The translations under genes and the position numbers were made by a program. This document shows, piece after piece, positions 1-33,353 of a stretch of DNA of 33,353 bases. The stretch is from Beijerinckiaceae bacterium (GTDB lineage: Bacteria > Pseudomonadota > Alphaproteobacteria > Rhizobiales > Beijerinckiaceae). The number at the start of each line of letters is the position of its first letter. Positions within the stretch are counted from its first letter, which is position 1. The notes under the pieces were generated by a model. It was given only the letters and a program-made list of their open reading frames with translations, searched no databases and was not told the DNA's origin. Location of the stretch: the NCBI GenBank assembly GCA_947380915.1, contig CANCSY010000011.1, forward strand, positions 1 through 33,353. Reading direction: 5' to 3'.

Positions 1-773
1 TCGAAAGCGCGGCCCGAGCCAGCGACATCGGGACCCAGCCAGCCGCCGGCGCGCGCGATTTCGATGGCGCGCTGCATCGTGCGGAAGGCGTGTGGATATT
101 CGGAGCGGATATAAACGAAACCCTTGGTGGCGCCGGTCGCCAGACCCGCGATGATCATGCCCTCGATGAGGGTGAAGGGGTCGCCCTCCATCAGCATGCG
201 ATCAGCGAAGGTGCCGCTGTCGCCCTCGTCCGCATTGCAGACGATATATTTGCGGTCAGCCTGCGCCGCCGCCACCGTGCGCCACTTGATCCCCGTGGGA
301 AAGCCCGCGCCGCCGCGCCCGCGCAGGCCGGAGGCGACGACCTCCTCGACCACATCAGGGGGCGTCATGGCGATGGCGCGCGTCAAGCCCGCAAAGCCCC
401 CGTGGGCGCGATAATCGCTGATCGACAGGGGATCGATGACGCCGCAGCGGGCGAAGGTCAGGCGCTGCTGGCGGCGCATCCAGTCGAGGTCTTCCACCTT
501 GCCCACGCGGGCGGCGTGCTCGCCCCCTTGCAGGAAGCCAACCTCGAAGAGCCCGGCGACATCGCGCGCGCTCACCCGGCCATAGCCGATGCGGCCCTCC
601 GTCGTCTCCACCTCCACGAGGGGCTCCAGCCAGACCAAGCCGCGCGAGCCGTTGCGGATGATTCGCACATCAAGTCCACGGGCGTGAGCCTCCCTGGCGA
701 TGGCCTGCGCCACGGCCTCGGCGCCCACGGCGAGGGCCGAGGAGTCGATGGGGACGAAGATGCGCGTGGTCAT
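1..773 (-). CDS. fdsB: NAD-dependent formate dehydrogenase, beta (diaphorase) subunit, 5' part only
   Basis: This is the flavin/NAD module of a soluble NAD-linked formate dehydrogenase, homologous to NuoF and HoxF, which passes electrons from the molybdenum subunit to NAD+ in the cytoplasm. About 257 residues are visible before the gene runs off the left edge; the family is usually about 500 or more. Residues 1-95 look like the thioredoxin-like N-terminal domain of FdsB. The glycine-rich nucleotide/FMN motif GRGGAGFPTG lies at about residues 152-161, followed by the family segment CNADEGDSGTF. The ATG overlaps the fdsG stop codon (ATGA), so the two are translationally coupled. The FMN-binding rest, the Fe-S cysteines and fdsA are outside the window. 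The family is clear; assignment to formate dehydrogenase rather than hydrogenase rests on pairing with FdsG. Confidence 0.88.
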   Translation of the reverse strand, partial: MTTRIFVPIDSSALAVGAEAVAQAIAREAHARGLDVRIIRNGSRGLVWLEPLVEVETTEGRIGYGRVSARDVAGLFEVGFLQGGEHAARVGKVEDLDWMRRQQRLTFARCGVIDPLSISDYRAHGGFAGLTRAIAMTPPDVVEEVVASGLRGRGGAGFPTGIKWRTVAAAQADRKYIVCNADEGDSGTFADRMLMEGDPFTLIEGMIIAGLATGATKGFVYIRSEYPHAFRTMQRAIEIARAGGWLGPDVAGSGRAF

Positions 774-1252
774 GCCCGCGCTCCCATCATGTCCAGCACC
801 AGCCCATCCAGCCGCGCTTCATCCAGTCGGCCGATGGGCTCACCATCGAGCAGCGCAGCGGGGGAGAGGGCGCAATGGCCGAGGCAATAGACATTTTCGA
901 CGGTCAGGGCGCCATTGGCGCTGGTCTGGCAGGGCTCCAGCAGGTGGGCCACGCGCAGGCGCTGCACAAGCGCCTCGCAGCCCATGGCCTGACAGGATTC
1001 CGCCCGGCAGATCTGCAGCACATGGCGCCCGGCGGGGGCGTCGCGGAAATCGTGGTAGAAGCTGATGACGCCATGGACCTCGGCGCGCGATACATTCAGC
1101 GCCTGCGCCACCAGGGGAACCACGCGCTGGTCGAGATAGCCGAAGGCGTCCTGCAGGGCGTGCATGATGGGCAGCATGGCGCCGTCCAGATGCGCCAGTC
1201 CTGCTATGATCTCAAGCGCCCGCCCCTCATCGAAGGATGCGGACACTCCCAT
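770..1252 (-). CDS. fdsG: NAD-dependent formate dehydrogenase, gamma subunit
   Basis: NuoE-like 2Fe-2S thioredoxin-fold subunit of soluble formate dehydrogenase. With the longest reading (start at 1294) the cluster cysteines are C96, C101, C137 and C141, in the CRAESC and CLGHC motifs typical of the family. The internal ATG at 1252 (MGVSASFDEG) gives about 160 residues, close to the family norm, and omits a weakly conserved N-terminus. ATGs at 1264 and 1294 are alternatives. It is the first gene of the fds operon and overlaps fdsB by four bases. LysR-type fdsR, often next to fdsG in other proteobacteria, is not here; an outer-membrane protein gene lies upstream instead. Confidence 0.88.
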   Translation of the reverse strand: MGVSASFDEGRALEIIAGLAHLDGAMLPIMHALQDAFGYLDQRVVPLVAQALNVSRAEVHGVISFYHDFRDAPAGRHVLQICRAESCQAMGCEALVQRLRVAHLLEPCQTSANGALTVENVYCLGHCALSPAALLDGEPIGRLDEARLDGLVLDMMGARA

Positions 1253-1303
1253 TCCCTGACCCATAGGCTCGACCCTGACCGGTTCCGCGACCAAATTGAT
1301 AGA

Positions 1304-1319
1304 CTAGTCCGGATACTAG
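1304..1319. promoter_or_regulatory. Inverted repeat in the fds upstream region
   Basis: CTAGT-N6-ACTAG is a perfect 5-bp inverted repeat, 52 bases upstream of the chosen fdsG start, in the short gap between fdsG and the upstream gene. On the minus strand it contains TAGTAT, which could be a -10 element, but no good -35 was found. It may be an operator; the short arms make chance occurrence possible. Confidence 0.35.
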
Positions 1320-1342
1320 CCTTGATCGCGCCGTCACGAAAC

Positions 1343-2128
1343 TCACATCCGCCGCCAAAAGGCGACCAGGAAGCCGTTTTCCTGGCGGGCGTTAACGCCG
1401 GCGATGGTGCGAAAGGTCCCCATCTGCAAGGACCAGGGTCGACCGGGATTCAGCACAAGGCTGATCTGGGCCTTGTGGGATTGGCTTGGCGGGGCGAGAG
1501 GTTTTCCGGGCGTGAGGACGCTGCTCCCCTGCCCAACCACCTGCAACCGGTCGAAAATGGACAGCCCGGCCGCCAGTTCCATGCGCCATTCATCGGGCAG
1601 TGGCGCGCCGCGCTTGCGCAGGCCAGCCTCCGCCGACCAGAAACCCGGCGCATCCATCAGCTCGAAGGAACCGCCCACCATCAGGCGCCCATCGGTTTCA
1701 GCCTGCGTCAGGCCCGCCGCCGCAGGATTGTCCGTGCGGGCTCCGGGCAGGCGCACAATACCCTGAGCGGAAAAGACGAGATCCCCCTCCCACGCCCGGC
1801 CTAACTCGACCCTTGCGCCAAGCTCCGACATGCCCAGCCCGCGATACAGGGCGCGGGGCGGGCCTTGCGTATAGACCCCCACCGTCTCGAACCGGCCCAG
1901 AAATGTGAGCCAATCCAGCGCGCCATATTCGAACAGCGTGTCCAGGGTATATTTACGATAGAGACGCGCCGGAATCATGCGACCCCTGAGGTCGAAGGCC
2001 TGCAAGGCCGTCGAGACGCTGGTTTCCTGAATGACCAGCAGCATGCCCTGGCGCTGCGCGAAGGCCCCGCCCTGGGCGGGCCTCGCCACAAGGCAAAGCG
2101 CGATCACGAACAGTAAACGAAGCGACAT
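1343..2128 (-). CDS. Predicted outer-membrane beta-barrel protein, function unknown
   Basis: A secreted protein of 261 residues from the ATG at 2128. The N-terminus has a clear signal peptide (Met-Ser-Leu-Arg, then a hydrophobic LLFVIALCLVA stretch, cleavage likely near the Ala/Gly-rich AQGGAFA). The mature part alternates polar and hydrophobic residues and is rich in Gly and aromatic residues, with phrases such as ELGARVELGRAW and FELMDAPGFWSAEAGLRKRG that look like barrel strands. The reading frame extends to 2260, but that would put the signal peptide 45 residues inside and run into the divergent gene's upstream region, so 2128 is preferred. I recognise no specific family. It could be a porin-like protein or a transport-related barrel. 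It ends 48 bases before the longest fdsG start. Confidence 0.6.
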   Translation of the reverse strand: MSLRLLFVIALCLVARPAQGGAFAQRQGMLLVIQETSVSTALQAFDLRGRMIPARLYRKYTLDTLFEYGALDWLTFLGRFETVGVYTQGPPRALYRGLGMSELGARVELGRAWEGDLVFSAQGIVRLPGARTDNPAAAGLTQAETDGRLMVGGSFELMDAPGFWSAEAGLRKRGAPLPDEWRMELAAGLSIFDRLQVVGQGSSVLTPGKPLAPPSQSHKAQISLVLNPGRPWSLQMGTFRTIAGVNARQENGFLVAFWRRM

Positions 2129-2161
2129 CACACTCAACGCGGTTACGCTCGGGGACACCGG

Positions 2162-2212
2162 GCTATTGTGAGCAGTGCGACCGCGGTCCGCAATAGCAAA
2201 GCTCATGCATGA
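2162..2212. promoter_or_regulatory. Divergent intergenic region with inverted repeats
   Basis: Between the barrel gene (minus) and the oxygenase gene (plus). GCTATTG at 2162-2168 pairs with CAATAGC at 2191-2197. A ten-base perfect palindrome TCATGCATGA lies at 2203-2212. These are the most AT-rich and symmetric parts of the gap and are candidate operator or promoter DNA; no specific regulator can be named. Confidence 0.35.
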
Positions 2213-2301
2213 AATTTGCAAACCGGAGCGCTCTGGTCCAATGTCGCAGCGCTTCGCCACTGGCAGTCCCGGCCCGAGGCCGAAATACGCAAGACAGGCC
2301 C

Positions 2302-2931
2302 ATGACCTACCTCGATTTCGACGCGCTCGCTGGAACCCCGCTGGCGCGCGACCCCTACGACCATCTCGTGATCGAGAATTTCATCCTGCCGGAAGCCTTC
2401 AAGAAGGTGTCGGCGGATTTTCCGACCGTGCCCGGCCCCGGCTCTCACCCGCCCTCCGAGCTGGAGATACGCGGTGATTTCAAAGGGTTGATGGATGAGC
2501 TGAATGGCGAGCGCTTCCGCAAGGCGATGGAAGAGAAATTCGACGTCGACCTCACCGATCGCCCCACCATGTATACGGTGCGCGGCTTCGTGCGGGAGAA
2601 GGACGGCGAAATCCACACGGATTCAAAGACCAAGATCCTGACGGTCCTGCTCTACATGAACGAGGGCTGGGAATCGGACGGGGGGCGCCTGCGCATCCTC
2701 CGGTCAGGGACCGATCTCGAGCAGTTCTCCTCGGAGGTTCCGCCCTATGGGGGCACCCTTCTGGTGTTCCGGCGCTCGGAGACCTCCTGGCACGGCCACA
2801 AACCCCATTCCGGTCCACGCCGCGCCATCCAGTTGAACTGGGTCACCACCCAGGATGTGGTGGATCGGGAGCAACAGCGCCATCGCTTCTCGACCCGGGT
2901 GAAAAAGCTCACCAGCGCGCTTTTCGGCTGA
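2302..2931 (+). CDS. 2-oxoglutarate/Fe(II)-dependent oxygenase family protein
   Basis: A 209-residue protein with the double-stranded beta-helix signature of 2OG-Fe(II) dioxygenases (prolyl-4-hydroxylase-like branch). The iron triad is readable as H105-x-D107 (motif HTDSKT) with a distal histidine at H164 or H166 (WHGHKPHSG). R173/R174 are placed to bind the 2-oxoglutarate carboxylate. The strand after HTD (ILTVLLYMNEGW) and the GGRLRILRSG turn are typical. The longer frame from 2209 adds 31 residues without family character, so the ATG at 2302 is chosen. The substrate is unknown; relatives hydroxylate proteins or small molecules. It is not obviously in an operon, since the next gene starts 133 bases on with its own ribosome site. 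Confidence 0.78.
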   Translation: MTYLDFDALAGTPLARDPYDHLVIENFILPEAFKKVSADFPTVPGPGSHPPSELEIRGDFKGLMDELNGERFRKAMEEKFDVDLTDRPTMYTVRGFVREKDGEIHTDSKTKILTVLLYMNEGWESDGGRLRILRSGTDLEQFSSEVPPYGGTLLVFRRSETSWHGHKPHSGPRRAIQLNWVTTQDVVDREQQRHRFSTRVKKLTSALFG

Positions 2932-3064
2932 CGTTAGCGCGCCTGTGGGCGCATGCCCCGGCGGCCTGGGGCGGAAGCCCAGCTATGGACAAAGTCGGTC
3001 AGCGAGGCGATTGTCCCTGCCCATCGGGCGCGAGCGCCTTGCCAACAGGTCCTGGAGGTCCCCC

Positions 3065-3811
3065 TTGAACGAAGCCGAAAATAGCTCACTCGACGCAGAA
3101 TATGTGCTGCGCATGAAGGTCGCCGCCTGCACCCTGATGCTGGTGAACGAGAAGTGCATGAACTATTCCGGCCATGTGAGCGGCCGCCTGCCCGGCGGCG
3201 ACACATTCCTGATCCAGCCCATCGATGTGCCGCGCTCCGGCCTTCGGCCCGACGATCTGCTCGTATGCGATCTTGATGGACAAGTGGTGCGCGGCAGGCC
3301 CGGCTCCAAGGCCCCGGCGGAAGTGGCGCTTCATGCGGAAATCCTGCGGGCGCGGCCGGATGTGAACTCCATCGCCCATTTCCATCACGACCTCACCAAT
3401 TCCTTCACCCTGGTCGAGGACATGCCCCTGCGCATCGTCAAGAACCACGCCATCCGCTGGCGCAGCGGCATGCCTGTCCATGCCGATCCCGCCCATGTGG
3501 CGACCCCTGAACTGGGCCGCGCCGTGGCCCATACGCTGGGCCCCCACCACGCCCTCCAGATCCGCGCCCATGGCCAGGTCGTGACAGCCGAATCGGTGGA
3601 GGCGGTGCTCACCGATTCCATCCATTTCGTGGAAAACGCCCAGGCCATGCACAACGCCTGCGTGCTGGGGCGACTTGTCCCCCTGAGCGAGGAGGACATG
3701 GAATCCTTCGCCAAATACTTCAAGCGCGACCGTCATGTGGACAAGCTGTGGCGCTATTATATCGAAAGCTGGCAGACAGCGGGCGTGGTCCCGACCGATT
3801 GGCAGATCTGA
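3065..3811 (+). CDS. Class II aldolase/adducin family protein, intact metal site
   Basis: A 248-residue cytoplasmic protein of the class II (zinc) aldolase family. With TTG at 3065 as start, the metal ligands are visible as H105-x-H107 (IAHFHHD) and H169 (RAHG), and E86 (APAEVALH) matches the catalytic acid. This is the normal arrangement for fuculose-phosphate-type aldolases or decarboxylases. The TTG start is supported by a TGGAGG ribosome site at 3053-3058, six bases upstream. The ATG at 2945 would add 40 unrelated residues and has no such site. The C-terminus (LWRYYIESWQTAG) resembles members linked to aromatic catabolism rather than sugar-phosphate enzymes, so a decarboxylase or aldolase acting on a ring-derived acid is possible. 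Confidence 0.8.
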   Translation: MNEAENSSLDAEYVLRMKVAACTLMLVNEKCMNYSGHVSGRLPGGDTFLIQPIDVPRSGLRPDDLLVCDLDGQVVRGRPGSKAPAEVALHAEILRARPDVNSIAHFHHDLTNSFTLVEDMPLRIVKNHAIRWRSGMPVHADPAHVATPELGRAVAHTLGPHHALQIRAHGQVVTAESVEAVLTDSIHFVENAQAMHNACVLGRLVPLSEEDMESFAKYFKRDRHVDKLWRYYIESWQTAGVVPTDWQI

Positions 3812-3820
3812 GGCTCAATC

Positions 3821-3854
3821 GGGGCTGCGCCCGCCTGACATCAGGCGCGGCCCC
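3821..3854 (+). terminator. GC-rich hairpin after the class II aldolase gene
   Basis: CGCCTGA at 3832-3838 pairs perfectly with TCAGGCG at 3841-3847, with outer GGGGC/GCCCC pairing (3821-3825 with 3850-3854). There is no T-tract, so this is a stem that may end or attenuate transcription rather than a textbook intrinsic terminator. Confidence 0.4.
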
Positions 3855-3856
3855 GG

Positions 3857-3885
3857 TGGACAAGCCTGTCCCTGCCCGCTAGAAC
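3857..3885 (+). promoter_or_regulatory. Predicted sigma-70-type promoter of the EutA/cupin operon
   Basis: -35 TGGACA at 3857-3862, 17-base spacer, -10 TAGAAC at 3880-3885. The geometry is ideal and the elements match consensus at 5/6 and 4/6 positions. A TTAG-N4-CTAA palindrome starts at the last base of the -10, the same arrangement as at the Rieske gene promoter. Confidence 0.55.
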
Positions 3886-3898
3886 TTAGAGAGCTAAT
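3885..3898. promoter_or_regulatory. SlyA/MarR-type operator, copy 1 (EutA/cupin operon)
   Basis: CTTAG-AGAG-CTAAT. The core TTAG-N4-CTAA is the arrangement of the SlyA consensus TTAGCAAGCTAA. It covers the expected transcription start of the predicted promoter, where a bound protein would block initiation. Two further copies lie in the 10837-10941 region, and a MarR-family gene is at 13201. Confidence 0.6.
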
Positions 3899-3982
3899 GG
3901 AAATCCGTGGGCGCAAGCGCCCATGATCGAAAACAGGGGTGAGGAGCGATCATCGAGTCGTCTCCGACCAGGGGTGGAACGG

Positions 3983-5488
3983 ATGCACGATATCGATTTC
4001 GAACATGAGCACGCCCAGCTGAGCGAAGAAGACAAGGCCGCCATGGCCAAGTTCATCTGGAGCCAGGAGAGCGTCGAGCTGAACACGGTCGGCATCGACA
4101 TCGGCAGCTCCACTTCCCATCTGCTCTTCGCCAAGGTCACGCTCCAGCGTCAGTCGCAGGGGCTTTCCAGCCGCTTCGTCGTGACCAACCGCGAAGTGGT
4201 CTGGCGCTCGCCGATCATGCTGACGCCCTTCGTCACGGACGGGTCCATCGACGCCCATGCGCTCGATCACTTCATTCATGACGCCTACAAGCAGGCGGGC
4301 GTGCGGCGCGGCGACATCGACAGCGGCGCGGTGATCCTCACCGGCGAGGCGATCAAGCGCAAGAACGCCCGCGCCATCGACGAACTGTTCGCCGAAGAGG
4401 CCGGCAAATTCGTCTGCGCCACCGCAGGCCACAAGCTGGAATGCACGCTGGCCGCCCATGGCTCGGGCGCCGTCGCCCTCTCGCGCGAGCGCCAGTGCAC
4501 GGTGCTGCATGTGGATATCGGTGGCGGCACCACCAAGCTCGCCCAGATCGAAAAGGGCGTCATCAAGAGCGTTTCCGCTTTCGCCGTGGGCGGGCGCCTG
4601 CTCGCCGCCGACAACAATGGGGACTGGACCCGCGTCGATCAATCGGCCTGGCTCGTGGCGCGCGACCTTGGCATCGGCACGGACGCCAAGACCCTCAGTG
4701 ATCCAGCCAACCGCCAGCGTATCGCGACGCGGCTGGCGGAACTGGCGGTCGATCAGATCACAGGCGCGGAGCTTGATGCGCTGGGCCGCGAACTGCAACT
4801 GACGGATCCGCTGGTGCGGCGCCTGCCCCCTGACGCCATCACCTTCTCGGGCGGCGTCTCCGAGTATATTTTCGAGACCGAGACCCGCGACTTCGGCGAC
4901 ATCGCCAAGGGTCTCGCCATGGAGACGCGCCGCCTGCTCAGCGCGCGCAGCAAGGTCGCCGTGGTGGATCCGGGCAACCGCATCCGCGCCACCGTCATCG
5001 GCGCTTCGCAATTCACCGTGCAGGTCAGCGGCAAGACGATCTTCCTGTCAAAAGCCGACGCCCTGCCGGTCCATAACGTGCCCGTGGCGCCCATCGGCCT
5101 CGACCTGTCCGGAGACATCGACTCCGAGGCCATCGCGCGGGCGATCCGCGACAAGGCCGAGCAACTCGATATTCCCCCCGGCGGGCGCATGGCGGTGTCC
5201 TTCACCTTCGCCGGCGATCCCGAATACAAGCGCCTTTTCGCGCTGGCCAAGGGCATCATGGGGGGCGCTGCGCCTGGCGGCAAACGCCATGATCTGCTGC
5301 TGCTGATGATTGATGGCGATGTGGGCAAGAGCATGGGCAACCTGCTCGTCAAGGAACTCGATTTCCCCGGAGACCTTGTCTCCATCGATGGCGTGCAGCT
5401 TCAGGAACTCGACTATGTCGATGTTGGCGAGCTGATCACGCCCCCGGGCGTCGTGCCTGTGGTGATCAAGTCACTGCTGTTTTCGTGA
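3983..5488 (+). CDS. eutA: EutA-family reactivating ATPase (ethanolamine ammonia-lyase reactivase-like)
   Basis: A 501-residue cytoplasmic protein of the ASKHA ATPase fold. Phosphate-1 (GIDIGSSTSHLLFA, about 37-50), phosphate-2 (VDIGGGTTKLAQ, about 178-189) and the adenosine motif (FSGGVSEYIF, about 288-297) are all intact, so ATP use is expected. EutA in enteric bacteria removes damaged cobalamin from ethanolamine ammonia-lyase. No EutB, EutC, cobalamin enzyme or microcompartment gene is in this window, so the client is unknown. ATG 3983 is preferred to 3923 because AGGGGTGG (3970-3977) is well placed and the 3923 start has no ribosome site. The cupin gene follows after 16 bases in the same unit. 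Family assignment is firm; the role is inferred only. Confidence 0.85.
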   Translation: MHDIDFEHEHAQLSEEDKAAMAKFIWSQESVELNTVGIDIGSSTSHLLFAKVTLQRQSQGLSSRFVVTNREVVWRSPIMLTPFVTDGSIDAHALDHFIHDAYKQAGVRRGDIDSGAVILTGEAIKRKNARAIDELFAEEAGKFVCATAGHKLECTLAAHGSGAVALSRERQCTVLHVDIGGGTTKLAQIEKGVIKSVSAFAVGGRLLAADNNGDWTRVDQSAWLVARDLGIGTDAKTLSDPANRQRIATRLAELAVDQITGAELDALGRELQLTDPLVRRLPPDAITFSGGVSEYIFETETRDFGDIAKGLAMETRRLLSARSKVAVVDPGNRIRATVIGASQFTVQVSGKTIFLSKADALPVHNVPVAPIGLDLSGDIDSEAIARAIRDKAEQLDIPPGGRMAVSFTFAGDPEYKRLFALAKGIMGGAAPGGKRHDLLLLMIDGDVGKSMGNLLVKELDFPGDLVSIDGVQLQELDYVDVGELITPPGVVPVVIKSLLFS

Positions 5489-5504
5489 ACACGAGGAAAC
5501 AACC

Positions 5505-6611
5505 ATGAGCGAGACAACCCCCGCCCGCTACGGCATAGACCCCTATCTCGACTGGATCGCGAAGGAAGGCCTGCCAGTCACCGAGGATTATGGCATCGAC
5601 CTCTTCACGGTCGAGACGAAGATGTGGCCCCGCATCGGCGCCAAGGGCGCCGCGGTGCATCTGAAGGGCCGTGGCGACTTCTGCAACATGTTCCTCGTCG
5701 AACTGGCGCCGGGCGCCTCCACCGAGCCCCAGCGCCATCTCTATGAGGACGTGTACTACGTTCTGGAAGGCTCCGGCTCGACCCAGGTCGAACTGGCTGA
5801 CGGGACGAAGCGCAGCTTCGAATGGGGGCCCAAAAGCCTCTTCGCCATTCCGCTGAACGCGAAGCATCGCCACTTCAATTCCAGCGGCCGCGAACGCGCC
5901 CTGCTCGTCACCACGACCGACCTGCCGCTGGTGATGAACACGTTCCACAACGAGAAGTTCATCTTCGACACGACCTTCGACTTCACCGAGCGCGCAGGCA
6001 AGAGCGGCTACTACAGCGGCGAAGGCGATCTCATCACGGTTCGCCCCGGCAACCACATGTGGGAGACCAATTTCGTTCCCGACCTCGCGGGCATCGAGCT
6101 GAAGAGCTGGGGCGATCGCGGCGCGGGCGGCACCAACATCATGTTCGTGCTCGCAGATGGCACCATGCACGCCCATATCTCGGAAATGCCGGTCGGCACT
6201 TACAAGAAGGGCCATCGCCATGGCCCCGGATTCCATGTGATGTGCGTGACCGGCCATGGATATTCGCTGCTCTGGTTCGACAAGGATCAGGACTTCCTGC
6301 GCATCGACTGGAAGCACGGCGTCGTGTTCCCGCCCGCCGATCAGCAGTTCCACCAGCATTTCAACACCAGCCCTGAGCCCGCGCGCTATCTGGCGACCGG
6401 CGTGGGCGGTCTGCGCTATCCGCTGACGGTGCAGCAGCGCCGCTCCCTGTTGGGCCTGAAGCCCGGCGAAAAGGGCGCGGTCTCCACCAGCATCAAGGAA
6501 GGCGGCGACCAGTACGAATATGACGATCAGGATCCCCGCATCCAGCAGATCTGGGTCGAGGAGACCAGGAAATACGGCGTCGAGCAGAAGATGGACAAAT
6601 TCTTCAAGTAA
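5505..6611 (+). CDS. Two-domain cupin protein (of the type labelled ethanolamine ammonia-lyase-activating)
   Basis: A 368-residue bicupin. The first cupin spans about residues 65-145 (LVELAPGAS, a QRHLYEDVYYVLEGSG metal/turn region, later HRHF). The second spans about 215-300 (GTYKKGHRHGPGFHVM, GHGYSLLW, then FHQHFN). Several histidines are placed as metal ligands, so a mononuclear Fe or Mn dioxygenase or isomerase activity is possible. Homologues carry a label linking them to ethanolamine ammonia-lyase, apparently from co-occurrence with EutA. The start has an AGGAAA-type ribosome site and lies 16 bases after eutA. A strong terminator follows, so eutA and this gene form a closed two-gene operon. 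The substrate is unknown. Confidence 0.82.
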   Translation: MSETTPARYGIDPYLDWIAKEGLPVTEDYGIDLFTVETKMWPRIGAKGAAVHLKGRGDFCNMFLVELAPGASTEPQRHLYEDVYYVLEGSGSTQVELADGTKRSFEWGPKSLFAIPLNAKHRHFNSSGRERALLVTTTDLPLVMNTFHNEKFIFDTTFDFTERAGKSGYYSGEGDLITVRPGNHMWETNFVPDLAGIELKSWGDRGAGGTNIMFVLADGTMHAHISEMPVGTYKKGHRHGPGFHVMCVTGHGYSLLWFDKDQDFLRIDWKHGVVFPPADQQFHQHFNTSPEPARYLATGVGGLRYPLTVQQRRSLLGLKPGEKGAVSTSIKEGGDQYEYDDQDPRIQQIWVEETRKYGVEQKMDKFFK

Positions 6612-6632
6612 GACCCGGACCTCCGCGAAACA

Positions 6633-6665
6633 GGCTCCCCTCCCCCGAGGGGAGCCTTCTGCTTT
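6633..6665 (+). terminator. Rho-independent terminator of the EutA/cupin operon
   Basis: GGCTCCCCT (6633-6641) pairs perfectly with AGGGGAGCC (6648-6656) around a CCCCCG loop, followed by the T-rich TTCTGCTTT. It lies 21 bases after the cupin stop codon. Confidence 0.85.
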
Positions 6666-6676
6666 AAAGAATCAAG

Positions 6677-6704
6677 TTGAACCGCTCGCGCCAGCCTGTA
6701 TCTA
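6677..6704 (+). promoter_or_regulatory. Possible promoter of the decarboxylase-like/nadC pair
   Basis: TTGAAC at 6677-6682 and TATCTA at 6699-6704, separated by 16 bases, sit directly after the upstream terminator. The -10 is a poor match. No TTAG-N4-CTAA box was found here, so this unit may not belong to the same regulon. Confidence 0.3.
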
Positions 6705-6742
6705 GGCTCAGACACATGCGGCCTTGCTCCAGGGGGATACCC

Positions 6743-7726
6743 ATGCCGAATATCCAGTTGACGCTCGCCTGCGGCGATTACGAAATCATCCGCGCCATCA
6801 AGGAGGGCGCCGTGAAGGTGGACGGCGTCGATCTGACTGTCCTCACCGACATCGATTCCAGCACCCGCCACTGGCGTTTCCTGCGCAATCGCGAATTCGA
6901 TGTCGCCGAGGTCTCCGCCTCCTCCTATTTGCTGGCGCGCGATGCGGGCATGGATATCGAGGGCATCCCGGTCTTCCTGCATCGACGCTTCCGCCACGAA
7001 TTCGTCTTCGTGAACACCAAAAAGGGCATCAAGAGCCCCAAGGACCTTATAGGCAAGAAGGTCGGCGTGAAGTCCTTCCAGGTGAGCGCGATCCTGTGGA
7101 TGCGCGGCATTCTCGAACATGAATATGGGGTGCCGCACAAGTCGATCCATTGGCATTCGGAGATCGACGAAGACGTGGAATTCACGCCCGCGCCCGATCT
7201 GCAATGGACGCGCCTCGCCGATGACCAGACGCTGGAAGCCATGCTGGTGGCGGGCGAACTCGACGCCGTCATCCATTCCGACATCATCGAGCCCTATGAG
7301 AAGGGCGACCCCAATGTCGGCCGCCTCTTCGACGACTACAAGGGCGAGGAAGAGCGCTATTTCCAGAAGACCGGCATCTTCCCGATCATGCATGTGATGG
7401 GCATCAAGCGCGACATCGTCGAGCGTTATCCCTGGATCCCGGTCAATCTCTACAAGGCCTTCGACAAGGCCAAGGCCATCGGCATGAAGCGCATGTACAA
7501 CCCGCGCATCGCGCCGCTCGCCTGGTATCGCCACGCCCTTGAAGAGCAGCGCAAGTTGCTGGGCGAGGATCCCTGGGAATATGGGCTCTCCGACAGCAAC
7601 CGGCACAACCTCGACACGCTCGTCGGCTATTCCCACGAGCAAGGCATGCTGAAGCGCCACTGGCCGCTGGACGAACTGTTCCTCAGCGTGTCTCAGGGCC
7701 GCAAGCGCGGCGGCTTCCGCGTCTGA
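6743..7726 (+). CDS. 4,5-dihydroxyphthalate decarboxylase-like protein (periplasmic-binding-protein fold)
   Basis: A 327-residue protein matching the family annotated as 4,5-dihydroxyphthalate decarboxylase, whose members have the fold of solute-binding proteins. It opens MPNIQLTLACGDYE and shows family segments DIDSSTRHWRFLRNREFD, RRFRHEFVFVNT and GVKSFQVSAILWMRG. There is no signal peptide, so it acts in the cytoplasm as an enzyme rather than as a transporter subunit. Start 6743 is chosen for the AGGGGGAT site six bases upstream; the 6677 frame start would add 22 residues across a likely promoter. In phthalate degradation this step turns 4,5-dihydroxyphthalate into protocatechuate. Phthalate-dioxygenase-type genes lie 2-6 kb away, but the family is broad and the real substrate is open. 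Confidence 0.75.
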   Translation: MPNIQLTLACGDYEIIRAIKEGAVKVDGVDLTVLTDIDSSTRHWRFLRNREFDVAEVSASSYLLARDAGMDIEGIPVFLHRRFRHEFVFVNTKKGIKSPKDLIGKKVGVKSFQVSAILWMRGILEHEYGVPHKSIHWHSEIDEDVEFTPAPDLQWTRLADDQTLEAMLVAGELDAVIHSDIIEPYEKGDPNVGRLFDDYKGEEERYFQKTGIFPIMHVMGIKRDIVERYPWIPVNLYKAFDKAKAIGMKRMYNPRIAPLAWYRHALEEQRKLLGEDPWEYGLSDSNRHNLDTLVGYSHEQGMLKRHWPLDELFLSVSQGRKRGGFRV

Positions 7727-7752
7727 TCTGATCCTCGCCCGGAGACCCCCTC

Positions 7753-8610
7753 ATGGCCATGTCCTTCTTCAATCCGATCTATCTCGAAAACGCCGTGCGC
7801 GCGGCCCTTGACGAAGATCTCGGCCGCGCGGGCGACATCACGACGCTCGCCACGATCCCTGCGGGGACGCAGGCCACCGCCGTCTTCGCCGTGCGCAAGC
7901 CCGGCGTGGTCTGCGGCCTGCCCATCGCGGAGGCCTCCTTCCGGCTGATCGACCCCAGCATCCGCTTTGAATCGCTGGTGCAGGACGGCGCCAGCGTGCC
8001 GGGCGACCGCACGCCGGTGGCGCGCGTATCGGGCGACGCACGCGCCATCCTCACCGCCGAACGCACCGCGCTGAACTATATGTCGCGCATGTCGGGCATC
8101 TCGACCCTGACGGCGAAATATGTGGCGCTGGTGGCCCACACCAACGCCAATATCTGCTGCACGCGCAAGACGACGCCGGGCCTGCGCGCGTTTGAAAAAT
8201 ATGCGGTGCGCTGCGGCGGCGCCATGAACCACCGCTTCGGCCTCGATGACGCCGTGCTCATCAAGGACAACCACATCGCGGTCTGCGGCGGCATCCGCGA
8301 GGCCCTGCGCGCCGCCAAGGCCTTCGTGGGCCATCTGGTGAAGGTGGAGATCGAGGTCGACACGCTCGATCAGTTGCAGGAGGTGCTCGACGAGGGCGCG
8401 GACTTCTGCCTGCTCGACAACATGAGCGCGGACATGATGCGCGAAGCCGTTAAAATGTCCGCTGGCCGCGTGAAGCTCGAAGCCTCCGGCGGCATCAATA
8501 TCGAGACGGTGAAGGCCATCGCGGAGACGGGCGTGGACCTCATCTCCTCGGGCGCGCTCACCCATTCGGCGCCGATCCTCGATCTGGGACTGGATATCGA
8601 AATCGGTTAA
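7753..8610 (+). CDS. nadC: Nicotinate-nucleotide pyrophosphorylase (quinolinate phosphoribosyltransferase)
   Basis: A 285-residue NadC with all main active-site features: R104 (TAERTALN), the CTRKTTPGLR segment with R138 and K139, H160-R161 (MNHRFGL) and K171 (LIKDNH). It converts quinolinate and PRPP to nicotinate mononucleotide and CO2 in NAD synthesis. Length is normal. It begins 26 bases after the decarboxylase-like gene, with GGAGACC upstream, so the two are probably cotranscribed. It is not next to nadA or nadB here, which is unusual for a biosynthetic copy. A ModD-type relative is less likely because the motifs are fully NadC-like. Confidence 0.92.
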   Translation: MAMSFFNPIYLENAVRAALDEDLGRAGDITTLATIPAGTQATAVFAVRKPGVVCGLPIAEASFRLIDPSIRFESLVQDGASVPGDRTPVARVSGDARAILTAERTALNYMSRMSGISTLTAKYVALVAHTNANICCTRKTTPGLRAFEKYAVRCGGAMNHRFGLDDAVLIKDNHIAVCGGIREALRAAKAFVGHLVKVEIEVDTLDQLQEVLDEGADFCLLDNMSADMMREAVKMSAGRVKLEASGGINIETVKAIAETGVDLISSGALTHSAPILDLGLDIEIG

Positions 8611-8632
8611 TTGAAATCATGAACGAGAAATA

Positions 8633-8663
8633 CCCTCCCCCGCGTGGTCCCACAGGGGGAGGG
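8633..8663. repeat. GC-rich hairpin downstream of nadC
   Basis: CCCTCCCCC (8633-8641) pairs with GGGGGAGGG (8655-8663); the loop holds a smaller GTGG/CCAC pairing. It is 22 bases after the nadC stop. There is no T-tract. It may stabilise or end the nadC message, or be a member of a REP-like family. Confidence 0.55.
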
Positions 8664-8709
8664 CATGCAGGCTAGTGATCTGATTTATCGTGAAAAACGC
8701 CAGCCGCTT

Positions 8710-8745
8710 CTCCTCCCCCCTGTGGGGAGGAGTGCGGGGTGGGGG
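8710..8745. repeat. Hairpin plus 14-bp repeat, left copy
   Basis: CTCCTCCCC (8710-8718) pairs with GGGGAGGAG (8724-8732). It runs into GTGCGGGGTGGGGG at 8732-8745, which recurs in reverse orientation at 9377-9390. A GAGTG beside the 14-mer is also shared, so the two look like copies of one intergenic repeat. Confidence 0.55.
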
Positions 8746-9376
8746 TCCACGCATCTTGGGAATGAGCGCCTTTTCAGCTGCTTTGCAGAAAATAATCCTT
8801 GACTTTTCCCCCAATATAACTCACATACTCCTCCAGCCCCGCCCCAAGAGGGACTGGACGCGAGCGGTCGTTTTCGGGGGGTGGGGAGCGGTTCCTGCGG
8901 GGCGGCCTACCGGAGGTTGTCTCTCGGGCGATCAACGCAAAAGGCGTGGTTCATCGGCTGGCTGCCGGTGGATATGTCAAAAGGGGTTTCTCCCGCTGAC
9001 GATACGCCCAGTCACCCGTCCGTCCGGCACTACGACCGGGCTGAGCTGATGAAGCTCACAAACCTCAGATGTGGACAAGCGGTGGCCCGAAAGGGTCCCT
9101 TCGAAACATCAGGGTCCGCCGCTCCCCCTCAGCCAGAGGCGCGAGCGTGATCAGACCTGGGCCAAGTGCGGGAGCATTGATCGAATAATCCGTGCAGGGG
9201 GCGCCGCGAGGCGATCAACCCAACACCCAACCAGCGCCAAAACGGCGCCCCCCGCCCCTCAAGGGGCAAGACAGCACCCATCAACCCGGCGCGGGCTCGC
9301 GTGCGGGGTTCAGGTGTGTTCGCTAGACAATGAAGGTTCTTTTGTGTGAACCGCGCTCCCGATCAGCATCTCGCGT

Positions 9377-9390
9377 CCCCCACCCCGCAC
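9377..9390. repeat. 14-bp repeat, right inverted copy
   Basis: CCCCCACCCCGCAC is the exact reverse complement of 8732-8745. The adjoining sequence (CACTCC) also mirrors the left copy, so similarity extends a little past the 14 bases. The two copies frame about 630 bp of unassigned DNA. Confidence 0.5.
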
Positions 9391-9491
9391 CACTCCACGC
9401 GAGGGGGCGGGGATCGGCTGGCATTTCGACCAAGCAGTTAAAATGGCGCGCATCCCTTCGCCGATCGCAAACGGCGGTCAGCGCGACAAGC

Positions 9492-10805
9492 TCATTCGGC
9501 AGCGCTCGCCTCGCCCTGCTGCGCCTCGTTCCACGCAAGCTCCTCGTCAGAGCAACCCAGCGTGCGCCAGTCATAGCCCTTGGGCACCACGCCCTCGAAG
9601 GAGCGCAGCTTGCCATGGGGCACGCGATGTTCATGAGCGCCGATGGCCTTGCCGGTTCTGGCGAAGCTCTGCGCCGCCTCCACCATTTGGCGACGGAATT
9701 CGACGATGGCCAGATCGCTCGCGCCAAGGATCTCGTCGCTGCGATCCGCAATGGCGCCGATGGTCTCCCACATCACGATGTCCTGATTGGGAATGCCGGG
9801 CACGCCGGTGAAATTCCCCAGTTTCATCGCCTGCCGGTCCTGCAGATAATTGTTCGCCAGCGTGCGCACCTTGCGGAAGCTCTTGTCCACATCGATGCCC
9901 ACCTGGCCATGCAGGAACTTGCGCCAGCTTTCGGTGCTGGGCGTATTCACACCGCCCCAGGCGATGAAGTGGAAGGCCGTGTGCGTATCGTCCATCGGCA
10001 CATGCAGGATGGCGATGTTGTACATGTTATTCGAGGGAATCTGCACCGTATAGGGCGCAATGAACAGGGTCGTGCGCACATAGTCATGGGTGGCGGCGTT
10101 GTTGATGGGCCGCCGGATCGCCGAATAGCGGAAGCCGAATGCGGTGCGGTCCACGAAGAGGCGCGGCGCCTTGTCGGTGGAGGGGCGCAGCCAGTTGTTG
10201 TCATTGGCCTTGGCGCCATCCACGCGGGCGGGCAGCATGTCGGAGGAATGGAGCGTGGAGGAATGGGCGGAGTCGATGGCGCCTTCCAGGATCTGCGCCC
10301 AGTTGCAATCCACGATCACCTTGGAAATGGAGATGCGGGTGTCAGGGGTGGGCTGGAACACCGGGGGATCGAAGGCGGGCATCTCGTTGGCGGGGCCCAT
10401 ATAGACCCAGATGAAGCCTGCGGCCTCATGGGTGGGATAGGCCTTCTGCTTCACCTTTTCCTTCAGCGTGCTCTCGCCGGGCTCGGAGGACATGTCGACC
10501 GTATTGCCGTCCACATCGAACTTCCAGCCGTGGTAGAGGCAGCGCAGCCCGCATTCCTCGTTGCGCCCAAAGGCCAGAGAGGCCTTGCGGTGGGGGCAGA
10601 ACTCATCGAGCACGCCCACGCGGCCATCGGAGTCGCGGAAGGCCACGAGATCCTCGCCCAGCAGGCGGATCTTGACGGGATCGCAATCGGGCTCGGCGAC
10701 CTCCTCGGACAGACAGGCCGGAAGCCAGTGCCGACGCATGATCCCGCCCATGGGCGCATCGCCGGTGACATGGGTCAGGATGGCGTTTTCCTCTTGGGTC
10801 AGCAT
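9492..10805 (-). CDS. Rieske oxygenase, phthalate 4,5-dioxygenase type (alpha-only terminal oxygenase)
   Basis: A 437-residue Rieske non-heme iron oxygenase. The 2Fe-2S ligands are C70-x-H72 (FCPHRKAS) and C89-x2-H92 (CLYHGWKFD). Catalytic iron ligands H181 and H186 are in the DSAHSSTLH segment, with D178 just before. The N-terminal MLTQEENAILTHV and GIMRRHWLP are characteristic of the phthalate 4,5-dioxygenase group, which has no beta subunit and uses a separate FMN/2Fe-2S reductase. The reductase is encoded divergently across a 187-bp gap. Start 10805 is chosen for the GGAGGAG site just upstream; the 10862 frame start would lie in the promoter. Substrates of close relatives include phthalate and other carboxylated aromatics; the exact one is unknown. 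Confidence 0.85.
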   Translation of the reverse strand: MLTQEENAILTHVTGDAPMGGIMRRHWLPACLSEEVAEPDCDPVKIRLLGEDLVAFRDSDGRVGVLDEFCPHRKASLAFGRNEECGLRCLYHGWKFDVDGNTVDMSSEPGESTLKEKVKQKAYPTHEAAGFIWVYMGPANEMPAFDPPVFQPTPDTRISISKVIVDCNWAQILEGAIDSAHSSTLHSSDMLPARVDGAKANDNNWLRPSTDKAPRLFVDRTAFGFRYSAIRRPINNAATHDYVRTTLFIAPYTVQIPSNNMYNIAILHVPMDDTHTAFHFIAWGGVNTPSTESWRKFLHGQVGIDVDKSFRKVRTLANNYLQDRQAMKLGNFTGVPGIPNQDIVMWETIGAIADRSDEILGASDLAIVEFRRQMVEAAQSFARTGKAIGAHEHRVPHGKLRSFEGVVPKGYDWRTLGCSDEELAWNEAQQGEASAAE

Positions 10806-10836
10806 GGGCTCCTCCTGCACGTCTGCGTCGCGACAT

Positions 10837-10850
10837 CTTAGGGCTCTAAG
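10837..10850. promoter_or_regulatory. SlyA/MarR-type operator, copy 2 (Rieske gene)
   Basis: CTTAG-GGCT-CTAAG, a 14-base near-perfect palindrome with a TTAG-N4-CTAA core. In the direction of the Rieske gene it begins two bases after the predicted -10, so it covers the expected start point. Its centre is 46 bases from the centre of the 18-bp palindrome at 10881-10898. Confidence 0.65.
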
Positions 10851-10852
10851 AC

Positions 10853-10881
10853 TATCTACCACGCCCCCGGAGGCCTGTCGA
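10853..10881 (-). promoter_or_regulatory. Predicted promoter of the Rieske oxygenase gene
   Basis: Read on the minus strand: -35 TCGACA (10881-10876), a 17-base spacer, -10 TAGATA (10858-10853). Operator copy 2 follows at once. Position and operator match the layout at 3857-3898. Confidence 0.55.
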
Positions 10882-10898
10882 TATGGACCGGTCCATAT
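10881..10898. promoter_or_regulatory. Perfect 18-bp palindrome in the divergent promoter region
   Basis: ATATGGACCGGTCCATAT is self-complementary over all 18 bases. It lies midway between the two TTAG boxes of this region (46 and 45 bases centre to centre) and upstream of both predicted promoters. This is a plausible site for a second, dimeric regulator (activator or TetR-like repressor) acting on both directions. I found no second full copy in the window. Confidence 0.6.
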
Positions 10899-10914
10899 TT
10901 CCGCGCCTGCCCCC

Positions 10915-10943
10915 TTGAACCCGCTGAATTAGACTTCTAAGTT
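10915..10943 (+). promoter_or_regulatory. Predicted promoter of the reductase operon, overlapping operator copy 3
   Basis: -35 TTGAAC at 10915-10920, 17-base spacer, weak -10 TAAGTT at 10938-10943. ATTAG-ACTT-CTAAG at 10928-10941 (TTAG-N4-CTAA core) lies between and over the -10. A protein bound there would occlude the promoter. Confidence 0.5.
10928..10941. promoter_or_regulatory. SlyA/MarR-type operator, copy 3 (reductase operon)
   Basis: ATTAGACTTCTAAG, with the same TTAG-N4-CTAA core as copies 1 and 2. It is 51 bases upstream of the reductase ATG. Confidence 0.6.
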
Positions 10944-10992
10944 CCGCCACCGGACGCCGGCCGCAAAGCCGGAGCCACCGCTGGAGCGCCTG

Positions 10993-11964
10993 ATGTCGAG
11001 CCCCGCCTTCGAGACCGCCACGCAACCGCTGCGCATCGCCGCGAAAGACGAGATCGCGCGCGATATTTTCCGTTTCGAGCTGGTCCGGGCCGATGGCGGC
11101 GATCTGCCGGAATTCACCGCGGGCGCCCATGTGAGCCTGCGTACGCCCAATGGGCTGATCCGCAAATATTCCCTCTGCAACGATCCGCAGGAGCGGGACC
11201 GTTACGCCGTCGCAGTGAAGCGCGAAGACCCCGGCACGGGCGGCTCCCTATCCTTCACCCGCGACGCCAAGGTGGGCGACGAGGTGGAGGTGGGCGAGCC
11301 CCGCAATGATTTCCCGCTGGCGGGCAACATCGCCAATCATCTGTTCATTGCGGGCGGCATCGGCATCACGCCGATCTACTCGATGATGCAATATCTCAAG
11401 AGCACGGGCGCGGGGCGCTTCAAGCTCTATTACCTCACCCGCTCGCCCGAACTCACCGCCTTCCGCGAGGAGCTGAAGGCCTCGGCCTATGCGGGCCAGG
11501 TGGTCATCCACCATGATCACGGAGATCCCGAGAAGTCGCTGGACCTCTGGCCCATCCTCGAGAAGCCCCAGGGCCGTCACCTCTATTGCTGCGGCCCCCG
11601 CCCCCTCATGGAGGCGGTGCGCGACATGAGCGGCCATTGGTCGAGCGCCGCCGTGCATTTCGAGGACTTTGGCGCCTCCAAGCCCGCCCACAAGGCGGAT
11701 GACAAGCCCTTCACCGTGCGCCTCGTCAAATCCGGGCGCAGCGTCGAAATCCCTGCAGACGTGTCGATCCTCGACGCCCTGCGCGCCGAGGGCGTCGCTG
11801 TGTCCAGCTCCTGCGAGAGCGGCACCTGCGGCTCCTGCCGCACCAGGCTGCTGGAGGGCGAGGCCGAGCATCGCGACCTCGTGCTGACCGAGCGCGAACA
11901 GGCCAGCAATATCATGATCTGCGTGTCCCGCGCCAAATCCGACGAACTGGTTCTCGACCTGTGA
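10993..11964 (+). CDS. Phthalate-dioxygenase-reductase type oxidoreductase (FMN, NAD(P)H, 2Fe-2S)
   Basis: A 323-residue electron-transfer protein. Domain order is flavin-binding (RKYSLCN, about 57-63), pyridine-nucleotide-binding (GGIGITP, 121-127; CCGPRPLM, 199-206) and a C-terminal plant-type 2Fe-2S domain with C274, C279, C282 and C310. This order, with the ferredoxin domain last, is that of phthalate dioxygenase reductase and VanB. It most likely delivers NADH electrons to the divergently encoded Rieske oxygenase. It could also serve the alpha/beta dioxygenase at 20515-22490, which has no reductase of its own. The stop overlaps the next gene's GTG by four bases. Confidence 0.87.
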   Translation: MSSPAFETATQPLRIAAKDEIARDIFRFELVRADGGDLPEFTAGAHVSLRTPNGLIRKYSLCNDPQERDRYAVAVKREDPGTGGSLSFTRDAKVGDEVEVGEPRNDFPLAGNIANHLFIAGGIGITPIYSMMQYLKSTGAGRFKLYYLTRSPELTAFREELKASAYAGQVVIHHDHGDPEKSLDLWPILEKPQGRHLYCCGPRPLMEAVRDMSGHWSSAAVHFEDFGASKPAHKADDKPFTVRLVKSGRSVEIPADVSILDALRAEGVAVSSSCESGTCGSCRTRLLEGEAEHRDLVLTEREQASNIMICVSRAKSDELVLDL

Positions 11965-13178
11965 GCGGCGCGCAACCCATGGACCAGAACAGGCTACGTC
12001 TGGGCATCGCAGGCCTTGGCCGCGCCTTCAGCCTCATGCTGCCGACGCTGGCGGGGGACGCGCGCATCCATATGGTTGCGGGCGCCGATCCGCGCGCGGA
12101 AGCCCGCGCGCAGTTCGAACGGGACTTTTCCGGGCGCAGCTTCGACAGCGTAGAGGCCATGTGCGAGAGCGCCGACATCGACGCGATCTATATCTCCACG
12201 CCCCACCAGTTCCACCGGGCCCATGTGGAGGCGGCGGCCCGCAACGGCAAACATGTGCTGGTGGAAAAGCCCATGTCCCTGTCCATCGCCGATTGCGCGG
12301 CCATGATCGAGGCGGCCCAGCGCGGCGGCGTGCACATGGTCGTCGGCCACAGCCACAGTTTCGACCGGCCCATCGCGCGGGCGCGGGAAATCGTGGCGTC
12401 CGGCGAAATCGGCCGGTTGCGCATGATCAACGCCATGCAGTTCACGGATTTCCTCTATCGCCCCAGGCGCCCCGAGGAATTACAGACCGATCAGGGCGGC
12501 GGCGTCATCTTCAACCAGGCGCCCCATCAGGTGGACAATGTGCGGCTCATCGCGGGAGGGCGCACAAAGAGCGTGCGCGCGTCCGTGGGCATGTGGGATC
12601 CGGGGCGGCCCACGGAGGGCGCCTATCAGGCCTTCCTGACCTTCGAGAACGACGTCACCGCCGCGATCTCCTACAGCGGCTATGGCCATTTCGACACGGA
12701 CGAATTCTGCGACTGGATCGCCGAAAGCGGCCAGCGCAAGGATCCGGACCGTTACGGGATCGCCCGCGCCGCCCTGAATGGCGTCGATCCCCAAGCTGAA
12801 CTCGCCCTCAAGCAGCAACTGAATTACGGCGGCGAAAAATACACGCCGCCCCATGGGATCAACCCGGCCACCCGCTGGCACCAGCACTTCGGTCTTCTGG
12901 TCGCCTCCTGCGAGGGCGGCGATTTGCGTCCCCAGCCCCATGGCGTCATGATCTATGGCGATTCCACCCGCCGCTTCGAGGCGCTGGAGCCGCCGCCCGT
13001 GCCACGCAGCGAGGTCATGGACGAACTCTGCGCCGCCGTCTTCGAGGGCAAGGCGCCGCTGCATGGAGGGGAATGGGCCATGGCGACCATGGAGGTCTGC
13101 TTCGCCATTCTGGAATCGGCGCGGCGGGGGAGCGAGATCATTCTGTCCCACCAATGCGGGTTGGATGTCGGCGCATGA
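11961..13178 (+). CDS. Gfo/Idh/MocA-family oxidoreductase, phthalate 4,5-cis-dihydrodiol dehydrogenase-like
   Basis: A 405-residue NAD(P)-dependent dehydrogenase. The nucleotide fold shows GIAGLG near residues 15-20 (counting from GTG 11961), EKPMSL for the conserved EKP motif, and a NQAPHQVDN segment that carries the usual catalytic histidine. Length and C-terminal extension fit the Pht4-type dehydrogenase that oxidises the cis-dihydrodiol made by phthalate 4,5-dioxygenase. It overlaps the reductase stop (GTGA), so it is translationally coupled. An in-frame ATG at 11979 is an alternative start. Context makes ring-dihydrodiol oxidation likely, but the family is broad. Confidence 0.82.
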   Translation: MSGAQPMDQNRLRLGIAGLGRAFSLMLPTLAGDARIHMVAGADPRAEARAQFERDFSGRSFDSVEAMCESADIDAIYISTPHQFHRAHVEAAARNGKHVLVEKPMSLSIADCAAMIEAAQRGGVHMVVGHSHSFDRPIARAREIVASGEIGRLRMINAMQFTDFLYRPRRPEELQTDQGGGVIFNQAPHQVDNVRLIAGGRTKSVRASVGMWDPGRPTEGAYQAFLTFENDVTAAISYSGYGHFDTDEFCDWIAESGQRKDPDRYGIARAALNGVDPQAELALKQQLNYGGEKYTPPHGINPATRWHQHFGLLVASCEGGDLRPQPHGVMIYGDSTRRFEALEPPPVPRSEVMDELCAAVFEGKAPLHGGEWAMATMEVCFAILESARRGSEIILSHQCGLDVGA

Positions 13179-13200
13179 GACCCGCAAAGGAGTTGGCGGC

Positions 13201-13770
13201 GTGAGCGAAGCGATGAAAAAGGTCAAGGAGGCTGAGGTCATTCTGCGCCACTGGCGCGAGGCTGTGCCCGACGACCGCTTCGCCCATCTGGTCAAGGACG
13301 CGGGACGCGGCCTCACACGCGCCTTGCAGATGCGCCTGACCGAACATTCGGTCTCCTTCGGCCACTGGACCTTTCTGCGGATTTTGTGGGTGGAGGATGG
13401 CCTGACCCAGCGAGAGTTGAGCGAGCGCGCCGGCCTCATGGAGCCCACCACCTTCTCCGCGCTGAAAGCCATGGAGCAACTGGGCTATGTGGTGCGCCGC
13501 CAGCAGCCGGACAGCCGGAAGAAGGTCTATGTCTTCCTCACCGACACGGGCCGCGCGCTGCGCGACAAGCTGGTGCCCCTGGCCGAGGAAGTGAACCAGA
13601 TCGCGCTCGATGGCATCGACCCAGCAGTGATCGCCGCCGCGCGCGACATGCTGCTGAAGATGATCCACAATCTGGCTGCGGATGAGCAGAAGCAATCGTT
13701 GGAGGAGCGGCGCATGCCCTCCACACGGCAGATTTCGAGCCTTCTGGACCGCGCGCGCAAAGACAACTGA
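13201..13770 (+). CDS. MarR-family transcriptional regulator
   Basis: A 189-residue winged-helix regulator. The central segment LTQRELSERAGLMEPTTFSA is the helix-turn-helix with recognition helix, followed by the wing RRQQPDSRKKVYVFLT (DSRKK is close to the usual DxRxK). The start is GTG at 13201, given AAGGAG at 13187-13192 with eight-base spacing; ATG 13165 is an alternative. It lies inside the catabolic operon, 22 bases after the dehydrogenase gene. It is the only regulator gene in the window and the best candidate for the three TTAG-N4-CTAA boxes, probably as a repressor released by a pathway compound. A longer than usual C-terminal tail (EERRMPSTRQ onwards) is present. Confidence 0.9.
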   Translation: MSEAMKKVKEAEVILRHWREAVPDDRFAHLVKDAGRGLTRALQMRLTEHSVSFGHWTFLRILWVEDGLTQRELSERAGLMEPTTFSALKAMEQLGYVVRRQQPDSRKKVYVFLTDTGRALRDKLVPLAEEVNQIALDGIDPAVIAAARDMLLKMIHNLAADEQKQSLEERRMPSTRQISSLLDRARKDN

Positions 13771-13826
13771 GACACGCAAACACATAGACCGCGCCCATGG
13801 CGGCGCAGGAAATCAAGGGGAAACAG

Positions 13827-15461
13827 ATGGTGATGCGGCGAAGCTATGATTACGTCATCGTCGGCGCGGGTTCGGCGGGCTGCGTGCTCGCCAATCGGCT
13901 GACGCAGGACGAGGGCGCCACGGTTCTGCTGATCGAGGCGGGCGGGCGCGATCTCAATCCGCTCATCCATATTCCCTTGGGCATGGGCAAGATGCATGAA
14001 TATGGCATGCATGACTGGGGCTATCATACGGAGCCCGAGCCCAATCTGAACAACCGCACCATCGAGGCCGCGCGCGGCAAGGTGCTCGGCGGTTCCTCCT
14101 CCATCAATGTGATGGCCTATACGCGCGGCCATCGCGGCGACTATGACCGCTGGGCGCAGAAGGGCTGCAAGGGCTGGTCCTACGCCGATATTCTCCCCTA
14201 TTTCAAACGTGGCGAAACCTTCGCCGATGGCGGCGATGCCTGGCGCGGCGGCGATGGCCCCCTGCAGGTGCAATTCGCCTCGACGCGCGACCCGCTTTTC
14301 GACGCCTGGGTAGAGGCGGCGCGGGCCACTGGCCTGCCCGTCACCGACGACTATAACGGCCAGCAGAACGAGGGCTTCGGCCGCAGCCAATATACGATCG
14401 GCAATGGCAAGCGCTCCTCCTCCGCCGTCGCCTATCTGCATCCCGCCCGCAAGCGCCCCAATCTCACCGTGGATGTGCGCGCGCAGGTGACGCGCGTGAT
14501 GATGAGCGGCACCCATGCGACAGGCGTGGAATATGTGAAGGACAGCCTCGTCGTTCACGCCGAAGCGCGCAAGGAAGTCATCCTCGCCAGCGGAACCTTC
14601 AACACGCCGCAATTGCTCATGCTCTCGGGCATCGGCCCGGCAGCGCATTTGCGGGAAATGGGCGTGGCGCCCGTGGTCGATCTGCCCGTGGGCGAGAATC
14701 TGCAGGACCATCTGGCCGTGCTGATCATGTTCACGCGCCCGCAGAACCAGAGCGCCTTCCGCGACAACATGCGCTTCGACCGCATGGCCTTCAACATGTT
14801 GCGCGCCCACTTCACGGGCACGGGCCCGGGAACCGTTGTCCCCGGCGGGCTGCACGCCTTCATCAAGACGAACCCGGAACTGGCGGTTCCCGATATCGAA
14901 TTCATGTTCCGCGGCCTGCCCACAAACGCCCATCTTTGGTTCCCGGGTGTGCGCCCGGCCTATGAGGATGGCTATGGCATCCGCCCCGCCCTGCTCCATC
15001 CCGACAGCCGGGGCAAGGTGCTTTTGCGCTCCTCCGATCCGCTCGATACGCCGCGCATCATGTACAATTTCTTCTCGGCGTCCACGGATCTGCCCAAGCT
15101 GCGCGAGGGCTTCAAGATCGCCCGCGAAGTGGCCTACAGCAAGCCGATGGACCCATATCGCGGCGTCGAGAAAACGCCGGGCGACAAGGTGAAGACCGAT
15201 GCGGAGATCGACGCATGGATCCGCAAGACGGTCATCACGGCCCACCATCCCGCCGGCACCTGCGCCATGGGCATTGGCCCCGATTCAGTGCTCGATCCCA
15301 CCCTGCGGGTGCGCGGCGTGGAAGGCCTGCGGGTCGTCGACGCCTCCGCCATGCCCGACATGGTGGGCGCCCACATCAACGCCTGCGTGCTGATGATGGC
15401 GGAAAAGGCGGCGGACATGATCCGTGGGAAGGCGCCCCTGCCCGCGCTCGAAAACGCCTGA
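13827..15461 (+). CDS. GMC-family FAD oxidoreductase (choline dehydrogenase-like)
   Basis: A 544-residue flavoprotein of the glucose-methanol-choline family. The N-terminal dinucleotide motif is [16 protein letters not shown], the flavin loop [15 protein letters not shown] is present, and the C-terminal active site shows [10 protein letters not shown] with the later [16 protein letters not shown]. It oxidises an alcohol group, passing electrons to a quinone, O2 or another acceptor. There is no signal peptide, so it is cytoplasmic. ATG 13827 is favoured by AAGGGG six bases upstream; 13797 adds ten residues without a good site. In this operon it could oxidise a hydroxymethyl or alkyl-alcohol side chain of an aromatic substrate; that is inference. 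Confidence 0.85.
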
Positions 15462-15545
15462 TGCTGCGACAGATGGGGCGCTGGACATCAGCGCCCCGAT
15501 GTTTTCTGATGACTTGCAGAAACGGAAAAAGCCCGGGAGACGTCC

Positions 15546-15953
15546 ATGTTGAATCTGAGCAATGTCGTCCATTTCACGATTCCCGTGAAGGAACTCGACC
15601 GGTCCGAACAATTCTATGTGGGGCTGCTTGGCCTTGAGCGTGTGCGGCGCACGGGCCACATGCTGTTCATGCGCTGCGGCGAGACGAATTTCGTCCTCAC
15701 CCTCTCGGAAAACCCCATCGACCCCAACAAGGGCGACAAGCATGAAATCCACACGGCCTTTCTGGTGAGCGCGCAGGATTATGACCGCGCCAAGCAGATT
15801 CTGGCCGAGCATAACGTGCGCGTCTTCAAGGAAGAAGACCGCAGAACCGGCACATTCCAGGGACGCAGCGCCTATTTCCATGACCCCGACCGCAATGTGA
15901 TCGAGATCATCGATCTGGAAAAAGGCCCAGTCTATGAGACGCAGGACGCCTGA
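15546..15953 (+). CDS. VOC (glyoxalase/extradiol dioxygenase fold) family protein
   Basis: A 135-residue single-module VOC protein. Likely metal ligands are H9 (VVHFTI), H69 (HEIHTAF) and E120 (RNVIEIID), in the usual beta-alpha-beta-beta-beta pattern. Such proteins act as isomerases, dioxygenases, epimerases or fosfomycin-type resistance proteins. A GGGAG ribosome site precedes the ATG. It follows the GMC gene by 84 bases and shares its strand, so it is probably part of the same operon. The substrate is unknown. Confidence 0.8.
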   Translation: MLNLSNVVHFTIPVKELDRSEQFYVGLLGLERVRRTGHMLFMRCGETNFVLTLSENPIDPNKGDKHEIHTAFLVSAQDYDRAKQILAEHNVRVFKEEDRRTGTFQGRSAYFHDPDRNVIEIIDLEKGPVYETQDA

Positions 15954-16067
15954 GCAGAACCAATCACACAACAGCCGATGAAGAAAAGACAGACTTGCAG
16001 CAAGAGCGCGCAAGCCCTATCGACGGTCGGCGTTTGCAAACAGCAACCGTTTCATCCTGGAGGAAGC

Positions 16068-16799
16068 ATGAGCGAGGACCTTCTCATCAATCTGACTGGC
16101 GACGTTCTGGAGATCACCCTGAACCGTCCCGAGCGCGGCAACGCCATGTCTGACCAGATGATCCGCGATCTCGGCGATCTCGTCGAGCGCGAGCATGAAA
16201 AGGTGCGCCTGATCGTGCTGCGCGGCAATGGGGATGATTTCTGCGCGGGCCGTTTCAACACCGGCGGCGCGCGCCCCAATGCGCCCGAAGCGCTGGAAGT
16301 GCGCGAGTTCAGCGACCATGTCTTCCGCTGCTATGGCCTGCTGCGCAGCTCCAAGGCGCCGATCATCGCGCAGGTTCAAGGCCGGGCGCTGGGCTTCGGC
16401 TTCGCGCTGGCGGCCGCCGCCGACATCACCATCTGCGCGGACACAGCACAATTCCAGGTGCCCGAGTTCAACCACAACATCATGCCGACCATGGTCATGT
16501 CCTCCATGGTTGATCGCGTGCCTTTGAAGGCGCTCATGTACAATGTCTGGACCAGCCAGATGATCAGCCCGGAGCGGGCGCTGGCCATCGGCGCCGTGAG
16601 CGACATCGTGCCTGCGGCGGAACTCTCGGACAAGGTCGCCGCCCTTGTGAAGCGCCTTTCGGACGCGGCGAAACCCGCCGTGCTGGCGGTTAAGGAATAT
16701 GGCGTGAATGCGCAGCCCATCGACATGCCGAAGGCTGTTCACTTCGCCCGGAGCCTCCATGCGCTGGTGAACTCGTCGAGCCAGCTCAAGCGCAAATAA
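16068..16799 (+). CDS. Crotonase (enoyl-CoA hydratase/isomerase) family protein with one catalytic Glu missing
   Basis: A 243-residue crotonase-fold protein. N-terminal LNRPERGNAMSDQM is typical. The loop usually written AGADI reads CAGRFN (59-64), and the second glycine-rich loop reads RALGFGFALAAAADI. At the position of the first catalytic glutamate of rat enoyl-CoA hydratase there is A113, while the second (E133, VPEFNH) is kept. Plain hydratase activity is therefore doubtful; isomerase, decarboxylase, hydrolase or C-C cleaving activity on a CoA thioester is more likely. The start is ATG 16068 with GGAGGA just upstream; the longer frame from 15978 has no family character. Confidence 0.8.
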   Translation: MSEDLLINLTGDVLEITLNRPERGNAMSDQMIRDLGDLVEREHEKVRLIVLRGNGDDFCAGRFNTGGARPNAPEALEVREFSDHVFRCYGLLRSSKAPIIAQVQGRALGFGFALAAAADITICADTAQFQVPEFNHNIMPTMVMSSMVDRVPLKALMYNVWTSQMISPERALAIGAVSDIVPAAELSDKVAALVKRLSDAAKPAVLAVKEYGVNAQPIDMPKAVHFARSLHALVNSSSQLKRK

Positions 16800-16835
16800 G
16801 ACGTATCTTCGTCGAAACATTCTCTGGTGCCTCCC

Positions 16836-17957
16836 ATGAAGTTCAATTTCTTCCATCTGATGCCGTGGCCCTATTGCGAGGAGCCACCCACCAGTTGGCC
16901 CGTGCCGAATGGGACCTTTGACGCCGTTAAGGCGAAGGCGCTTTACGAAACCTATATCGACGCCATGGCCTATGCGGAGGAGTGCGGCTTTGACTGGGTT
17001 GGCTGCAACGAACATCATTTCAGCCCCTATGGCCTGATGTCGAACTGCAACCTGATCGGCGCGGCGCTCGTCGCCCGCACCAAGAACATCAAGCTGGGCA
17101 TGCTCGGCAATCTCGTGCCACTGCTGAACCCCGTGCGCGTGGCTGAAGAATACGCCATGATCGACGTGATGAGCGGCGGGCGCCTGATCGCGGGCATGAT
17201 GCGCGGCATTCCGCATGAATATTATTCCTACAACATCAACCCCGATGAATCCCTCGGGCGCCTTGATGAAGCCGTGCGGCTCATCATGAAATGCTGGACC
17301 TCGACGGAGCCTTTCCGCTGGGAGGGCACTTATTACAACTATCCCTCCGTTTCGATCTGGCCGCGCCCGATGCAGAGCCCGCCGCCGATTCTGATGTCTG
17401 CGTCAAATCCCGAAGCCGCTGAATTCGCTGCGCGTCACAAGGCGATCATGGGCATGACCCTGATCGCCGACCTTGATGTGGCCCGGAAGAACATGGACCA
17501 TTATGTGTCCTCCGCCCGCAGCCATGGCTGGGAGCCTACCATCGAGCACCGGCTCAGCGGTCATCAGACCGTGATCGCGGAAACCGATGAGGAGGCCCGT
17601 GAGATCATGGGCAATGGCCTCAGATATTTCCATCAGGTGCTGATGCGCCCGCAGCGCGAGGCGCAAACCAAGGTGCTCACGCAATCGAACTATTATGCGA
17701 ATGCAGAGGCGAAACAATATTTCGACAAGCGCCTGGCGACCCTGCGCGAGCGCACTCTGGAGGAACAGATCGAGGCCGGCACCGTGCTGTGCGGCAGCCC
17801 CGAAAGCGTGGTGAAGCAGATGAAAAACATCCACAAGGCGCTGGGCCACGGGGTCTTCAACATGACCATGAAGATCGGCGACATGCCTGATTCAGCTGTC
17901 ACGCGCGGCATGGAACTGTTCCGTGACCGCGTGGCGCCGCATGTGCGGGACCTCTAG
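16836..17957 (+). CDS. LLM-class flavin-dependent monooxygenase (luciferase-like)
   Basis: A 373-residue TIM-barrel flavoprotein of the bacterial luciferase family. It opens MKFNFFHLMPWPY and has CGFDWVGCNEHHFSPYG, RVAEEYAMIDVMSGGRL and a C-terminal TVLCGSPESVVKQMK, all usual in members that use reduced FMN and O2. No flavin reductase gene is alongside, so FMNH2 must come from elsewhere. Start 16836 is preferred over GTG 16827; both lack a strong ribosome site. It is the last gene before a hairpin, 36 bases after the crotonase gene. The role may be oxygenation of a ring or of a C-S or C-N bond. Confidence 0.83.
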   Translation: MKFNFFHLMPWPYCEEPPTSWPVPNGTFDAVKAKALYETYIDAMAYAEECGFDWVGCNEHHFSPYGLMSNCNLIGAALVARTKNIKLGMLGNLVPLLNPVRVAEEYAMIDVMSGGRLIAGMMRGIPHEYYSYNINPDESLGRLDEAVRLIMKCWTSTEPFRWEGTYYNYPSVSIWPRPMQSPPPILMSASNPEAAEFAARHKAIMGMTLIADLDVARKNMDHYVSSARSHGWEPTIEHRLSGHQTVIAETDEEAREIMGNGLRYFHQVLMRPQREAQTKVLTQSNYYANAEAKQYFDKRLATLRERTLEEQIEAGTVLCGSPESVVKQMKNIHKALGHGVFNMTMKIGDMPDSAVTRGMELFRDRVAPHVRDL

Positions 17958-17973
17958 GACTAAAGGCTGATCT

Positions 17974-17999
17974 CCCCGCCAAATCACGATTCGGCGGGG
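17974..17999 (+). terminator. Probable terminator of catabolic operon 1
   Basis: CCCCGCC (17974-17980) pairs with GGCGGGG (17993-17999), with an inner AATC/GATT pairing. It lies 16 bases after the luciferase-like stop codon. The downstream DNA (CTCAAATCTCTT) is only partly T-rich. Confidence 0.6.
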
Positions 18000-18212
18000 C
18001 TCAAATCTCTTCGCAAGAGGCTGATGAAAGCGCCTTGAACTCAGAAAGCGGTGGCCCAAGCCGCAAGATATCGCGAAAAACCCTGTGAAATAGCCATTTC
18101 CACCCATGGGAAGGCCCTTTTATTCGATATTTTCGGGCTTTTGGGACTTAAATTGATATGAGCTCCGTTGTATCGTCCCGGCAGGTTCATTGATTCTCTG
18201 GAGGAGATCGAA

Positions 18213-18614
18213 ATGGCTAAAGCCGCCGCAAAAGCAGCTGCAAAACCCGCTGCAAAACCAGCCGCAAAACCCAAAGCCGAGCCGAAGGTGAAGGCCGAAG
18301 CCGTCAAGGCGAAGGCCGAACCCGCGAAGGTGAAGGTCGAGACCGTGACCCTCAAGCACCTTGCGACTTCGCTCGCCGAGACCCACGAGCTTTCGAAGAA
18401 AGCCGCCAACGCCATTCTCGACGACCTCGTCGTGACCGTGACCAAGCACCTCAAGAAGGGCGCCCGCGTCCGCCTCGGCGGCCTCGGCATCCTGCAGGTG
18501 CGCAAGCGCGCCGCCCGCATGGGCCGCAACCCCGCCACCGGCGAGGCGATCAAGATCAAGGCGAGCAAGAAGGTGGCCTTCCGCCCCGCCAAGGAACTCA
18601 AGGAAGCCGTCTGA
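18213..18614 (+). CDS. HU-family DNA-binding protein with Lys/Ala-rich N-terminal tail
   Basis: A 133-residue nucleoid protein. Residues 1-45 form a basic low-complexity tail built on AKPAAKPAAKP-type units, like histone H1 or the tailed HU proteins. Residues 46-133 are the HU/IHF core, with RLGGLGILQV in place of the common GFG strand and RMGRNPATGEAIKIKA as the DNA-clamping arm. It binds and bends DNA with little sequence preference. GGAGGAG at 18200-18206 is an excellent ribosome site before ATG 18213. It is monocistronic, with its own terminator. The tail is encoded by a short imperfect DNA repeat (about 18229-18272). Confidence 0.92.
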   Translation: MAKAAAKAAAKPAAKPAAKPKAEPKVKAEAVKAKAEPAKVKVETVTLKHLATSLAETHELSKKAANAILDDLVVTVTKHLKKGARVRLGGLGILQVRKRAARMGRNPATGEAIKIKASKKVAFRPAKELKEAV

Positions 18615-18634
18615 GCTTCACGCTCTCACGATGA

Positions 18635-18663
18635 GGGGCGCATCGAAAGGTGCGCCCTTTTTT
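18635..18663 (+). terminator. Rho-independent terminator of the HU gene
   Basis: GGGCGCA (18636-18642) pairs with TGCGCCC (18651-18657) around TCGAAAGG, followed by six T residues. It is 21 bases after the stop codon. Confidence 0.92.
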
Positions 18664-18802
18664 ATTTGCAGGCGCGCATCGGAAAGCGAGGCCTTCTTCA
18701 TTTGATTGCAAATCGACAACTTTCCAGATCAGGCAACCCGTTCCATGCGGCCACGTTGTTGGAACACGCCCCTCCGAGGGCGAGCAACGCATGGAGACCA
18801 TC

Positions 18803-19372
18803 ATGCCGATCAACCGTGTCACCCTGGCCCTTGCGAGCCTAGCCATGAGCAGCGTGTCCGCCTTGGCGCAAGCCCCATCAAGCACAACCAATCCACCGCC
18901 CGCGACACCCACGGTCAGCGCTCCCGGCGCAGCCACGTTCATGACGGAAATGCGCGCGGGCATGTGGCGGGCCTCCAAGCTGGAGGGCATGGACGTCTAT
19001 AACAATGGCAATGAGAAAATCGGCGACATCAGCGAACTGATCCTTGACCAGTCGGGACGGGTCGAAGGCGTCATCATTGGCGTCGGCGGCTTCCTGGGGA
19101 TGGGCGAGCATTATGTGGCGGTGCCGTTCGCGCAGGTCCGCTGGAGCAGCGAGCCCGTGCGCAGCGCCAGAACATCGCCCCCGGCGCCATCCAGCGCAAC
19201 GCCGGGCGGTATTCCTGATCGCGGCGACGTCACAGGCGCCATCCGCTCCACCACAGGCGATATGGCGACGCGCGGCTATCCCGACCATGCTTTGCTGAAC
19301 ATGACCAAGGAGCAGTTGAGGGCGGCGCCAGAGTTCAAATTCGCCATCGGGGGATCATCGACGAACAGGTGA
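18803..19372 (+). CDS. Exported PRC-barrel domain protein
   Basis: A protein of about 189 residues with a signal peptide (MPINRVTLALASLAMSSVSALA, cleavage near AQA), a Pro/Thr-rich linker, then a PRC-barrel domain (ASKLEGMDVYNNGNEKIGDISELILD onward, with GFLGMGEHYVAVPF). PRC barrels occur in ribosome maturation and photosynthetic reaction-centre proteins and in many alphaproteobacterial envelope proteins of unknown role, often stress-linked. GGAG at 18793-18796 favours ATG 18803; ATG 18791 is four codons upstream. The C-terminal third is low-complexity, then DHALLNMTKEQLRAAPEFKF, a conserved-looking tail. It is probably periplasmic. Confidence 0.78.
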   Translation: MPINRVTLALASLAMSSVSALAQAPSSTTNPPPATPTVSAPGAATFMTEMRAGMWRASKLEGMDVYNNGNEKIGDISELILDQSGRVEGVIIGVGGFLGMGEHYVAVPFAQVRWSSEPVRSARTSPPAPSSATPGGIPDRGDVTGAIRSTTGDMATRGYPDHALLNMTKEQLRAAPEFKFAIGGSSTNR

Positions 19373-19503
19373 TACGAGCCTCCAGGAGCCGCTGCAAGGC
19401 GGCTCCTTCGGCCCATGAAGGCCTGCGGTTGCGTGTCCGGCGTGGCTCCACTATCGTCCGGGCGCCGGGAATACCCCGTCCAGGGCAAATCGCAGGTGAC
19501 GAT

Positions 19504-20463
19504 ATGATGAGGAAACTGACTGTTCCATTGCTGGCGCTCGCCGCCTGCGTGGTTGCGGCGCCCTCCTACGCGCAAGAGAAGCTGAAACTGGCCGTGGGAC
19601 AGCGCGGCAACTGGGACACGGCCATTCCTGAGCTGGGCATGCAGAAGGGCATCTTCCAGAAACACGGCCTTGACCTTGAAGTGCTCTACACCCAGGGCAG
19701 CGGCGAGACGATCCAGGCTGTCATTTCAGGCTCGGTGGACCTTGGCCTCGCCGCTGGTCTCACCGGCGTCATGGGCGCCTTCGAGAAGGGCGCGCCCGTG
19801 CGCCCCGTCAGCAATTCCATGACCGGCGCCGACGATCTCTACTGGTATGTGCCAGCAGACTCGCCAATCAAGACCATGAAGGATGCGGCCGGCAAGACCA
19901 TCTCCTATTCGACGCGCGGCTCCTCCACTCATGTGGCTGTGCTTGGCTTCATCAACTATTTCAAGGTCGACATGAAGCCGACCCCGGTGGGCGGGCCCTC
20001 CGCCTCCTTCGCACAGACCATGTCGAATCAGGTCGACATCGGCTGGTCCTCGGCGCCGCTGCAACTGAAGGATCTGAAGGAAGGCCGCATCCGCATGCTG
20101 GTGCGCGAGAGCGAAGTGCCGAAGTTCCAGAACATGACCGTGCGCGTGAATATCTCGAACCTCGACACCATAGCCAAACGCAAGGGCGCCATCGACAAAT
20201 TCATGGCCGCCTATAATGAAACCCTCGACTGGATGTATACGGACCCCGACGCCATCAAGCGCTGGGCTGACTGGACGCAGACGCCCCTCGATGTGGCGCA
20301 GGGCATGCGCGACGAATATTTCCCCAAGAAGAATATGCTGCTCGAGCGCATCTCAGGCGTCGACGACGCCATGACCGACGCCGTGGAAATGAAGATGATG
20401 GGCAAGGTGCTGACGAAAGAGCAGCTCGATGATCTCTTCAAGAGCTACTACAAGAAGCCCTGA
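19504..20463 (+). CDS. NitT/TauT-type ABC transporter substrate-binding protein, orphan
   Basis: A 319-residue periplasmic binding protein of the NMT1/SsuA-like group. The signal peptide is MMRKLTVPLLALAACVVAAPSYAQ. The mature part shows the two-lobe pattern with QGSGETIQAVISGSVDLGLA, where the ligand-binding loop usually lies, and YSTRGSSTHVAV. Relatives bind nitrate, sulfonates, taurine, thiamine precursors or aromatic acids. ATG 19504 is placed behind AGGTGA (19493-19498). No permease or ATPase gene is adjacent, so it either works with a distant transporter or has another role. The signal peptide contrasts with the cytoplasmic binding-protein-fold decarboxylase-like protein at 6743. Confidence 0.82.
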   Translation: MMRKLTVPLLALAACVVAAPSYAQEKLKLAVGQRGNWDTAIPELGMQKGIFQKHGLDLEVLYTQGSGETIQAVISGSVDLGLAAGLTGVMGAFEKGAPVRPVSNSMTGADDLYWYVPADSPIKTMKDAAGKTISYSTRGSSTHVAVLGFINYFKVDMKPTPVGGPSASFAQTMSNQVDIGWSSAPLQLKDLKEGRIRMLVRESEVPKFQNMTVRVNISNLDTIAKRKGAIDKFMAAYNETLDWMYTDPDAIKRWADWTQTPLDVAQGMRDEYFPKKNMLLERISGVDDAMTDAVEMKMMGKVLTKEQLDDLFKSYYKKP

Positions 20464-20487
20464 TCGCGCATCGCGGGGTTCAGGTTC

Positions 20488-20511
20488 AACGGGGGCTTCG
20501 GCCCCCGTTTT
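20488..20511. terminator. Strong UUCG-loop terminator between convergent genes
   Basis: CGGGGGC (20490-20496) and GCCCCCG (20501-20507) close a TTCG tetraloop, followed by TTTT. It ends the binding-protein gene. The minus-strand dioxygenase operon ends four bases beyond, at 20515, so it may also serve that side. Confidence 0.92.
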
Positions 20512-20514
20512 CAT

Positions 20515-21108
20515 TCAAAGGATGATGCTGGGATTGCGGAGGCACTGGTCGCATTCCAGCAGATTGATCTGCCTGGCGCTGATGAGCCACTTGCCCTCTA
20601 CCTCGATGAAGCGATACCCGGCCCAGCCCGACAGCAGGCGCATCTCCCCATCCCAGAATTCATTGATCTGGAAATTGGCGCGCACCATGCGCGCATGAGG
20701 ATCGCTCGTGGCGAAGGTCTCCACATTGGTCACAAGCCGCGCCGTGCGCGATTGCGGCGCCTGCGACCAGGCATAGCCTGTGCGCAGCCTGTAGATGCGA
20801 TCCTCCAGCCTGCGCCGATCATCGAAAATGACGGCTATCTCGCGGCGCGGATCGCCCGCATTGGGCGTTGAAGGCGCCCAATAGATGCATTCGCGCGTGA
20901 ACATGGCGAGCCAGGCGTCATAGTCCAGATGATCGAGCAGGCGCGCCTCGCGTTCGATCAACATGCGAAACCGATCACGCTCCCCATAGTCTGCGACAGC
21001 GCGCTCGTCGCTCTGCCAGTCGGTGAAATCGCTCACCAATCGGGCATAAAAAGCATCTGTCACATAAAAGCTCGAGCGCGACGGATCGGGGATGGCTTGT
21101 TCGTTCAT
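20515..21108 (-). CDS. Aromatic-ring-hydroxylating dioxygenase, beta subunit
   Basis: A 197-residue small subunit with the SnoaL-like fold of Rieske dioxygenase beta subunits. Family segments include EREARLLDHLDYDAWLAMF, YWAPSTPNAGDPR, DDRRRLEDRIYRLRTGYAW and SRTARLVTNVE. It supports the alpha3beta3 hexamer and has no cofactor. ATG 21108 lies two bases after the alpha stop; a GTG at 21114 would overlap that stop (GTGA). Either way it is coupled to the alpha gene. It is the last gene of the four-gene operon. Confidence 0.88.
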   Translation of the reverse strand: MNEQAIPDPSRSSFYVTDAFYARLVSDFTDWQSDERAVADYGERDRFRMLIEREARLLDHLDYDAWLAMFTRECIYWAPSTPNAGDPRREIAVIFDDRRRLEDRIYRLRTGYAWSQAPQSRTARLVTNVETFATSDPHARMVRANFQINEFWDGEMRLLSGWAGYRFIEVEGKWLISARQINLLECDQCLRNPSIIL

Positions 21109-21110
21109 CG

Positions 21111-22490
21111 TCACACATCCCGCTTCACGGTGAGGGTCGGATCAGCCTCCATGAGGCGGCGCCAATGGGCGATATATTCGCGCATGAAGACTTCATCAGT
21201 GGCGGGCGCCGAAATCGTGCCATCGGCATTATGACGTATGCGGCCGGGAATGCCGAGGCCCCGGTGCATGTAGATCCACTCGTCTTCGAGGCAATCGAGA
21301 CCACGCTGGATCTGTTCGAAATTGGCGAGATCATCCACCTCGCCGAAATTGGGGAACTGCTCTTGCGTGCGCATGCGCAACGCATTGATGTCGCCAAGCG
21401 CGTCGCCGATGTCGCCATTCACATCCTCGATCCTGGTGCCATACCAGACCGCGTTGGTCTCGTTGACGCTCAAGGGCTCAAAGACCTGAATGTGATTGCC
21501 CAGCAGGGACAGGTTGGGAAACACATTGATGTTCACTGGCTCCGAGCCTGCCAGATCGAGCAGGGCGTCCGCCCGTTCGCCATAGCGCGCGCGAAACTGA
21601 GCCTCCACATGCTCCATGCCCGGATGGGGAGATTCTATGGCCCAGAGGCCGCCGGAACGACGCTCCAGATTGGGGCGTTTGTCCTTGAAGTGATGACCGT
21701 TGCCCATGTATTGAACATACATGTCGAGACTGTCGGGGGAGTTCTTGTAATAGGACATGCCCTTTGGCCCGCTCTGGAACCGCGCCTCCATCTCGATCAG
21801 GGAACGATGCGAGTAGATGACGTGATAGCCATCCGATGAATTGTCATAAGCGAGTTTCCAGTTACCCTTGAACTTGAAGCGGTTCGCCTCGCAAACCACG
21901 ACCTTGCCGCCGGGGTTGCGATCAAGCCAGTCGTCGATGGGCTTCGTGATGCCGCCAAGCCATTCGAGCAAGGGCATCGCCTCAGCGTTCATTGTCGCGA
22001 AGATGAAGCCGCGATAGCTCTCCACGCGTGGCGCCTGGGCGACGTTATATTTGGCGTCGCGGAAGTCGCAGGAATAGCCATCGGCCCAGGGCACGCCGCG
22101 CAATTGCCCGGTATTGAGAAAATTCCAGCCATGATAGGGACAGGAGAAGGACTTGGCGTTGCCTTTTTCAGCGCGCGTCAACGTGGTGCCGCGATGGGTG
22201 CAGCGGTTGAACAGAGCGCGGATTTCGCCCGCGATGTCGCGCAGCACGATCATGGGCCGCAGGCCCATCCGCCGCGTGATGAAATCATTGGGATTGGGGA
22301 TCTCGCTTTCATGGGCCAGATAGACCCATGCGGCCCCGAAAATATTCGTCATCTCGGCGGCGAAGATCTGCGGATCCGCATAGATCAGGCGATGGACACG
22401 GTCCTCCTGAACCAGATCGTCCCAGTTGTAATCAAGCGCGCGCCCTGTGAGGGGCCTCGTGCTGCGGGCGCCAGCGCCGCTGCTCGTCAT
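21111..22490 (-). CDS. Aromatic-ring-hydroxylating dioxygenase, alpha subunit (Rieske)
   Basis: A 459-residue catalytic subunit. Counting from the GTG one codon upstream, the Rieske ligands are C98-x-H100 (NRCTHRGTT) and C118-x2-H121 (CPYHGWNF). The mononuclear iron site is D221-x2-H224-x4-H229 (SSDGYHVIYSHRS), including the bridging Asp. All catalytic residues are intact. The pattern is that of benzoate/anthranilate/aniline-type dioxygenases. AGGAG six bases upstream supports ATG 22490. No ferredoxin or reductase gene is in this operon; the reductase at 10993 may serve it, or one lies outside the window. Immediately upstream is a glutamine-synthetase-like gene, which points to an amine or aniline-like substrate (inference). 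Confidence 0.9.
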   Translation of the reverse strand: MTSSGAGARSTRPLTGRALDYNWDDLVQEDRVHRLIYADPQIFAAEMTNIFGAAWVYLAHESEIPNPNDFITRRMGLRPMIVLRDIAGEIRALFNRCTHRGTTLTRAEKGNAKSFSCPYHGWNFLNTGQLRGVPWADGYSCDFRDAKYNVAQAPRVESYRGFIFATMNAEAMPLLEWLGGITKPIDDWLDRNPGGKVVVCEANRFKFKGNWKLAYDNSSDGYHVIYSHRSLIEMEARFQSGPKGMSYYKNSPDSLDMYVQYMGNGHHFKDKRPNLERRSGGLWAIESPHPGMEHVEAQFRARYGERADALLDLAGSEPVNINVFPNLSLLGNHIQVFEPLSVNETNAVWYGTRIEDVNGDIGDALGDINALRMRTQEQFPNFGEVDDLANFEQIQRGLDCLEDEWIYMHRGLGIPGRIRHNADGTISAPATDEVFMREYIAHWRRLMEADPTLTVKRDV

Positions 22491-22520
22491 CACATGCTCC
22501 TTGCCCGCTGCGCGGCTTGC

Positions 22521-23996
22521 TCAGAAGAAATCAAAATATTCGTTATGTTCCCATTCGCTGGTGTCCGAACTGGGCGCAGCATCCTTGTTGATGCTCAGCA
22601 TGTAGCGTTTGGCTTCATTGCGTTTGAGCTTCAGGAAATAGTCGATGAAGATTGGCCCCAGTTCCTCACGGAACAGCGCCTCCGATTCCAGCATGTCCAG
22701 CGCATCCGCCAGACTTGCGGGCAGCGGCGTGCGATCCGCCGTATAGGGCTCATCATCGGAGGGACCGGGATCGAGGTGATGACGCAGTCCTGCGCCGCCA
22801 GCCACGATCTGCGAAGCGATGTAGAGATAGGGATTTGCGGCAGGCTCTCCGCTGCGATTCTCGATGCGGCTTGCCGGATCGCCCGGCCCGCCCAGCACGC
22901 GCAACATGGCGCCGCGATGGTCGAAAGCCCAGGTGACGCGGTCAGGCGCCAGAGAATTGGGCTTGAAGCGCCGATAACCATTGACGGTGGGCGTGGTGAA
23001 GACGGTCGCGGGCGCGGCATAGGCGACGAGGCCGCCGAGAAAATCGCGACCGAGCTTCGATATATGCTCGCCATCCGCCTCGGGAATGAAAAGATTGGCG
23101 CCCGAACGCGCATCCACGAGAGACTGATGCAGGTGCCACCCGCTCGAATAAAAACCTTTCAACGCAGGGCGGCACATGAAGGTGGCGAAATGGCCGTGGC
23201 GACGACACACCTGCCGCGTCGCCGTGCGGAACAGCAGCGCATTGTCGGCGGCCTCCAGAGCCCCTGTGGGAGCGAAGGTGCATTCCACCTGCCCCGGCCC
23301 CCATTCATTCTCCATGGAGCGGAGCGGCAGGCCGAGGCCCTCATAGGCACCCGCCAGTTCGCTCAGCATGGGCTGCATGAGGTCGAGATTGGATTCCGAA
23401 TGATAGCTGTATCCGGGCTCCACAGCGCTGGTGCGGATCGGCGCCCCGCGCACACCGGGCAGGCCGATGTTGGCGTCGGTCAGCGGCTCGCTGGAAGCCT
23501 TCAGCAGATACCATTCGATCTCCAGCCCCACCACCAGGCGACGGCCCTCCTCCTCCAGCTTGCGGATCTGTTTCTTCAACAACTGACGCGGAGAGAAATG
23601 GAAGGGAACGCCGGAGTTGAAATATTCATCGCACATGATCCATGCGACGCCTGGCGCCCAGGGCAGCACGCGAAAGCTCATGGGATCAGGCACGATGGTC
23701 AGGTTGGGCGAGCCCGTCATCTCGTCAAGCCCCATGCCCCCGCCACGGGTGAAGGACGAGAAGGTGCGCGCATTGGCCGAATCGAGCGTGCTGGTCGCCA
23801 CATTGATGTTGTAGCCATTGGTCAGCGCACCCACGAGCACCGAGGCCGCCACCATCTTGGCGCGGGAATAGCCATGGGGATCCGCCCAGGCGAGGCGCAC
23901 AAGCTTGATGTCGCCCGGTTTCAAACGATCCTTGATCTCGGCGGCGCGATGCTTCTGCGCCTCGGTCCAGAGCCCGTGTTTTTCGATGAAGCTCAT
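22521..23996 (-). CDS. Glutamine synthetase-like gamma-glutamyl ligase
   Basis: A 491-residue GS-fold ligase of the type joining glutamate to amines other than ammonia (relatives: PuuA, IpuC, TdnQ/AtdA1). Catalytic features are complete: E159 and E161 (GLEIEWYLL), E229, E231 and E238 (SMENEWGPGQVE), H288/H290 (SGWHLHQS), R343 in NGYRRFKPNSLAP, and R377/E379/R381 in RIENRSGEPAANPY. It should use ATP to form a gamma-glutamyl amide. The start overlaps the stop of the upstream aldolase-like gene (ATGA), and the dioxygenase alpha gene follows after 30 bases. A role in nitrogen assimilation is unlikely in this operon. The substrate amine is unknown. Confidence 0.86.
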   Translation of the reverse strand: MSFIEKHGLWTEAQKHRAAEIKDRLKPGDIKLVRLAWADPHGYSRAKMVAASVLVGALTNGYNINVATSTLDSANARTFSSFTRGGGMGLDEMTGSPNLTIVPDPMSFRVLPWAPGVAWIMCDEYFNSGVPFHFSPRQLLKKQIRKLEEEGRRLVVGLEIEWYLLKASSEPLTDANIGLPGVRGAPIRTSAVEPGYSYHSESNLDLMQPMLSELAGAYEGLGLPLRSMENEWGPGQVECTFAPTGALEAADNALLFRTATRQVCRRHGHFATFMCRPALKGFYSSGWHLHQSLVDARSGANLFIPEADGEHISKLGRDFLGGLVAYAAPATVFTTPTVNGYRRFKPNSLAPDRVTWAFDHRGAMLRVLGGPGDPASRIENRSGEPAANPYLYIASQIVAGGAGLRHHLDPGPSDDEPYTADRTPLPASLADALDMLESEALFREELGPIFIDYFLKLKRNEAKRYMLSINKDAAPSSDTSEWEHNEYFDFF

Positions 23997-24688
23997 GACA
24001 TGCGTCCTGTCGCGACCCCAATATAATATTCCCAGGCGCGGATCGGCTCATGCACACGATCGTCGCCATGCCGACGGGCGGCGCCTTCGGGCGAATAGAA
24101 GCGCGGCGTGAAGCCCGCCCCCTGGGCCAACAACTGAAGCTGCGCCGTCTCTTCAAGGAACAGCGCCTGCACGCAGGCATGGGCGACGGATTGGCCCACC
24201 GCGAGCATGCCATTGGATTGCAGGATCACCGCCTGCGCATCGCCCAGCGCCGCCGCCACGCCATCCCCCATCTCTTTCGTGCAGACTAGGAAAGGCTGCT
24301 CGAAGACATTGATCCGCGCCCCCAGATTGGCGCCAAAGCCGTGGGCAACCTGCAAAGGCTGGCCCGCACAGGCATAGGCCGCCACATGGCGCGGATGGCC
24401 GCGCGCTATGGACATCACATCGGCGCGGGCGCGATAGACCGCCAGATGCATGGGCCACTCCAGCGGGGGCGCGCCCTCGCCCGCCACCTGCTTGCCCTCG
24501 AGATCCAGCTCGACCAACTCGTTCTCGGTGACCAGCCCCAGCGCCTTGCGCGGGGTGATGAGCATCCGGTCATGGCCCGCAAGGCGGACGGTAATGTGGC
24601 CAAAACCCTCCACGATGCGGAAATGGCTGAGCACCCGGCAGGCGCTGACCACCTCCGAGCGCAGTTCTGGCGTGGATACGAAAGGCAT
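23993..24688 (-). CDS. Class II aldolase/adducin family protein with degraded metal site
   Basis: A 231-residue class II aldolase-fold protein and first gene of the operon. The usual HxHP zinc motif reads R96-G-H98-P, so the first histidine is Arg, and the usual HG of the third ligand reads N159-G160. Only H98 of the normal His triad remains. LEWPMHLAVYRARADV keeps the acidic residue region (E77). A classical zinc-dependent aldolase reaction is therefore unlikely; a metal-independent or structural role, or a differently built site (H101, H170 nearby), is possible. Compare the class II protein at 3065, whose site is intact. It overlaps the GS-like gene by four bases. Confidence 0.77.
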   Translation of the reverse strand: MPFVSTPELRSEVVSACRVLSHFRIVEGFGHITVRLAGHDRMLITPRKALGLVTENELVELDLEGKQVAGEGAPPLEWPMHLAVYRARADVMSIARGHPRHVAAYACAGQPLQVAHGFGANLGARINVFEQPFLVCTKEMGDGVAAALGDAQAVILQSNGMLAVGQSVAHACVQALFLEETAQLQLLAQGAGFTPRFYSPEGAARRHGDDRVHEPIRAWEYYIGVATGRMS

Positions 24689-24782
24689 GAGGAAACTCCG
24701 GCGCGGCTCCGCCGACCGCTTTTCGTATCATTTGAGGCAGGCGGGCCTGTGTCAACAGGAGAAGAGGCTTTCGTCGGGACAA

Positions 24783-24796
24783 AGCGTCTTGACGCT
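24783..24796. promoter_or_regulatory. Palindrome in the divergent region of catabolic operon 2
   Basis: AGCGTC-TT-GACGCT, a perfect 6-bp inverted repeat with two-base spacer, between the aldolase-like gene (minus) and the TctC-family gene (plus). It is a candidate operator for either. It differs from the TTAG boxes, suggesting separate control of this operon. Confidence 0.4.
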
Positions 24797-24904
24797 GGCG
24801 ACCATTGACCTGTTGCGTCATACTTCACCCGTTGGATCGCTCCCATGGCGATCTCGCCAACCCGGCGACGATCGGGGCGACAATGACGACATGAGGCGGG
24901 AACC

Positions 24905-25930
24905 ATGAATTTAGGCAAGGCTTTAGGGGCCGCGCTCACCAGCGCGATGGCATTCATCATGGGGGGCGACCTCGCCGGGGCTCAGGAGAGTGAGCCCTTT
25001 TCCGGCGGCAAGCCCCTGACCGTCCTGATCGGCTTTGGACCAGGCGGGGGCTATGACCTCTGGGGTCGGCTTCTGGCCCGCCATATGGGCAAATATCTTC
25101 CCGGTCGGCCCAACGGTGTCCCGCAAAACATGCCGGGAGCCGGAAGCCTGACCGTCGCTAATTATATCTACAGCGTCGCGCCAAAAGACGGCTCGGTGAT
25201 CGGCATTTTCGCCCGAGACGCAGCGCTCGCCCCGCTGACCGGACAGCCCGGCTCAAGATTCGATCCCCTGAAAATGTCCTGGATCGGATCGCCCACCGTC
25301 GAAACCAACGTCTGCATCGCCAACGGCAACGCGCGGGCGAAAAACATATCAGACCTGAAGCAGACGGAACTCATCGTGGGGGACATTGGCCCGGGCACTG
25401 GCACCCGCGCCTATCCGCTGGCGCTGGCCGACATCCTTGGGTTCAAGTTCAAGCTGGTGGCGGGCTTTCCGTCTTCGGTCGATGTGTTTCTGGCCATGGA
25501 GCGGGGCGAGGTCGAGGGGATTTGCGAGAGCCTCGACTCCGTTCTCAGCAAGCGCCCCGACTGGATCGCCAGCAAGGTTGTGAACCTACTGTTCCAGGGT
25601 GGCGCAACGCCAAATCCCGGACTTGCGGATGTTCCCTACATCCTCGATCTCGCCACCACGCAGGCGCAGCGCGACGAAATCCGTTTTCTCTACGCGGGCC
25701 AGGGCATCGGGCGCCCCTTCGTAGCGCCGCCCGACCTGCCGCCAGCGCGTCTGGCCATGCTTCGCACTGCCTTCGACAGAGTGATGAAGGACCCGGAGGC
25801 GATAGAGGACGCAAGAAAGCAGAAGTTGGACATAGACCCACGCAACGGGGCTCAGTTGCAGACCCTCGTGGAGAGCATTTACGCCACGCCGCGCCCGGTT
25901 GTGGAGCGGATCGGCGCGTTGATCAAATAA
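24905..25930 (+). CDS. Tripartite tricarboxylate transporter (TctC/Bug-type) substrate-binding protein, orphan
   Basis: A 341-residue periplasmic binding protein of the Bug/TctC family. It has an N-terminal signal region (LGAALTSAMAFIMGGDLAGAQ), the family motif FGPGGGYDLWGRLLARHMGKYLPG and VPQNMPGAGSLTVANYIY. These proteins bind carboxylates, including aromatic and pyridine carboxylates, amides and nicotinate. TctA and TctB membrane subunits are absent from the window. It is divergent from the GS/dioxygenase operon. Its last eight bases overlap the end of the convergent MFS gene. Confidence 0.85.
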   Translation: MNLGKALGAALTSAMAFIMGGDLAGAQESEPFSGGKPLTVLIGFGPGGGYDLWGRLLARHMGKYLPGRPNGVPQNMPGAGSLTVANYIYSVAPKDGSVIGIFARDAALAPLTGQPGSRFDPLKMSWIGSPTVETNVCIANGNARAKNISDLKQTELIVGDIGPGTGTRAYPLALADILGFKFKLVAGFPSSVDVFLAMERGEVEGICESLDSVLSKRPDWIASKVVNLLFQGGATPNPGLADVPYILDLATTQAQRDEIRFLYAGQGIGRPFVAPPDLPPARLAMLRTAFDRVMKDPEAIEDARKQKLDIDPRNGAQLQTLVESIYATPRPVVERIGALIK

Positions 25931-27083
25931 GCCCCACCATCGGCCGGGCCGAAAGGGCGGCGCCTGCAAGCGCCGCCGCAAACAACAGGGCGTCATGGCC
26001 CGCCAGCCACAACCTCGCGGGACTACCGCGATGATGCAGCCACAGGGTGGCCGAGGTGGTGGCGAGCGACCACCCGACCGCCAGAAGCCCCAGCGCCAGC
26101 GTGAAATCCGCCACACTGGCGGCGCCCGGCGTGAGGAACTTCGCCGCCACCATGAGCCCCAATCCGGCGGCCGCCACGGCTGGAAACCCAACTCGTCGCA
26201 CCAATGGCCCAACGACAAAGGCGGGCGCATACATGGCCATGACGTGGAAGGCCATGACGCCGAACATGGTGGAGATCGTGACGCCGCAGCCCACCATGGC
26301 GCCGGGCATGGCGAGCATCTGGGCGGTCATGGCGAACCAGGCGGCGGCGGCTATCACCGTGGGAACAAAAAAGTCCAGCATGTTCAGGCCATGCGTTTCG
26401 TGAGCGCCTCGCGCGGATGCGCCGGACACTGACGAAACAGCCACGGTCAGCACCAGCACCTGGGCGAGCGCAGCGGCGAGGGCCACCCCGATGTTGCGAC
26501 CTGCGGGCAAGGCCTGATCCAGCAGAAGCAACAAAGCCGGACCCACAAGCCCCGCCAGAGCGCCCGCTCCGAAAACCATGGCGATGGCGAGGGACTTCTC
26601 CTTGACGCCCCGCCCGATGGCGGCCTCGTGCCGATAGAACAAGGTGAAACCCTGCGCGACGCCGAGCCAGAAGGCGCCCAGGCAAAAGGGCCAGAAGGCG
26701 CCGGCCGACAGGGCCCAGGCCATCATAAGGCCCCCCGCCAGCCCGTGGGATGCGCCCAAGGCGAAGGAAGCGCGCCGCCCGAAAGCGTCCAGCAGGAATG
26801 ACGCGGGGAAAGTGGCCACGGCTGCGCCGATCAGCATGGCCATATAGGGCGCCGCCATCAGCGAGGGCCTTGGCGCCAACCAGAGGCCCGCCAGAGGCAG
26901 CAGGCTCGTCGCCAGGGTCTGGGACAGCACCGCCAGAGCAAATCCCCCCGCCAGTTGCAAAAGCCCGCCAGAGAGCCCCGCTGGCCTCGCGCCTTCCATG
27001 GCGACGCCGGGCGGGCAGAAACAGGCGAGCCGTCCAGCCCGACTGGCGTCTCCAGCTTCAAGCTCACGCGCGGTGTTTTTCAT
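25923..27083 (-). CDS. ccoA: MFS transporter, CcoA-type copper importer
   Basis: A 386-residue inner-membrane protein with about 12 hydrophobic segments. Two Met/His motifs stand out: M252-TAQ-M256 and H280-VMA-M284. The MxxxM and HxxxM pair, 28 residues apart from first Met to His, is the signature of CcoA, the MFS copper importer needed for cbb3 oxidase in Rhodobacter. The gene is coupled to ccoS by an ATGA overlap and is last in the cco transcription unit, which fits copper supply to CcoN. ATG 27083 is taken because of that overlap; ATG 26999 is a shorter alternative. Position and motifs agree, so a generic drug exporter is much less likely. Confidence 0.75.
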   Translation of the reverse strand: MKNTARELEAGDASRAGRLACFCPPGVAMEGARPAGLSGGLLQLAGGFALAVLSQTLATSLLPLAGLWLAPRPSLMAAPYMAMLIGAAVATFPASFLLDAFGRRASFALGASHGLAGGLMMAWALSAGAFWPFCLGAFWLGVAQGFTLFYRHEAAIGRGVKEKSLAIAMVFGAGALAGLVGPALLLLLDQALPAGRNIGVALAAALAQVLVLTVAVSSVSGASARGAHETHGLNMLDFFVPTVIAAAAWFAMTAQMLAMPGAMVGCGVTISTMFGVMAFHVMAMYAPAFVVGPLVRRVGFPAVAAAGLGLMVAAKFLTPGAASVADFTLALGLLAVGWSLATTSATLWLHHRGSPARLWLAGHDALLFAAALAGAALSARPMVGLI

Positions 27084-27229
27084 TTGGGCAGATCATCATC
27101 GGACAGGATGCGATGGGCGGCGCCCTTCACATCGTCGTATTGGCCGTTGCGGAGCGACCAGACAAAGGCCAGCAAACCGATCAGGCCAAGGCAGATCGCC
27201 AGCGGCGCCATGAAGACCAGCACATTCAT
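27080..27229 (-). CDS. ccoS: cbb3-type cytochrome oxidase assembly protein CcoS
   Basis: A small 49-residue protein beginning MNVLVFMAPLAICLGLIG, one membrane helix, then FVWSLRNGQYDDVKGAAHRI and an acidic tail DDDLPK. This is the typical FixS/CcoS sequence. It is required for cofactor insertion into the oxidase. Its ATG overlaps the ccoI stop and its stop overlaps the ATG of the MFS gene, so three genes are linked by ATGA junctions. Confidence 0.93.
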   Translation of the reverse strand: MNVLVFMAPLAICLGLIGLLAFVWSLRNGQYDDVKGAAHRILSDDDLPK

Positions 27230-29472
27230 GCGAGCCTCCGCTGCGCCATGGCGGCAGGGGCCCCAACCACAGCCGGTTGCGCGCTCGCCGCATCATTGGT
27301 CTTCATGGGCGCACCGCCAGCGCGCAAAGCGTTCAGCGTCACCAGAATGGACGATCCGGACATGGCGGCGGCCGCGATGAGCGGCGTAACATATCCCAGT
27401 ACCGCAAGCGGCGCCGCAATGGCGTTGTAGATCACCGACAGCGCCAGATTTTGCCGCATCAGGCGTTTGGCGTGACGCGCGGTGGAGATGGCCTCGACCA
27501 CAGGCCCGAGCCGCTCGCCAAGGAATACCGCATCAGCCTGGGCTTGCGCCAACGCGACAGCGGAAACGGGCGACATGGAGGCATGGGCCGCCGCCAGCGC
27601 AGGCGCATCGTTCAACCCGTCGCCCACCATGAGGACGCGCTTGCCGGACGCTTTCATCGCCTCGATGGCGGCTATCTTTTCAGCGGGCTTGAGGCCTGCG
27701 CGCCAGTCGCTGACGCCCAATTGAGCCGCAACCGCACTCACTGCGGCGGCGTGATCGCCTGAGAGGATCGCCACCGGGAAACCCTTGGCCCGCAGGCGGC
27801 CGACCACGGCGACAGCGTCAGGCCGCAACATCTGGTCGATGATCACGGGCGCATGGGCGTCGCCACGGCGGATATAGAGCACCGAGGCGCTCGGGGGCGT
27901 CGACTGCGCCAAGGCGGGAATGTCGCAAAAGGCGGCGCTTCCCAGACGCCAGACCTGCCCATCGACCACGGCCTCGACGCCGGCGCCGCTCACCTCGCGC
28001 GCATCCGCGATCATCTCGCCCATGGTGGAGGCGGCGAGCGCGACCGCGAGGGGATGATGGCTGGAACGGCTCAGGCTTGCTGCGGCCGCCAGCAGGTCTT
28101 CGGATAGATCAAGCCTGTTCACCACCTGCGCGCAGGGCTGGGTCAGGGTGCCTGTCTTGTCGAAGACGACCGCGTCAATCTCCGACAGGCGCTCCAGCGC
28201 CTCGGGCGTGTTGAGGAAGACCCCGGCGCGGAACAGACGCCCGGCCGCAACCACCTGAACGGCGGGAACCGCCAGCGCGAGCGCACAGGGGCAGGTGATG
28301 ATGAGCACAGCAATGGCGTAGATCAAGGCGTCATGCAGGCTCGCCCCGGCGGCAAGCCAGCCCACCGCCGTCATGGCGGCGGAGGCATGGACCATGGGCG
28401 CATACAAACGCGCGGCGCGATCAGCGAGGCGCCGATAATGGGACCGCGCTTGCGCCGCTTTCTCGACAAGGCTTGCGACATCATCGATCAGGCTAGAGCC
28501 GCCAGCCTTGCTGACGCGCAAGCGCAGCACGCCTTCGAAGTTTAGGGAGCCTGCATAGATGGCGGCGCCGAGGCTCACCTCCCGCCGTCTTGTCTCCCCC
28601 GTGATCACGCTTTCATCAAGGGATGACGCACCCGAGAGCACCACCGCATCCGCAGGAGTCCGTTCGCCTGCAACCAGCCAGACCTCATCGCCGGGCGCCA
28701 GACTATCCACCGGCACCAGCACAAGCGAGCCATCCGGCTCGATGCGCTGCGCCATGGCGCCTTTCAGCGCGGCGATATTGCCAGCCGCAACCCTCGTCCG
28801 TTGCTTCACGGACTGCTCGAGCACGCGCCCGAACAGAAGAAAGACCAGAAGCATCATCGCGGAATCGAAATAGGCATGTTCGCGATGCGCCAGGGTTTCG
28901 AAAACGGACATGCCAAGGGCCAGCGCTATGCCGAGCGAAATCGGCACATCCATGTTCATGCGCCGCGCGCGCAGGCCTGTGAGCGCAGAGGTGAAGAAAG
29001 GTTGCCCCGCGTAGGCCGCCGCAGGCAAGGCGATGAGCGCCGACAAGCCATGGAAGAAATCCCGGGTCTCCGACGTGATGTCCATCTCGCCCCCGGACCA
29101 TACGGAGACGGACAGGAGCATGATGTTCATGGTGGCGAAGCTGGCGACAGCCAGACATTTCAGCAAGTGGCTGGCGCGCGCGGCCTCGGCAGCCTCGGCC
29201 TTTTGCGGTTGAAAGGGCTGGGCGGGATAGCCGCTGCGGGCCAGTTGATCCATGATGACCGAGGCGCTGCTGGCGTCCTGCCGCCAGACCACCGTCATCC
29301 GCCCCGAGCCTATGTTGACGCGCGCCTGCTCGACGCCGGGGATCGCAAGGGTCTTCTCTTCGATGTCATTGAAACAGGCGGCGCAGTCCGCATTCACGAG
29401 AATCAGATCGAGCGTGAGCAGCCCGTTCACCGGGCCACGCACATAATGGGAAAAGTCGCGCCGCTCATCCAT
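27226..29472 (-). CDS. ccoI: Copper-exporting P1B-type ATPase CcoI (FixI)
   Basis: A 748-residue heavy-metal ATPase for cbb3 oxidase assembly. It has an N-terminal metal-binding domain with C30-A-A-C33, a transmembrane metal site C394-P-C396, phosphorylation motif D438-KTGT, H473-P474 in the nucleotide domain, actuator TGET (291-294, in place of the common TGES) and hinge GDGLNDAPAL (617-626). It moves copper across the inner membrane so that periplasmic chaperones can load the oxidase. It starts three bases after ccoH. The C-terminal 25 residues are low-complexity Ala/Pro. Confidence 0.93.
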   Translation of the reverse strand: MDERRDFSHYVRGPVNGLLTLDLILVNADCAACFNDIEEKTLAIPGVEQARVNIGSGRMTVVWRQDASSASVIMDQLARSGYPAQPFQPQKAEAAEAARASHLLKCLAVASFATMNIMLLSVSVWSGGEMDITSETRDFFHGLSALIALPAAAYAGQPFFTSALTGLRARRMNMDVPISLGIALALGMSVFETLAHREHAYFDSAMMLLVFLLFGRVLEQSVKQRTRVAAGNIAALKGAMAQRIEPDGSLVLVPVDSLAPGDEVWLVAGERTPADAVVLSGASSLDESVITGETRRREVSLGAAIYAGSLNFEGVLRLRVSKAGGSSLIDDVASLVEKAAQARSHYRRLADRAARLYAPMVHASAAMTAVGWLAAGASLHDALIYAIAVLIITCPCALALAVPAVQVVAAGRLFRAGVFLNTPEALERLSEIDAVVFDKTGTLTQPCAQVVNRLDLSEDLLAAAASLSRSSHHPLAVALAASTMGEMIADAREVSGAGVEAVVDGQVWRLGSAAFCDIPALAQSTPPSASVLYIRRGDAHAPVIIDQMLRPDAVAVVGRLRAKGFPVAILSGDHAAAVSAVAAQLGVSDWRAGLKPAEKIAAIEAMKASGKRVLMVGDGLNDAPALAAAHASMSPVSAVALAQAQADAVFLGERLGPVVEAISTARHAKRLMRQNLALSVIYNAIAAPLAVLGYVTPLIAAAAMSGSSILVTLNALRAGGAPMKTNDAASAQPAVVGAPAAMAQRRLA

Positions 29473-29475
29473 CCG

Positions 29476-29997
29476 TCATTGCGCCCGATCGCTGATCTCG
29501 ACCTTGTTTTGCGATTGGAAAACGGCTTTCCCGTCCTTTGAAATCACAAGCGCAAGACCCCACTGCCCCGGCTCTATGGCGACCTCGCCGGAATAGACGC
29601 CCTCCTGCTCGATGGACAGCGCCAGCGTCTTGTCGCGACTGCGATCCACCGGATGCTCGAAGCGCAGGCTCCATGCGATCTTGTCATCAGGCTTTCCCTG
29701 CGCATTGGCCTGCGTGAAGACAATGCGCGTGCGCCCCGGCGCGATGCGAGTCAAGCTTCCCTTGACCTGCCATCCCAGCGCATTCTGGGCCTGGGCGGCG
29801 TGGATCTCGTTGTTATAGGCCAGGCCATCCGTATAGGCATGATTGCTCGCAAGGCCTCGAAAGGTCTGAAAGGCCAGACGCGCCATGATGGCGTTCGCGC
29901 CAAAGACCACGGCGAAAAATCCAAGCACGCAAGCCAGAACCATGCGCCCGGTCAAAACGCGCCCCGAAGGCGCAGCTTCCTTCAATGTGACAGGCAT
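29476..29997 (-). CDS. ccoH: cbb3 oxidase assembly/membrane protein CcoH (FixH)
   Basis: A 173-residue membrane-anchored protein. One N-terminal helix (MVLACVLGFFAVVFGANAIMARLAF) is followed by the FixH signature GLASNHAYTDGLAYNNEI and a beta-rich periplasmic domain. It associates with the oxidase complex during assembly. It lies 12 bases after ccoG. Confidence 0.93.
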   Translation of the reverse strand: MPVTLKEAAPSGRVLTGRMVLACVLGFFAVVFGANAIMARLAFQTFRGLASNHAYTDGLAYNNEIHAAQAQNALGWQVKGSLTRIAPGRTRIVFTQANAQGKPDDKIAWSLRFEHPVDRSRDKTLALSIEQEGVYSGEVAIEPGQWGLALVISKDGKAVFQSQNKVEISDRAQ

Positions 29998-30009
29998 GGG
30001 CGGATTTCC

Positions 30010-31485
30010 TTATGGCAGGAAGAAATGGTCGCTCACCGTGGCGACGGCGCCGCTGACCGGCTCCACCGCGCGAATGACGACATTCTGGCTTTTGGATTCA
30101 CGGCTGAACGTGGCGGGCACGGTGATCAGCACCCTCAGCTCAAGGGTCTGATCGCGTCCCACGGAAACCATCAAGCGCCCGGCGGGATCGGTGGCGAGCC
30201 CGGCGCTTTCGATCTTCGCGCCCTTCAAACCTTCCACGCCAACCAGAAACCTGCGTTCTTCCGCCTGCCGATTGACGAGATGCAACTCGTAGCCATTCCG
30301 GACCGACCCGTCGGAAAGCGTGACATATTGCGGATTGCGATCATGCAGGGCCGCCAGTTCGATCATGTTCCGCGTGGTCAGCGCATAGAGCATGATGGCG
30401 CCGACGGCAGCGATGAGGACAGCATAAAGCACGGTTCTGGGACGAATGAGATTGACCGACAGCGCAGGCAGGCCCTCGCTGCGCCGCTCCACATTGATCT
30501 GGGTGTCATAGCCGATCAGCCCCGTGGGGCGGCCGACGCGGGTCATGATATTGTCGCAAGCGTCGATGCACAGACCACACTGAATGCAGTCGATCTGCAA
30601 TCCATCGCGAATGTCCACGCCCGTGGGGCAAACATTGACGCATTGATGGCAATCAACGCAATCGCCTGACTTCGATCCCGAAAGACGCAGGGCCTCGTTC
30701 TTTTTCAGCGACCCACGCGGCTCGCCGCGATCAAAGCGATAGGTGACGTTCAGCGCCCATTCGTCGATCAGAGCTGCCTGGATGCGTGGCCAGGGGCACA
30801 TGTAGGTGCAGACCTGCTCGCGCATGAAACCCGCGAGAAAATAGGTGGTGAAGGTGAGGATCGCGATCCAGATATAGGCGATGGGCTCACCCTGGAAGGT
30901 CGCGAGCTTGTAGACGAGCGTGGGCGCGTCGGCGAAATAAAGCACCCAGGCGCCGCCCGTCCACCAGGCGATCAGCAGCCAGGTGGAATGTTTGAGCAAG
31001 AGTTCGGTGAACCGCTCGAGGTTCATCGGCTGGCCAGCCTTCATCATGCGCTCGCGGCGATCGCCTTCGATCCAGCGCTCCACCGTCAGGAACAGATCCG
31101 TCCAGACGGTCTGCGGGCACAGATAGCCGCACCAGATCCGCCCCGCCACCGCATTCATCAGAAAGAGGCTGAAGGCGGCCATGATGAGAAGGCCGGTGAT
31201 GTAATAGAATTCCTGCGGCCAGATTTCGATGAAGAAGAAATAAAAGCGGCGATTGGCTATATCGACCAGCACCGCCTGTCCCGGCGCATCAAGGCCTCTG
31301 TCCCAGCGTACGAAGGGCAGAAAATAATAGATGCCCAGGGTGACGAACAGGATCGCCCATTTGATCTTCCGATAACGCCCTTCGACGCTCTGCGGATAGA
31401 CCTTTTGCGTAGAAGCATATAGCGGGACCTCCGCCCCGCTCTCGATGAGGGCGGCGTCGTCCAATTGCTGTTGCCTGACGCTCAT
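30010..31485 (-). CDS. ccoG: Cytochrome c oxidase accessory protein CcoG (FixG)
   Basis: A 491-residue membrane iron-sulfur protein. Transmembrane helices lie at about 42-60, 93-113, 168-185 and 203-220, and one at about 340-360. Membrane-side CxxxC motifs are C119/C123 (WCGYLCP) and C226/C230 (VCTYMCP). Two 4Fe-4S clusters follow: C276, C279, C282, C286 and C300, C303, C306, C310. A C-terminal Ig-like periplasmic domain ends in DHFFLP. It is thought to reduce Cu(II) for assembly of the oxidase. It starts 24 bases after ccoP. Confidence 0.95.
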   Translation of the reverse strand: MSVRQQQLDDAALIESGAEVPLYASTQKVYPQSVEGRYRKIKWAILFVTLGIYYFLPFVRWDRGLDAPGQAVLVDIANRRFYFFFIEIWPQEFYYITGLLIMAAFSLFLMNAVAGRIWCGYLCPQTVWTDLFLTVERWIEGDRRERMMKAGQPMNLERFTELLLKHSTWLLIAWWTGGAWVLYFADAPTLVYKLATFQGEPIAYIWIAILTFTTYFLAGFMREQVCTYMCPWPRIQAALIDEWALNVTYRFDRGEPRGSLKKNEALRLSGSKSGDCVDCHQCVNVCPTGVDIRDGLQIDCIQCGLCIDACDNIMTRVGRPTGLIGYDTQINVERRSEGLPALSVNLIRPRTVLYAVLIAAVGAIMLYALTTRNMIELAALHDRNPQYVTLSDGSVRNGYELHLVNRQAEERRFLVGVEGLKGAKIESAGLATDPAGRLMVSVGRDQTLELRVLITVPATFSRESKSQNVVIRAVEPVSGAVATVSDHFFLP

Positions 31486-31509
31486 GCGACTGTTTCCATC
31501 AGCATCCGC

Positions 31510-32391
31510 CTATTGGCCGCCGCCGAGCGTATGCACATAGACTGTAAGCGCCTTGATCGTGGTAGCGTCAAGGCGGCCCGCCCATGCGGGCATCACGCCG
31601 CCGCGCCCATTGGTCAGGCCTTCGACAATGGTGGCTTTGTCAGCCCCATAGAGCCATATGGCGTCGGTCAGATTGGGAGCGCCGAGTTCCATGTTGCCTT
31701 TGCCGGTTTCGCCATGGCAAGCCGAGCAATTCTCCGCGAAAATTTTCGCGCCTGCTTCAAGATCTGCCTCGGGCGGGGTCGGCAAAGCCGCCAGCGAGCG
31801 AACATAATCGGCCACATTGGACATTTCATGGGCGTCGAGCACGCCATCGCGGCCAAAGGCTGGCATGACGCCAGCATGGGACGCATCGTCGTCCGCGCGT
31901 ACGCCATGGTTCAAGGTGGTGGCGATTTGCTCGAGCGTGCCGCCCCAGAGCCAGTCGTCGTCATTGAGATTGGCGTAGCCTTTGCCACCGCCGCCACCAG
32001 CCCCGTGGCAGGGGGCGCAATTGTTCGCAAAAGCCGCCTTGCCTTGCGCGATGGCGAAGCTGCGCAGCTGGGGGTTCTGCCTGATTTCCTCGAGGCTGGC
32101 CGCAGAAAGCGCAGCCACGATAGGCTCGCGTTGCGCACGCAGATTCGTCAACTCGTCATTGACGCCCTGCCGCGAACTCCAGCCCAGAACGCCTGGCGTG
32201 AAGGACTGGATCAGCGGGATCGCCGGATAAGCGATGCAATAGAAAAACGCCCAGACGATGGTGGCGTAGAGAATGTTCAACCACCAGCGCGGCAGCGGCG
32301 TGTTCAATTCCCTGATGCCGTCCCACTCATGCCCGGTGGTGCGCATGCCCGTGTGCGGATCGATGTTCGGATTGTGATCGGTCTCGGTCAT
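31510..32391 (-). CDS. ccoP: cbb3-type cytochrome oxidase, diheme subunit CcoP
   Basis: A 293-residue membrane-anchored diheme cytochrome c. One N-terminal helix (WWLNILYATIVWAFFYCIAY) anchors it. Heme sites are C125-x2-C128-H129 and C222-x2-C225-H226, with likely axial methionines in GVMPAFG and GVMPAWAG. Residues 17-32 (MRTTGHEWDGIRELN) match the usual CcoP opening. It takes electrons from periplasmic cytochrome c. It lies three bases after ccoQ. Confidence 0.95.
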   Translation of the reverse strand: MTETDHNPNIDPHTGMRTTGHEWDGIRELNTPLPRWWLNILYATIVWAFFYCIAYPAIPLIQSFTPGVLGWSSRQGVNDELTNLRAQREPIVAALSAASLEEIRQNPQLRSFAIAQGKAAFANNCAPCHGAGGGGGKGYANLNDDDWLWGGTLEQIATTLNHGVRADDDASHAGVMPAFGRDGVLDAHEMSNVADYVRSLAALPTPPEADLEAGAKIFAENCSACHGETGKGNMELGAPNLTDAIWLYGADKATIVEGLTNGRGGVMPAWAGRLDATTIKALTVYVHTLGGGQ

Positions 32392-32394
32392 GTC

Positions 32395-32544
32395 TCAATC
32401 CTCACGAAGGGGAGTGTTCGCAGCTTCGTCGAATTGCGATTGCAGGCTGGGCCAGAGCGCATAGGCCAGGATCAGCACAAAGGTGATCCCCACGCCCAGC
32501 AGGCTCCACAGATGCGCTTGCGTGAGAAAGGCTTCGATATCCAT
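32395..32544 (-). CDS. ccoQ: cbb3-type oxidase small subunit CcoQ
   Basis: A 49-residue single-helix protein (MDIEAFLTQAHLWSLLG, then GITFVLILAYALWPS). The start is ATG 32544 with GAGGAGG just upstream; the longer open frame from 32634 lies over ccoO and is not real. Position between ccoO and ccoP is diagnostic. Confidence 0.9.
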   Translation of the reverse strand: MDIEAFLTQAHLWSLLGVGITFVLILAYALWPSLQSQFDEAANTPLRED

Positions 32545-32554
32545 CTTCGCCTCC

Positions 32555-33289
32555 TCAGCGGATGTTGGCTTTTTCGTCGTAGATCGTGAAATCGACGCTG
32601 GCGCCGAGCATCTGCAGATAGGCGATGAGCGCATCCGCCTCGGTCACCCGGCCCGGCTGGCCTCCAAAATTGCGCGCCACCGCCTTGGGGTAGCGTTGCG
32701 CAAAGGCCTTCGTGGCGGGATCGTCCTCGCTGGCCTGCGCGCGCGCATCAATAGAGGCGTGTTCGACCTGCTCGTCCGTGTAGGGCACACCCTCGATCTG
32801 CTGCACGCGCAGATTGTCGGAGAGATGCCTGATGTCGAGATCGGTGCGCGCCAGCCAGGGATAGCCCGGCATGATGGAGGCGGAGACCACCGAGCGCGGA
32901 TTGCTCAGGTGCTGGCGATGCCACTCATCGGAATATTTGGCGCCGACGCGGGCGAGATCAGGACCATTGCGCTTCGAGCCCCACTGGAACGGATGATCAT
33001 ACATGCTCTCGGCCGCCAGCGAATAATGGCCATAGCGCTCGACTTCGTCACGCAGCGCGCGGATCATCTGGGAATGGCAGAGGTAGCAGCCTTCGCGCAC
33101 ATAGATGTCGCGCCCCGCCAGCTCCAGCGGCGTATAGGGGCGCACGCCATCGACCTTCTCGATGGTGTTTTTCATGTAGAACAGCGGCATGATCTCCACG
33201 AGGCCGCCGATGGAGATCACGAGCAGGACTCCGATCAGGAGGATGATCGAGTTCTTTTCGAAGATGGCGTGTCTGTCCCAGAGTGACAT
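32555..33289 (-). CDS. ccoO: cbb3-type cytochrome oxidase, monoheme subunit CcoO
   Basis: A 244-residue membrane-anchored cytochrome c. The N-terminal helix ([23 protein letters not shown]) is followed by the heme site C68-x2-C71-H72 ([13 protein letters not shown]). The segments [16 protein letters not shown] and [16 protein letters not shown] are strongly conserved, the latter holding the axial Met. It starts ten bases after the ccoN stop codon. Confidence 0.95.
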
Positions 33290-33299
33290 GTGTTTCTCC

Positions 33300-33353
33300 T
33301 CACTCTGCCGCTGCGAGCGCGGGTTGAGCCTGAGCCTCCGGCTCGGTTTCCGG
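33300..33353 (-). CDS. ccoN: cbb3-type cytochrome oxidase catalytic subunit CcoN, C-terminal tail only
   Basis: An open minus-strand frame enters from the right edge and ends in TGA at 33300-33302. Only 17 residues are visible ([17 protein letters not shown]), a cytoplasmic Pro/Ala/Glu tail. There is no domain evidence; assignment rests on the fixed ccoNOQP gene order, with the stop ten bases before ccoO. Confidence 0.65.

What the first reader, a model, noticed from the sequence alone, without database searches (positions are those of the whole stretch)
3857..10943. Three TTAG-N4-CTAA operators tie the EutA/cupin operon to the phthalate-type dioxygenase genes
CTTAG-AGAG-CTAAT (3885-3898), CTTAG-GGCT-CTAAG (10837-10850) and ATTAG-ACTT-CTAAG (10928-10941) share one core. 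By eye I found no other copy in the window. All three overlap predicted promoters. At 3857-3898 and at 10858-10837 the layout is nearly identical: -35, 17-base spacer, -10, then the box at once. TTAG-N4-CTAA is the known SlyA half-site arrangement, and the only regulator gene present is a MarR/SlyA-family member at 13201 in the same cluster. The inference is a single repressed regulon joining EutA, the cupin, the Rieske oxygenase and its reductase operon.
Basis: partly seen in the sequence, partly recalled or inferred. Interest (0 to 1): 0.75.

Follow-up and report, generated by a model that had tools for sequence, protein, structure and literature searches.

The report
MarR-type switch for phthalate breakdown
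Three copies of one short mirror-image DNA word sit at the control points of genes that break down phthalate (a plasticiser acid), and related bacteria keep the same word at the same places together with one regulator gene, so it is very likely that regulator's on/off switch.

Summary
TTAG-N4-CTAA occurs exactly three times in the window (0.02 expected), with no further copy at one mismatch. The boxes precede three putative operons that together carry the four proteins of the phthalate-to-protocatechuate route: eutA-cupin-pht5-nadC, pht3, and pht2-pht4-marR-.... In 12 relatives the boxes sit at the same promoters and nowhere else in the 189,505 bases of those loci. In 27 genomes picked only by their Rieske gene, the box is upstream of that gene in 21 of 22 that encode a MarR homologue of 43% identity or more, and in 1 of 5 that do not. 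Of 12 sampled plasmid loci with this MarR, 11 have a box. A palindrome scan of pht promoters ranks TTAG-N4-CTAA first. Relatives add a second Rieske operon. Binding, repression and inducer are untested. The protein is MarR family but not SlyA. My searches found IclR-type phthalate regulators but no characterised MarR one for this route.

The parts
3857..3885 (+). promoter-like element of the eutA operon: TGGACA, 17 bases, TAGAAC
   Evidence: read; -35-like element conserved at a near-fixed distance from the box in relatives; not found by the strict scan
3885..3898 (.). box 1, CTTAG-AGAG-CTAAT, centre 91 bases before the eutA ATG
   Evidence: exact box in 11 of the 12 aligned relatives, lost in L006
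3983..5488 (+). EutA-like protein (Pfam EutA 373 bits when read from 3923; ATG at 3983 likely)
   Evidence: fails the EutA equivalog cut-offs of NCBIfam
5505..6611 (+). cupin protein, possibly of the gentisate-dioxygenase type
   Evidence: Cupin_2 36 bits; weak match (29.7 of 650 bits) to 5-aminosalicylate 1,2-dioxygenase
6737..7726 (+). pht5-like 4,5-dihydroxyphthalate decarboxylase (NMT1-like)
   Evidence: 9jp7, 192 bits, E 1.5e-55
7753..8610 (+). nadC-type quinolinate phosphoribosyltransferase
   Evidence: TIGR00078, 328.6 bits over cut-off 198.4
9492..10805 (-). pht3-like Rieske oxygenase (LigXa_C type)
   Evidence: 7fjl 629 bits; 7fhr 'Putative Phthalate 4,5-dioxygenase, subunit alpha' 230 bits
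10837..10850 (.). box 2, CTTAG-GGCT-CTAAG, operator of pht3
   Evidence: exact in 8 of 8 aligned relatives
10853..10881 (-). promoter-like element of pht3: TCGACA, 17 bases, TAGATA
   Evidence: not found by the strict scan
10915..10943 (+). promoter-like element of the pht2 operon: TTGAAC, 17 bases, TAAGTT
   Evidence: not found by the strict scan
10928..10941 (.). box 3, ATTAG-ACTT-CTAAG, operator of the pht2-pht4-marR operon
   Evidence: exact in 6 of 8 aligned relatives, degenerate in L004 and L009
10993..11964 (+). pht2-like reductase (FAD, NAD, 2Fe-2S)
11961..13178 (+). pht4-like dihydrodiol dehydrogenase (GFO/IDH/MocA)
   Evidence: 7wzd '4,5-dihydroxyphthalate dehydrogenase', 472 bits
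13216..13770 (+). MarR-family regulator, the proposed repressor (ATG 13216; GTG 13201 possible)
13797..17957 (+). rest of the putative box-3 operon: GMC oxidoreductase, VOC protein, enoyl-CoA hydratase, luciferase-like monooxygenase
   Evidence: operon membership inferred from spacing and strand

Best explanation
The three TTAG-N4-CTAA palindromes are operators of the MarR-family protein encoded at 13216-13770. As a dimer it sits on the box at the promoter (just past the -10 at eutA and pht3; on the spacer and -10 at pht2) and blocks transcription. When phthalate or a pathway intermediate binds it, it lets go. All three transcripts then rise together: eutA-cupin-pht5-nadC, pht3, and pht2-pht4-marR and beyond. 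Because marR is in the third transcript, the repressor controls its own supply. Shown here: the boxes, their conservation at the same promoters, their co-occurrence with this MarR, and the phthalate-type identity of the enzymes. Inferred: operons, binding, repression, autoregulation. Guessed: the inducer.
Against: No binding or expression data. A MarR paralogue of 53-65% identity with nearly the same recognition helix exists in 10 of the 12 close relatives, without a box within the up to 8 kb fetched; it could bind the same boxes. G1091 has MarR (45%, same contig) and a pht3 gene but no exact box; G864 has a box but only a 35% MarR hit on another contig of a 2.5 Mb assembly. L150 and L151 have close MarRs (63, 68%), no pht genes and no box nearby; L146 has MarR (54%) with TTCG-N4-CTAA variants only; L147 (48%) and L159 (36%) have none; L182 (54%) has one-mismatch sites only. 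In L177 the only box stands away from the pht genes. 29 of 76 sites in the 12 relatives are unassigned. The strict promoter scan found no sigma-70 promoter.
Confidence: 0.86

Rival explanations
1. The boxes are real operators of a MarR-type repressor, but the paralogous MarR (beside a TPP enzyme and a PCuAC copper chaperone) or both paralogues read them.
For: The paralogue has an almost identical recognition helix (MEPTAFAALHAMEKLGY against MEPTTFSALKAMEQLGY) and occurs in 10 of 12 close relatives. A second Rieske operon with its own box has no MarR homologue in the fetched stretch.
Against: No box within the up to 8 kb fetched around any of the 10 paralogue loci. In the order sample 7 of the 10 pht3 genomes gave a single MarR match and still carry the box; G001, G056 and G101 gave two, the second being only 35% and 30% in the last two. 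In 9 of 10 annotated plasmid loci the MarR sits among pht genes.
Confidence: 0.08
2. The palindromes are targets of an unrelated regulator (for example a TetR or LysR protein encoded elsewhere) and the MarR link is linkage only.
For: No direct binding evidence; the window has no whole genome to search.
Against: Co-occurrence of MarR and box over 27 genomes chosen by Rieske gene, over plasmids of alpha-, beta- and gammaproteobacteria, and absence of the box in three pht-bearing genomes without MarR. The motif is the SlyA one (PMC5797941).
Confidence: 0.05
3. Chance or composition: short AT-rich palindromes that happen to lie in AT-rich promoters.
For: TTAG-N4-CTAA has only 8 fixed bases; promoters tend to be AT-richer than genes (general knowledge).
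Against: 0 of 100 shuffles reach three; same places in 12 relatives; de novo rank 1; 1.6 sites per Mb in the relatives, cluster sites included (76 in about 48 Mb).
Confidence: 0.01

Closest known systems
SlyA operator (Salmonella, E. coli), consensus TTAGCAAGCTAA / TTAN6TAA (PMC5797941, passages read)
   Same: Same 12-bp palindrome with half-site TTAG and 4-base spacer; same protein fold
   Different: Protein is not a SlyA orthologue (20.6 of 120 bits); the predicted targets are mainly one catabolic pathway, not a broad virulence and envelope regulon; H-NS antagonism not examined
IclR-type phthalate regulators: OphR (Rhodococcus DK17), IphR and TphR (Comamonas E6) (PMC8222616, passages)
   Same: Control phthalate-isomer catabolic operons
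   Different: Different protein family and different boxes (CGCGTACGCG; GTCTCATCAGAC; TTTTTGCGCATAGCGCAAAAA)
MarR repressors of aromatic catabolism: DesR of Sphingobium SYK-6 (PMC6888825, passages), CouR (PMC4737184, abstract start in the search listing)
   Same: Local MarR repressor of catabolic genes, released by a pathway compound
   Different: DesR boxes are GTTTGTGTCACATAC-like, not TTAG-N4-CTAA; substrates differ
MarR gene noted in the Thalassospira phdK-pht cluster (PMC9604089, passages)
   Same: Same gene neighbourhood; Thalassospira plasmid locus L184 here has the box TTAGATATCTAA between pht2 and pht3
   Different: In the passages read the paper names the gene only; no operator or regulon work seen

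Membership tests
MarR family regulator | MarR winged-helix domain | tested here: met
MarR family regulator | binds a short palindrome at a promoter and is released by a ligand | not testable with these tools
   palindromes present and conserved; binding needs the bench
SlyA | orthology to SlyA | tested here: not met
   NCBIfam PRK03573 20.6 bits, cut-off 120
SlyA-type operator | TTAG-N4-CTAA / TTAN6TAA palindrome at promoters | tested here: met
   consensus from PMC5797941
phthalate 4,5-dioxygenase (pht) cluster | Rieske oxygenase close to solved phthalate dioxygenases | tested here: met
   7fjl 629 bits over residues 1-425; that 7fjl is a phthalate dioxygenase is recalled, its deposited name is only Rieske (2Fe-2S) domain protein; 7fhr is named putative phthalate 4,5-dioxygenase, 230 bits
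phthalate 4,5-dioxygenase (pht) cluster | 4,5-dihydrodiol dehydrogenase and 4,5-dihydroxyphthalate decarboxylase genes alongside | tested here: met
   7wzd 472 bits; 9jp7 192 bits
phthalate 4,5-dioxygenase (pht) cluster | growth on or turnover of phthalate | not testable with these tools
   no culture; window from an unnamed source
EutA, ethanolamine ammonia-lyase reactivase | works with EutB/EutC | tested here: not met
   EutB (PF06751) not found in 18 of 18 EutA-bearing relatives searched, found in the E. coli control; the relatives are MAGs and may be incomplete; NCBIfam EutA cut-offs not reached

The most novel reading that the evidence does not exclude
The EutA-like ATPase and its partner cupin are unrecognised working parts of phthalate-type ring degradation: not an ethanolamine system but an enzyme-reactivating pair (or a new enzyme with its reactivase) that one MarR switch turns on together with the dioxygenase. 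The same switch forms an uncharacterised phthalate regulon shared by alpha-, beta- and gammaproteobacteria and spread on plasmids.
Probability: 0.3. Interest if true: 0.65.

Novelty: new member of a known kind. Interest (0 to 1): 0.5.

Why it matters
Phthalate is the core of common plasticisers. [quoted passage not shown] A MarR switch with a defined 12-bp operator, seen here from Beijerinckiaceae MAGs to Burkholderiales and Pseudomonas plasmids, gives a testable sensor and a marker for finding further phthalate-related genes, such as the second Rieske operon and the EutA/cupin pair seen here.

Tried and rejected
Own-genome scan: no genome is held for the window, so the genome-wide count comes from relatives. 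Looping between boxes 2 and 3: rejected as a general mechanism, since their distance varies (91, 101, 91, 100, 103, 73, 99 in W, L001, L002, L003, L006, L010, L019). Box for the MarR paralogue: none found within the up to 8 kb fetched at 10 loci, some of them cut short by contig ends. Sigma-70 scan: nothing. Literature search for four exact boxes: seven papers, six on human or mouse genetics and one on a cyanobacterium, judged unrelated from the listing. Searches for a characterised MarR phthalate regulator showed none in their listings; many subscription papers are not held and the listings are capped, so this is no proof of absence. Selection: 36 sources picked by me, after I had seen boxes in most of them, because they hold pht genes with or near a MarR. 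Left out of that count: L154 (boxes present), L158 (box before its MarR), and L146, L147, L150, L151, L159, L182 (no exact box). The Rieske and reductase regions of one divergent promoter overlap, so many boxes are counted in both, and the 60 regions of the palindrome scan are not independent. In one search, 12 of 150 plasmid records were read. Thresholds (43% MarR identity, 350 bp) were set after seeing the data, and the 27 genomes are related to each other, so the Fisher p is only a guide. Five of the nine order genomes with MarR but no close Rieske gene (G033, G041, G117, G183, G235) were not looked at beyond the short locus. The reversed-pattern control differs in composition and is a rough guide only. 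No structural family was excluded by the fold search.
Full report
What is there. The pattern TTAG-N4-CTAA occurs three times in the 33,353-base window, at 3886-3897, 10838-10849 and 10929-10940, against 0.02 expected, and not again at one mismatch. A weight matrix that includes the window's own sites separates the three from the rest of the window by 18 bits; one from distant loci only, by 12 bits.

What the boxes control. Reading the genes with Pfam, NCBIfam and the PDB shows a phthalate 4,5-dioxygenase route split over three putative transcripts. Box 1 precedes eutA-cupin-pht5-nadC, box 2 precedes pht3 (the Rieske oxygenase), and box 3 precedes pht2 (reductase), pht4 (dihydrodiol dehydrogenase), marR, GMC oxidoreductase, VOC protein, enoyl-CoA hydratase and a luciferase-like monooxygenase. 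The Rieske protein matches 7fjl at 629 bits and 7fhr (named putative phthalate 4,5-dioxygenase alpha) at 230. The GFO/IDH/MocA protein matches 7wzd (4,5-dihydroxyphthalate dehydrogenase) at 472. The NMT1-like protein matches 9jp7 (4,5-dihydroxyphthalate decarboxylase) at 192. The route Pht2/Pht3, Pht4, Pht5 from phthalate to protocatechuate is as described for Thalassospira (PMC9604089, passages). So the EutA/cupin operon is tied to the dioxygenase not only by a box but by carrying the decarboxylase.

Close relatives. One scan with EutA gave 24 loci. Twelve have exact boxes, 25 sites in 189,505 bases, all at the same promoters and none elsewhere in those loci. Alignments show the flanks diverging while the box and a -35-like element stay. 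Box 1 is exact in 11 of 12 aligned relatives, box 2 in 8 of 8, box 3 in 6 of 8: L006 lost box 1; L004 and L009 have a degenerate box 3. The other twelve loci have none at eutA. Of these L011, L017, L020 and L022 begin inside eutA and L013 begins inside gfo, so the promoter is not seen; nearly all have EutA of 50-65% identity (L011 82%). For L012, L020, L021 and L022 a box is found elsewhere in the same genome in the locus of the MarR (G014, G021, G022, G023); in G022 it stands before another gene and the Rieske promoter is cut off. For L014-L017 and L024 no MarR close to this one exists (best hits 24-36 bits) and no box is near eutA.

Different layouts. In a Devosia MAG and other relatives the order is gfo-marR-eutA (L141, L142, L144), so there eutA has no box of its own but lies behind marR; a box stands upstream where the contig reaches far enough (L142, about 900 bases before gfo; L144, before the reductase gene). 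This is independent support for one regulon.

Whole genomes of relatives. In 12 genomes (about 48 Mb) there are 76 sites, 5-9 each. I place 33 of 76 at the pht cluster, 10 in front of a second LigXa_C Rieske gene (59-64% identity) and 4 in front of an alpha/beta hydrolase gene, followed by a luciferase-like monooxygenase gene; 29 stay unassigned. Next to the second Rieske gene in L067 lie genes for a FAA hydrolase, a pirin and a DAO-type oxidoreductase on the same strand.

Blind test. Rieske orthologues at E 1e-100 or better were sought in order, phylum and class samples (397, 398 and 385 genomes): 27 different genomes. MarR was then sought and 350 bases upstream of each Rieske gene read. With MarR of 43% identity or more: 21 of 22 have the box. 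Without: 1 of 5. The exceptions are G1091 (MarR 45%, only degenerate half-sites) and G864 (box TTAGATATCTAA, MarR 35% on another contig, 2.5 Mb assembly). G934, G1021 and G1092, with similar promoter sequences, have a pht3 gene and a pht5-like gene, no such MarR and no box; G958, the fourth without, has a Rieske gene of only 42% identity.

Plasmids. 150 plasmid records match the MarR at E 1e-5 or better, 145 of them below 60% identity; I read 12. In 11 of 12 there is an exact box. It lies within 300 bases of the Rieske or reductase start in six (L175, L179, L181, L183, L184, L185), before a longer Rieske operon in L178 and L180, by the MarR or transporter gene in L176 and L186, and away from the pht genes in L177. 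The hosts are Caballeronia, Paraburkholderia, Pseudomonas luteola, Acidovorax, a Comamonadaceae strain, Variovorax WDL1, Polaromonas, Massilia, Phaeobacter and Thalassospira. In L178 the box is exactly TTAGCAAGCTAA. L182 (Variovorax SRS16, no Rieske or reductase gene of this kind in the stretch) has one-mismatch sites only.

Motif check. In 60 promoter regions left after dropping the near-duplicates L001-L004, L079, L090 and L157, all 256 four-base half-sites at spacers 0-12 were counted: TTAG with spacer 4 came first with 48 of 60, TAGA with spacer 2 (the same box read inwards) second with 36. The regions were picked by me and overlap in divergent promoters. Box counts in the full hand-picked set: Rieske 29 of 33, reductase 29 of 35, eutA 8 of 10. 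The misses are L175, L176, L178, L180 (Rieske), L176, L177, L178, L180, L181, L186 (reductase), L006 and L144 (eutA); most of them have a box farther up the likely operon.

How it works, most likely. A dimer bound at box 1 or 2 covers the start region just past the -10; at box 3 it covers the spacer and -10. Both would block RNA polymerase, so repression is the natural reading. Since marR is in the box-3 operon, it would be self-regulated. The inducer is unknown; phthalate or a pathway intermediate is the first guess.

Known or new. TTAG-N4-CTAA is the SlyA operator (PMC5797941). Known phthalate regulators that I found are IclR proteins with other boxes (PMC8222616). The MarR gene has been noticed in the Thalassospira cluster (PMC9604089). 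I found no paper on its operator or regulon in the held library. I therefore call it a new member of a known kind: a predicted, well-supported, apparently uncharacterised MarR regulon.

Noticed in passing
window 3983-6611; L001-L022, L024: The EutA-like gene has a cupin gene beside it in 23 of 24 EutA loci (L023 is cut off by the contig end), while EutB was not found in 18 of 18 genomes searched. A conserved pair of unknown job.
   Followed up: partly
L043, L047, L051, L053, L057, L067, L068, L072, L074, L085: 10 of 12 relatives have a second LigXa_C-like Rieske gene with its own TTAG-N4-CTAA box; neighbours in L067 include FAA hydrolase, pirin and DAO-type genes. Substrate unknown.
   Followed up: partly
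L044, L049, L054, L084: The same box stands before an alpha/beta hydrolase gene followed by a luciferase-like monooxygenase gene in four relatives.
   Followed up: partly
L161-L170: A MarR paralogue (in L161 beside a TPP enzyme and a PCuAC copper chaperone) has nearly the same recognition helix but no box nearby.
   Followed up: partly
window 7753-8610; L148, L149, L181-L185: A nadC-type quinolinate phosphoribosyltransferase gene recurs beside this MarR, mostly in pht clusters, as if a quinolinate-like compound were handled.
   Followed up: no
window 20515-24688: A second ring-hydroxylating dioxygenase (alpha and beta subunits) lies with a glutamine-synthetase-like gene and a class II aldolase, an arrangement that recalls aniline-type degradation (resemblance recalled).
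   Followed up: no
window 27226-32391: A fixGHI / cbb3 oxidase (fixP) cluster follows the degradation genes.
   Followed up: no
L146: A Herbaspirillum MAG with a 54% MarR has TTCG-N4-CTAA variants at the marR/Rieske promoters instead of TTAG-N4-CTAA, a possible co-varying operator.
   Followed up: no
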